A DNA stretch of 64,000 nucleotides from Paracyclopina nana (Eukaryota > Arthropoda > Copepoda > Cyclopoida > Cyclopettidae), in contig JAGUCH010000001.1 in assembly GCA_019096065.1 (NCBI GenBank), positions 11,036,001 to 11,100,000 of the forward strand. Direction: 5' to 3'. The notes below the pieces were generated by a model that was given only the letters and a program-made list of their open reading frames with translations, was not told the DNA's origin and ran no database searches. Position numbers and translations under genes: made by a program. This document shows positions 1 to 64,000 of the stretch, piece after piece. The first letter of the stretch is position 1. Every line of letters starts with the position of its first letter.

Positions 1-1588
1 TTTCTGATCACCACCCATCACCACCCAAGTATGAATTTCGTTTTGCCTCTTTTTTCCCAATCACCACCCATCACCACCCAAAATGATTTTGGATTTGGTC
101 TTTTTTTCTGATCACCACCCATCACCACCCAAACATAAATTTCGTTTTGCCTCTTTTTTCTCAATCACCACCCATCACCACCCAGATATGGATTTTGTTT
201 TGCCTCTTTTTTCCCAATCACCACCCATCACCACCCAGATATGAATTTCGTTTTGGCTCTTTTTTCCCAATCACCACCCATCACCACCCAAAATGATTTT
301 GGATTTGGTCTTTTTTTCTGATCACCACCCAAGTATGAATTTTGTTTTGGCTCTTTTTTCCCAATCACCACCCATCACCACCCAAAATGATTTTCGATTT
401 GGTCTTTTTTTTCTGATCACCACCCATCACCACCCAAGTATGAATTTCGTTTTGCCTCTTTTTTCCCAATCACCACCCATCACCACCCAAAATGATTTTG
501 GATTTGGTCTTTTTTTTCTGATCACCACCCATCACCACCCGAACATAAATTTCGTTTTGCCTCTTTTTTCCCAATCACCACCCATCACCAACCAAAATGA
601 TTTTGGATTTGGTCTTTTTTTTCTGATCACCACCCATCACCACCCAAACATAAATTTCGTTTTGCCTCTTTTTTTCTGATCACCACCCATCACCACCCAG
701 ATATGGATTTTGTTTTGCCTCTTTTTTCCCAATCACCACCCATCACCACCCAGATATGAATTTCGTTTTGGCTCTTTTTTCCCAATCACCACCCATCACC
801 ACCCAAAATGATTTTGGATTTGGTCTTTTTTTCTGATCACCACCCATCACCACCCGAACATAAATTTCGTTTTGCCTCTTTTTTCTCAATCACCACCCAT
901 CACCACCCAGATATGAATTTTGTTTTGCCTCTTTTTTCCCAATCACCACCCATCACCACCCTGATATGAATTTCGTTTTGCCTCTTTTTTCCCAATCACC
1001 ACCCAAAATGATTTTGGATTTGGTCTTTTTTTCTGATCACCACCCAAGTATGAATTTTGTTTTGGCTCTTTTTTCCCAATCACCACCCATCACCACCCAA
1101 AATGATTTTCGATTTGGTCTTTTTTTTCTGATCACCACCCATCACCACCCAAGTATGAATTTCGTTTTGCCTCTTTTTTCCCAATCACCACCCATCACCA
1201 ACCAAAATGATTTTGGATTTGGTCTTTTTTTTCTGATCACCACCCATCACCACCCAAACATAAATTTCGTTTTGCCTCTTTTTTTCTGATCACCACCCAT
1301 CACCACCCAGATATGGATTTTGTTTTGCCTCTTTTTTCCCAATCACCACCCATCACCACCCAGATATGAATTTCGTTTTGGCTCTTTTTTCCCAATCACC
1401 ACCCATCACCACCCAAAATGATTTTGGATTTGGTCTTTTTTTCTGATCACCACCCAAGTATGAATTTTGTTTTGACTCTTTTTTCCCAATCACCACCCAT
1501 CACCACCCAAAATGATTTTGGATTTGGTCTTTTTTTCTGATCACCACCCAAACATAAATTAGTTTTGCCTCTTTTTTCCCAATCACCT
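1..1588. repeat. Minisatellite A, left arm (53-bp units)
   Basis: Tandem units of about 53 bp. Each contains TCACCACCCATCACCACCCA followed by one of two spacers, either an ATGATTTTGGATTTGGTC type or an ATGAATTTCGTTTTGCCTC type with a T-rich tail. The two spacer types alternate irregularly, and longer blocks recur (the stretch near 293 reappears near 1,007). Open reading frames across it only follow the repeat and are not genes. The array starts before base 1 and ends near 1,588, where satellite B begins. The same array recurs inverted at 18,549-21,783. Confidence 0.97.
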
Positions 1589-3711
1589 TGTCACCTTGTC
1601 TCAAAGTAACAGCTGCAACTGACATTTTGACTCAAATTTGACTAGGACAAGAATTTCGAGTTATCTTTGCAGTTTAGTCGCAGTACACAATGCGAAAACT
1701 TGTGTATCACAAAATACTACAAAATAATTATGAAGAAAACAAAATTCTTGTTTCACAATATATCAGTTGCAGCTGATAGTTTGAGTCAACATGACTCAAA
1801 ATATGAGACAAAGTCAATGTCAAATGTTTGACTAATTTTGAATTTGCAATAGCGAAAACTTGCGCAACGAGGTATACTTCTACTAAACTGCAAAGAAAAC
1901 TCGAAATTCTTGTCCTAGTCAAATTTGAGTCAAAATGTCAGTTGCAGCTGTTACTTTGAGGCAAGTTGACTCTATATGTGAGGCAAAGACGAACTTGTGA
2001 CTCAATTTTGAATTTGCAATAGCGAAAACTTGCGCATTGCAGTATACTGCTAGTAAAATGCAAAGAAAGCACGAAATTCTTGACAAAGTCGATTTTGAGT
2101 CAAAATGTCAGTTGCAGCTGTTTCTTTGAAGCAAGTTGACTCTAAATGTGAGGCAAAGAAAAAAATATTTTACTCATTTTGAATTCGCAAGCGAAAACTT
2201 GCGCATCGCAGTATACTGCTAGTAAAATGCAAAAGAAAGCACGAAATTCTTGACAAAAGTCAAATTTGAGTCAAAATGTCAGTTGCAGCTGTTACTTTGA
2301 GACAAGTTGACTCTATATGTGAGGCAAAGACGAACTTGTGACTCAATATTGAATTTGCAATAGCGAAAACTTGCACATCACGGTATACAGCTGCAACTGA
2401 CATTTTGACTCAAATTTGACTAGGTCAAGAATTTCGTGCTTTCTTTGCATTTTACTAGCAGTATACTGCGATGCGCAAGTTTTCGCTTTTGCGAATTCAA
2501 AATGAGTAAAATATTTTTTCTTTGCCTCACATTTTAAGTCAACTTGCCTCAAAGAAACAGCTGCAACTGACATTTTGACTCAAAATCGACTTTGTCAAGA
2601 ATTTCGTGCTTTCTTTGCATTTTACTAGCAGTATACTGCGATGCGCAAGTTTTCGCTTTTGCGAATTCAAAATGAGTAAAATATTTTTTTTTTGCCTCAC
2701 ATTTAGAGTCAACTTGCTTCAAAGAAATAGCTGCAACTGACATTTTGACTCAAAATCGACTTTGTCAAGAATTTCGTGCTTTCTTTGCATTTTACTAGCA
2801 GTATACTGCAATGCGCAAGTTTTCGCTTTTACGAATTCAAAATGAGTAAAATATTTTTTTTTTTGCCTCACATTTAGAGTCAACTTGCTTCAAAGAAACA
2901 GCTGCAATTGACATATTGACTCAAAATCGACTACTAAATACCGCACACTACTTTTAATATTATATTGTATCGATAAACTAATCAAACTGGCTGAAGGATA
3001 ACAAAATTGGCTTACTAGCGAAGCAACAGAAAATCATTGTTTGACACTTACAAGCCTTTTTGACAGTGGTTCAAAAAGCCTTTTTCTCGGGCATGAGAAT
3101 TTCTGAATTAGTCGCCAAATTCTCATTTTGCCACCCAAAAAACTGCTATTGCCCAGTTCCATCAATGAAAATTAGTTTTCTGGCTTAAAACTAATTATTT
3201 AACTAGCAGTGTAAAGGGGAAACCGTACTTTGATCTACGTTTTAAGATCTACAGGGTGTTTATGTTTTATGATCTACGACCATATTTTTAAGATGTAAGG
3301 CTGAGTAGCTGGAGACAATTTTGTACCTGTGTTTTAAAGTCTATTGGTGTCTGTTTTAAGACATTTTGACTCAAATTTGACTAGGCCAAGAATTTCGCAT
3401 TTTTTTAGCAATTAATTAGAAGCATAACGCGATGCGCAAGTTTTCGCTTTTGCGAATTCAAAATGAGTAAAATATTTTTTCTTTGCCTCACATTTTAAGT
3501 CAACTTGCCTCAAAGAAATAGCTGCAACTGACATTTTGACTCAAATTTGACTAGGTCAAGAATTTCGTGCTTTCTTTGCATTTTACTAGCAGTATACTGC
3601 GATGCGCAAGTTTTCGCTTTTGCGAATTCAAAATGAGTCAAATATTTTTTCTTTGCCTCACATTTAGAGTCAACTTGCCTCAAAGAAACAGCTGCAACTG
3701 ACATTTTGAGG
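1589..3711. repeat. Satellite B, rearranged part with inversions and a unique spacer
   Basis: Monomers of satellite B (core words TTTTGACTCAAA, GCGCAAGTTTTCGC, AATGAGTCAAA, CAGCTGCAACTGACA) in mixed orientation. A forward unit lies at 1,600-1,700, reversed units at about 1,730-2,385, and forward units again from about 2,390. The switch near 2,385-2,395 is a head-to-head junction. Between about 2,935 and 3,360 is a non-repeated AT-rich spacer with scattered GATCTAC words and no coding sequence that I can see. Forward B units resume at about 3,361. Confidence 0.9.
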
Positions 3712-3873
3712 CAGTGGCCAGATATCCAGCGCACAGAATCCCCGAAATAGGCACGCCCGCATCCATTGAGCATCACAAACGAATCAAGCACAGAACACAG
3801 AATTCCCGAAATAAGCACGCCCGCATCCAATTAGCATCATGACTGCACAAAACACAGAATCCCCAAAATGGGC
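3712..3873. repeat. Repeat E, left copy (about 60-bp units)
   Basis: Three degenerate units of 57-64 bp, each beginning near CAGAATCCCCGAAAT (3,734, 3,798, 3,855) and carrying GCACGCCCGCATCCA. It opens with GCAGTGGCCAGATATCC. The same sequence appears reverse-complemented at 16,800-16,975 and again at 18,036-18,204, so E is inverted between the two halves of the block. Confidence 0.88.
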
Positions 3874-4268
3874 CCGCCGAAAAAAACCTTTGTCTTTCCT
3901 TTTGCGTCCTCACTGTACTCACCCAGAGCTGCTGGAAGCGACCCGGGCCGGCGTGCGCACCCAATGCCGAGGGACATGTAGCAAAAAAAAGCTTGGTCTT
4001 TCCTTTTGCGTCCTCACTGTGCTCACCCAGACCCGCTGGAAGCGAGCCGGGCCGGCGTGCTCACCCTACGCAAGCCAAAGCTTCCCGGGCGCGCGCGAGG
4101 GAGCTTTAGCAACAAAAAAAACTTGGTCTTTCCTTTCGCGTCCTCACTGTGCTCACCCAGACCCGCTGGCAGCCGGGCCAGGTGTGCGCACTCCAGCGCC
4201 GACCAAAGCTTTCCGGGCGCGCGCGCGAGGGACCTGTAGCAACAAAAAAACTTGGTCTTTCCTTTTGC
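3874..4268. repeat. GC-rich satellite D, short inverted left copy
   Basis: About three monomers of the GC-rich satellite D, reading CTTTCCTTTTGCGTCCTCAC on the plus strand. This is the reverse complement of the main D array at 13,930-16,790. Monomers are separated by A-tracts and contain (CG)n runs. It is bordered by repeat E on the left and satellite B on the right. Confidence 0.9.
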
Positions 4269-7200
4269 CATCCTCTTGCGAATTCAAATTGAGTCAAAAG
4301 TAACAGCTGACATTTTGACATTTTGACTCAAAGACTAGGTCAAGAATTTCGTTTTTTGCAGCTTAGTAGCAGTATACCACGGTGCGCAAGTTTTCGCTTG
4401 TTCGAATTCAAAATGAGTCAAATATTTTACTTTGCCTCACATTTAGGGTCAACTTGCCTCAATGTAACAGCTGCAACTGACATTTTGACTCAAATTTGAC
4501 TAGGTCAAGAATTTTGCGTTTTCCTTGCAGTTTAGCAGAAGTATACCACGGTGCGCAAGTTTTCGCTTTCGCGAATGCGAATTCAAAATGAGTCAAATAT
4601 TTTACTTTGTCTCACATTTAGGGTCAACTTGCCTCATTGTAACAGCTGCAACTGACATTTTGACTCAAATTTGACTAGGTCAAGAATTTCGTGTTTTGCA
4701 GCTTAGTAGCAGTATACCACGGTGCGCAAGTTTTCGCTTGTTCGAATTCAAAATGAGTCAAATATTTTACTTTGCCTCACATTTAGGGTCAACTTGCCTC
4801 AATGTAACAGCTGCAACTGACATTTTGACTCAAATTTGACTAGGTCAAGAATTTTGCGTTTTCCTTGCAGTTTAGCAGAAGTATACAACGGTGCGCAAGT
4901 TTTCGCTTTCGCGAATGCGAATTCAAAATGAGTCAAATATTTTACTTTGTCTCACATTTAGGGTCAACTTGCCTCATTGTAACAGCTGCAACTGACATTT
5001 TGACTCAAAGACTAGGTCAAGAATTTCGTTTTTTGCAGCTTAGTAGCAGTATACCACGGTGCGCAAGTTTTCGCTTGTTCGAATTCAAAATGAGTCAAAT
5101 ATTTTACTTTGCCTCACATTTAGGGTCAACTTGCCTCAATGTAACAGCTGCAACTGACATTTTGACTCAAATTTGACTAGGTCAAGAATTTTGCGTTTTC
5201 CTTGCAGTTTAGCAGAAGTATACCACGGTGCGCAAGTTTTCGCTTTCGCGAATGCGAATTCAAAATGAGTCAAATATTTTACTTTATCTCACATTTAGGG
5301 TCAACTTGCCTCATTGTAACAGCTGCAACTGACATTTTGACTCAAATTTGACTAGGTCAAGAATTTCGTGTTTTCTTTGCAGCTTAGTAGCAGTATACCA
5401 CGGTGCGCAAGTTTTCGCTTTTGCGAATTCAAAATGAGTCAAATATTTTACTTTGCCTCACATTTAGGGTCAACTTGCCTCAATGTAACAGCTGCAACTG
5501 ACATTTTGACTCAAATTTGACTAGGTCAAGAATTTCGTGTTTTCTTTGCAGCTTAGTAGCAGTATACCACGGTGCGCAAGTTTTCGCTTTTGCGAATTCA
5601 AAATGAGTCAAATATTTTACTTTGCCTCACATTTAGGGTCAACTTGCCTCAAAGTAACAACTGCAACTGACATTTTGACTCAAATTTGACTAGGGCAAGA
5701 ATTATGTGTCTTCTTTGCAGTTTAGCAGAAGTGTACCACGGTGCGCAAGTTTTCGCTTTTGCGAATTCAAAATGAGTCAAATATTTTACTTTGCCTCACA
5801 TTTAGGGTCAACTTGCCTCAAAGTAACAGCTGCAACTGACATTTTGACTCAAATTTGACTAGGGCAAGAATTTCGCGTTTTCCTTGCAGTTTAGCAGAAG
5901 CATACCACGGTGCGCAAGTTTTCGCTTTTGCGAATTCAAAATGAGTCAAATATTTTACTTTGCCTCACATTTAGGGTCAACTTGCCTCAATGTAACAGCT
6001 GCAACTGACATTTGACTCAAATTTGACTAGGTCAAGAATTTCGTGTTTTCTTTGCAGCTTAGTAGCAGTATACCACGGTGCGCAAGTTTTCGCTTTTACT
6101 GGAATTCAAAATGAGTCAAATATTTTACTTTGCCTCACATTTAGGGTCAACTTGCCTCCAATGTAACAGCTGCAACTGACATTTTGACTCAAATTTGACT
6201 AGGTCAAGAATTTAGTGTTTTCTTTGCAGCTTAGTAGCAGTATACCACGGTGCGCAAGTTTTCGCTTTTGCGAATTCAAAATGAGTCAAATATTTTACTT
6301 TGCCTCACATTTAGGGTCAACTTGCCTCAAAGTAACAACTGCAACTGACATTTTGACTCAAATTTGACTAGGGCAAGAATTATGTGTCTTCTTTGCAGTT
6401 TAGCAGAAGTGTACCACGGTGCGCAAGTTTTCGCTTTTGCGAATTCAAAATGAGTCAAATATTTTACTTTGCCTCACATTTAGGGTCAACTTGCCTCAAA
6501 GTAACAGCTGCAACTGACATTTTGACTCAAATTTGACTAGGTCAAGAATTTTGCGTTTTCCTTGCAGTTTAGCAGAAGTATACCACGGTGCGCAAGTTTT
6601 CGCTTTCGCGAATGCGAATTCAAAATGAGTCAAATATTTTACTTTGCCTCACATTTAGGGTCAACTTGCCTCAAAGTAACAGCTGCAACTGACATTTTGA
6701 CTCAAATTTGACTAGGGCAAGAATTTCGTGTTTTCTTTGCAGCTTAGTAGCAGTATACCACGGTGCGCAAGTTTTCGCTTTTGCGAATTCAAAATGAGTC
6801 AAATATTTTACTTTGCCTCACATTTAGGGTCAACTTGCCTCAAAGTAACAACTGCAACTGACATTTTGACTCAAATTTGACTAGGGCAAGAATTATGTGT
6901 CTTCTTTGCAGTTTAGCAGAAGTATACCACGGTGCGCAAGTTTTCGCTTTCGCGAATGCGAATTCAAAATGAGTCAAATATTTTACTTTGCCTCACATTT
7001 AGGGTCAACTTGCCTCAAAGTAACAGCTGCAACTGACATTTTGACTCAAAGACTAGGGCAAGAATTTCGCGTTTTCCTTGCAGTTTAGCAGAAGCATACC
7101 ACGGTGCGCAAGTTTTCGCTTTTGCGAATTCAAAATGAGTCAAATATTTTACTTTGCCTCACATTTAGGGTCAACTTGCCTCAAAGTAACAGCTGCAACT

Positions 7201-7975
7201 GACATTTTGACTCAAATTTGACTAGGGCAAGAATTTTGCGTTTTCCTTGCAGTTTAGCAGAAGTATACCACGGTGCGCAAGTTTTCGCTTTCGCGAATGC
7301 GAATTCAAAATGAGTCAAATATTTTACTTTGCCTCACATTTAGGGTCAACTTGCCTCAAAGTAACAGCTGCAACTGACATTTTGACTCAAATTTGACTAG
7401 GGCAAGAATTTCGCGTTTTCCTTGCAGTTTAGCAGAAGTATACCACGGTGCGCAAGTTTTCGCTTTTGCGAATTCAAAATGAGTCAAATATTTTACTTTG
7501 CCTCACATTTAGGGTCAACTTGCCTCAAAGTAACAGCTGCAACTGACATTTTGACTCAAAGACTAGGGCAAGAATTACGTGTCTTCTTTGCTGCTTAGTA
7601 GCAGTTTACTGCAATGCGCAAGTTTTCGCTCTTGCGAATTCAAAATGAGTCAAATATTTTACTTTGCCTCACATTTAGGGTCAACTTGCCTCAAAGTAAC
7701 AGCTGCAACTGACATTTTGACTCAAATTTGACTAGGTCAAGAATTTTGCGTTTTCCTTGCAGTTTAGCAGAAGTATACCACGGTGCGCAAGTTTTCGCTT
7801 TCGCGAATGCGAATTCAAAATGAGTCAAATATTTTACTTTGCCTCACATTTAGGGTCAACTTGCCTCAAAGTAACAGCTGCAACTGACATTTTGACTCAA
7901 ATTTGACTAGGTCAAGAATTTCGCGTTTTCCTTTCAGTTAAGCAGAAGTATACTGCGATGCTCAAGTTTTGCTTT
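4269..7975. repeat. Satellite B main array (~169-bp monomer, ~341-bp dimer)
   Basis: About 22 head-to-tail monomers. The spacing between successive GACATTTTGACTC words is 169 bp at 5,500, 5,669 and 5,838. In the first kilobase two variants alternate: TTCGCTTGTTCGAATTC at 4,396, 4,737 and 5,079, and CGCTTTCGCGAATGCGAATT at about 4,566, 4,908 and 5,250. This gives a dimeric higher-order repeat of about 341 bp. Every monomer holds a TTCGC-TTTT-GCGAA style hairpin and two TGASTCA words. No gene is present. Confidence 0.96.
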
Positions 7976-10900
7976 TTTTTCACATGACTAGTCTCCTAGT
8001 GCAAAATGCTAACATAAACTAGCATTTTTTTTGGCAACTTTTTTTAGCTAGGAGCGGAATTCGCGTAACGTGAATAATTGCATGAGCAAAATTGCACTTT
8101 TTGACAAAGGCCAAACTTTGGTCTTTGTTTCATCTAGTTTTGACAGGACTAGTCTCCTAGTGCCAAAACTAACTGAAATTAGCATATTTTTGGCAACTTT
8201 TTTGAGCTAGGAGCGGAACTCGCGTAACGTGAAAAATTGCCAAAGTGAAATTGCATTTTTTGACAAAGGCCAAAATTAAGCCTTTGCTTCACCTAGTTTT
8301 GACCAGACTAGTCTCCTAGTGCAATAACTAACTGAAACTAGCATATTTTTTGGCGACTTTTTTGAACTGAGAGCGAAACTCGCGTAACGTGAATAATTAC
8401 TGGAGCAAAATTGCATTTTTTGACAAAGGCCAAAATTAAGCCTTTGCTTCTCCTAGTTTTGACCAGACTAGTCTCCTAGTGCAAAAACTAACTGAAACTA
8501 GCATATTTTTTGGCGACTTTTTTGAACTGGGAGCGAAACTCGCGTTACGTGAATAATTATTGGAGCAAAATGGCATTTTTTGACAGAGGCCAAACTTTGG
8601 TCTTTGTTTCACCTAGTTTTGACAGGACTAGTCTCCTAGTGCCAAAACTAACTGAAATTAGCATATTTTTTGGCGACTTTTTTGAACTGAGAGCGAAACT
8701 CGCATAACGTGAATAATTACTGGAGCAAAATTGCATTTTTTGACAAAGGCCAATATTAAGCCTTTGCTTCTCCTAGTTTTGACCAGACTAGTCTCCTAGT
8801 GCAAAAACTAACTGAAACTAGCATATTTTTTGGCGACTTTTTTGAACTGGGAGCGAAACTCGCGTTACGTGAATAATTATTGGAGCAAAATGGCATTTTT
8901 TGACAAAGGCCAAACTTTGGTCTTTGTTTCATCTAGTTTTGACAGGACTAGTCTCCTAGTGCCAAAACTAACTGAAACTAGCATATTTTTTGGCAACTTT
9001 TTTGAGCCAGGAGCGGAACTCGCGTAACATGAAAAATTGCTAGAGTGAAATTGCATCTTTTGACAGAGGCCAAACTTTGGTCTTTGTTTCACCTAGTTTT
9101 GACAGGACTAGTCTCCTAGTGCAAAATGCTAACAGAAACTAGCATTTTTTTTTGGCAACTTTTTTGAGCTAGGAGCGGAATTCGCGTAACGTGAATAATT
9201 GCATGAGCAAAATTGCACTTTTTGACAAAGGCCAAACTTTGGTCTTTGTTTCACCTAGTTTTGACAGGACTAGTCTCCCTGTGCCAAAACTAACTGAAAT
9301 TAGCATATTTTTGGCAACTTTTTTGAGCTAGGAGCGGAACTCGCGTAACGTGAAAAATTGCCAAAGTGAAATTGCATTTTTTGACAAAGGCCAAAATTAA
9401 GCCTTTGCTTCACCTAGTTTTGACCAGACTAGTCTCCTAGTGCAATAACTAACTGAAACTAGCATATTTTTTGGCGACTTTTTTGAACTGAGAGCGAAAC
9501 TCGCGTAACGTGAATAATTAATGGAGCAAAATTACATTTTTTGACAAAGGCCAACATTAAGCCTTGGCTTCTCCTAGTTTTGACCAGATTGGTCTCCTAG
9601 TGCAAAAACTAACTGAAACTAGCATATTTTTTGGCGACTTTTTTGAACTGGGAGCGAAACTCGCGTAACGTGAATAATTACTGGAGCAAAATTGCATTTT
9701 TTGACAAAGGCCAAAATTAAGCCTTTGCTTCTCCTAGTTTTGACCAGACTAGTCTCCTAGTGCAAAAACTAACTGAAACTAGCATATTTTTTGGCGACTT
9801 TTTTGAACTGGGAGCGAAACTCGCGTAACGTGAATAACTATTGGAGCAAAATTGCATTTTTTGACAAAGGCCAAAATTAAGCCTTTGCTTCTCCTAGTTT
9901 TGACCAGACTAGTCTCCTAGTGCAAAAACTAACTGAAACTAGCATATTTTTTGGCGACTTTTTTGAACTGGGAGCGAAACTCGCGTTACGTGAATAATTG
10001 CCAGAGCAAAATTGCATTTTTTGACAAAGGCCAAACTTTGGTCTTTGTTTCATCTAGTTTTGACCAGACAAGTCTCCTAGTGCCAAAACTAACTGAAATT
10101 AGCATATTTTTTGGCTACTTTTTTGAACTGGGAGCGAAACTCGCGTAACGTGAATAATTATTGGAGCAAAATTGCATTTTTTGACAAAGGCCAAAATTAA
10201 GCCTTTGCTTCACCTAGTTTTGACCAGACTAGTCTCCTAGTGCAAAAACTAACTGAAACTAGCATATTTTTTGGCGACTTTTTTGAACTGGGAGCGAAAC
10301 TCGCGTTACGTGAATAATTATTGGAGCAAAATGGCATTTTTTGACAAAGGCCAAACTTTGGTCTTTGTTTCACCTAGTTTTGACAGGACTAGTCTCCTAG
10401 TGCCAAAACTAACTGAAACTAGCATATTTTTTGGCAACTTTTTTGAGCCAGGAGCGGAACTCGCGTAACATGAAAAATTGCTAGAGTGAAATTGCATCTT
10501 TTGACAGAGGCCAAACTTTGGTCTTTGTTTCACCTAGTTTTGACAGGACTAGTCTCCTAGTGCAAAATGCTAACATAAACTAGCATTTTTTTTGGCAACT
10601 TTTTTTAGCTAGGAGCGGAATTCGCGTAACGTGAATAATTGCATGAGCAAAATTGCACTTTTTGACAAAGGCCAAACTTTGGTCTTTGTTTCATCTAGTT
10701 TTGACAGGACTAGTCTCCTAGTGCCAAAACTAACTGAAATTAGCATATTTTTTGGCAACTTTTTTGAGCTAGGAGCGGAATTCGCGTAACGTGAAAAATT
10801 GCATGAGCAAAATTGCACTTTTTGACAAAGGCCAAAGTTTGGTCTTTCTTTCACCTAGTTTTGACCAGACAAGTCTCCTAGTGCTAAAACTAACTGAAAC

Positions 10901-13890
10901 TAGCATATTTTTTGGCGACTTTTTTGAACTGAGAGCGAAACTCGCGTAACGTGAATAATTAATGGAGCAAAATTGCATTTTTTGACAAAGGCCAAAATTA
11001 AGCCTTGGCTTCTCCTAGTTTTTACCAGATTGGTCTCCTAGTGCAAAAACTAACTGAAATTAGCATATTTTTTGGCGACTTTTTTGAACTGAGAGCGAAA
11101 CTCGCATAACGTGAATAATTACTGGAGCAAAATTGCATTTTTTGACAAAGGCCAATATTAAGCCTTTGCTTCTCCTAGTTTTGACCAGACTAGTCTCCTA
11201 GTGCAAAAACTAACTGAAACTAGCATAATTTTTGGCGACTTTTTTGAACTGAGAGCGAAACTCGTGTAACGTGAATAATTACTGGAGCAAAATTGCATTT
11301 TTTGACAAAGGCCAAACTTTGGTCTTTGTTTCACCTAGTTTTGACAGGACTAGTCTCCTAGTGCCAAAACTAACTGAAATTAGCATATTTTTGGCAACTT
11401 TTTTGAGCTAGGAGCGGAACTCGCGTAACGTGAATAATTACTGGAGCAAAATTGCATTTTTTGACAAAGGCCAAACTTTGGTCTTTGTTTCATCTAGTTT
11501 TGACCAGACTAGTCTCCTAGTGCCAAAACTAACTGAAATTAGCATATTTTTTGGCAACTTTTTTGAGCTAGGAGCGAAACTCGCGTAACGTGAATAATTG
11601 GCAGAGCAAAATTGAATTTTTGACAAAGGCCAAAGTTTGGCCTTTCTTTCACCTAGTTTTGACCAGACAAGTCTCCAAGTGCTAAAACTAACTGAAACTA
11701 GCATATTTTTTGGCGACTTTTTTGAACTGAGAGCGAAACTCGCGTAGCGTGAATAATTACTGGAGCAAAATTGCACTTTTTGACAAAGGCCAAACTTTGG
11801 TCTTTGTTTCATCTAGTTTTGACAGGACTAGTCTCCTAGTGCCAAAACTAACTGAAATTAGCATATTTTTTGGCAACTTTTTTGAGCTAGGAGCGGAATT
11901 CGCGTAACGTGAATAATTGCATGAGCAAAATTGCACTTTTTGACAAAGGCCAAACTTTGGTCTTTGTTTCACCTAGTTTTGACAGGACTAGTCTCCTAGT
12001 GCCAAAACTAACTGAAATTAGCATATTTTTTGGCAACTTTTTTGAGCTAGGAGCGGAATTCGCGTAACGTGAATAATTGCATGAGCAAAATTGCACTTTT
12101 TGACAAAGGCCAATTTTTGGTCTTTGTTTCACCTAGTTTTGACAGGACTAGTCTCCCTGTGCCAAAACTAACTGAAATTAGCATATTTTTGGCAACTTTT
12201 TTGAGCTAGGAGCGGAACTCGCGTAACGTGAAAAATTGCCAAAGTGAAATTGCATTTTTTGACAAAGGCCAAAATTAAGCCTTTGCTTCACCTAGTTTTG
12301 ACCAGACTAGTCTCCTAGTGCAATAACTAACTGAAACTAGCATATTTTTTGGCGACTTTTTTGAACTGAGAGCGAAACTCACGTAACGTGAATAATTAAT
12401 GGAGCAAAATTGCATTTTTTGACAAAGGCCAAAATTAAGCCTTGGCTTCTCCTAGTTTTTACCAGATTGGTCTCCTAGTGCAAAAACTAACTGAAACTAG
12501 CATATTTTTTGGCGACTTTTTTGAACTGGGAGCGAAACTCGCGTAACGTGAATAATTACTGGAGCAAAATTGCATTTTTTGACAAAGGCCAAAATTAAGC
12601 CTTTGCTTCTCCTAGTTTTGACCAGACTAGTCTCCTAGTGCAAAAACTAACTGAAACTAGCATATTTTTTGGCGACTTTTTTGAACTGGGAGCGAAACTC
12701 GCGTTACGTGAATAATTATTGGAGCAAAATGGCATTTTTTGACAAAGGCCAAACTTTGGTCTTTGTTTCATCTAGTTTTGACCAGACTAGTCTCCTAGTG
12801 CAAAAACTAACTGAAACTAGCATATTTTTTGGCGACTTTTTTGAACTGAGAGCGAAACTCGCGTAACGTGAATAATTAATGGAGCAAAATTGCATTTTTT
12901 GACAAAGGCCAAAATTAAGCCTTTGCTTCTCCTAGTTTTGACCAGACTAGTCTCCTAGTGCAAAAACTAACTGAAACTAGCATATTTTTTGGCGACTTTT
13001 TTGAACTGGGAGCGAAACTCGCGTTACGTGAATAATTATTGGAGCAAAATGGCATTTTTTGACAAAGGCCAAACTTTGGTCTTTGTTTCATCTAGTTTTG
13101 ACAGGACTAGTCTCCTAGTGCCAAAACTAACTGAAACTAGCATATTTTTTGGCAACTTTTTTGAGCCAGGAGCGGAACTCGCGTAACATGAAAAATTGCT
13201 AGAGTGAAATTGCATCTTTTGACAGAGGCCAAACTTTGGTCTTTGTTTCACCTAGTTTTGACAGGACTAGTCTCCTGGTGCAAAATGCTAACAGAAACTA
13301 GCATTTTTTTTTGGCAACTTTTTTGAGCTAGGAGCGGAATTCGCGTAACGTGAATAATTGCATGAGCAAAATTGCACTTTTTGACAAAGGCCAAACTTTG
13401 GTCTTTGTTTCACCTAGTTTTGACAGGACTAGTCTCCCTGTGCCAAAACTAACTGAAACTTGCATATTTTCTGGCAACTTTTTTGAGCTAGGAGCGGAAC
13501 TCGCGTAACGTGAAAAATTGCCAGAGTGAAATTGCATTTTTTGACAAAGGCCAAACTTTGGTCTTTGTTTCACCTAGTTTTCACAGGACTAGTCTCCTAG
13601 TGCAAAGACAAACTGAAACTTGCATATTTTCTGGCAACTTTTTTGAGCTAGGAGCGGAACTCGCGTAACGTGAAAAATTGCCAGAGTGAAATTGCATTTT
13701 TTGACAAAGGCCAAACTTTGGTCTTTGTTTCACCTAGTTTTGACCAGACTAGTCTTCCAGTGCAAAATGCTGAAATGTAGCATATTTTTTGGCCACTTTT
13801 TTGAGCTAGAAGCAATATTTCGCGTAATGTTTGGCCTGTTCATCTAGTTTTGACAGAACTAGTCTCCTAGTGCGAAACTCCGGTTATGTG
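7976..13890. repeat. Satellite C array (~160-bp monomer)
   Basis: About 37 head-to-tail monomers of 159-162 bp, counted from successive GACCAGACTAGTCTCC-type words at 9,101, 9,263, 9,422 and 9,582. Each monomer has GAGCTAGGAGCGGAACTCGC, CGTAACGTGAATAATT, an imperfect inverted repeat ACAAAGGCCAAA/TTTGGTCTTTGT, and a short palindrome ACTAG-TCTC-CTAGT. Larger duplicated blocks are visible: the segment at 8,830-9,092 recurs at 10,271-10,533 (offset 1,441) and at 12,989-13,251 (offset 2,718). There are open frames of 65-130 codons on both strands, but they drift with the repeat and are not supported as genes. Confidence 0.96.
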
Positions 13891-13929
13891 ACCATTCACT
13901 GATAAAAATTACATATTTTATACAGGCAA

Positions 13930-16790
13930 GAAGGAAAGTCAATGTTTTTTTTGTTGCTAGAGGGTCCTCGCGACTGCTCTCGCGCGCCCGAGAATCTTTG
14001 GCTGGCGTTGGGTGCGCACGCCGGCCCGGCTCGCTTCCAGCGGGTCTGGGTGAGCACAGTGAGGACGCGAAAGGAAAGACTAAGTTTTTTTGTTGCTGCA
14101 GGTCCCTCGCGCGCGCGCGCCCGGGAAGCTTTGGTCAGCGTTGGGTGCGCACGCCGGCCCGGCTCGCTTCCAGCGGGTCTGGGTGAGCACAGTGAGGACG
14201 CGAAAGGAAAGACCAAGTTTTTTTTTCGCTAGAGCGCCGGGCGCGCGCTCGCGCGGTAAGCTTTTGCTTGCGTAGGGTGAGCACGCCGGCCCGGCTCGCT
14301 TCCAGCGGGTCTGGGTGAGCACAGTGAGGACGCGAAAGGAAAGACTAAGTTTTTTTGTTGCTGCAGGTCCCTCGCGCGCGCGCGCCCGGGAAGCTTTGGT
14401 CAGCGTTGGGTGCGCACGCCGGCCCGGCTCGCTTCCAGCAGGTCTGGGTGAGCACAGTGAGGACGCGAAAGGAAAGACCAAGTTTTTTTTTCGCTAGAGC
14501 GCCGGGCGCGCGCTCGCGCGGTAAGCTTTTGCTTGCGTAGGGTGAGCACGCCGGCCCGGCTCGCTTCCAGCGGGTCTGGGTGAGCACAGTGAGGACGCGA
14601 AAGGAAAGACTAAGTTTTTTTGTTGCTGCAGGTCCTCGCGCGCGCGCCCGGGAAGCTTTGGTCAGCGTTGGCGCGCACGCCGGCCCGGCTCGCTTCCAGC
14701 GGGTCTGGGTGAGCACAGTGAGGACGCGAAAGGAAAGACCAAGTTTTTTTTTCGCTAGAGCGCCGGGCGCGCGCTCGCGCGGTAAGCTTTTGCTTGCGTA
14801 GGGTGAGCACGCCGGCCCGGCTCGCTTCCAGCGGGTCTGGGTGAGCACAGTGAGGACGCGAAAGGAAAGACTAAGTTTTTTTGTTGCTGCAGGTCCCTCG
14901 CGCGCGCGCGCCCGGGAAGCTTTGGTCAGCGTTGGGTGCGCACGCCGGCCCGGCTCGCTTCCAGCAGGTCTGGGTGAGCACAGTGAGGACGCGAAAGGAA
15001 AGACCAAGTTTTTTTTCGCTAGAGCGCCGGGCGCGCGCTCGCTGATAGCTTTTGCTTGCGTAGGGTGAGCACGCCGGCCCGGCTCGCTTCCAGCGGGTCT
15101 GGGTGAGCACAGTGAGGACGCGAAAGGAAAGACTAAGTTTTTTTGTTGCTGCAGGTCCCTCGCGCGCGCGCGCCCGGGAAGCTTTGGTCAGCGTTGGGCG
15201 CGCACGCCGGCCCGGCTCGCTTCCAGCGGGTCTGGGTGAGCACAGTGAGGACGCGAAAGGAAAGACCAAGTTTTTTTTTCGCTAGAGCGCCGGGCGCGCG
15301 CTCGCGCGGTAAGCTTTTGCTTGCGTAGGGTGAGCACGCCGGCCCGGCTCGCTTCCAGCGGGTCTGGGTGAGCACAGTGAGGACGCGAAAGGAAAGACTA
15401 AGTTTTTTTGTTGCTGCAGGTCCCTCGCGCGCGCGCGCCCGGGAAGCTTTGGTCAGCGTTGGGCGCGCACGCCGGCCCGGCTCGCTTCCAGCAGGTCTGG
15501 GTGAGCACAGTGAGGACGCGAAAGGAAAGACCAAGTTTTTTTTTCGCTAGAGCGCCGGGCGCGCGCTCGCGCGGTAAGCTTTTGCTTGCGTAGGGTGAGC
15601 ACGCCGGCCCGGCTCGCTTCCAGCGGGTCTGGGTGAGCACAGTGAGGACGCGAAAGGAAAGACTAAGTTTTTTTGTTGCTGCAGGTCCCTCGCGCGCGCC
15701 CGGGAAGCTTTGGTCAGCGTTAGCGCGCCACGCCGGCCCGGCTCGCTTCCAGCGGGTCTGGGTGAGCACAGTGAGGACGCGAAAGGAAAGACCAAGTTTT
15801 TTTTTCGCTAGAGCGCCGGGCGCGCGACGGCGCCGTGGCGCTGTATGATATAAGCTTTGCTTGCGTAGGGTGAGCACGCCGGCCCGGCTTGGCTTCCAGC
15901 CCGGGTCTGGGTGAGCACAGTGAGGACGCGAAAGGAAAGACTAAGTTTTTTTGTTGCTGAAGGTCCTGCACGCCAGGAAGCTTTGGTCAGCGTTAGGTGC
16001 ACGCCGCCCGGCCAGCTCGCTTCCAGCGGGTCTGGGTGAGCACAGTGAGGACGCGAAAGGAAAGACCAAGTTTTTTTTTCGCTAGAGCGCCGGGCGCGCG
16101 CTCGCGCGGTAAGCTTTTGCTTGCGTAGGGTGAGCACGCCGGCCCGGCTCGCTTCCAGCGGGTCTGGGTGAGCACAGTGAGGACGCGAAAGGAAAGACTA
16201 AGTTTTTTTGTTGCTGCAGGTCCCTCGCGCGCGCGCGCCCGGGAAGCTTTGGTCAGCGTTGGGCGCGCACGCCGGCCCGGCTCGCTTCCAGCGGGTCTGG
16301 GTGAGCACAGTGAGGACGCGAAAGGAAAGACCAAGTTTTTTTTTCGCTAGAGCGCCGGGCGCGCGCTCACGCGGGAAGCTTTTGCTTGCGTAGGGTGCGC
16401 ACGCCGGCCCGGCTCGCATCCAGCGGGTCTGGGTGAGCACAGTGAGGACGCGAAAGGAAAGACCAAGTTTTTTTGTTGCTACAGGTCCCTCGCGCGCGCG
16501 CGCGCCCGGCAAGCTTTAATCGGCGTTGGGTGCGCACGCTGGCCCGGCTCGCTTCCAGCGGGTTTGGGTGAGCACAGTGAGGACGCGAAAGGAAAGACCA
16601 AGTTTTTTTGTTGCTACAGGTCCCTCGCGCGCGCGCGCCCGGGAAGCTTTGGTCGGCGTTTGGTGAGGACGCCAGCCCGGGTCGCTTCAAGCGGCTCTGG
16701 GTGAGCACAGTGAGGACGCGGAAGGAAAGACAAAGTTTTTTTATTGTTTGAGGGCCCTACGCAGACCGCTAAGCCTTGGCGCCCGGTAAG
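13930..16790. repeat. GC-rich satellite D main array (132/133-bp subunits, ~265-bp dimer)
   Basis: About eleven dimers of two alternating subunits. Each subunit ends in GGGTGAGCACAGTGAGGACG followed by CGAAAGGAAAGAC and a T-tract. One subunit continues with TTGTTGCTGCAGGTCCCTCG, a (CG)5-7 run and CCCGGGAAGCTTTGG. The other continues with TTCGCTAGAGCGCCGGGCGC and AAGCTTTTGCTTGCGTAGGG. Measured spacings are 133 and 132 bp. Base composition is strikingly GC- and CpG-rich against AT-rich neighbours. Long open frames (up to 220 codons) exist only because the unit lacks stop codons in several frames. Confidence 0.96.
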
Positions 16791-16799
16791 CTTTTGGTG

Positions 16800-16975
16800 G
16801 CGCTGGGTTAGCCCGTTTTTCTTGGGATTCCTGTGTTTCCTTTTTGTGATGTTCAGTTGCGGGCGAGCCCATTTCGGGCATTCTGTGTGCTGTGACTTCT
16901 TGCATTTGTGATGCTCAATGAATGCGGGCGTGCCTATTTCGGGGATTCTGTGCGCTGGATATCTGGCCACTGCCC
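16800..16975. repeat. Repeat E, right copy 1 (inverted relative to 3,712-3,873)
   Basis: Contains ATGCTCAATGAATGCGGGCG, CCTATTTCGGGGATTCTGTG and ATATCTGGCCACTGCC, the reverse complement of the left E copy. It joins directly to a satellite B unit at 16,976. Confidence 0.88.
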
Positions 16976-17930
16976 ATTTTGACTCAAAATCGACTTTGTC
17001 AAGAATTTCGAATTTTATTAGCAATTAATTAGAAGCATAACGCGATTCGCAAGTTTTCGCTCTTGCGAATTCAAAATGAGTCAAGAGTTTGACTTTGCCT
17101 CAAATTTTGAGTCCACTTAAATCAAACTATCAACTGCAACTGACATTTTGACTCAAAATTGACTTTGTCAAGAATTTCGCATTTTTTTAGCAATTAATTA
17201 GAAGCATAACGCGATGCGCAAGTTTTCGCTCTTGCGAATTCAAAATGAGTCAATAGTTTGACTTTGCCTCAAATTTTGAGCAATTTTTTTGAGCTGGGAG
17301 CGTAATTGCCGGAGCGAAATTGAATTTTTCACAAAGGCCAAACTTTTGCTTTTTTCACCTAGTTTTGACAGGACTAGTCTCCTAGTGCAAAATGCTAAAT
17401 GAAAACCAGCATATTTATAGGCAATTTTTTTGAGCTAGGAGCCAAAGTCGCGTAACGTGAATAATTAGCAAAATTGAATTTTTTCACAAAGGCCAAACTT
17501 TTGCCTCCCTTTCACCTAGTTTTGACAGGACAAGTCTCCTAGTGCCAAAACTAACTGAAAACTAGGATATTTATTGGCAACTTTTTTGAGCTAGGAGCGA
17601 AAATCGCGTAATGTGAATAATTGCCAATGCGAAATTGCAGTTTCTGACAAAGGCCAAAGTTTGGTCTTTTTTTTCCTAGTTTTGACAGGACTAGTCCCCT
17701 GCTGCAAAATGCTAGCTGAAAACTAGCATATTTTCTGGCAACTTTTTTGAGCTAGGAGCAAAACTCGCACCACGTGAACAATTGCCAATGCGAAATTGCA
17801 TTTTTTGAAAAAGGCCAAAGTTTGGTCTTTTTTTACCTAGTTTTGATAGGACTAATCTCCTAGTGCAAAATGCTAGCTGAAAACTAGCATGTTTTTTGCC
17901 AACTTTTTGAGCTAGGAGCTTTAGGTGGCT
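16976..17930. repeat. Degenerate satellite B then satellite C units
   Basis: About two diverged B monomers (16,976-17,280) are followed by about four diverged C monomers (17,281-17,930). Both are in the same orientation as the main arrays. The C units still carry GGACTAGTCTCCTAGTGC and GAGCTAGGAGC but differ from each other more than those at 8-13.9 kb, so they look older. Confidence 0.88.
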
Positions 17931-18204
17931 TTTGGTGAGGACGCTGGCCCGGGTCGCTTCCAGCGGCTCTGGGTTATGTTGCTACAGGTCCCTCGCGCTA
18001 GCGCGCCCGCCCAGGAAGCTTTGGTCGGCCTTAGGACAGCCATTTTTTCTTGGGATTGCTGTGTTTCCTTTTGATGCTCAATCGCGGGCGTGCCCATTTC
18101 GGTAATTCTGTGTGCTGTGATTTCTTGTCTTATTTGTGATGCTCAATGAATGCGGGCGTGCCTATTTCGGGGATTCTGTGCGCTGGATATCTGGCCACTG
18201 CCCT
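17931..18204. repeat. Satellite D fragment plus repeat E, right copy 2
   Basis: A single D fragment (GGGTCGCTTCCAGCGGCTCT, then GTTGCTACAGGTCCCTCGCG) is followed by a second E copy that again ends in ATATCTGGCCACTGCC. This repeats the D-E-B order seen at 16.6-17.0 kb, so part of the right side looks duplicated. Confidence 0.85.
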
Positions 18205-18548
18205 TTGAGTCAAAACTCGAAATTATTGACATTTTCAAAAACTCAAAATGTCAGTTGCAGCTGTTACTTAATGGCAAGTTGACTCTAAATTTGAGGCAAA
18301 ATCAAACGAAAACGCGAAATTCTTTGAAAAAGCTAAGCTAGGGTAAAAATAGCTAAGCAAACGCTCAACATTTCAAGCAAAGTAGCTGCTTTTTGTGAAT
18401 GTTGAGCGAAAAAACCAGTTTTCGTTGCATAATTTTTACCTTAGCTTAGCTATTTTTTCCTTAGCTCAGCTTTTACCTGCAATATGAGAACGGCCAAGTA
18501 ATGGCTGATAATTTGAGGCAACTTGACTCTAAATGTGAGGCAGAACCA
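18205..18548. repeat. Satellite B remnants flanking a nested palindrome
   Basis: Reversed B sequence occupies 18,205-18,310 and a short B piece 18,500-18,545. Between them lies a two-level palindrome (18,332-18,450). The outer arms are GCTAAGCTAGGGTAAAAAT and ATTTTTACCTTAGCTTAGC; the inner arms are CGCTCAACATT and AATGTTGAGCG. A related sequence occurs at 38,382-38,480. Confidence 0.85.
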
Positions 18549-21500
18549 GGTTGGTAATGGGTGATGCATGAGAAAAAAGAGGCAAAACGAAATTCATATC
18601 TGGGTGGTGATGGGTGGTGATTGGGAAAAAAGAGGCAAAACGAAATTCATATCTGGGTGGTGATGGGTGGTGATTGGGAAAAAAGAGACAAAACGAAATT
18701 CATATCAGGGTGGTGATGGGTGGTGATTGGGAAAAAAGAGGCAAAACAAAATTCATATCTGGGTGGTGATGGGGGGTGATTGAGAAAAAAGAGGCAAAAC
18801 AAAATCCATATCTGGGTGGTGATGGGTGGTGATCAGAAAAAAAGAGGCAAAACGAAATTTATGTTTGGGTGGTGATGGGTGGTGATCAGAAAAAAAAGAC
18901 CAAATCCAAAATCATTTTGGGTGGTGATGGGTGGTGATTGGGAAAAAAGAGGCAAAACGAAATTGATACTTGGGTGGTGATGGGTGGTGATCAGAAAAAA
19001 AAGACCAAATCGAAAATCATTTTGGGTGGTGATGGGTGGTGATTGGGAAAAAAGAGCCAAAACAAAATTCATACTTGGGTGGTGATCAGAAAAAAAGACC
19101 AAATCCAAAATCATTTTGGGTGGTGATGGGTGGTGATTGGGAAAAAAGAGGCAAAACGAAATTCATATCAGGGTGGTGATGGGTGGTGATTGGGAAAAAA
19201 GAGGCAAAACAAAATTCATATCTGGGTGGTGATGGGTGGTGATTGAGAAAAAAGAGGCAAAACGAAATTTATGTTTGGGTGGTGATGGGTGGTGATCAGA
19301 AAAAAAGACCAAATCCAAAATCATTTTGGGTGGTGATGGGTGGTGATTGGGAAAAAAGAGCCAAAACGAAATTCATATCTGGGTGGTGATGGGTGGTGAT
19401 TGGGAAAAAAGAGGCAAAACAAAATTCATATCTGGGTGGTGATGGGTGGTGATTGAGAAAAAAGAGGCAAAACGAAATTTATGTTTGGGTGGTGATGGGT
19501 GGTGATCAGAAAAAAAAGACCAAATCCAAAATCATTTTGGGTGGTGATGGGCGGTGATTGGGAAAAAAGTGGCAAAACAAAATTCATATCTGGGTGGTGA
19601 TGGGTGGTGATTGAGAAAAAAGAGGCAAAACGAAATTTATGTTTGGGTGGTGATGGGTGGTGATCAGAAAAAAAAGACCAAATCCAAAATCATTTTGGGT
19701 GGTGATGGGTGGTGATTGGGAAAAAAGAGGCAAAACGAAATTTATGTTTGGGTGGTGATGGGTTGTGATCAGAAAAAAAAGACCAAATCCAAAATCATTT
19801 TGGGTGGTGATGGGTGGTGATTGGGAAAAAAGAGGCAAAACAAAATTCATATCTGGGTGGTGATGGGTGGTGATTGGGAAAAAAGAGGCAAAACAAAATT
19901 TATGTTTTGGTGGTGATGGGTGGTGATCAGAAAAAAAAGACCAAATCCAAAATCATTTTGGGTGGTGATGGGTGGTGATTGGGAAAAAAGAGGCAAAACA
20001 AAATTTATGTTTTGGTGGTGATGGGTGGTGATCAGAAAAAAAAGACCAAATCCAAAATCATTTTGGGTGGTGATGGGTGGTGATTGGGAAAAAAGAGCCA
20101 AAACAAAATTCATACTTGGGTGGTGATGGGTGGTGATCAGAAAAAAAGACCAAATCCAAAATCATTTTGGGTGGTGATGGGTGGTGATTGAGAAAAAAGA
20201 GGCAAAACGAAATTCATATCAGGGTGGTGATCAGAAAAAAAGACCAAATCCAAAATTATTTTGGGTGGTGATGGGCGGTGATTGGGAAAAAAGAGGCAAA
20301 ACAAAATTCATATCTGGGTGGTGATGGGTGGTGATTGGGAAAAAAGTGGCAAAACAAAATTCATACTTGGGTGGTGATGGGTGGTGATCAGAAAAAAAGA
20401 CCAAATCGAAAATCATTTTGGGTGGTGATGGGTGGTGATTGAGAAAAAAGAGGCAAAACGAAATTCATATTTGGGTGGTGATGGGTGGTGATCAGAAAAA
20501 AAGACCAAATCCAAAATCAGTTTGGGTGGTGATGGGTGGTGATCAGAAAAAAAGACCAAATCCAAAATCAAATTTGGGTGGTGATTGGTGGTGATTGGGA
20601 AAAAAGAGGCAAAAACGAAATTCATATTTGGGTGGTGATGGGTGGTGATCAGAAAAAAAGACCAAATCCAAAATCATTTTGGGTGGTGATGGGTGGTGAT
20701 CAGAAAAAAAAGACCAAATCCAAAATCATTTTGGGTGGTGATGGGCGGTGATTGGGAAAAAAGAGGCAAAACAAAATTCATATCTGGGTGGTGATGGGTG
20801 GTGATTGAGAAAAAAGAGGCAAAACGAAATTTATGTTTTGGTGGTGATGGGTGGTGATCAGAAAAAAAAGACCAAATCCAAAATCATTTTGGGTGGTGAT
20901 GGGCGGTGATTGGGAAAAAAGTGGCAAAACAAAATTCATACTTGGGTGGTGATGGGTGGTGATCAGAAAAAAAGACCAAATCCAAAATCATTTTGGGTGG
21001 TGATGGGTGGTGATTGGGAAAAAAGAGGCAAAACGAAATTCATATCAGGGTGGTGATGGGTGGTGATTGGGAAAAAAGAGGCAAAACAAAATCCATATCT
21101 GGGTGGTGATGGGTGGTGATTGAGAAAAAAGAGGCAAAACGAAATTTATGTTTGGGTGGTGATGGGTGGTGATCAGAAAAAAAGACCAAATCCAAAATCA
21201 AATTTGGGTGGTGATTGGTGGTGATTGGGAAAAAAGAGGCAAAAACGAAATTCATATTTGGGTGGTGATGGGTGGTGATCAGAAAAAAAGACCAAATCCA
21301 AAATCATTTTGGGTGGTGATGGGTGGTGATCAGAAAAAAAAGACCAAATCCAAAATCATTTTGGGTGGTGATGGGCGGTGATTGGGAAAAAAGAGGCAAA
21401 ACAAAATTCATATCTGGGTGGTGATGGGTGGTGATTGAGAAAAAAGAGGCAAAACGAAATTTATGTTTGGGTGGTGATGGGTGGTGATCAGAAAAAAAAG

Positions 21501-21783
21501 ACCAAATCCAAAATCATTTTGGGTGGTGATGGGCGGTGATTGGGAAAAAAGTGGCAAAACAAAATTCATACTTGGGTGGTGATGGGTGGTGATCAGAAAA
21601 AAAGACCAAATCCAAAATCATTTTGGGTGGTGATGGGTGGTGATTGGGAAAAAAGAGGCAAAACGAAATTCATATCAGGGTGGTGATGGGTGGTGATTGG
21701 GAAAAAAGAGGCAAAACAAAATTCATATCTGGGTGGTGATGGGTGGTGATTGAGAAAAAAGAGGCAAAACGAAATTTATGGTT
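18549..21783. repeat. Minisatellite A, right arm (inverted relative to the left arm)
   Basis: About 60 units of the ~53-bp minisatellite read as the reverse complement of 1-1,588 (TGGGTGGTGATGGGTGGTGA on the plus strand). A 630-bp block is duplicated inside it: the sequence at 20,536-20,751 recurs unchanged in translation at 21,166-21,381. The array stops abruptly at about 21,783 in unique AT-rich sequence, 413 bp downstream (in gene direction) of the last visible transporter exon. Confidence 0.96.
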
Positions 21784-22195
21784 GGGAAAGAAAAATTGAG
21801 ATTTTTTGTGCTCTGCTATTGACCTCATAGGAATTTCAGGTTTTTTGTGTTCTTTCATATGAAATCTATGTCAATTTGAGCATTTTTGTGCGCTGAACAT
21901 GAGAGTGTTACCGAAAAATACCAGAAAATGAGATTAGTACTACATCAACCCAACGCATGATATGTGCACAGAACAACCCCAAAGTTATTTGTGAGTTAGA
22001 GTATTAGTCCCAACATCTAAATACTGTTAGCTTTTCTCTAAGTTTACCCATGTTGCAAAGCCAGTATAATTGATCAAGGCATAAATATTGGAACTTGAGA
22101 GGTAAACTAGTGACAAAAAGGCCTGAAAAAAGTTTTGGAGCGCCAATTTCAAAATGCAGAATTAAATCAAAAAGCTTATAAAGTTAATCATTTAC
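21784..22195. other. AT-rich sequence between satellite block and transporter exon 4
   Basis: No repeat and no exon recognised here on either strand. The next transporter exon (the ninth membrane helix onwards) would be expected on the minus strand beyond the donor at 22,195, but I cannot find it in this stretch. Confidence 0.6.
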
Positions 22196-23788
22196 CACAA
22201 CAAGGACAGCAGGTGCAGGGGTCATCTTGTTGACCTGAATCATGCACAAGATTTCAGGCATTTGGCCTTCAACAGCTCCAGCATAAAATAGCCTAAAACA
22301 ATGAAATGTTCAGCATTTTTCAAAAATAATTGTAGCATATTGGACTACCTGCTTGAAGTCAGGAGAATTCCGTTCACACCTCCGAAGGTGGACATGGCGA
22401 CAAACACGGGAATCAGGAAAGCAAAGTGTCCGAACATTCTTTGGGCAAAAGTCTGAAAAGCGAAGATTTGATTACAGATATGCCATACAAATTTTGAGTC
22501 AATTTGCTCAACTCAGAGGCTGGAAACATGTATTGGAATTTGATATTGGACGTCGCACATCAGCAAGGCAAAAAGAAGAAGAAAACGGCTGTTTTGCAGA
22601 AAAATTGACAATTTGGGCACTTTTTTCTATAATTTGGCCATAATCAGAGTGCGTCGAGCAATTAGCCCAAACAAGTTTCTCCAAAGTATCATAACATAAA
22701 TATTTTTAGGGCTAACGTCACTCACCACTGCCACAGCCTCAGAACCAAGCACTTCCGGAACCGAAAGAGTGGTGTAAAAAGCCACATTAGTGAGTACGTA
22801 GACGACGGTAACGAGGATACATGAGATTGCAATGGCCCTGGGCAGATTCCTGACTGGATCCTGCAGCTCTTCAATGATAAAGTTCAAGTAGTTCCAGCCG
22901 TTGTAGGCAAACAGTCCGGAATAGAAGGAGAGTGCGATCTTGGTCACATCGGTCTCGGTGTTGTCCCAGGTGAAGTATTCAACCTTGCCACGGCCAAGTT
23001 GGACAATGCCAGTAATGATGATGGCAATCAGAGCTGCCAATTTGGCATAGGTGAAAATATCCTGCACAAATGTGGCCCATTTCACCTCCCAGCAATTGAC
23101 AAAGGTGAGAATGCCTGCAATGAGATCAAGTCAGTGTATAGTGCTCAACATGAGAATTTTAGCATTTTTCTCGGATATTTGCTGCATGATGCAATTGTAG
23201 CACGTGTAAACTATATAGCACAGATAGTACAAAAACAAGCCATATCTGTCATGTGGCATCATTGCAAACAAATAATGTAAACAGTGAAGACTCACAAATG
23301 CAAACTGCAGCTAAAATCTTAACGGCTTCCTCCGGAGGATCGCATTCTGGAAAGAATGGTTTCGAAGCATACGTGGAAAAGGTCAGTGCAACAATCGTGA
23401 TGGTGCACGGCCTTACAATGATGCATTCGGCCCAAAGTCGAATGAAGCCCACGAAGGAGCCAAATGTATCAAGAATGTACGCATAGTCCCCGCCGGCCTT
23501 TTTGATCATGCAACCTAACTCAGCATAGCAGTAGGCGCCAATCATGCTGAACAGGCCGCAACTGATCCAGACCGTCAACGCCATGTTGATTGATCCAGTG
23601 CCCATCAAGACACCGCCAGGGCTGACAAAAATGCCTGAACCGATGATGCACCCAATAATGACATTGCAGCCTTGGATCAGGCCGAGTTGGGCCTTCAATC
23701 CTACTTTGTCCTGAGCTTCCCCCTCAATTTCCATTTGTTCCACTTTAGTGGCCACTTGGCCATAACTTCCCTTCCGATCACTGCTCAT
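22196..23788 (-). CDS. LAT-type amino-acid transporter (SLC7 light chain), 3' part missing
   Basis: Four exons with matching phases: 23,296-23,788, 22,726-23,114, 22,349-22,452 and 22,196-22,292 (361 codons). The product is an APC-fold exchanger of the L-type (SLC7A5/SLC7A8-like) family, expected in the plasma membrane moving neutral amino acids. The first helix carries the unwound GSGIFVSP motif (residues 50-57). Cys149 in FFPEC sits where light chains form the disulfide to an SLC3 heavy chain. Later exons match LAT helices 5-8 ([41 protein letters not shown]). The start ATG at 23,788 opens a ~30-residue charged cytoplasmic N-terminus. The family is usually about 480-530 residues, so roughly the last four helices are absent; exon 4 ends in a normal donor in phase 0, leading into the satellite block. 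The gene is either split by a very long intron or truncated. Confidence 0.93.
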
Positions 23789-25987
23789 CGTTCGCAGAGT
23801 TCATGCAATTTTCATGACACTTTGATCACAGTCATCAGCAAGCTTTGAAAATCAATTTCACTGACACGTGTTCAGCAGCACGGTGGTAATAATTGTTACG
23901 AAGCCACAAAGAAGCCTTCGTTAAATGAATCACAAAACGATGATTTTTGCCAAAATGAAAAATATTCAATTTCAATTGGATTAGTTTTTGTGGCTCCTGG
24001 CTTACCAGTGTGCGGGCACACTGACAAGTGTTGTAGCTCCAACAGGTGCGTGAATGTGTGCATTAGCAAAAAGTGGGAAAGTTTGAAAAATTGCCTTGAT
24101 GACACTGTGATCAATACAGATTTTTGATGTTGTTGTCACTACAATGGTTGGGCAAGAACTGTGTAAACGGCAGCAGCGCGCCAGCATCAGTCAAAACAAC
24201 TTTATCCGCTAGTTTTCACTATCATCCGCCACCACAGAGGAACGAGAGGCTCGAATTCAGTTTGAAATTGTGGCAAGCTAAGCTCAGCTTTATCCATCTA
24301 CTACCTTTGAAATGGTGGTAAGACACTTGCTCAGGTAAAACTGACCAGTTGTCATAAAGCTGTGGTAACCAGGAAGAAGTACGCTGTGTCATCTTTGCTT
24401 ATCTGATTTCTGCCAAGATGTAAAATCGAGCATCAAAGTCTGCAGAAAGATCTATTGAAGAGATCTCTCTGAGATAAACAATAATGGGTCTTCTTCTGTG
24501 AAACTAGATCAACTTAGAATCTTAAAAATCAGTAAACTTCCTTTGTAAACTGATCTTTTAGTATTTTTCTAAAGTTATTCTGCTTTCTTGTTGATTTGAA
24601 TAGAGGAAGGTTTCAACAAGACTTATTGTCATCACACTCCCAAAATGGGAGTAGACACAAATGGTGGCAAAATACTCTGGAGGACCATTGGTCACTGCAG
24701 CAGACGCCAAAATCAATTATTTGCCTAATTTTTTTCGTTCAACAAAAAGAATAAGTGGATTGACTTATGCTTATCTTTTTTGGTGAGCTACTTAACATGG
24801 CAGAGAACAAGCAGGTAATTTATGAAAACGACCTGCCATAACAAGTAAGGAGGTGGTGCTTGGGGTGAATTTTTATCACACTCCACCATCTTTGACTTCA
24901 ACTTTCCCTACTTAGCTTTGGTTTCAATGAATGAACTCACCTCCCTCAGGGAATGCCCATTTTTGTTGACACACCCAAAATTAGAAAAGGTGTGCGAGAC
25001 CCACAATAGCTGATAAGTGGAACAATTTTATGTAATTGAGCTTATTTACGTAAATAAATGCGAAATGACCAGTTTGTGTAACGAAAGTTTAGCATGAACA
25101 ACTTTGGCTATTTTCGCATAAAGGGACTTTTATTGAAGTTGTTGCCTCCCCAGACAAAGGAGAAGTTTCTTTGAATTGGCACTTTAGACGGGCTATTGGA
25201 TCAGAAAATGGAATTCAGATTTCAGTTTAAACAATATGGAATGAGAACTTTTGTTTAGGTTTCTTAAAAGAATAGAAATTATCCAAATTGTTGTTATTTT
25301 CAAAAAGTCATAAAGAATAAGCTCCTTTATAATAGCTAGGGGAAGAATGCCTGCCCTTAATTTATACCAAATGGGCCATTGAAAGAGGGGAAGAAAGTGG
25401 GAGAGAGAGAAAGGAACCTGTTGCTTAAGAAGTGCCATTTCTTGCTCATATAAAGGAGATCACGCGGAGCTTTCTCTTTTACCATCTAACTTTGCCTGCA
25501 AGCAGCAGCTGAGCTTTTGAAATCCGAGATCTAATTCTGGCCTGACCTAATTTGGCACAACTAGAATTGCAAAATTGTCCTATTTGGTCCTCTCAGCAAA
25601 ATTGGTGCCAAAATTCTTCAAGAATGCTACAAAAATCACCCTTCTTTGTAACTCTCATTGCGCTAAGAAAATAGCAAAGAAATTGGAGCTTCTATTGCAG
25701 TGTTGATACGCTTACTAATTTGCTGATATTTTTGCCACAGAAGCACTTTTTAGTCTAGACAATTTGGACGAAGTAATAAGCCAAGATTGTAGGGTCAATG
25801 CTTTTTAAAGTGCTCCACTCAATCTTTTGAGCTGTCAAGTTCAAAGTTTGGATTTCGCATGTTGATCACATGTCAAGTTCAATTATCGTGGATACGGCGC
25901 ACACAACAAAGCAGTTGCAGCATGTACAAGTCCGCCCAAATGCAAAATAAATATGATTGTGACAAATAAAGAGGCAAAAATACTCAC
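23789..25987. other. Interval between the two alternative first exons of the LAT gene
   Basis: About 2.2 kb with no SLC7 exon and no other coding sequence that I can support. If the distal first exon is used, this is intron. Otherwise it holds the promoter and 5' UTR of the proximal start at 23,788. No clear TATA box was recognised. Confidence 0.5.
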
Positions 25988-26489
25988 AAATGCAAACGGC
26001 TGCCAAGAGTCGAACGCTTTCATCTGGAGGCTCGCATTCCGGAAAGAATGGTTTGCAAGCATAGGTGGAGAACGTCAAAGCTACAATAGCTTGACTGCAT
26101 GGCCTAACGATGATGCATTCGACCCAGAGTCGAATGAAGGCCAAGAAAGGTCCAAAAGTCAGCATGATGTAGGCATAGTCTGCTCCAGTCTTCTTGATCA
26201 TGCAGCCCAGTTCTGCATAGCAGTAGGCTCCAATCATGCTGAAGACACCACTTATGATCCACACCATCAAAGCCATGTTGACGGATCCGGTGTTGGCCAA
26301 GACACCCGAAGGGCTGACAAAAATACCTGATCCAATGATTGAACCAACAATGACCGTGCAGCCATTGAGGAGGCTCATTTTGGCCTTCAATTCCACAGTG
26401 TCCTCATCTTTGGCCTCGTTGCCATCTTTGTTGGCAACTTCCTTAAGGGGAACAGCCTCCACTGTGGGACTGCTGTTGTTATCTTTCAT
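25988..26489 (-). CDS. Second first-coding exon of the LAT transporter (alternative 5' exon)
   Basis: One exon of 502 nt encodes 167 residues plus one base: a ~35-residue acidic N-terminus followed by transmembrane helices 1-4 of a LAT-type transporter. It is roughly three-quarters identical by eye to the exon at 23,296-23,788 over the helical part, with [19 protein letters not shown] and FFPECEPP (heavy-chain cysteine) all present. It ends at a GTGAGT donor in phase 1 after the same AVCIC codons, exactly like the proximal exon. No helix-5 exon lies between the two, so it could splice to 23,114 and make a second isoform. A 5' UTR piece runs to 26,517, where an ATTTTCAG acceptor precedes it. 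It could instead be a truncated paralogue or an exon-duplication remnant. Confidence 0.85.
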
Positions 26490-26517
26490 GCTGATGATGT
26501 TGTTGGTGACCGGTCTT

Positions 26518-28114
26518 CTGAAAATATACTACAAGTCAGCTGATGCGTGTAGAAAGCCTGAGTGAAAGCTATATACAGAGAGCACGTGGGTTTTTCAAAC
26601 TAAGCAATCTTAGTAACTAGACTTCCACTCAGTCTCAAGTTGGATGTCACAATGGGCACACTTAACACAAGTATATAACTGACTCTGCACAGTGGGCTGT
26701 TTCGGGAAAAAAGGCGAACAAAGGCACCAAAGTTCTCCATTTACCCCACAGTGCTTTTTAGTTCAAATACTTGACTTTTGGGGAAGTGATTCATGCAAAT
26801 TGAACATGGTTTTTGAGCAGAAGGTAGATTTTTTGAGGCTCTCCACCCAGTGTGCAGCTAGGGGAACATGGGAGCTTCCTTTGCTTGGGGGAGAGAGGAG
26901 CAAAATCGATAGAGTGACGTCACCACTGACTAGCAGCATATTACATATTTGGCTGAATTGTGGCCAATATTGCTATGTCACAGGGCAACAACAAAAGTCA
27001 GAAATAGAATTTGCATCTTATAATATCGGTCCCTTTTGTGTGGCTTTTTTCTCCAGGTTTTGGCTTTCTTTGGGAAAAGTGAAAGCTGCTTAGCTGGCTG
27101 CTGCATTCACTCACAAAAAGCACGTGGTACTAACAGCGCGTACATATGTTTTCTTGGGGGCAATTAATTGAACGTATAGAAAGGTATAATTAAGTTAATT
27201 CAGGAACACTTGTGCAGTTTTGATTTGTCCAAATAACCTTCCCGATATTTTACCATAACAAAAGGACATTTTTTTCAGGTGCAATTCATAAGATAGCTAA
27301 CGATAACTTAAAGTTGCATTTACTTTTAAAAATGCGTGATTTGCAAAAAGTAACTTTGAGATATTTGATATTAAAAATGATCCAATAAACTCACCTTTTT
27401 CGAAGGAGTTGCAATATTTTGTGGCCATGCGCTGAAATGCGACTGAAATCTTACTCAGCTGTAACTGAAAAAGTTGTATTTTTTCATGACATGACATGAT
27501 TCCAAACACGACTCATGAATGTCAAGTCTGTCCATAATTCTCAAGTTTATTGGCAATTCAGTGTGGATTATGTGATGATGTTCTCAATTTGCCCTATGCT
27601 AACTGCCCCACTAAAAAAGCAGATTTAATTCTAAAATAATTTAGAATAAAACTGAGCAGGAAATTTCCGGTTAGACCTTCATCTTATTAAGCCGGAAGAG
27701 ATTACCTGGATTTAACAAACCTTGGTCTCGGACAAACTGCAAGAAAAGAAAGCACATTGATTGCCGGCGTTTGCAGCTAGCGCAGGCTCGTTTTTCCGCT
27801 ACAAAAAAGAAGCATCCAATTTCATCAGACTACAAAATGCATTCTAAAATAGACTTTTAGATTTAAAAGATGCATGAATGCTCTTTTACTTACTGCAAAG
27901 AAATAATATTTTGCACAAAAGCCTATAAAAGAAATAAATAGGAGGTTTTCCTGGCTTCCAGTTGAATCTAAGATATTGAATGCAAGCTAGGTTGTGTGAC
28001 AGTACGTTTAAAACTTCCACTGAAAAAGCTCGATTTTCATTCTGATTAGCAACGAGGTTTCGTGTTTGGCAAATTAGATGTTCCACTCAATGCTTTACAT
28101 TCTTTGATATGCCT
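26518..28114. other. Intergenic stretch upstream of the LAT gene
   Basis: About 1.6 kb between the distal LAT 5' UTR and the 3' end of the Ig gene. The acceptor at 26,518 implies at least one further 5' UTR exon in this stretch or beyond, but I cannot place it. I see no coding sequence or tandem repeat. Confidence 0.5.
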
Positions 28115-28120
28115 TTTATT
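28115..28120 (-). terminator. Poly(A) signal of the DIP-like gene
   Basis: AATAAA on the minus strand, 16 bp past the TAA stop at 28,136-28,138. The 3' UTR would be very short. Confidence 0.7.
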
Positions 28121-28135
28121 ACTTGGATCTCTGCA

Positions 28136-30776
28136 TTAATACAAAGGAAGCAGCAGCAGAAAACTCACGCCAAATATTAACCTAGTGTGGCTGAGGGCCT
28201 TGAATGATGAGCCTGACCCCAACCAATTCGAGTTTTTCGAGTCCTTTCCATTGAAATGGTTGTATTCTGTGCCATCTACTTTGGAGTCTGAAGTCCCAAA
28301 AAAGTCGCTTGTGTCTACAGTCTTCAAGTTGGAATTTTGCCCTTTCTCCTCTCCTCGTTCCGAGGGAGGAATGGGCTCATTTCTTTCTTCGATTGAGTTG
28401 TAAATGATTTCATAGGGGGTGGTTAATTCTTCTTTAGGTGCATCAATGACTGGAAAGTAGGGAAAAAAATCTTTGTTCCAGTTATGTTGTGAGAAGATTG
28501 TCACAGTAGCTTTCCTGTCGAGAAAGTTCTTTCATCATCAGTGGTATTAAAATTACTCATTAGAAGACATTAGACAAGTTACTTTGATGAAAGTCATATG
28601 TCTCACAACACTCCCTTCTTTTGCTTTGCCAGCTTTTGATGCCAGCTCACATGCACTCACCACTATGGGAAAATCATGGCTGAAAAGTAGATTTTCAAAT
28701 TTTGGGGACAAATGTCTCAACTTAGTAGTTGGTATATTTGAAGAAGGTGAGTGAAGCGACTATCTAAAGCTATCTCCGACGTGGTCATTATGAGGGCAAT
28801 AAATCGTCGTAAAATAACAAGTTCGGAATGCTGCACTAAGGCTGTAAACTTACGGTAAACTTGCACTTGGGCTTCAGCTATTCCAATCGAGTTTGAGGCT
28901 TGACAAATATATTTCCCTACTGCTTTCTTGTTAGCTTTCACGATATTCAGTTGTTTCACTTTTCTTGATAGCGACACTTCAGTCTCAATTACATCCCATG
29001 CACCATTTGACATAATGACATTACCTGAAAAAGCAAATATATTTTGGTTTCTAATGGTAAAAAACCTGCCAAAATCATCACCATCTCTCATCCATTCCAC
29101 CATAGCTTTTGGATAAGCACTCGTTTCACAAATAAGCGCCACCTGGCGGTTTTCCATGGCACCAACCAGAGCTTTGGTGGTGACTTTAGGTTCGACTGAA
29201 AATAAATTTGTGAATTAGGAAACCATCGTTCAGGCCAGATTTGCCGTTGTTTACATTGGACATAGATGAAGATTCGTTTGCTAACGATTGGAGGCACGCC
29301 ATTGTCAGCTATGCATAAATAACTTCCCATATCGTCTGGTTGAACATTGTGCACCACCAAGCTTGGACCCGTGAACTGTTCAACTGCAAAAATCAAGCTC
29401 GAAAGTCATCTTGGCACTCAGAGACTGAGCCTTTACATGCCCACCTTTGATAATTCTGCCCGAGCTCTCGTCTCGAATTTTGATCAACTTTCCATCCTCT
29501 CGCCTCCACTTGATTAGAGGTTTTGGGTATCCATCAGCATTGCAGTCAATTTTGGCAGACGATCCCAATTTTGCATCAATGTCCCCCGAAGTTCGCATGC
29601 TATCAATGTCAGGAGGGACATTCACTTGGAGTGTGGCTTTCTGCGAAATCATGGGGTCAGTGTTGACTTGACACATGTACACTCCTCTGTCCTCTTCTTG
29701 GACGTTGGAAATGTGCAGATTGAAAGTCGATTTCAGATCACCAGACGTGGAAATCCGAGGGTCATAAGTTATGACTGTCCTTTGGATGGTCAAGATTTTC
29801 TTGGTGTCCCAATGCACCCAGCCAACCTTTTTTGAAAAAAAAATTGGTATCATTGCTCCATTATTATTCTGTTGGCTAAATTAGATGAGAACCTAGTGAG
29901 CTAATTCAGTTTACCTGCCAATCCTAATTAAGGGGGTCAATTTGAGAGGCTGAGAAATCGAGGGTGACTGCTCATGCTCTAATTGGTGAATCACAGAAAT
30001 TGTGAGAATACCAACTACTGTCTCAGCTGATATTTATTGGAAAGTAATCGTCAGGAACTACATTTTATGGCTAGCAATAAATGTAACCTGCCCTGGGTGA
30101 TAATATTTTTATATATGCCACTCTGAAAACTTTCCCTCACCCCAGAAGAAGTGAAAATATTTAGTAACTTTGATATTACCTTGAAATGTCCTAGATTGTG
30201 AACATTACACGAGAACACAGCTTCTCTTCCAATGGCCACTGTCACATTTGTCACATTTCCCACAAATCGAGGACTCGCCACTGCAAATAAAGAAAATATC
30301 CGTCATATGAAGCCTACGCACATAAAGGGACTGAGCCTAATTTTTACAAGTGCCCATGCTTCTATCATTGTTTTTGGTTGAAGTTTACTGCAGCTTTGGT
30401 GTCGGGGAAACGGAGACAAATCCCAAAAATAAATTGCTACTTCTATTTTGTTGTTTTTTCCCTTCAGAAGAAAAGGACAACATCAGACGCACAATTTATT
30501 CCTGGCTGTCTCTCTCCCTTCTTCCTAATGCTACGGATAGAGGGGAGCCACAGAAGTACGTAGGGGCAAAAAACAGGAATTCAAACATGAGACACTTGAT
30601 CTGCAAAACACCACAAGTTAAGTGGTCAAACGTAATTTGCTCAGAGTCACTGGCTAGGACTTACCAGGAGAATCAACTCTTTTGCTGTTGCTCGAACTGT
30701 CAACAGTTGTTGCCACTAATCTCACATAAAGCGCCAGGCAGAAAAGTGACTTGAATATGGACTCCATAACTTTCAT
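28136..30776 (-). CDS. DIP/lachesin-like three-Ig adhesion protein, probably GPI-anchored
   Basis: Six exons with consistent phases: 30,665-30,776, 30,180-30,280, 29,445-29,826, 29,255-29,383, 28,854-29,195 and 28,136-28,449 (459 residues). Residues 1-25 form a signal peptide. Ig1 has AVFSCNVHNLG...GVYMCQVN with the WVHWD tryptophan. Ig2 has AKIDCNADGYPKPLIKWRRE...GSYLCIADNGVPP. Ig3 has VALICETSAYPKAMVEW...GKYICQASNS. A Ser/Glu/Asn-rich stalk and a hydrophobic C-terminus (LIFGVSFLLLLPLY) without a cytoplasmic tail indicate a GPI signal. The Ig1-Ig2 region, with VITYDPRIS, EDRGVYMCQ and NTDPM-type words, fits Dpr-interacting proteins and lachesin, which act at neuronal surfaces in synaptic partner recognition. 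The start codon lies immediately after a TTTATTTTCAG acceptor, so a separate 5' UTR exon exists. The GTGGGC donor of exon 3 is weak. Confidence 0.93.
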
Positions 30777-31790
30777 CTGAAAATAAAGGCAGCAGCTGTC
30801 ATTAAGAGGAAGCAGCACAGCAATTTTAATTTTTTTAACAGCACCAGCACATCCTAATTGCTGTGCCCTCCTAGCTTGCTTTGGTTCACGTTGTTGAACT
30901 CACGTCGGAGTTTGTATTGTCTTTAAAGCCCCATGGGACCATGGCCATGACTATATTACACACCAGACTACTTTCAAAGGGTTCAAAGTTGGCCTCGGTA
31001 TCTTGTGTTGTAGTACATCGGCTACGGACTTTGAAAGAATCAAGGCCTTTAACTGTTTGATATGACAGCCCTTTTTACTTTTACGGCTCTTCCATAGGTT
31101 TCACCAACTGATGCTCGATATTCCCCAGGCTTTTTTTGCAAGTGCTCAGAGTTTTGGCCAAGCCAATTTCAAGAAATGCAGCACAAATCTCACCAAATAA
31201 ATGACAGCCAGGCGTAGACTGGAGCAAGCTGAGTAGTCAGGTTGCTTGAAAAGGCTCATTATTCTAGCCAAGTCTGAAACTGTGCATTATTTTTTGAGTG
31301 TGCAAAGGTCTGAATAGATACTGTCAAAGTCTATTTCTGCCTCATGACTCCCGGGACATTTAAAGTGAGTCCCCTCCCTTGTAGTGCTAGCAGTAGTGGG
31401 TAAAACTTTTCCCAGCCTTTTTTCTTCCCAAATCTAATTATCTAGAGGACACCACTGAGTCTTTGTCTACTTTGATTTGACTATACTGGCTACATGATTT
31501 GCTTCCCACATTGAATTGAAAAAATCTCTCAGCTTTTCTCCCAACTTCCATGGGATAATCCTAAGAGTTTTTACGTGATGACGCATCCAAATGGCATATC
31601 AAAAAGTCACTCAACGTAAGGCTGAAATTTCAAAAGGGGAACCGAGTCGGGTTTTATGTGGCTTAAAATTGGCTTGTGTCTATTCTCCCAATACCACACA
31701 TGGGCTGTTCACACTTCGCAATGCTTTAAACAATTAATTTATTTGGAACTTTGAGCAAGCGCAATAAAAATGTGTTGTTGCTTTCAAAAT

Positions 31791-32417
31791 CACAGTGGGG
31801 TCATCTCTTTGCGAAAAGTGGCGTTTGGCGGCAAAGTGAAAAAGTCTAGTGCTAAATTCCCTAGGCCTTTCAAACGTAGATTAAAGGCCTAGTTTTAAAT
31901 TTTTTGGCTTGAATTGGTGATTTTTCATTGTAAAGTGCTTTAAAACACGGTTTTGGCAGCTATTACTGAGTTTGTTATTGTTTTGAAAATTCAAAAAGGG
32001 CCACTGAAGCCGGGAAAATGGGCTCAGTGAAAACTGTGATATCTCAAAATGGCGCCAAAATGTGCAAATAAAACTTTGTCATAATGATTTCAGGTAATCA
32101 ACTGAATGTTTCATGCAAAAATTGTTGAGGAATTTTGAGGAGTAACGAGCAAATCAATATTTGAAAATGATCAAAAATAGCTTAACTTCAGGATCCCATT
32201 TTCGCGGAAAAATTGAGCGAATCGTAAATTTCCATTTATAGTAATCATAATTTGTAATGTTACCAAAATTTAATTCTAATCCCACAATCATGATTGAATT
32301 GTTTTCGGCCTCGAAATTTCCAATTTTAAACAACCGCGTTTTCAGAGAGTTTGAATGATGCTGCCATTTCGCGAGATTTCCAAACGCCACTTTTTGCAAC
32401 GGGATGTCCCCACTGTG
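31791..32417. mobile_element. CACAGTG-ended MITE-like element with 6-bp target duplication
   Basis: Terminal inverted repeats start CACAGTGGGG and end CCCCACTGTG, with further internal pairing (AAAAGTGGCGTTTGG against CCAAACGCCACTTTT). Both flanks carry CAAAAT, a perfect 6-bp direct duplication. It is 627 bp long with no coding capacity. The element at 53,328-53,932 shares the CACAGTG ends. Confidence 0.82.
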
Positions 32418-33182
32418 CAAAATATAGAATTTTCATCTTGATCGGTTTTCACTTGAAATACATCATGAGGTGAAGATGGAAAATTGTTAAAATTATTGGA
32501 TGGAAAAATATTTTGCTTTCTTATTAAACTAAGCTTCCAACAAGGATCATAATATGGGCACTCAAACACTTATCTGCAAAGCACACTCAACATATGGGAA
32601 GGATGTGAAAAATTCAATGATAATCGAAAGGAGAAGAGGAGGATGTATTTCCATGAGTAGGTGTGATCATTCAGAGCCATAATAATGGTTGTGTTTTGGA
32701 AAAGGATCCACCACACAATAATGTTATTATACTATTATGGTTTTGGCAGCCTGAAGGTGTTGTTTATTGACAGGAATCCCCAGGGATGACAGATACATAA
32801 AAAGTCAGTTTTCTGCAGACCTGCTTGCTTATTAAGGGATCCATTTGGGAGCGAGAAAAACCAGACCAGAAGAAAAGGAGCAACGGCATCATTAGCTATG
32901 ATGCCTTTACCCCTTTTTCCAGATAACCTCTTCTTGTACTAGTGATGATGGAGTATTTACATAATCAATAGAATATCATTGTGGCAGCACCACAAGAGCT
33001 CTGTTTTCGCTGTTAAGCTAGTTTGATTGGCTTTTGTCCAAGATTTACCACGTGGGTTTTTTAATATGCCTATTTCAAGAAAAAAGTCGGATGAAATGTC
33101 AGGTTTCCGAATTCCAGGTCATGGCTTATTTTGGCTATTAGAGCAGAATTCATGGATTCAGCCAATCGTGCTAGGCATTCAA

Positions 33183-33568
33183 TAGCTTGTTCTCATAAAC
33201 ATTTATGTAAGGTAAGCAAGGCACTTTGCGCGCATATATCTCAGCATCTACTCGTCCGATTGGAACCAAATTTGGAGGAGTTCATAAGGACGTATTGAAG
33301 AATCTTCATGCCAATTTTCATCCGGATTGGAGGACGCTAAGGCCGCCTTACTGAAAGTGAGGCAAATCAGTTAAGCAAAGGAGAAAAATCAGCCACCTCC
33401 TTAGAGACCTCCGATCCGGATGAAAATTGGCATGAAGATTCTTCAATACGCTCTTATGAATCCCTCTAAATTTGGTTCCAATCGACTCAATACTTACTGA
33501 GTTATGAGCTTCCAAAGTGCCTTGCTTTGCTTACCGCCTGCCTTACTGAATTTTATGAGAACAAGCTA
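33183..33568. mobile_element. 386-bp foldback MITE
   Basis: Ends are TAGCTTGTTCTCATAAA and TTTATGAGAACAAGCTA. Long imperfect arms continue inward (GAATCTTCATGCCAATTTTC against GAAAATTGGCATGAAGATTC; ATTTGGTTCCAATCG against GATTGGAACCAAAT). The outermost bases are TA on both sides, compatible with a TA target duplication of the Tc1/mariner type. It has no coding capacity. Confidence 0.85.
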
Positions 33569-34950
33569 CTAAGTCGAAATTATCGAAATTAGCTGGACAG
33601 TCAAGTTATCTAAAAAATTTTTGAATCCTCTTAGACAATATCAAAGATAAGGAATTATTTTCTGTGTATTGAAACTAATATCATTTTTGTTACAATTATT
33701 GTATTTGCAAAAATATTGAAGATGATACCAGTCAACCTCAGGTCATATGGCAACAACAATGCTGTTAAATAGCAATCAAATATTGATTTATTGGGCAGAA
33801 AAAAATATTACACTTCTCGATTGCTCCTGGATACGTCCAAATTGTGTGCAAAAGTATATGCAGATGAGTGGAGCTACATATGTTTTGGATGATTATTGGA
33901 AAAATATTTGTGGTAAGAAAGAAAGCACTCATCAAGAACAAACACAACTTTTAGCCCATCTTGAATCAAAATAATATTTGGACACACATGGTTTTTGACC
34001 ATATGTGCTACTTGGCAAAAATATGGCAATAATTCCTGACATTGGCTGGAATAAAGACCTATTAATTGATATTTTGCAAGGTAGCAAGCAGCCGAAAAAA
34101 GTGCGTTACTGTGTATCAAGAGAGCTTCAAGTCTCAAGGGAGAGCAACAAGAAAAGGCTATCAGCAGGACATGATGAGCATCTCACACAACAAATAAGTT
34201 TCCACCTCTCTTCTTTTTCAAATCAACTTTGGTTAATCATGGAGGGCTGCCCCTAATTGACATTACACATCAGCTCGCCGAGAACTAGGACTTGAATATA
34301 ATTCTGAAATGTCATGAGGAAGCCTTACTGTTAAAAAGGGCGTTTCCAAAGAACAAAATACCCTCGGGTCTTGACGGAAGATTTATTGAGTCATTTTCTT
34401 TTTGTGCCATGGAAGTAAAGACCCCAAAACCAAAAACCAACCGAAAAAGCTTCGAATCTAATGCCAATTATCTCCGTAGACTTTTGGACAGCAATCATCA
34501 TCCCAAGGGGGCAAGAGCCGATTAACTTGATCTTATACTCATCTAAAGCCAAACAACAACCGAGACAGAGCTTCTTGGCGGTGAAACATGCATATTTGCG
34601 ACTAAATTCTAATTTTGAGAAAGAACCTTTTTTGAGAATAGGTCTCAATGTCCATCCACCAAATGTGTCAAAAGTATTTGTATGGATTATTGGCCGACGA
34701 ATTTGACAGGCCAGAAAATCCTTTGTATATTGCTTTTTTGTATGTGAGAGTAGCATAGCACAGTCCACCGCATAAACGATGATACTTTGTATGATGTTTT
34801 GTGTCTTAAATGAACTTTGAGGCTCTCGATGCAAAATCTTGATAAAAAGCTTCGCTCGCTCGAGGCGACAGAACAATGAAAACTTTCACGCCCCACCAGC
34901 CAAATTATCCAAACCTGAATTCAGTAACAAAGACAAAGGCTCATTATCTT

Positions 34951-35217
34951 CTGCGTCTTTGATCGTGGCATGCTTACGGTTGTAATCGCTTCTTATTTAC
35001 TAACATCGCAACCTCGTCAGTAAATAATGGCTTAGTCTCTTCTGGAGATTTCATAGTGACCAAGCCACGGTCATTATCGATTCTTATGTAGTTCCATCGC
35101 AACCTACTCAGTACATAAGAAACGATAATGACCGTGGCTTGGTCACTATGAAATCTCCAGAAGAGACTAAGCCAATAACAGATAATAACCGCAGCCATGC
35201 TACGTCCAAAGACTCAG
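34951..35217. mobile_element. Palindromic element with perfect 51-bp arms
   Basis: The segments 35,029-35,079 and 35,123-35,173 are exact reverse complements over 51 bp. They are separated by a 43-bp centre that is itself a hairpin (TTCTTATGTA...TACATAAGAA). A second, related hairpin lies at about 34,990-35,029. The outer ends, CTGCGTCTTTG and CAAAGACTCAG, form imperfect terminal inverted repeats. No target duplication is obvious. A partial relative is at 37,217-37,317. Confidence 0.82.
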
Positions 35218-36145
35218 ATGATGATGAGCCAAAGTTTGGAACTCTCAATAAAGGCCTTCATTGACTGATCCATATCCGAAATTGCATTTGAGTTTTATTT
35301 CCCTAAAAAAGGAAGGACTGCTATGGAGCATTTGAAATTCATCCAAGAGGATACATCTGGTCGGGGTGAGAAAGCTTGGCAAATGGTGCTACTAAAACTA
35401 GAGAGTTTCTTTGATGAGCAAATCTAGGGTTGTGTGTGACATAATAGGACAGATTATTTATTTTCTGTTTGCCTACCACCCATTGAAGTGAGAGAGAAGA
35501 GCAGGATCTAGATTCCCAGTTTAAAAATTCATTTGCATATTCACATAATGGATCCAATTTGGAAACAACCACTCCTATCTAGAAACAGAGAGTGCACTTC
35601 ATTTTTGAGGCTTAGCCTCAAAATGGTGCAGACCAATCAAGAAAAGCCTCAGCATTAAAATACTCATATATTCAAGCCAAAGAAAAAGCTACATACATTT
35701 AAAAGTTTTTCCATGTTTACAATAATAAAAAGCATTGCTTATTCAGCAATCGGGTGAACGTGCAGTGCATTAGGATTCAATGGATGTTAGTGTCTTACCT
35801 TTTTTTTGCTGGATTTGTGAAACAGATTTCAACGCAACCACCGCCGCCGTCTGCGTTGAGCTGTAGCAAGTGAATAAATGGGCCACCGAAGCAAGAGAAA
35901 GCACAGAAGAAGAAAAAGAAAGCGCTCCAAATAACCTTACGTAGCGCATGCACATACACTTGGTTTGGTTAGCATTTTAGGCCTAAATAAGACGATTCGC
36001 GAGAAACGACTCTACCAAATCATCGTGGTGGATTCACAGTAGCATTTCCAAGTAAGCTCCGATTTGTACGAAAATAAAGGATCATTATTCACTTTCACCT
36101 AAAAAAATCGTTAAAATGGATTATCACCAGAGATACTTGTACCCT

Positions 36146-36300
36146 AGCCCGGTTCCAAAAACAAAATAAGTATAGTATAAGTAAGATTAACCAGTATGGT
36201 ATGGTGCAGCTGAGCGCGCGAGCTAGCACTTACCTCACTTTGCTTATAAGTATAAGTAAGGTGTCTTTACTACACTGATTTTCATTGTTGGAACCGGGCT
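36146..36300. mobile_element. 155-bp MITE with AGCCCGGTTCCAA ends
   Basis: Terminal inverted repeats are AGCCCGGTTCCAA at 36,146-36,158 and TTGGAACCGGGCT at 36,288-36,300, a perfect 13-bp match. The interior contains paired AAGTATA...TATAAGTAAG words and a GCGCGCGAGCTAGC core. There is no coding capacity. Confidence 0.75.
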
Positions 36301-37216
36301 CCTATCTCAGATTGCCATAAGCTATGGAGAAAATTGTCTGAACAAAAGTGAATCTCTTGCCGACTGCTACTCTACGAGTTCAGCTTGGGATCGAGTAGGA
36401 TTTTTAATGGCAATTTTTGCTTTTTTGTTCTACTTCTTTCAAAAACATTTTCACAAAAAACCTAGCTGTCTTAAAGTTTCTTAGGTAAAAGGTGAAACTA
36501 ACAATTAATTTTGCTTAAAATGTCTAAAATGTGGCACATAAATTGCCAAAATTAGATTTGTTTACTTTCAAGTTGGCTTAATGTCCGATCAGATATTTTT
36601 TTGTATCAGCTAGCTGTTTTTCGTTCATTTTCCAAGGGAGTTTTGGATGTACTTCATGAACAGGACATCAGACTCTTCTGTAGATTTCACAATGTAATAG
36701 AGACAGTGATTATTAGGGTTATTGATATTCCTCCGCGACTTCGTTTTACAACGCTTCGGCGATTTTCATTGTTGGAGGTCCGCTCAGTGTACGTGACGTA
36801 ATGATCGCGTGACCGTAGTTGACCCATACATCAAAAGTGTTTCAAGTTGTTGGAAACTATATCAGGCCAAAAAAGAGCCAACTTTTCAGAGCTTATTTAG
36901 CCTCTTTTGATGGGCATTACCATTCTAGGAACATCTATGATTGATGCACTGGCTAGCCCAAAACCCAGCCCGAATGCCAGCCTGAAATTCGTGGATAAAT
37001 TGAATTTACTGGCAAAATATGGCTCGAAATATGTTCAAATTACAATAAAATATTTATTTTCTCCCCCAATATATGCTAGTCAAAATCCCACCTTGCGGAA
37101 AAAATTAATGAGAAAAACTAATTCATTCGAAATAGGAGGTCTTATTTAGGTATCGATTGGACCTCCACAATGTTATCTTATTGGCCGGTAGGATAGATAT
37201 GGACTTGTACACGGGT

Positions 37217-37317
37217 TCCCTCTGATTCTTATGTACTGAGTAGTTTACGATGGAACTACATAAGAATTGATTTTGACCGTGGCAATGCCACTATGAAATC
37301 TCCTGAAGAGATTGAGC
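37217..37317. mobile_element. Partial copy of the 34,951-35,217 element
   Basis: Shares the hairpin ATTCTTATGTACTGAGTAG...CTACATAAGAAT and the adjoining GACCGTGGC...CACTATGAAATCTCC words with the element at 34,951-35,217. Only one arm is present, so it looks like a fragment. Confidence 0.7.
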
Positions 37318-37339
37318 CCAAAGCTTTAAAAGGGTGAAA

Positions 37340-38363
37340 CATTTTTTGTCCGAAAATCTAGTTGTAAAATCTCCGAAAAGGTGGGTAGTTTTATCTCCGA
37401 AAGGTTGAGTAGCACTATGTCCGACCAATAATGCACAGTTGTAAAATGTCCGAACTCGCCTAGTTGTACTATCTCCGAAATGTTTTGCCTAGTTGTACTA
37501 CCTCCGAAATAATTTGTACAGTAGTAAAATGTCCAAACCCTTCAAGTAGTATTATCTCCAAATTGAGTCCACCATATATGCCTTTTATGAGGTTAAATCT
37601 ATTTCAAGAACTTTATTAAAAAGTTCTTTGGCCAACAAATCATATCCTGTCCTTGATAGATGAATAAGGAACGATGGCGTCTGTTACGTAGTACAGTCAG
37701 CGCACCCTAGCGTGAAAAGCCGACTACAGAGGCAGCTAAATAGCAATTTGTGCCAAAAAATTGGCCTTCCCATATGATTTCTCAAAAATTCGATTAATAA
37801 TATTTGATCCCTATTACATTTCATGCTACTTAGTTAAAAAATCTGGCCAATCAGCAGAAAAAAGCGGGAAAATGCTAAAATTCCTCAATTACAATGTAAT
37901 TTGAAATTTTCCGCCTTTTTTTAGACCAATCAGAGCAGAGTTAAATAAAATTGGCTTTTATGGCGCTACCAGATAAAACTTTTTTCATCACATAATTGGT
38001 GATTTGGGCTGTTTTAAGAAAATACTGGCAACTTTTAGCAGCTTTTGAGTGCGTAACCTTAAAATATTTTTTTCACTCTTTTCCGTCAAAGTGTCATCAC
38101 TGTCATGCGTAAACTTTTAATAAATACAAAAAGTGTGAATTTCTTTAAAAATATCTTTACCTCTACTGTTCAAATGACGGAGCAAATACAACTAGGCAGA
38201 TATTTTCGAAGAAAGTACAACTAGATTTTTCGAAGATAGTACAACTAGATAGATTTGGTCGGAGATAGTATACTACCTGTCACCAAAATGAGTCGGACTA
38301 AAAACAACTAGGCAAATCTTTTCGACTAAAGTACATCTATGCCGCAAATTTTCGGACAAAATG
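37340..38363. mobile_element. Foldback-like element with inverted tandem-array ends
   Basis: The left end reads CATTTTTTGTCCGAAAAT and the right end ATTTTCGGACAAAATG. Next to each end lie several ~30-bp tandem repeats based on TAGTTGTACTATCTCCGAAA (left, about 37,360-37,560) and their reverse complement based on TCGAAGATAGTACAACTAG (right, about 38,190-38,350). The middle is AT-rich and apparently non-coding. The arrangement is that of foldback elements, and it mirrors at 1 kb what the 21.8-kb satellite block shows at large scale. Confidence 0.78.
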
Positions 38364-38381
38364 ATGGCACACTTAAAAAGC

Positions 38382-38480
38382 TACGCTCAACATTTGAAGC
38401 AAGCAGCTGCTATGATTGAATGTTGAGCGAAATAACTGGTTTGCTTTGGCTAATTTCCCTCAACATTCAATCCAAGCAGA
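38382..38480. repeat. Dispersed copy of the satellite-block palindrome
   Basis: CTACGCTCAACATTTGAAGC...GAATGTTGAGCGAAATAAC matches the inner palindrome at 18,362-18,410 in sequence and order, followed here by another CTCAACATTCAA word. It lies immediately after the foldback-like element. Confidence 0.7.
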
Positions 38481-39200
38481 TGATAAGCAGCTAAATGTAA
38501 AGTGTTTGACTTGCTTTCTGCGGCAATATGAGATTGCTCAGGTATTTCGAAAAATCAGTTACGTCTTAACGCAAGTTTTGGGCATAAGCAAATCTTTTAT
38601 GGCCGCGTTAACTTTCTCAAATTTCCCTTTATACTTATTATTAGGAGAAGGGAAGATAGAAACGAACGCTGTCGACAAAAGCACTAAAATGTTTTTCCCA
38701 CTTCTTGAGCGGAACATTCATCTCATAGGTCCACAACCTCTTCACTATTTTTAAGAAAGCTCCACCTTCCCGGATTTTGCAGCGGCGTTCCGAACAACGA
38801 AAAAGCTTGCTAAGCATACATATCGACATCACGGTGTCACCTGACTCTGCATTAAATTATCATAATGTAGCTCCGCTTTATCACTTTTAGTGATCGGCAG
38901 CGTTTCGCAAGCAGTAAGGAATATCTTAGTCGCTTACACATTTGTACCCGTCTAGGGATACAAAAATATCCCTAGTGGGCAAGAATACTTTTCAATCGGA
39001 CGAAACCATACGGGTTCAAATAGATTGCTTCCAGTGAATGGCAAATCCAAAGGGAGTGCTTAATCTAATCACAAATATGGGAAAATTAAATGATATGCTG
39101 AATACAGCGCAGCATTTTAGTGCATTTTTCTCCGCGTAGTGTGTCATGAATTCAAGTGAAGTACTAGAGCAGCTGACCTTAATCTACATAGCAGCCGTGT

Positions 39201-39233
39201 ACATAAAAGGATCTTATGAGAGTGACTTATCAG
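39201..39233 (+). promoter_or_regulatory. Candidate TATA/initiator promoter of the GH13 gene
   Basis: A TATA-like CATAAAAG lies at 39,202-39,209 and a TTATCAGCT initiator-like word has its A at 39,232, 29 bp downstream, which is normal core-promoter spacing. It is 59 bp from the ATG at 39,291. Confidence 0.4.
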
Positions 39234-39290
39234 CTAAATCAACACAGTGATAAACAATAAAAAGCTGAATCGCATCAGTGCTTAAAAATT

Positions 39291-42200
39291 ATGGCCCCTA
39301 AATCCAATGCCATTGTTGCAGGCCTCGCTTTTGCAGCCTTGTTCGTGGGATCGATTTCGCTGGTGCTTTTGATCAATTTGAAAGATGATGCTGTGCGAAT
39401 TCCAGGTGCTTCTATCGCATGGTGGAAAAAGACACTGATTTATCACGTGTATGTCCCTTCCTTCATGGACAGCGACGGTGACGGATATGGAGACTTGAAA
39501 GGTAAGACGAAAAAAGGCCGAAATCTGCACGCAATTGCGTTATTCGCCATTGCGTAACAGTGCAATGAACATTATTTACTTTGTGCAAACTTACGTAATT
39601 TGGTCATTTTGTTGCCTCTGTTGGCTTTTTTCTTCGGTTCAGCAATTTCAACGATTCCGCAAAAGTTTGAGACTATCAACGTACGAACCGGTCTTTTCTG
39701 AGGGTTTCCTTATATTATCGAAACAAGGCAAATTTCGAGGAGGAAAGAAATGAGCCTTGAAATTGATCCCCCTCTCTCTTTTGGAGGAACTTTTCGTGTG
39801 GGTTTGCAAAATAGTACGTCAGCCATCATAAGTGGAAAATCATCTTGGACATATCATAAAACACCATTATTAAGCATAGAATCTCTGCCTCAGCTCACTT
39901 TATCTTGGGTGACCTTTGTGAAATTCCCATAACATAGATCTCACTATTGAATTATTTGAATGAGGCTTAAGCATAAAGCGGAGATAAATGCTAATGGACA
40001 ACCTACCAAAGTACTTGTAATGCTTTTATGCTCTGTTCATCTACAAACTTCTTTAGGAATCGGAACGCGAAATTCCTTTGCGCAAAGGAGTTCTCAGTAC
40101 ATAAACTAGCTGCGTAGAGTCGTCATTCTGCATGGTTTCGTCATTATGGATTCTTTAAGGAACGGTAGATGAACAGAGCATTAATTGTGGTTTATTAGCA
40201 AGATTGATCGGCAAAAGCGCAAATGTTATCCTTCGATCTTCCTCCACCACTCGTCTTGCTTCTCTGTCAGTTTTATTGACATTCATTCCATCATGTTGGA
40301 ACATGCTATGCCACCAGTTAAATTTAGCCGATCGCTTGGGATCACTTTCACATCAAAGCTCAGCCTGTTCAGACACATCATTGGCAGATACACAATAATT
40401 TCTTCGAAATGGCAGTCATGTCAAAATCCGAAACGGAGCTAATCGTCGACTCTTGGGCCTTGGCTCAGCCAGACCTGCACAAGCATGGCCTTGAATTTTT
40501 CATCAGGTAAAACAGCTCAAGCCCAAATAACACCGAGCCCTCGTGGACTTTCTCGTGTAGGCTTTTTTCGGAGCATCCTGATGTGCAAACCAAGCATTTT
40601 CCCCAAATGGATGTGAACGAAATCGATACTTTGTCCAAGCATGGCTACAGAGTTATGAGAGCCGTGGATACGATGGTATTACACGTCAAAAACTCGGATG
40701 ACGAAAGCCTCGTGGCCAAAATCCATGAGGTATACTGAAAGCTCAATCTAGTAAATGAGCCATAAAAAAGCAGCAATGTAGAAGAAGACCACGAGTAACC
40801 TACTTTTTTGGGAACGATTTCTTTTCAATTCAACGAATGAGCTGTCAAAAGTCAATTTCGACTTTAGGCAGAAGAAAATGGGAACGCGAGAGCGGAAACG
40901 TTTCTTTTTCTCATAAACTGAGAGGTCACACACTTATCGTTCCAATCAATTCATGTGGATCATCTAAGGTGTAATCAGATTACTGATCAAACAAGCACTT
41001 GAAGCACTACGAAAACAAGCCTAATCCACGTCTCTTTTAAGGTGACATTTAACCATCGCAAGCGTGGTATCGCATCTACCAAAGATTATGAGGTGAAAGC
41101 AACCAGGGCAAACAGCAGTGATGCATCTTTTTGAGCTTTTTGTGTGTTTCTAACCACATAACTTTGATCTACTCTATAATCCATTCTTGAGGAATCAGAA
41201 TGATCAAACAAGATTTTAAGAGTCCTTTAAAAAGATGGGAGTACAATCCCTTCTAAAAGCCTGAAGTATTCGAATGTTTCAAGCAAAATGAACACCTTTC
41301 GCGTTCTTTTTCCTCCAAAAAGAATTTTAAATTATTGTTGGCTACGAATTAACAACTTCGCTTTGACTTTGCTGAGGAGGGAAACCCTTACACAAAGCCA
41401 AGATTAAATCTACGCACTATGCTCCTTCAAATATTGAATTTCCACTCATCATTGAGTGACAGCTTCCTTGTGATGTGGCCTGATTTGAGGCCTATCTTGA
41501 GGCTATAAAAGAAGAGTGTAGGTTTGAAACCTGACTAATGTAAAGGGCCTTTCATTTTGCCCCTTTCCAATTCGAAGCCAACGAATTCAGCATCAACAGT
41601 TATCAATTTATATACTGTTATACGTTTTACTCGTGTTATAATTCAGTTTATCTATCTGTCTCAGATCTTTACGGTTTCTTTTCTATCTTAGTAATTTGGG
41701 GGATCTTAAATACTTAACGGCCCTGGAATCAAATTTGAGGGATTTTAAGTAATGTAATGCCCTCATATTCCATGGAACTAATCCAAATTCCAAAGAAGTT
41801 AGAAAAAGAGAGGATCATCCAAGATTCAGACCTCAGAAAGTTGGATCGACATTCCAATGCTCTAACCACTGAGCTATGGAAACATGATGAAAATTGCATG
41901 CTATGTATAGGACTTTACCTTAATTTAAGCCAGATAAGGAAATAAAAAAAATGTTAAGGAATGACAGGGGTTTGAACCCTAGACTACTGAATCTAGAGCC
42001 TAACACTCTAACCATTGTGCCATAGGAGCACTTCTTAAGAAATGGATTTTAAAAGTCTGTTTTATTGCTCCCAAACCACTGGATGCCAGCTTATGAGAGC
42101 CAGTGATATTCACATAGGAACTAAAAACCGAGCAGTATTTTCTAGGGCATGGGGCAGCCCGGTAACTTCATTAAAACACTCAAAAATCGTATTACAGAAT

Positions 42201-45200
42201 ATAAAATTGTATATTTTGAGCTGGGGCACGTAAAATCGGGTCATTAAATAGCTGACCTCGGATTTTAAAATGGAAAAACACTCGTACAATTACAGCCCTC
42301 GCAGGCTCGGGCTAGTAAAGCTGTACTCGAGTTTTCCCATTTTAAAATCCTCGCTCAGCTATTTAATGACCCTACTTAACGTGCCCCAGCTCGAAATAAA
42401 TAACTATTATCCCTCAAAAATGGCCATCATTGCAATTTTGCACGGCTTGATGCAACAGAAAATTCTTGCTTTTCATTACTGACGCAAAGGTGACCTTGTA
42501 CTTTTCCCTTATTTTCTAAAGTTTGCAGCAAAGTCAAAGCAAAAATTCACATGATCATGCTTGCTCCCCAAACAGGATTAGAGCAACTTCACTTACACTT
42601 CCCCTCAAAGAAACATCAATTTAAAGTCTTTTTCTGGGCTTTACAGATTGTTTGCGATATTTTGCATGCCTACTTGGCAATTGCTCTTGGCTCTAATCTC
42701 AGCGGCGAGGGAGCTCAAGCCTGGCGCAAATTATTGGATACTCTGATTGCGGTTGTGGGTCAAGAGTTGATAAGGTTGGAAAACGAAGAGAAGGAGAAGA
42801 AGAGACAACTGTTCAAAAATTAAAATTGTACAAATAAAAAAGGTAGTTCTTCTTGCGGAGCAAATTATTGATTGGCCTTGATGATGTTCAACTTGCACTA
42901 GATATGGCGAAAAAGTTGTTTCTAATTGCGGACTCTATATAACCCTAGCCGACATTGACTGCCTAATTCATAGCATAATTATGGCAAAAACATCGACGTA
43001 CGTCAGCGCGTCACAAATTTAGTGAGACAACATGTGATATCGAGAGTTTCACAACAACAAATTAGGAAAAACTCAAGAGCTGCCAGGTCACCAAAACAAC
43101 TTGGTAATAAGAGTCAAACCCAATTAATTATCTAGCAGAAACATCAAAAAGCCGTTTATGTCATTCCTGGCATTTTGATTCGCTTAAAAGTTATCAAATC
43201 AGCTTTGCCTAGATAGTAGATCTGATGAACCTTCAGAAAAAACTATTCTGAAGTGCAACGGAAGCTTTTTGTACGCTTTCATCTGCATAACTTTAGAAAG
43301 CACTTTAAAATGTATGTTAAGCATTTAGAAAGCTCAGTCTCTCAATCTGTGATTTCACACGATTAAGCCTTATTTGCTCCATGGTTTAGCTACGTTCAAC
43401 TTTGACCTCAGTCAATCTCTCATTTGGTAAGACAATAAAAACTTGGCACCTCATGGTGCCAGGACGACGAAATTAAGTCCAAGAAAAGAGGAAAATCCAT
43501 GGAAAATCCAAGGGATGTTGATGAAATCTTCCTGCCTTCACAATCTGTTACGCTATCAGAACAATATGGAGATCTCACAAGTTGGAAAACATCTTTTTGA
43601 TTGGAGAGTGTTTTAAATTCTCATGTGAGGTGCTTTTTTGAGTGGTGAAAATTAATTATGAAAAATGGCGTGCGTGAACCGCATCAATCAATTCTTTAAA
43701 ATGTGGAAACGCAGAGCAGAGAAGACGTAACGTCTAGAGCGTTGGGAGCAAATTTGTCAGCAGCTTTCTTCTCCCGCACAAAAGCCCTAAAAATAGTAGT
43801 CGAGGAGTGGACATACGAGGTGCAAAAAGTAAGGTAAGACACATTTCATTGTTAACTTCCGAAAAGCTCAGTTTCTACATCTAGTCCTTTTTATTTTTGA
43901 AAATGATAAACACTCAAAGGTTTCGAACTGAGAGGCTTGCCAAAGCAATAAAAGGATGGCTACAGTAGTTTTTCTAGGTTAAGTCCTTTAGGTCTGGAGC
44001 AAGTCAAAGCCTTTTAAAATATGCTCAACGGAAAGTAAAAAATTGTCATACGACTGAGCATGCCATCAGACTATTTGAGAAATGCCGCTTAAGACGAAGA
44101 TCTTTTAAATTGCTGATTACTAAGGTTTTGATTAGCAGCTTGGTTTTGAGGTTAAAAAACATTCCCAAATTATTGCACCTTTTTAGCAATCGAAATGATT
44201 GGACTCTTTTTATTAGAATTTATTAGGGTTTTTTAAACTGATACGAGCTACGCAATGTGTTTAATGTGGTAAAATAGAAAGTGGTGCGCAGCTTTTATGC
44301 TCTGTAGATAAAAGAAGATGCAAAAAGTTGGTTGACGTGACTTATGGCTAAGCGTCAATGCTCAAAGTATCACGGACCCATCAAGCAAGTGATAGGCATT
44401 GGAAAAACTAAATGCCTATACGTAAAAGGAATTAGTGCACATACAATTTACTTTTTCGTCATAATTTGGGCCAGATTTAACAAATTGAGTTGCAGCTCTG
44501 GGTAATTTTGGCAAGCTCTCATAACTGTGAAAACAAAAGCTATCCCAACCAGAATTTTGCCGAAATTATCGGTTAATATTCGGGACCATTTTGATATCAA
44601 ATTTGATCTTGAATACTTCGCGAATAGGGGTTTAATCCGTGACGGAATTCATTGCTGAGAAATTGATTATCTCATGAAAAGTAACTGAAATTCAATGTTG
44701 ATTACTTCCTGATTATTTCATATGCTTGGCCACTTTCAGCAGAATATTCAGGAACTTTTCAGGAATTGATTTCAGTTAATATTCAAGGACTTGATTTCAG
44801 TTATATTCAAGGACCTGTCAAAAATTAATTTTTTGGGGAGCTTTCTAGCTTTTTGATTAAGCTTTCTCTTTCTTTAGACTATGATGGATTTTAAGTGAAA
44901 GAAAGAAAGTTAGAAAAGCTAGAAAGAAAGTTTACCCATGGTGGATTCGAACCCATGACCCTCAGATTTGGAATCCAGCGCCTTGCCTCTAGACCACAGA
45001 TGTCCCACTCTGATTTGGGCTTTTTTTAGCTATAATATTGTGCAGAACATACTCTAGATGGAGCTAGCTTTAATTTTTAGAGTACTTGGAAATGTCTTTT
45101 AAGTCCAGTTGTCACTGAATAGTTTTTGAACTTGAACTGAAATCATCCTTGAAAAGTTATTGACATGAACACTTCTGAATTGTAATTGAATATTCAAGTT

Positions 45201-48200
45201 TCATTCATTATTGAACAGCTACTGAACATAATCTCTTGCATAGTTCTTGAATTGTCAAGAAGCTTTTGTTGCTGAAAAGTTGCTGAAATGAACATTACTG
45301 AATAGTTCTTGAAAAATTAAGCATAATTTATTGTTGAAAAGTTGATGATTGAAAGTTCTTGAATAGTTCTTGAATTATCAAAAAGTATTCATTATTGAAA
45401 AGTTGTTGAATTGAACATTACTGAATAGTTCTTGAATAGTCAAGAAGTATTCATTGTTGAAAAGTTGCTGAAATCAAAGTTTCTGAATAGTTCTTGAATA
45501 GTCAAGTCATATTCATTATTGAAAAGTTACTGAGCTAAACCTATTGAATAGTTACCGAGCAGTCAATAGCTTTTCACACTGAGAAATTGTTGAAAAGTTA
45601 TTGAGCTTAAAGTTCCTGATTTGTTCCCAAGCACTCGAGAAGTTTTCATCAATGAAAAGCTCCCGAAAAGCTCATTTTGCCAATTCGGGAACTATTCAGG
45701 CCCGAATCGGTAACTAAAATTCTGGTTGGGATTAGACACAGTGTTTATAGGAAAAAATGACAGAGCATCATCGGCCTTGTTTTTTCAGCAAGATTTTTAA
45801 AGCTAGCTGCTATGCTCCATAAAAAGTACTATTCAACATTCCTTTTGCAACTTCTGACCGAAAGACCTTCGGCTAAGAATGCAATGTTGATTTAATTTAA
45901 AAAAATTGAACTTTTGCCTTCAAGCCGAGAGATGATAGCAGATGAAACGAAGTATGCCAGATAATGAGCCTTAAACCTTCAAAGTTCTGTCAGCTTAGAT
46001 ATCCCTCTTAGATCCTTCTCTGTTGCTACCATTCACCATGGTAACCAATGTGGACATATATTTTTTTTCAGAACATCTTTCGCAGTCAAAGGATGCTAAA
46101 TAATGTCTCAACAAGTCAACACTCAGCCGTACGGAATCCTAATTATGGCCATGACACTTCTGGGTGCAGTTGTCAACGTCTCCTCCATTATTTTGCTGAG
46201 CAAAACCAAAAGATCTTCCATGTTCCATTCCTTACTTAAGGTAATAGCAAAAAGGCTTATTATTAACCTAGAAATTTGCATTTAACAATTTTATTTGCGT
46301 GAAAATCAAGCAATTTTGACTGCTTAATCTACTTTTCCTGGCTTAATTTTTTTAAGAAGCCAACTACTATTTGCATGCTTTTATTTTGGAACTAAAGATA
46401 GAAGAGCCTGCAACGGAAGTTATTTCCTATTTTAGCACATTGCTGTTGGCAATTCATGTTCATTTTGCGGTTTCCTCTAAAAGCTCGTAATAATGACGCA
46501 AGCATACCTTTCTCATAAACAGCTACCAATTAACAGATGATTTTAGAGGAAAAGCACGCCAGAGTTTCTAACATATGTTTTGCGCTTTCAGATATTGTCA
46601 TTATACGATTTGGTGGTGATATTTGGATGCTCTGCTCTGTACGCGTTGCCCAACGAGTGGAATTACTACCGATGGGAGATTTACCCCTTTTTGCTACCCT
46701 GGCTTCTGCCAATTGTGCAAATTGCCATGATGTCCTCTGTGTATTGCACAGTAGTGATGAGCTTCGAGCGATACGTTCGAATTTGCTACATTTGCCAGCT
46801 CAGAGGCTCGTCGTATCTCACTGAAGAAAACTACAAATTCTACGTGATGGCCTTCACGTTAGGCCCACTGCTGTTCTACGCGCCAAAGTTTTTCGAAATC
46901 CGAACCGAAAAAACGGTGCACGAATACACAAAATTGCTGAATTGCTCACAAATTCTCGTGGAATTGGCTGAAGTCCATAGCATGCCCGATGTCAAGAGGT
47001 AACACAAGGATAGCAAGCAGATGATTGCATATTTTCTAATTCGTATCTACTTAGCAGAACTTCAGACGAGCAAGATTGCTTAAAGCTGAACTTGACACTG
47101 AGCCAATTAGCGGAGCATTCCTTCCAAGAATTGCTCAATGTCACTCGATCTGTGGAGTTCAATGATATTTTGCCAACCCAGCTGCGGCTCAGCTCGTTGT
47201 ACTACAAAATCTACTGCATTGGCTTCAACTCAGTGTTCGCCTCAGTTGTACCCTTGGCATCACTGTTCTACCTAAACATTTGCACAATCATAGGTAGGGG
47301 ACTCAGTGGGACTATCACATATTGATGTAATCATAAGCAATACCGAAGTGCACACCCAACAAGGATGAATATGCTAATTAATTACTCTCATTGTCAGGAG
47401 GGAATGGGCCAAAACAAACATTTTGTAACAGCAGGCCAGTTTCCAGCCTTCATTGCACAGACACTTATTTTCAGCTGTATCGAAAACTATTCATAAATAT
47501 GACGTTTCTTTGTAGCGTTGCGAAAAATGAAGCTACAAGTGAGCGGCATTGAAGCCAAAACCAACGAACATCCTTTGACGAAAAGAAGCCAAGAAAAAGC
47601 GTCAGTCCACTACAGGAATGGAAGCCACAGAATCAGGGCCATTTTCAGCCAATCTCCTGGGGAAAGCCGGAGATCAAGGTGCGGTCACACCGTGGCTCAA
47701 GCGCAAGCACTTTGTTTCAATGCACAATATCCCAAAAAATCGACTGATAGTGGTACCTTCCATAAGACATAATGCAAACGGCCATCTTGAGAGAAACTAT
47801 GATTACTGTTCTTCTCGGATACTTGTAGAACTATTTTTAAAAGAGGCAGCAAGTTGCTTGTTTTTACAAACCTCTTCTTTATAATTGTCATCTTGTATCC
47901 AAGCAAAAAAAGTCCACAAAGAAAGTACTTTGCCTCAAAAAATCTAAATTCTATGTGAGCTGGACTAGCAAAAGTATTAATGAAAAAACCTTGTTTTTGC
48001 AACGAAAATCGATTTTTAGCAAATATTGGGGAGCTCCCTTAAAGCGCGGGCTTAGTTTTATCTTGAGTTTTATGAAATTCAGCAAAAATATTTTCTTTCA
48101 GCTCTTTGCCTGAACAAGAGGATGAAGTTGATGAAAAGCTAGGAAATACATCATCACTTTTGAGACCTCCATCCGTCTCAGACACCTATGCTTCCCAACT

Positions 48201-51200
48201 GAATTCATCACGAGGCAACGACGTAGCCACTTCAAATTCAGCCAAGAAAACTTCTAGCCAATGTTGCCAAGGATGCCTGACAAACACTGACCAAATTGAG
48301 GTCATTCAAACATCAAGTGAAGACAGCAGGAGCATCAGAAGAAAAACCATGATCGCTACAGACGACGAGGAAGATGATGGCGAAATTAACAACAGCAGTA
48401 TTAACACAGAGTCTTTGATTGGAAGAGCTGGTAATCAAAAGCAATATTATCTTAGTCAAATTATTTTTTTTTGGAGAAATTACTAGATTCTCAGGGAGCT
48501 TTTACTTTTAGGAAATGATTTTTTGCTCATACACAATTCCATTCTATTTAGGGAAACAAGCCTTTCCTTAGCTTTTACAAAGTGAAATAAGGGCCAAAAT
48601 GCAAATTCCAGTTGTCAGCTTTTATAATGAGTTCCTAATCATATAATTAAAAGATTCAAAAACTTTTTAAAATGACACTTGCGAAGTGAAACTTCATATC
48701 TTAAAGAGCAAAACTCGACAAATCCGGATAAAATATCAGCCAAAAAACTATCAGCTTATTTAGAATCACAGCAACTTAACTTTTATCTTCTTAGCATTAG
48801 ACTTATGGGATAACTAAAGTAATTGTTCTTCCTCTGCTCAGGCGGCTCAAACTTGGAAGTGACTTTTGAGAATGGCACTACCTCAACAATTGTGGTGAAT
48901 AATGAGAGGAGGAAACGGAGAAGACGAAGACGAAGAACCAGGAAGTCCAGTGAAAATTACACAAATGAATCTTCAGTATTAATGAGAAGGCAGGAGAACC
49001 GACTGACCCGAATTTCCCTCGGAATTGTCACTCTATACATTTTGTGCCACATCTGGAGAATCATTCCCACAGCATATGAGGCTCTCTACAGCGAAGATGG
49101 AACAGTGTTGTCAGATTGGCCATCTTGGCTGGTTCACATTTACCATTTGTCTCACTCTTTGATTGTCACAAATTCAGCCATTAATTTTCTACTCTATGTT
49201 GTACTATGAAATACATTCCACTTTTCTCCTGGTTGTTTTTTTCACAAATTTTTTTTATAAAAATAAAGCTAAATCGCTCCTTAAATTGATGCTTCATGTT
49301 TGCTTCTTCCTAATTTTAGGTCTTACTTCAAAATTGGAGTATATTGACAATTTGGGCTTTGACAGCATCTGGCTTTCACCCATTTATGAATTCGGTGGTG
49401 TTGATATGGGCAATGACGTCACAAACCATTCGAAAATTAGTCCTCTGTTTGGAACAGAGCAGGACTTTGACGATTTTCTCGCAGCTGCAGCTACATTCAG
49501 TAAGCTCAATTAAAAAATATATATATGAAGTCACATGCGATGAAAATAAGATTCTTCCAGACATGAAAGTGATCATCGAGTTCATTCCCAATCATACGAG
49601 CAAAAAGCATGAGTGGTTCATAAAAAGTGAAGCTGGTGTTGAACAATACAGAGACTACTACACTTGGTCAAACGAAACGAACGACTGGGTAAATATGCAA
49701 ATAATTCGTGAAGAATAATCCGGAAACGTTTTCCTACCTGAAATCAGTAGAAGTAGGATGGCTCTTCTATTGAATGAATTAGAGGGATAAATGGCAGCCA
49801 CCATCTTGATGCTATTAGCCTTGCATTTGAGCGTAGGAAAATATAGAGGGAGCTCATTTCCTGCGTTTCTGAAAATTCCTCCGCTGATCTTAGGCCTCTG
49901 AATGCAGCACCTTTTCCATTTGCTTTCATATAAAAACTGATGATATTGTAGCATAAAACCAAAACATGAGCAGTCATTTGAAGACATTTGCAAAATGTTA
50001 GTATTTTCAGAGAATTTTCTTTTTGCCAAAAGCATAGTTCCAATTGATATTGAGTTCTTGGGTGAATATGCCATGCACAAACAGAGATTTTTTACCAAAA
50101 TTGTTGTTGATAAAAATACTAATAAGTTTACTTTCATCATTTTCGAAAATACTCCATAGGTCTCAAGAAAAACTCAAAAATCCTTATTTCCCTTTGCTAC
50201 GCCGCTGCGTTGATACTAGCTCTATTTTCACAATAGGGGGCGCTATTTACCCTCGACGGCAGGGGCTATAAGAGCCTTAATTGCACGAGAACGCGTGATT
50301 GACTATTTGTTTTTTGTTTACTTTCTTTACTGGGAATCCGCTCATTTTCCGCTGAGTGTCTTGCGGAACATTTTACTAACTGTCACGCAACCTTTCTTCT
50401 TTATTTCCTCAGAAAAGTGTCACTAATAATTCTGTGTGGAGTTACTCCGATAAAAGGGGAGAGTATTACTTGCATAATTACTTGCCAGAAATGCCTGAGC
50501 TGAACTTGGACAATCCCTCAGTAAGGCAGGAATTGTTGGTAATTAATCCGGAAAGGGGAAATTGTTGATAACCATTAGTGAACTTTTTCGTCTAGGACAT
50601 TTTGAAATATTATCTTGAAAAGCCTTCAATAATGGGTATTCACATTGGAGCCTTCAATATTTTGTTCGAGTCCAGTTTGAGCAATACCTTGATTGTGTCT
50701 GATGTCAAGAAAACCATGGATTTTTTGCACGAAATTAACAATTTGACAGAGAAGTACTCTGCAGTGGATGGTCTCGAAAGGCTCATTTTGCTGGAGATGT
50801 TGGATAACGAATTCGTGGAAGTGTATCGAGACATCTTCCATAACAAATCCTCCGGAATAGCTGTGGTGCCATTCAGCTTTGGCAGCATCCCCATCGAATA
50901 TGGATTTAGCGGCGAATTAACAGGGAACAGGATCCACAATGAGATCATCGAATATTACGACGAATCACCCAATGAAGATTCATGGCCTTGCTGGGAAATG
51001 CACGACCATGAAATGGTCAAGGGCCTTGGTCGTTTCCCAATCAACATCAATAACATCCTGTTTATGCTCACGTTGCTGCTGCCTGGTACCTCAGTCATGT
51101 ATTATGGAGACGAAATTGGCATGTCCAACTCCTCCAGAATTGCCTATGAGGAGATGAAGGATCCCTACACACTTAAATATTGCACCCCTGCAAACTACTC

Positions 51201-51962
51201 CGAGTGCATTTCCAGAGATCACTCAAGAACTCCCATGCAGGTACCTATAAGTTTGCCAGGCTCAGCGTCTAAACAGCTCTTGTAATTGGTCTAATTTCCT
51301 AGTGGACTGCGGGGAAAAATGGAGGCTTCACTAATGCATCAAAGCCTTGGCTTCCTTTGAACGACGACTACAAAGTTCACAATGTTGAAGTTCAACAGAA
51401 TTCGTACCTGGATATGTTTCGAAACATCACCAAATTGCGACAAATGGAGGCTTTCAAAACTGGCAAGGTCTACTTCCCTTTCTTTGACGAGGACATCTTC
51501 AGCTTCCTCAGGTTTTCGCTTTTAAAAGCGGTCCTCATCAAAGTTTGCTTACATGAGATACAACTCCTGAATTCCACAGGAAAGCAGAAGGTGAAAAGCA
51601 CGCTTACATGGTCGTTGTCTACATAAACGGCATTGTGAATGTTGATACAGAGCGAAAGCCTCAAAAGATGAAAAGACGACTCAGAAATCACGTACACGAT
51701 AAGACCCTGGATTTCACCAGAATTATGCCGGATTTCCCCGAGACTGGAACAGTGATTGCCATGACAGATTTAGCATCTGAGGATAGTACGCATTACGTTG
51801 GGTATAATCTCAATTTGACCATAATTGGCATGCTTGAATTACAATTACGATAATTGCAGCGAAATACTTCAAATGTCCAAGCTTGGAATCAACAAGTTTG
51901 AGGGCTTCGTGATCGAGTTGGATTTCGAGCATAAGTCATACGAGGAGGAAGGCGAACATTAG
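39291..51962 (+). CDS. Membrane-anchored GH13 maltase-like protein lacking the catalytic nucleophile
   Basis: Eight exons, all in phase: 39,291-39,501, 49,320-49,499, 49,561-49,688, 50,413-50,538, 50,596-51,240, 51,303-51,511, 51,580-51,801 and 51,860-51,962 (607 residues, normal for insect maltases). Residues 8-29 form a hydrophobic segment (signal anchor or signal peptide), followed by the GH13 start WWKKTLIYHVYVPSFMDSDG. Typical words are IDNLGFDSIWLSPIYE, IPNHTSKKHEWF, MYYGDEIGM and SRTPMQW. Region II, usually GFRxDA, is GIHIGA at about 229-234, so the nucleophile Asp is Gly233 and the Arg is His. Region I Asp is Glu (IIEF). The acid/base Glu (LLEML) and the HD of region IV remain. It is therefore probably not a glucosidase; a binding or SLC3-like role is possible, but there is no Cys between anchor and barrel. 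Intron 1 is about 9.8 kb and contains two other genes. Confidence 0.92.
40028..40181. mobile_element. 154-bp MITE in GH13 intron 1
   Basis: Perfect 17-bp terminal inverted repeats: ATGCTCTGTTCATCTAC at 40,028-40,044 and GTAGATGAACAGAGCAT at 40,165-40,181. It has no coding capacity and lies about 230 bp upstream of the globin start codon. Confidence 0.78.
40409..42823 (+). CDS. Globin, complete, nested in the GH13 first intron
   Basis: Four short exons, all phase-consistent: 40,409-40,506, 40,561-40,729, 41,042-41,092 and 42,611-42,823 (176 residues). It is a heme-binding globin, probably intracellular as no signal peptide is seen. Visible landmarks are Trp16 (A12; LIVDSWAL), Phe46 (CD1; KHFPQ), distal His60 (E7; LSKHGYRVMRAVD), proximal His94 (F8; FNHRKRGI), and a helix-H segment (GAQAWRKLLDTLIAVVGQEL) with a charged tail. 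Intron 1 is in phase 2 at the end of helix B, matching the conserved B12.2 position. Intron 3 is phase 0 near the start of helix G, like G7.0. The intron just before the F-helix histidine is extra. The CD region is short and the EF region about five residues longer than in myoglobin. The start could also be the second ATG (Met4). An AATAAA follows the stop. The exact globin class is not determined. Confidence 0.9.
41814..41884 (-). tRNA. tRNA-like sequence (pseudogene or SINE head)
   Basis: The minus strand reads CATAGCTCAGTGGTTAGAGC (a good A box and D arm), then an anticodon stem TTGGA/TCCAA with loop ATGTCGA (anticodon GTC if functional). The T arm is imperfect and the acceptor ends do not pair, so it is more likely a pseudogene or a tRNA-derived SINE than a working tRNA. 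It lies in globin intron 3. Confidence 0.35.
41957..42029 (-). tRNA. tRNA-like sequence with strong B box (pseudogene or SINE head)
   Basis: The minus strand has TATGGCACAATGGTTAGAGT (A-box region) and a GGGTTCAAACCCC B box and T arm. The anticodon stem is mismatched; the loop would read CTCTAGA, giving a CTA anticodon. The acceptor stem does not pair. It is therefore read as a degenerate, perhaps Trp-type, tRNA or a SINE head. Confidence 0.35.
42214..42396. mobile_element. Palindromic MITE in globin intron 3
   Basis: The left arm GAGCTGGGGCACGTAAAATC and GGGTCATTAAATAGCTGA pairs with the right arm TCAGCTATTTAATGACCC and GTGCCCCAGCTC. Inner pairing GGATTTTAAAATGG/CCATTTTAAAATCC continues almost to the centre. 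It has no coding capacity. Confidence 0.82.
42833..42838 (+). terminator. Poly(A) signal of the globin gene
   Basis: AATAAA begins 10 bp after the TAA stop (42,821-42,823). It is the first canonical signal after the globin coding region. Confidence 0.7.
44542..45732. mobile_element. 1.2-kb element with inverted ends, a tRNA-like segment and a minisatellite
   Basis: The ends are ATCCCAACCAGAATTTT (44,542-44,558) and its exact reverse complement (45,716-45,732), with further weak pairing (ATTATCGG, TTCGGGA words). Inside are a tRNA-like sequence (44,935-45,007) and a degenerate tandem array at about 45,110-45,670. That array has a period near 62 bp, for example CTGAATAGTTCTTGAATAGT at 45,421 and 45,483. 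No protein is encoded. Confidence 0.75.
44935..45007 (-). tRNA. tRNA-like sequence inside the 1.2-kb element
   Basis: The minus strand contains TGTGGTCTAGAGGCAAGGCG, which fits the A-box consensus, and GGGTTCGAATCC, a perfect B box. The anticodon loop TTCCAAA would give CCA, but the anticodon stem has wobble and mismatched pairs and the acceptor ends do not pair. It is best read as a tRNA-derived, probably polymerase III-promoted, SINE-like head. Confidence 0.4.
46103..49209 (+). CDS. Rhodopsin-class GPCR, FMRFamide-receptor-like orphan, nested in GH13 intron 1
   Basis: Six exons, all in phase: 46,103-46,240, 46,592-46,998, 47,058-47,293, 47,516-47,678, 48,102-48,430 and 48,842-49,209 (546 residues). 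Landmarks are TM1 Asn (GAVVNVSS), TM2 Asp (LSLYDLVV), TM3 end ERY (SFERYVRIC) in place of DRY, and TM7 NSAINFLLY in place of NPxxY. The pattern, including FHSLLK before TM2 and YALP after it, fits the FMRFamide-receptor/peptide-receptor branch; the ligand is unknown. The second extracellular loop is long (~85 residues). The third intracellular loop is very long (about 200 residues) with a Ser/Asp/Glu-rich part and a run of basic residues (RRKRRRRRRRTRK). I find no TM3-start cysteine. The protein stops four residues after the TM7 Tyr, without helix 8 or a tail. The upstream acceptor at 46,071 indicates a 5' UTR exon. Confidence 0.88.
49262..49267 (+). terminator. Poly(A) signal of the nested GPCR
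   Basis: AATAAA lies 53 bp after the receptor stop and only 52 bp before the exon 2 acceptor of the host GH13 gene. Use of this signal competes directly with host splicing. Confidence 0.65.
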
Positions 51963-51996
51963 GAGCGAATGTTACGTTTTTGAAAATAGCAGGCTT

Positions 51997-52002
51997 TATA
52001 TT
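51997..52002 (-). terminator. Candidate poly(A) signal of PLC-epsilon (AATATA)
   Basis: The variant signal AATATA on the minus strand lies about 40 bp past the PLC-epsilon stop, inside the 3' UTR of the convergent GH13 gene. Confidence 0.4.
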
Positions 52003-52020
52003 TGTATATGTAATATGTAT

Positions 52021-52026
52021 CATAAA
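52021..52026 (+). terminator. Candidate poly(A) signal of the GH13 gene (CATAAA)
   Basis: The variant signal CATAAA lies 58 bp past the GH13 stop codon. Cleavage 15-25 bp further would fall at the stop codon of the opposing PLC-epsilon gene. Confidence 0.4.
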
Positions 52027-52042
52027 AATGCAAACAATAGAT

Positions 52043-55000
52043 TCACCAAATCTTCAACTTTTTCAAGTTGATCTTTGACAACTTTTTAGCCATGGAGGGA
52101 GCAGAAGGTGAGTTTTCATCCAGGTTTTGCTTGAGTTCAGTCAAATCTCCATCAGATTGAGTTTGGCTAAAAGTTGGTGCGAGAATTCTGCGCGAAGAGG
52201 AGGAAGCTCTGGTCTGAATGCCACCACCAGATAATTCTGCAAAGCTGCCAGTTCGATGATGAGAACTGCTCAAAGTTTCCCCACTGCCACCATAAAAACT
52301 TCGTGATAATCGACGCACACCACTGGCAATCATTCTGCAGAAGGATGGAAAAATATCATCTCTCAGGGCTCAGTCTCTGAGCTGGAAAAGTATTGTGCAG
52401 TACCTTGAGTGACGTCTCAAAGAGGGGGAAAGATGAGCGCAGGGATCGCTATTCGTTTCAGTCAGCAACCCATGGTGGTCGCTGGACAGTAGTTTTTCCT
52501 TGTCCTCAAGGATGAGCCTTCCAGCGCCTTTCCACGAGAGCTGGACCAAGTAGACATTTTCTGAGGGCTCCAGAATGCGCCTCACTTTGTTGCCCTTGTT
52601 TGGCCTTCGGGATGGGTCGGCCAAATCTGTCTCCTCGACGAGGACAAAATGCTCAGGCAACCTCCGTTCACCACCAGAGTCCTTCCTTGATTTGCTCAAT
52701 GCCTGGGCAATGACATCTTGTGCACTGCTGGTTTTTGCCACTTGCAAAATGCTATATCGTAAAAGTAAATGAATAAATTCCTTTTGGGTATCTTTGAAAG
52801 ACGAGAGTCACCTGTAGGAAACCTTGGAAGAGACGTTGAATACGCAGACGAGGAAGTTATCCGCATTTGGCACTTCTTTTGTCACTTTTGAAGGCTCAGC
52901 TGCGATCTCCTCAGTGGTTGTGACAGCTCCCGAAGCTTCGTCAAAAGAGTTGTTTCTGTGTTCCTCACTAGGGTTTCGAGACGAGGAATGCTCCACAGAT
53001 TCCTCCTCGACGAAAGCCATCAAGTTGCCCAACCTTGCCCTCCAGGAAGGATCTTGGCCAACCTTCTTCAGCACGAATTTCGTCTCATTTCTCCATTTAT
53101 TTCTCACCTAAGAAAAAGGGCATACGCATTCATGAACAAGGATGCCATTTGGGCAAACCTATAGATCATCTTGGGGCAAACTACATGTGAATTAAGCTAA
53201 AGTAGTAGTACAATTCCGGATACAGATTATCTGATTGTACTAGAGAGTAATGCCTACTTATTCAATAAGCAGATTAATCATACTGCTACAATAAGGTCAG
53301 CTTACAACAAGAAGTGCTTTTGCTCTTCACAGTGTTCCTGGTGAGGTTTTAACCTAAACTTTCTCAACCAACTTTATATTACACATTTTCTGAAAGCTAT
53401 TGATATGGGGATTCCAATGGTGTAAACCATAAAATCACCTGTCGTAGCTTCCCATAGCATACGAGTTTAAAAAACCGCTAGCGCTCTCATTTTGCAAGGT
53501 AGAGAAAAAGTGCGCTTCTATGACCCCCTCTAAAATCAGAAAATGAACATATTATATTTTATAAACATTTTTGATATCGGACATGGTTTTGAAGTAACTG
53601 CACTATGCTAAATGGCAACCCTTTCTCATCTTCCACATGATGGTAATATCACAAGTAAATTGTAACTCTAGAATTAAGTCCGAATTCAATATTTTGTATA
53701 AAATATATTATGTTCATTTTCGAATTTAAGAGGGGGTAAATGAAGCACATTTTTTCTCTTCCTTGTAAAATGAGAGTGCAAGGGGTTTTTTAAACTTGTA
53801 TCTTATGGGAAGCTACGACAGGGGATTTTTTGGTTTACACCATTGGAATCCCCATATCAATAGCTTTCAGAAAATGTGTAATATAAAGTCGGTTGAGAAA
53901 GTTTAGGTTAAAACCTCACCAGGAACACTGTGTCTTGAAAAATAGAGAGTACTGCTCTCATGGATGCTACGCGCAGTTTGTTGTTTGTAAATCTACTTAC
54001 TTGTAGGGGCATTTCATGCATGCCCACCATCCTTTGATTAGGGGAAGCCAGCGAAGAAGCTGGTGGCATGTTGTTATTATGGACAACTTCTTCGAGCAAA
54101 ACATACTCGTGCTCCTTGCTGGTGTCCAAACCAGCCTTGATGCAAGCTTGTCTAATCACATCTCTGGTCGTGGCATTTTCGGGCACCTTCAAAATAGCAT
54201 AGGGACTCGACTCACTCACATCGTGGACGACCAAGAAAGACATCCTTTTTCGAGTCGCCACCTTCTCAGGATCTTTTTCAGGGTCATGGCTGAATTCCTC
54301 GCCATCACTGAATTGGCTGCAGAGAAAAATCTGGGACAGCGGCAACGGCTGGTCCATTTCATTGTGCAGCCTTAAATGCCTATATCCTGGCTTGAGCCTA
54401 GTGACAGGCACGACTCTCTGGGCTGTGGTCAAATTGGAAGTGACATCAATCACCGTGAATCTGATGAAGGCCAATTCGGGCAAGTAAATGTCCAGCTCAA
54501 ACGTTTCTTCCCAGATGGGATTCAACGCATTTCTCGATGACATTTTGGTCTTGTATTTGCTGCAGTCTCGTGGAATGCCAATGACCTGACACACGAATGA
54601 ATTGGCATGAGGATTAAATAAAAGTGACTGCAAGTATTACCTCAACTTCCACTAAAGGTGAAGCAGCATAGCTTTCCCTGCATACATACTGTCCGGACAC
54701 AATTGTGAGTGAAATGTGAGTGACATGCAAGCCCTCCTGGGTCTTGGAGGCCGGAATGAATCTTTCAAAGAGAATATGATTCGAGTTCCACATGACGGAA
54801 GGCTTGAGTACGTAGCCCGGCGTTCTGTCGAAAAAGGCATTGTGAATATGCAGATTTGGGTCCGTGACAGTCTGGTAGTTCATGGCAGCCATTTGGATTC
54901 CGCATGACCACACAGAAATGGGGTTGAAATTGGACGAGTCGATTCGCATGCCAGCCGGGTAAACCCTGACAATTTGACCTGAACCAGAAGGGACATGTTC

Positions 55001-58000
55001 AGTTTTATTCATTGATGCAAATATTGCCCAACTTACTTTGAGTATGTTCGAGCATCCGCAGAGGCTGTTTCCTGCACAAAGTTTTGGCTCTGCTTTCGTG
55101 CAAAGAAGCACACTGGTAAATAGGGGAAGTCAAGTCCAGCACAGTTGGGTTCACACTTGCAAATGCTCCCCCAGCTGAAGATGCTGAAGACAACGCCAAT
55201 GACTGCTGCTGCCCTCGAGAGCTTGAAATCACGTTGAGGCTGTTGAGAGACCCTGAACTGGATGACGGGGTGCTTTCTAAGCTTCTGAGGCCAGTTTTTC
55301 TCACTGGAGTGGAACCTGACATAAAAAATGGTAATGAGATGAACGGAGTTTCTAATCGAGTAGTCCATGCACCTTTGGCCTCGAGAGAGGATGACAATGC
55401 TGAGGTTGCAGAGGCCGCTGAGGTCACAGGGGGAGGAGGCTGCTGCGTAACCAAAGGAGTGGGCTTGTAAAACCCTTTGAACTTGACACTTTGACAATAA
55501 ACCACGAGGTCTGACAATTCGCGAGCAATCTGGCAGTTTTGCTTCTTCTTTGACCCGACCGAGCTCGATTCAAGAAAGACTGAGGCTCTGTGATGATGCG
55601 CGATTGGGGGAGGCTGCTGCAAGGTCATGGAGGGTGACACTGACAACGTTCGAGGCCGAGTGTGAGGGGGAGCTAATTGATTTCTCATGCTTTGCTGATA
55701 CTCCTCAAGCGACAAATTCTGCTCAGACACTTCATCTGAAAAGGAAAACGTTAATGCAAATATTCAAGCAGATAAGGGAGTTTTTTTTACCTTGCATCTC
55801 ATCTTCATACTCGTCCTCTCCGAAATCACTGTCATATTCATCCTCGTTGTAGCCAGCCTCTTCCAAGGTTGTGGTCCTCTGCAGTGCAGCTTTGAAGTTG
55901 TCCAATGAAGTTCTCATCTTTTTGTTCTTGATGATAACTCTGTGTCTCAGCTGGTTGGGGGAGGGCAGAACTGACTCGTTTTCATGAATGGGAGCTTTCA
56001 CCAATTTGTCACCGAGAAGCTCCTTAAAAATGGCGGCCATTTTCTGCTGCTGCGCTAATGAGCAATGATTTTCGATGCTCAAAATCACGGGCAAATCAGA
56101 GGCTACGAAAGCATAATTGGCTATGGTTTGCACCACTTCCCTGAACGAGATTTTGGTGGTCAGAGTATGGCCGTGGTAAATGATCGGTTGGCCATCATCG
56201 CCATCCCAACAGTCCAATTCCACGCACCGACATCCAGTTAGCAGAATCTGAAAACAATCAAGTTGCGTGACGCTTGCTGCTGAAGTTCCGATTGTGCCAC
56301 GCTTGTTTTTGTTTACATTAGTAGCGCGTGAAAATACGGGAGTGGAGCATAGAAGTAGCAAAGACACTGATAAAATACGACATTAAAAGCAGCAGGTTTC
56401 TATTCCAACCGATTGTTAACGAAAATGAAACTTGTCAAATTCTTAAAAAAATGAACGAAGTTTTGGGATACAAAATCATCTAAGGATTCTACGTAGAAAT
56501 AATTATTTCAAGCGAATTTTTCTCAGCATCTGTGTTACTCGTTCACCTAACGTGAAAATCAATCAAAACGAAAATATTCAGTACTCACTACTCAGTAGTC
56601 AGTAGTGACTTGTGAAAAAGTAAGAAACTTGTGAGTGCTTTCAAAAGAAGGGATCCTGTTACAACTTCGAGTGGAAATTAAGGTAGGACTTGAGATTTAA
56701 TTTATTTTAGAGAAACAAGGGAAGATTTTGAAAGTTGACGAAAAAGTTCGGATGGTTTGGCTCACCTCTCTGTAGAGCTCGACAGACGAGTGTCCTTTCA
56801 GTTGGTGTCCCGTTAAGTAAGTGTTGTGGCTCGTGGCGATGTAATACTTGGAAATTGGCAAGTCCAGAGTTTCCGAGGTCTGCTGAGATACCGCATCATT
56901 TGAGGAGTCCATTAAGAACCGAGCAAATCCCTCAAAGCTTAATTGGCCATAAGCCCTAAGGACAGGATCCGGCTCATGCAGCTGAAAAGGGGCCGTTATT
57001 AGCATTCACAAGGAAGATTTTCGGGCTAAATCGCAAGGGTTGAGATAAGTAATGACATAATTACGTCAATAAGTTTTTGGGCCTCCTCTTCCGAGAGATT
57101 TTCCTTCTGGAACAGGCTGAGGAAATGGATGAATGCATCCATTGGCAAAACTTGTCTCCGTGACGTGTCAACCCCGGCAGAGTTCTTGAAAATGGAGGCG
57201 GCTGCCAGAGCATTGTAAACTTTTCGTTTTTCATTTCTGCTCTTAAAGTCAGTTAAGTCTGTTGAGCTGTTTCGTGTCAGAGAGCCTAGAGCAAAATTTA
57301 GATTATGCACAAAGTCCTTGGATTGTGAGCAAATGCACACTTACATTGGAATGCTTTTCGTTTGTCAGCAATTTTGCTGCTCGCCTCATTTTTTGCCTGG
57401 CCTTTCAAGTCTTTGACAACGTCTTCACAATTGAGGGCAGGCGTAGCAGCGTTACAAACTGAGTGGTTGGCAAACAAAGTTCGTATATCTTTTCTAAGTC
57501 GCAGGCTAAAGTGAAAAAAAAAGAAGTGGATGAATTAGGTCATATTTGCTTGAATGAAGGCCTACCACAGCGCAGATAGGCTATGCCAAGGCTGGGCTTG
57601 TGTTCACCGCTAAATTTATGCCACGAAAGTTGTTGGTAAAACTTATTGCTTTCCTTTTCTTCTCATAGCTTAATTTATGCCTAGCTAGTCTTTCAAAGTG
57701 GCATAATGCTTGAAAGAGCAACGATGGTCATGGAAAGAAACCAAGATGGCTCGGAATTCTAGCTAAATGATCCTATCAAATGACTTTCGCAGAATTCTAG
57801 AGTAGTATTCAATTACGCGACTTTCTCTCAATGATGGAAAAGACAATTCCTATTCAACTAAACGTTTCCATAAAGGTAATGATACTCTGTCTTTTTCTTT
57901 ACTTTGTTCAATTCAGGAGTAATCTAGACCTATAAATTACTGCGTAATTTCGAACAGCTGCTTTCTCAGGCATCAAGTATTTTGACCGAATTACACCTAA

Positions 58001-61000
58001 ACGAAAGTAGTGTAAAGGAAAAAAACTCGCGCCTGGGAAAGAGCTTTTTCATCTCACTCACCTGAAAGACTTGAATAGATCCAGAAACTCGAGGAAGCTC
58101 AATTCGCTGCCATGGGTAATTGAACCAGTGCACGGATACTTCAGCTTTCCGCCATCTTCTCCATTATTGTCAATACTGAAATGTAATTTTAAAGCCTTCA
58201 ATGCCTGCATGCTCTCGGAATTTCATTCCGCTTTTCAAAGATCCAAGACGAGAGCTTTATTTTTTAAACTCACTTTTGCAATGGAGCAAATTTGGCCGCA
58301 GCTCTGTCCAAGGAAGGAGAATTGGTAACTGCAGATTTCCGGCCCAATTTGGGTGAGCTCCACGGCGAGCTCGGGGCACTGCCTGATCCCTCACTGGAAG
58401 CGTTGTTTCCTGCTATGCTAAAGCTCTCGTAGATCTCGTGGATGCCCCTGTCATTAATGGAGTGAATATTTCCGTAAGATTTCTTCTTGGTCCTCCCTGA
58501 GCTTGGTCCACTCTTCCAACTTCCCTTGTGACCTCGGTCTTTCAACATACCAGTGAGGCTCCAGCTGCGACCTCCAAAAACCTAGCAAAAACGGAATAGA
58601 TTAATATCACGGTAAAAAAGCTGCCTGAAGTATGGGCCTCAGTGTGTATGTTTTGTGAGCTAGCAAGAATGCTGATGCATTTTATTAGCATTTATCAATG
58701 TAGGTGTCGTAGTTGCACTACGTATTTCCAATGCCCAAAGCCACAATTCGTGGGTCATTTGTTTCAGGCTGACGAACGAAAACCCTTGGGCTTTTTTTAT
58801 TGTCGATATGAGTCGTTGTTGGTATCAATTATTTTGATAGACATTTGAGCAAGTATTTTCGGTTAAAGTGAGTTAGCGGTTAAAAATTGGGTTTGGGCGC
58901 TTGAAAACTCGAATCTAGTGCAATGGAGTAGTGACTTTATGCATTATCCTTATTGACAGCTATGTGTTGCAGCACAATGAATGAATGAAGGAACACGGTG
59001 TTTTTAAGTTTGATCTTACTTTCACTGATGTCTCCTGGGGTAATTGGAAATATGAGTTCTGTGTCCAATTTGAGAAACGAGCAAGAGTAGAAAAGGAGAG
59101 AAAGAGAGAGAGAATACATCATCAGTATTAGTAACGTATATGTTCGGGAAAAACCTAGGAAAGCGTTGCACATAAAAAGAGGGCATAAGAAAGCAATACA
59201 GTATAGCTTGGTTAATATGTGCCTCTCCTACTGAATCGCTTATGCTATGGAGGGCTTTTATTATTGTGCACCTCTCAAGATGAAGCCATCAAATATCTGG
59301 TTCGTGTACGGCCAGCTTTTGAACTAGCAAATTGCATGTACCATGTAATAGCAGCTGCTAAGTTTCTTCCTTTGAGGTGCACATGGCAGAGAGGCTTGTA
59401 TTCGAGATTTATTAGATGACGAATGAGGCAACTCTCGCCGGCATTATTACCTTGATGGCATCAGCAGCCAGAGGGCCCATGCAAAGGTCATCTTGGTAGT
59501 AGAGAAACAAATACTGGTCCTTGAGCCAAACCATTCTTGGGTCCTCTGTTTTGATGCTGGCAATGAGGTCACTCAGAAGGTCTTTCCACATCAAGGCCAC
59601 GCCTGGTGGACAGAGAAAGGCCAAAATCCTGTTCTCAGCCAGTGTGGAGCCATATACCAGCCGTAGTGCTTTGGCCTCTATCACCCCCTGGAAATGCCTC
59701 TGGGCACTTACTCGAATATCCTCCGAGAAAGCTTCTATGTCACTTGTCAACTTAAGGTCTTTGATGTGAGCTAAATCGACATAACCTTCATCCTGAAACA
59801 GCAGATTATATTGACCTCATGACAATATGTGCGCGACATTCGATATTTTAAGTGACTGTCGTAACTAGAAAGTAAGCAAAGTAGCATATCGGCTTTTCTC
59901 CTAAAACGTTAGATACATTGGCGTTATGGTTACGTAAAATTCGCTCTTATTTTGCAATCCTGAGCTGACTTTCTTTTATCCTCCTTTCTTTTTTAGAAAG
60001 CAATGTTTCAATGTTTTGCTATGGTGCGAAAAGCGTAAATAACAACTGACGCACGATAACAGATAAGTAACAGGCATGTTTACCACGTGCTACGTAGTTT
60101 GTTTGCATTATGCTATGCACTACTGTATGTAAGTACAAGGTTTCTTTCTGGGGGGCTCAGGGTCTTACCTGGTAGGCTAAGCTTTCTCCCGAGCGGTTGG
60201 TGTACTTGAGCCTCAGCCCTGGGGAGACTGCAGTTTCCACCGTGTCCAGCGTGTACGAAGAGCCAAAGTTGTCATAGGCAAATCCGAAATCTTTCCTGGG
60301 ATCTTTCCATGGCGGTCGACTCCAAGTCAAAGTTCCTGAGCAACGTTCTAGTTTCAAAAATACTGGCGCTACCTGATGCGTATCCATATCCAAATGCAGA
60401 ACCGTCGCTCCTCTGTGAAGTATCTGCAAAAGTTGAAAATAGCATTTAGAGACTAAGCCTTTCCTTCTGGAGTGGCGTTGGTATTATTATTGTTCTTTCT
60501 CTGCTTAAATGGAGCTATAAATAATGCCCTCTTTTCCCTTTTGGCAATAAGAGGCGAGCTGTTATGAGTGGCTGACTGATATTAAAAAAGTTTGGCTCTC
60601 TCACCTCAAGGTCTCCTTTTTTGTGGACAGGTACATTGGCAATTGTGACTCCGTGGTGGGTTTTCTTGATCGCGTTGATTGCAACATCGATTACGCTTTG
60701 GCTCAAATCACACATTGACACTGGCCTTTCCCTGAAACCGCGATTCAGTCTCGATCTTTTTCTATAGAAGTAGTGCCTTACTTGAAGCTGGTGGCTTTTC
60801 TGCCACCACAAGAAGAAAGTGCCTTGTCAGCGGTGTTGATGGATTTTTGAACGCTCCTCAGCTTGAGAGAGCCAGAGCTTAAGCCTCCAGGTCCGATTCT
60901 TCTCAAAAATTGGTTTTCCCCGCGATATTCAGCTATCAGCTGAAATTCGTCTTTGTTACTCATCAGATCCTTAGCTAGAGACTGAGCCTTTTTTACCTTC

Positions 61001-62452
61001 ACAACTGGGGTGAGAGCAGGTTCGTTTGATTGTGCCATTTTGGTGTCTATAACAATAAAGGTGGGAACTTTTTGCTGTTGCAAAGTAGCCGCGAGCTCTT
61101 TGATGTGTAGCAAATAGGCTGGGACAACTTTTGTCAGGCTGGCCTTGGCCTTTGATAAAGCCAATAAATAGGCCTTGGATGAGTTGCAGAAAAACTTGCG
61201 AAACACACTGGAGAAGAGGACTTCGGCATCCGAGCCACTGAGAGCCAACCACAACGGTTTAAGTGCGGGAGACCTGCAAAAGTACGGGCTTAGTGTCTGA
61301 GCGGGAATCGGAGCTGTCTTCGCTGCAGCTTGTTGAAGGCTGTGAATGTTCTGAGCAACTGGGTAGCAAGTAGTTTCCTTCGGCCTACGGACTTTCCAAA
61401 TATAATCAGCCGTTAAAGTCCGAGGGAAACTCCTTCTCCCCGAATCGCAATCTATGTTTTCTCTTCTTCGTCATCATCATCATCTTCTTCTTAAGCTGGC
61501 CTCAAATAGGAATATTTATGATCTGACAAATCGTCTATTACACCAGATTAGGAAAGCAAATACTTTCCAGGAAAACTAAACATTCTACGCACTGATTCAC
61601 CAATAGAAAAATGGGCTGAGCATTTGAGTTGAATTTCTTTATGCCGTAAAACTTGCCTTAAGCCCAGCAGGATTTCCATGACCCCGTTGAAGTTTCCATT
61701 GTTCCACGAAGCTTGCATTAACCTGAGAATGCACGACAGCAATCCTCGCCTTCCTTGGTGGCTTCCCTTGGAAATGATTAGCTGCACCACCCACTCACTG
61801 ACCTGGAACATCAAATCGTGAATTTAGGACCTCAACGAGACTGAGCCTCCGATCAACAGACGCCAGAGTTCATTCATTCGGTAAAATTCCTGCTAGATGA
61901 CAAAGCGAGTAAGGTGCTCACCAGGTAGAAATGCGAGACAATCTTGAGGAAGAGGAGCACATTTTTGTTAGAAGGTCTCGAGCTGGAAGTGAGCACTCTG
62001 GCCAATCCTTCGAGCACTTGTATCAGTGAGGTATCTCCGAAAAGCTCGAATTCGTAGTCCTTCAACATCATGGCGGCTTCTTCAGGAAATCCAATAGCTC
62101 GATCCAGTTTTCGCAGCAGAGGCCGCGTGTGCTCGGAATTGGCTGAAGGAAATGATTTTTATCCCATTTACGAGGGAGTAGCTGAATTTTGATACTCACT
62201 CGATTTTGGCAGCAAAGTTGGAGTTTGTGCGAGGAGCCTATCCATCCAGTAGGAAGGAAAGTGTCTGTCAAAAGCTGGGTCTGGCATCACAGGATCCCAC
62301 ATGCTTCCCAAAATCAGGTGGTTCGCAGGAAAGCAGGAATTCAAAAAGTACGACGGATCTCTATCATGAGACTCCAAGGGCGAACAAGGCCGGGGGACCT
62401 GAAGCCAGGGATTGGCTGATGTAAGCTCGTAAAAGCCTAGCCATAATTGGGC
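52043..62452 (-). CDS. PLCE1: Phospholipase C epsilon, N-terminal exons outside window
   Basis: Twenty phase-consistent exons (1,937 residues visible): 62,200-62,452; 61,922-62,142; 61,657-61,802; 60,782-61,273; 60,605-60,731; 60,169-60,423; 59,451-59,792; 58,274-58,581; 58,062-58,175; 57,345-57,505; 57,065-57,285; 56,766-56,981; 55,791-56,247; 55,373-55,735; 55,037-55,315; 54,641-54,978; 54,001-54,585; 52,812-53,107; 52,404-52,751; 52,043-52,334. It cleaves PIP2 to IP3 and diacylglycerol under Ras/Rap/Rho control. Order: CDC25/RasGEF part (1-~370), PH (~414-612), EF region (~720-925), X barrel half with catalytic His932 (SHNTY) and His977 (YHGHT), acidic X-Y linker ([19 protein letters not shown]), Y half ([17 protein letters not shown]) interrupted by a ~95-residue Ser/Pro/Gln-rich insert, C2 ([19 protein letters not shown]), then two Ras-associating domains (~1,530-1,600 and ~1,710-1,840) and a basic tail. 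The exon at 61,657 ends in a GC donor. Confidence 0.96.
53328..53932. mobile_element. 605-bp CACAGTG-ended foldback element in a PLC-epsilon intron
   Basis: Nearly perfect inverted arms of at least 100 bp: CACAGTGTTCCTGGTGAGG and GGGGATTCCAATGGTGTAAA pair with TTTACACCATTGGAATCCCC and CCTCACCAGGAACACTGTG. Weaker pairing runs almost to the centre. Both flanks read TCTT, a possible 4-bp target duplication. It sits between the RA1 and RA2 exons and does not touch coding sequence. Confidence 0.88.
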
Positions 62453-64000
62453 CTGAAATTCGAAATTTTCTCGTGAATCACTGCAAAGCTTAGCCGTGGA
62501 TGACTGGGCACGAAACAGTGAAACATCGTTAACTTCATCATCATCATCCTTGGTTCATAATTGGAGGAGCTCAGATACGAACTTTTTTAATAAAACTGAG
62601 TAGTATGATTTTGCTCGTCCTTTTTTAAGCTTTCTTCAGAACCAACTTCAATGGAGTTGCTGCGGAGCTTGTCAAGTCACGTTTGGGCTCCATGAGCATT
62701 TTAGAAAAGACAAATATGGCTGAACTTGGCTTGGAATGCGGAATATCCGCTTTTCTTAAAATTGGTGAACGTGTAACTAAGTAGCCATTTCAATTCGAAA
62801 CGCGTGGAAAAGCTGTATTTCCTTATTCCTATGCAATACCTACAATTAACTTCTAGGAAAAGCCCTTTCAATGCCTCGTTGCAGTAAACCTTTCCTTAAA
62901 AAACTGAAGTATTTTTGAAGAGCACGAAATATTGGTATTATGGAAAAGGTTGGAATATGCAATACGTTTGAAAGCATCCTTACATACCATTGTTCCTATT
63001 TTTGGCTGCCGCCACCGCATTTCACACGCAATTCGATAAAAGAGTCCCTTTTTCATGCTTTCTCACGTTTCAATAAACGGGAGATGGAAAGTTCAGTCTG
63101 ACTGATTTCCAGATTACGTGAAATCGAAATCGTATCGGCAAATTCGAAAATGGGTCGTCTACGTAACGCTGGGTGGCGCCACGAAATATTGGCTGCTTAT
63201 CCCTGATAATGGTGTTTTTTGTCACATATTTGGCATGACCTTTCGAGTAGTGCTGGGAGACTTTTTCAAAGCCTTTGGGAAAAGTTTTGATCAATATCGA
63301 CTACTAAGTTACTCTACTAGTGCTAGCAACGATGGTGGCGGAAAAGTCATGTTATTTTTACATACCTTGGCTGTTTTTGCGAGCAAGCCAGCAGCAACAA
63401 ATATTTCTTTTTTGCGGTCACTTTGAAGCACTTTGGAAGGCTGTTGACAATAACAGAGACCTCGAAGTTTCGAATAAGATATTCCAAATTGAGATGAGGA
63501 CTGCAAAGATAGTAAAGACTTTTTTTAGAATACTGCAAATACGGCAGAGACAAAAAATAGTGCCTCAGCATCATCTCATATTTGAGCTTTTACTTCAGTG
63601 GGTACGTGATGATATATACTATTGTTTGTATGGAAGGCAAACAACGTCGTTTGAGCTGCTCAATGAGGACAAGCTGCTATAAATTATTGTGATTACAGTG
63701 CGCAAGATAAGCACCTGATCCATGCACAGCGACACTGAAAGGTGAGACAGAAAGCCTGTCAGAAATGTGGAGGAAAATTCCCCAGGCAAGCCTTTTTTCC
63801 TACATTATGCATCACATCATCATGAGCCGTACAATAGAGTTGAGTTCTTGTCTTCATATTTGACTACTTTTGCATTTTCTCAACCAACAATTGTTTTTTC
63901 ACGAGGAATTGAATGCACATTTAGTGTGCGATCTTTTGCGGAAAAATATGGATTGATTTGTTGTTCACAGCTGCAGCAGGCCTAGTGCATTTTTGGCCCA
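62453..64000. other. PLC-epsilon 5' intron or upstream sequence
   Basis: About 1.5 kb to the window end. The first visible PLC-epsilon exon opens at 62,452 in phase 0 after an ATTTCAG acceptor, so upstream coding exons must lie further on. I see no convincing exon, gene or repeat here on either strand. Confidence 0.55.

Follow-up and report, generated by a model that had tools for sequence, protein, structure and literature searches.

Several mobile elements with repeat-built inverted ends have been described, and on the available sections of its description Tetris of Drosophila virilis is the nearest in kind to those reported here. Tetris is apparently non-autonomous, consists of a tip, a tandem-repeat arm and a variable middle, and generates target-site duplications (TSDs) of 8-10 bp; amplification of the 220-bp arm repeats yields satellite arrays with as many as 66 copies, and the same sections state that its transposase was not found (PMC4079207). 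It is described there as a single family that has a single type of repeat and inverted ends no longer than 1,735 bp (PMC4079207), whereas the elements studied here comprise several arm units, unrelated core satellites, four families with like tips, and nesting. Galileo, of the P superfamily, likewise has long inverted ends with tandem repeats that expand and contract, as well as non-autonomous copies, but according to the accessible parts of its description its TSDs are 7 bp long, its inverted ends measure from 18 bp to about 1.26 kb, and coding copies exist (PMC3573991). Tm1 of Meloidogyne (PMC3169594) and Muta1 of Aedes (PMC5225508), as presented in the portions at hand of these two papers, resemble our elements by tip motifs and short tandem repeats in inverted ends, TSDs of 8-10 bp and many non-autonomous derivatives; they differ in their size (about 0.17-3.2 kb), their repeats of about 12-15 bp and the MULE transposase encoded by some copies. 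The oyster Cg_HINE non-autonomous Helentrons are, in the excerpts available, non-coding and modular, with satellite-like central arrays and varied flanks (PMC7492417). A non-autonomous Helentron (HINE) was rejected as the identity of our element, which has inverted tips and 8-bp TSDs. Helentrons are rolling-circle elements and are not known to have such inverted arms and TSDs.

The foldback layout is also that of the Drosophila FB elements, the Ising TE and the sea urchin TU elements, the likeness being one of layout. TU foldbacks are modular in layout. PMC4079207 mentions sea urchin foldbacks, and in the Ising TE a composite of hundreds of kb was moved between foldback elements, so that, going by the accessible part of that report, the large size of a foldback composite is by itself already known from Drosophila (PMC6431247). 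For these elements, neither a cargo made of satellites alone nor a set of several linked families is mentioned in the sections available of PMC6431247 and PMC4079207, and a search of open-access full text found no published description of the families reported below. The elements studied here are set apart in that unrelated satellites make up the whole body, that several like-tipped families share cores, that these families nest, and that array change can be traced in sister copies.

The window, i.e. the whole stretch of 64,000 nucleotides of Paracyclopina nana DNA that was analysed, corresponds to C1:11,036,001-11,100,000 of a 92-Mb genome in 10 contigs. Its genes are animal-like, among them an amino-acid permease frame and a phospholipase C frame whose best match is PLC-epsilon. 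The repeat block of the window is a foldback element, assigned to a family named A, with a total length of 23,315 bp and the order GG-starting tip, minisatellite arm, satellite core, inverted arm, inverted tip (Table 1). A preliminary description had placed a minisatellite A, inverted, at both ends of the block (1-1,588 and 18,549-21,783), and Tandem Repeats Finder located its 52/53-bp units close by, at 1-1,587 and, in opposite orientation, at 18,552-21,776. As the end of the element, the boundary of 21,783 is about 130 bp short. On the left, the outer edge of array A was found at C1:11,034,728, about 1.27 kb leftward of the window, and beyond it stands a 133-bp tip whose first letters are GGTAACACTCTCATGTTCAGCGCAC (GGTAACACTCTCATG...). 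The right tip, outside the right array, is an inverted copy of the left one with 98% identity, and the element is flanked on both sides by GAAAAATA, an exact 8-bp TSD. The outer edge, the TSD and the finding of 14 A pairs of like layout, window copy included, support the foldback-transposon reading put forward in the preliminary description.

Table 1. Features of the outer A-family element and of the nested D-family element (window coordinates unless stated otherwise).
Feature	Position	Strand	Basis
Outer A-family foldback element	1..21912, start C1:11,034,598 (1,403 bp left of window)	.	tips + TSD
Left arm, inner part: minisatellite A, 52/53-bp unit	1..1588	+	Tandem Repeats Finder, genome search
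169/170-bp satellite units; orientation switches near 2,390	1756..2932	.	
169/170-bp satellite hosting the nested element	3360..3709	+	
Left TSD CATTTTGA of nested D element	3702..3709	+	
Nested D-family foldback, 13,265 bp, both tips	3710..16974	.	tips + TSD
Left D tip GGCAGTGGCCAGATATCCAGCGCACA	3710..3735	+	
Repeat E, 64-bp unit; repeats part of tip region	3732..3859	+	
Left D arm, GC-rich 130-bp unit, 2.3 copies	3968..4268	+	
169-bp satellite array, 21.7 copies	4297..7976	+	
160-bp satellite array, 36.4 copies	7986..13804	+	
Right D arm, inverted, 133-bp unit, 20.9 copies	13981..16746	-	
Right D tip	16949..16974	-	
Right TSD CATTTTGA of nested D element	16975..16982	+	
169-bp satellite, 1.8 copies	16975..17280	+	
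160-bp satellite, 3.9 copies	17303..17919	.	
D tip, partnerless in window copy; also in C8 sister copy	18177..18202	-	
Right arm: minisatellite A, inverted, 61.8 copies	18549..21779	-	
Right A tip, 133 bp	21780..21912	-	
Right TSD GAAAAATA of outer element	21913..21920	+	

A second, two-ended foldback, of a family named D, is nested in the 169-bp satellite of the A element: D tips stand at 3,710 on the plus strand and at 16,974 on the minus strand, with CATTTTGA on either side as TSD. The repeats E (64 bp) and D (130 bp), reported earlier as inverted between 3,712-4,268 and 13,930-18,204, were both recovered at 3,732-4,268 and, inverted, on the right (D as the 13,981-16,746 array, and tips of like kind at 16,949-16,974 and 18,177-18,202), and the three central satellites proposed at the same time correspond to the 169-bp, 160-bp and 133-bp arrays of Table 1. 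The single symmetric block in which these repeats had been placed does not stand, as the inverted E and D repeats belong to a separate nested foldback with its own tips and TSD. Another D-family foldback was read on C2 (locus L039); its tip is GGCAGTGGCCAGATATCCAGCGCACAGAAT and its TSD GATTTTAG, and it has E-like repeats, inverted D arms and a core of 160-bp units. The window block is almost certainly a non-autonomous foldback-type DNA transposon of family A (23.3 kb) carrying an inserted foldback of family D (13.3 kb).

A search of the assembly with the A tip gave 29 places, corresponding to 14 plus/minus pairs and one single left end on C9, for which this search did not find a right tip. A pattern search allowing up to 3 mismatches returned the same 29 places and four extra ones, each with three mismatches, the reversed control giving two. 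Three pairs, including the window copy, have tips 98-100% identical to those of the window copy, and the other 11 (subfamily II) 77-79%. In all 11 subfamily-II pairs, bases 10-12 of the tip are CTC at one end and CCC at the other, and the two ends therefore keep their identity between copies. The interiors of nine A copies were read (five of the 14 paired copies were left out), all of them showing a tip, an arm of 52/53-bp units, satellites and an inverted arm, the C9 copy being the one without a right tip; their core arrays vary greatly in the kind and number of satellites. The characters of FB-type elements seen here are thus inverted ends made of tandem repeats, dispersed copies with TSDs and, in these nine A copies, a variable middle domain. 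One of the nine, on C8, contains within its arm a tenth copy, which is 4,025 bp long and has the TSD CTTTTTTT. Also on C8, a one-way A-like array (3,591,596-3,600,009, 75-77% identical), in which the A-tip searches found no tip, may be a relic. The A tip had no match among phage records, and an Rfam search of the window gave no match.

Four foldback families were distinguished, with arm units of 53 bp (A), about 131 bp (D), 9/27 bp (G) and 19 bp (H). All four have GG-starting tips and cores of 169- and/or 160-bp satellite, and inverted terminal repeats built of tandem repeats are present in each of them, the right end of H lying beyond the stretch read. The pattern GG, 15 free bases and CAGCGCACANAAT occurs at 132 places with at most 1 mismatch, against 2 for the reversed control; the 100 of 132 matches listed include A, D, the third family G, variants and chance-looking matches. 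In the G copy that was read (L042), the arms consist of 9/18/27-bp units and the core contains both 169- and 160-bp units; its TSD is AATTAGCG. Family H, with the tip GGCCGCGACTGCATAGGCAGGGATC and 19-bp arm units, has 46 tips at up to 3 mismatches (reversed control 0), and the core of one copy (L043) contains 169- and 160-bp units. Two A copies, on C2 and C3, each host an H copy, and the TSDs of these H insertions are TGCTGCTA and GAATTTTT; two H pairs inside A elements compare with 0.03 expected for 16 randomly placed pairs, which may reflect preference or mere tolerance. At a locus with 38.9 copies of the 160-bp unit (L044), no recognised tip was found in the stretch read.

The tips of A, D and G have in common the GG start, a subterminal box CAGCGCACA and, from tip base 22, a 19-base motif with an inter-family identity of 12, 14 and 16 of 19. 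This motif, which was picked post hoc from tips already inspected, has extra copies in the tip region, two in A (a number reached in 3 of 2,000 shuffles), one in D (141 of 2,000) and one in G (113 of 2,000), and is read as a repeated candidate binding site. Repeated binding sites in the tips have been shown or proposed for Galileo (PMC3573991) and proposed for Tetris (PMC4079207), according to the portions of these articles available. The H tip contains neither the CAGCGCACA box nor the 19-base motif, for which it gave one weak match on the opposite strand; a single enzyme for the four families is accordingly a proposal only.

An exact 8-bp TSD was found in all 29 insertions examined (14 A, 7 D, 6 G and 2 H), none of them longer, and when flanks were mispaired 0 of 812 combinations matched in all eight bases and four in at least 7. 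Ten of the D and G pairs are a sample, taken from the tip list before inspection of the flanks, and so are the H insertions, two of 16 pairs; for one A copy with worn tips (L037/L038), the cut was placed by hand. A strict target site is absent, with leanings towards C/G at base 1 (21 of 29), A at base 2 (16), A/T at bases 3 to 6, T at base 7 (19) and G/C at base 8 (17). These duplications bear on the alternative raised by the preliminary description, in which the satellite block was rearranged by local inversion and is immobile. Satellites do recombine, and the 169-bp units switch orientation near window position 2,390, as such a history would have it. However, inversion without mobility was rejected because of the exact 8-bp TSDs in 29 of 29 insertions, and the same tip layout in 14 A pairs and a near-identical sister copy at a different site also speak against it, so that we consider it highly improbable.

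The sister copy of the transposon, on C8, is 19,889 bp long and has the TSD GTTGCGTC, which differs from the TSD GAAAAATA of the window copy. When it was turned round and compared with the window copy, the tips were 100% identical, a stretch of 2,191 bp including the left D junction 99.1% and a stretch of 881 bp on the other side 99.9%; shorter common stretches were at 97-98%, and the arms, at 90-93%, were below the rest. As assembled, the window copy contains 36.4+3.9 units of the 160-bp satellite and the C8 copy 5.3+3.9, while the main array of the 169-bp satellite is the longer one on C8, where it has about 51 units, against 21.7 in the window copy, and is interrupted by a short foreign stretch. 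These array lengths are assembly values, and arrays of units about 90-95% similar are hard to assemble, which would fit an origin of the differences in assembly errors instead of true turnover. Yet the junctions differ too: the right D arm and tip, with its TSD, of the window copy are absent on C8, where two 160-bp arrays adjoin in their place. An assembly artefact is an unlikely account of the differences in array length. The missing right D arm is what a deletion between like arrays would leave; the C8 copy also has its own D tip (element bases 7,944-7,969), absent from the window copy, and the history therefore comprises more than one deletion. Since the left D junction is common to both sisters, the D insertion most likely predates their split, and the A and D composite would have moved as a unit.

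To what extent the two satellites belong to such elements was estimated on C1-C5, where tip pairs cover 0.6% of the sequence, the tip list being complete for C1-C4 and, on C5, as far as 7.39 Mb. Among the matches listed, 18 of 25 clusters of the 160-bp satellite lay inside tip pairs, with 0.14 expected from coverage, and 11 of 32 clusters of the 169-bp satellite, with 0.18 expected. Outside the listed tip pairs were 7 of the 25 and 21 of the 32 listed clusters, respectively, and the four families thus leave part of the satellite sites unexplained. Ten of these 21 169-bp clusters make up five plus...minus pairs, 6-8 kb across, a layout suggestive of a fifth family whose arms would be built of 169-bp units.

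We looked for a transposase both in the elements and in the genome. No transposase frame was seen in the nine A copies read, whose open frames were inspected by eye (up to 12 frames of at least 90 codons per copy), the longest being satellite frames, and a Pfam scan of six of the frames gave two weak matches, both below the cut-offs. An autonomous element hidden in the core was rejected for these nine copies, the longest frames being satellite and a few others, of about 100-270 codons, having no Pfam match. A domain search of the genome yielded 5 MULE matches and 11 matches to the P-type RNase H domain, none of them within a listed tip pair. The five MULE loci were fetched and no GG tips were seen there; an autonomous element with such tips may lie outside the assembly. 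One of them (L041) has inverted arrays of 15-bp units, and another (L045) has tandem units of about 25 bp in its inverted ends, a candidate 10-bp TSD and tips alike at only 6 of 12 bases. The three best P-type matches each contain an internal stop, and a convincing pair of tips and TSDs was not found around the three P-type loci that were fetched. A tip and TSD scan of the five MULE and three P-type loci gave weak candidates at all eight, the best with 10 of 14 tip bases alike, and none in a single control stretch; they were taken as unreal. Merlin was rejected, the assembly having 0 matches to an IS1595-type transposase, in a search where one of 14 controls (from an archaeon) matched and which an enzyme too diverged, or lying outside the assembly, would escape. 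The hAT dimerisation domain had 0 matches in the genome, the controls being silent too. The tips begin with GG, unlike hAT ends.

Two kinds of enzyme are to be weighed as movers of the foldbacks in trans. In favour of a MULE transposase stand the precedents, namely the suggestion made for Tetris and the coding copies of Tm1 and Muta1, together with the five genomic matches and the repeat-built inverted ends of L041 and L045. MULE TSDs are typically 8-10 bp in the part available of PMC5225508, and a length of 8 bp in 29 of 29 insertions falls within the MULE range of 8-11 bp, a range that is not MULE-specific. That this length is fixed at 8 speaks against a MULE, as TSDs vary in Tm1 (8-10 bp) and Muta1 (8 or 9 bp) in the available accounts of these elements, and so does the absence of GG tips at the fetched MULE loci; we hold this origin to be plausible, at somewhat below an even chance. 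A transposase of the P superfamily, as in Galileo, would be favoured by the fixed TSD length and by the 11 P-type matches. P elements make 8-bp TSDs. The precedent here is Galileo, a member of the P superfamily whose ends are foldback-like and whose TSDs, in the accessible text, are 7 bp (PMC3573991), and the three P-type loci gave no convincing pair of tips and TSDs, which makes this second source of the enzyme possible but doubtful.

For the non-autonomous foldback transposon that we favour, a DDE transposase encoded elsewhere would act in trans, binding the tips (in families A, D and G, by GG and CAGCGCACA), and would integrate the element through a staggered cut of 8 bp. Arrays would then lengthen or shorten via unequal exchange or slippage, and like arrays would recombine, causing deletions between them. 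Further insertions would be tolerated by the non-coding arrays, so that families nest and swap satellites as cargo.

We propose, tentatively, that much dispersed satellite DNA of this genome could be transposon DNA. There would be at least four foldback families with satellite-only cargo, served by one transposase acting in trans and reading a short common tip code; through nesting, arrays would be exchanged among families, with the arms of one turning into the core of another, and arrays would grow within the lifetime of near-identical sisters. The enzyme could come from a group that has so far had no link to foldbacks. Such a scheme bears on the open question of the origin and spread of satellite DNA. 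Sisters with 99.1% identity across 2,191 bp and 99.9% across 881 bp differ several-fold in the length of their main arrays, and if this is true in long reads, satellite growth and loss within transposons could become directly datable. Nested inverted arrays of such size are also likely to be sites of rearrangement.

Regarding the genomic setting, the flanks of the element hold similar frames on the minus strand: AFLSLVYLSSSNIYALINYTGFATW on the right and, on the left, ALLSLFYLCSSNIFALINYVGFATW, which follows a splice-acceptor-like CAG and lies 19 bp from the element; a stretch resembling a permease C-terminus stands further left. The frame at 22,627-23,085 of the window matches amino-acid permeases. 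On the strength of frames and sequence motifs, the element appears to sit in an SLC7-like gene, within an intron that has a version of one exon on either side.

The foldback element is flanked by an SLC7-like exon present in two versions, one on each side, and the start of the left version lies 19 bp away from the element end. These versions are possibly mutually exclusive exons, which would be separated by a 23-kb intronic foldback. The contig stretch taking in the left flank (L009) also contains a 3.6-kb stretch bounded by inverted repeats of 750 bp with 97.3% identity, including 539 bp without any mismatch, and this may represent a further inverted-repeat element.

The paired 169-bp arrays, in +...- orientation, could perhaps constitute a fifth foldback family, with arms made of 169-bp units. 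Tandem units were also found in the inverted ends of two small MULE loci, with a length of 15 bp in L041 and about 25 bp in L045, the latter locus having a candidate 10-bp target-site duplication (TSD). The 29/63-bp minisatellites adjoining a MULE locus and a P-type locus were nearly alike.

Coordinates of exons, repeats and loci (C1, C2, contigs; L, loci)
Feature	Position	Remark
SLC7-like exon, left-flank version	L009 about 4,500-4,578	minus
SLC7-like exon, right-flank version	window about 22,045-22,122	minus
3.6-kb stretch with inverted-repeat ends	L009 680-4,239 (C1:11,030,680-11,034,239)	left of foldback element
62/123-bp tandem repeat	window 45,150-45,533	beyond foldback element
169-bp arrays	C1 412,875-420,163	+...- pair
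169-bp arrays	C1 2,447,978-2,455,870	+...- pair
169-bp arrays	C1 8,364,459-8,370,497	+...- pair
169-bp arrays	C1 11,464,360-11,470,913	+...- pair
169-bp arrays	C2 17,428,533-17,435,933	+...- pair
Small MULE locus	L041 3,354-4,983	frame 415 codons between stops
Small MULE locus	L045 about 2,512-4,661	frame 410 codons between stops
29/63-bp minisatellite	L040 2,586-2,837	adjoins MULE locus
29/63-bp minisatellite	L048 595-1,405	adjoins P-type locus
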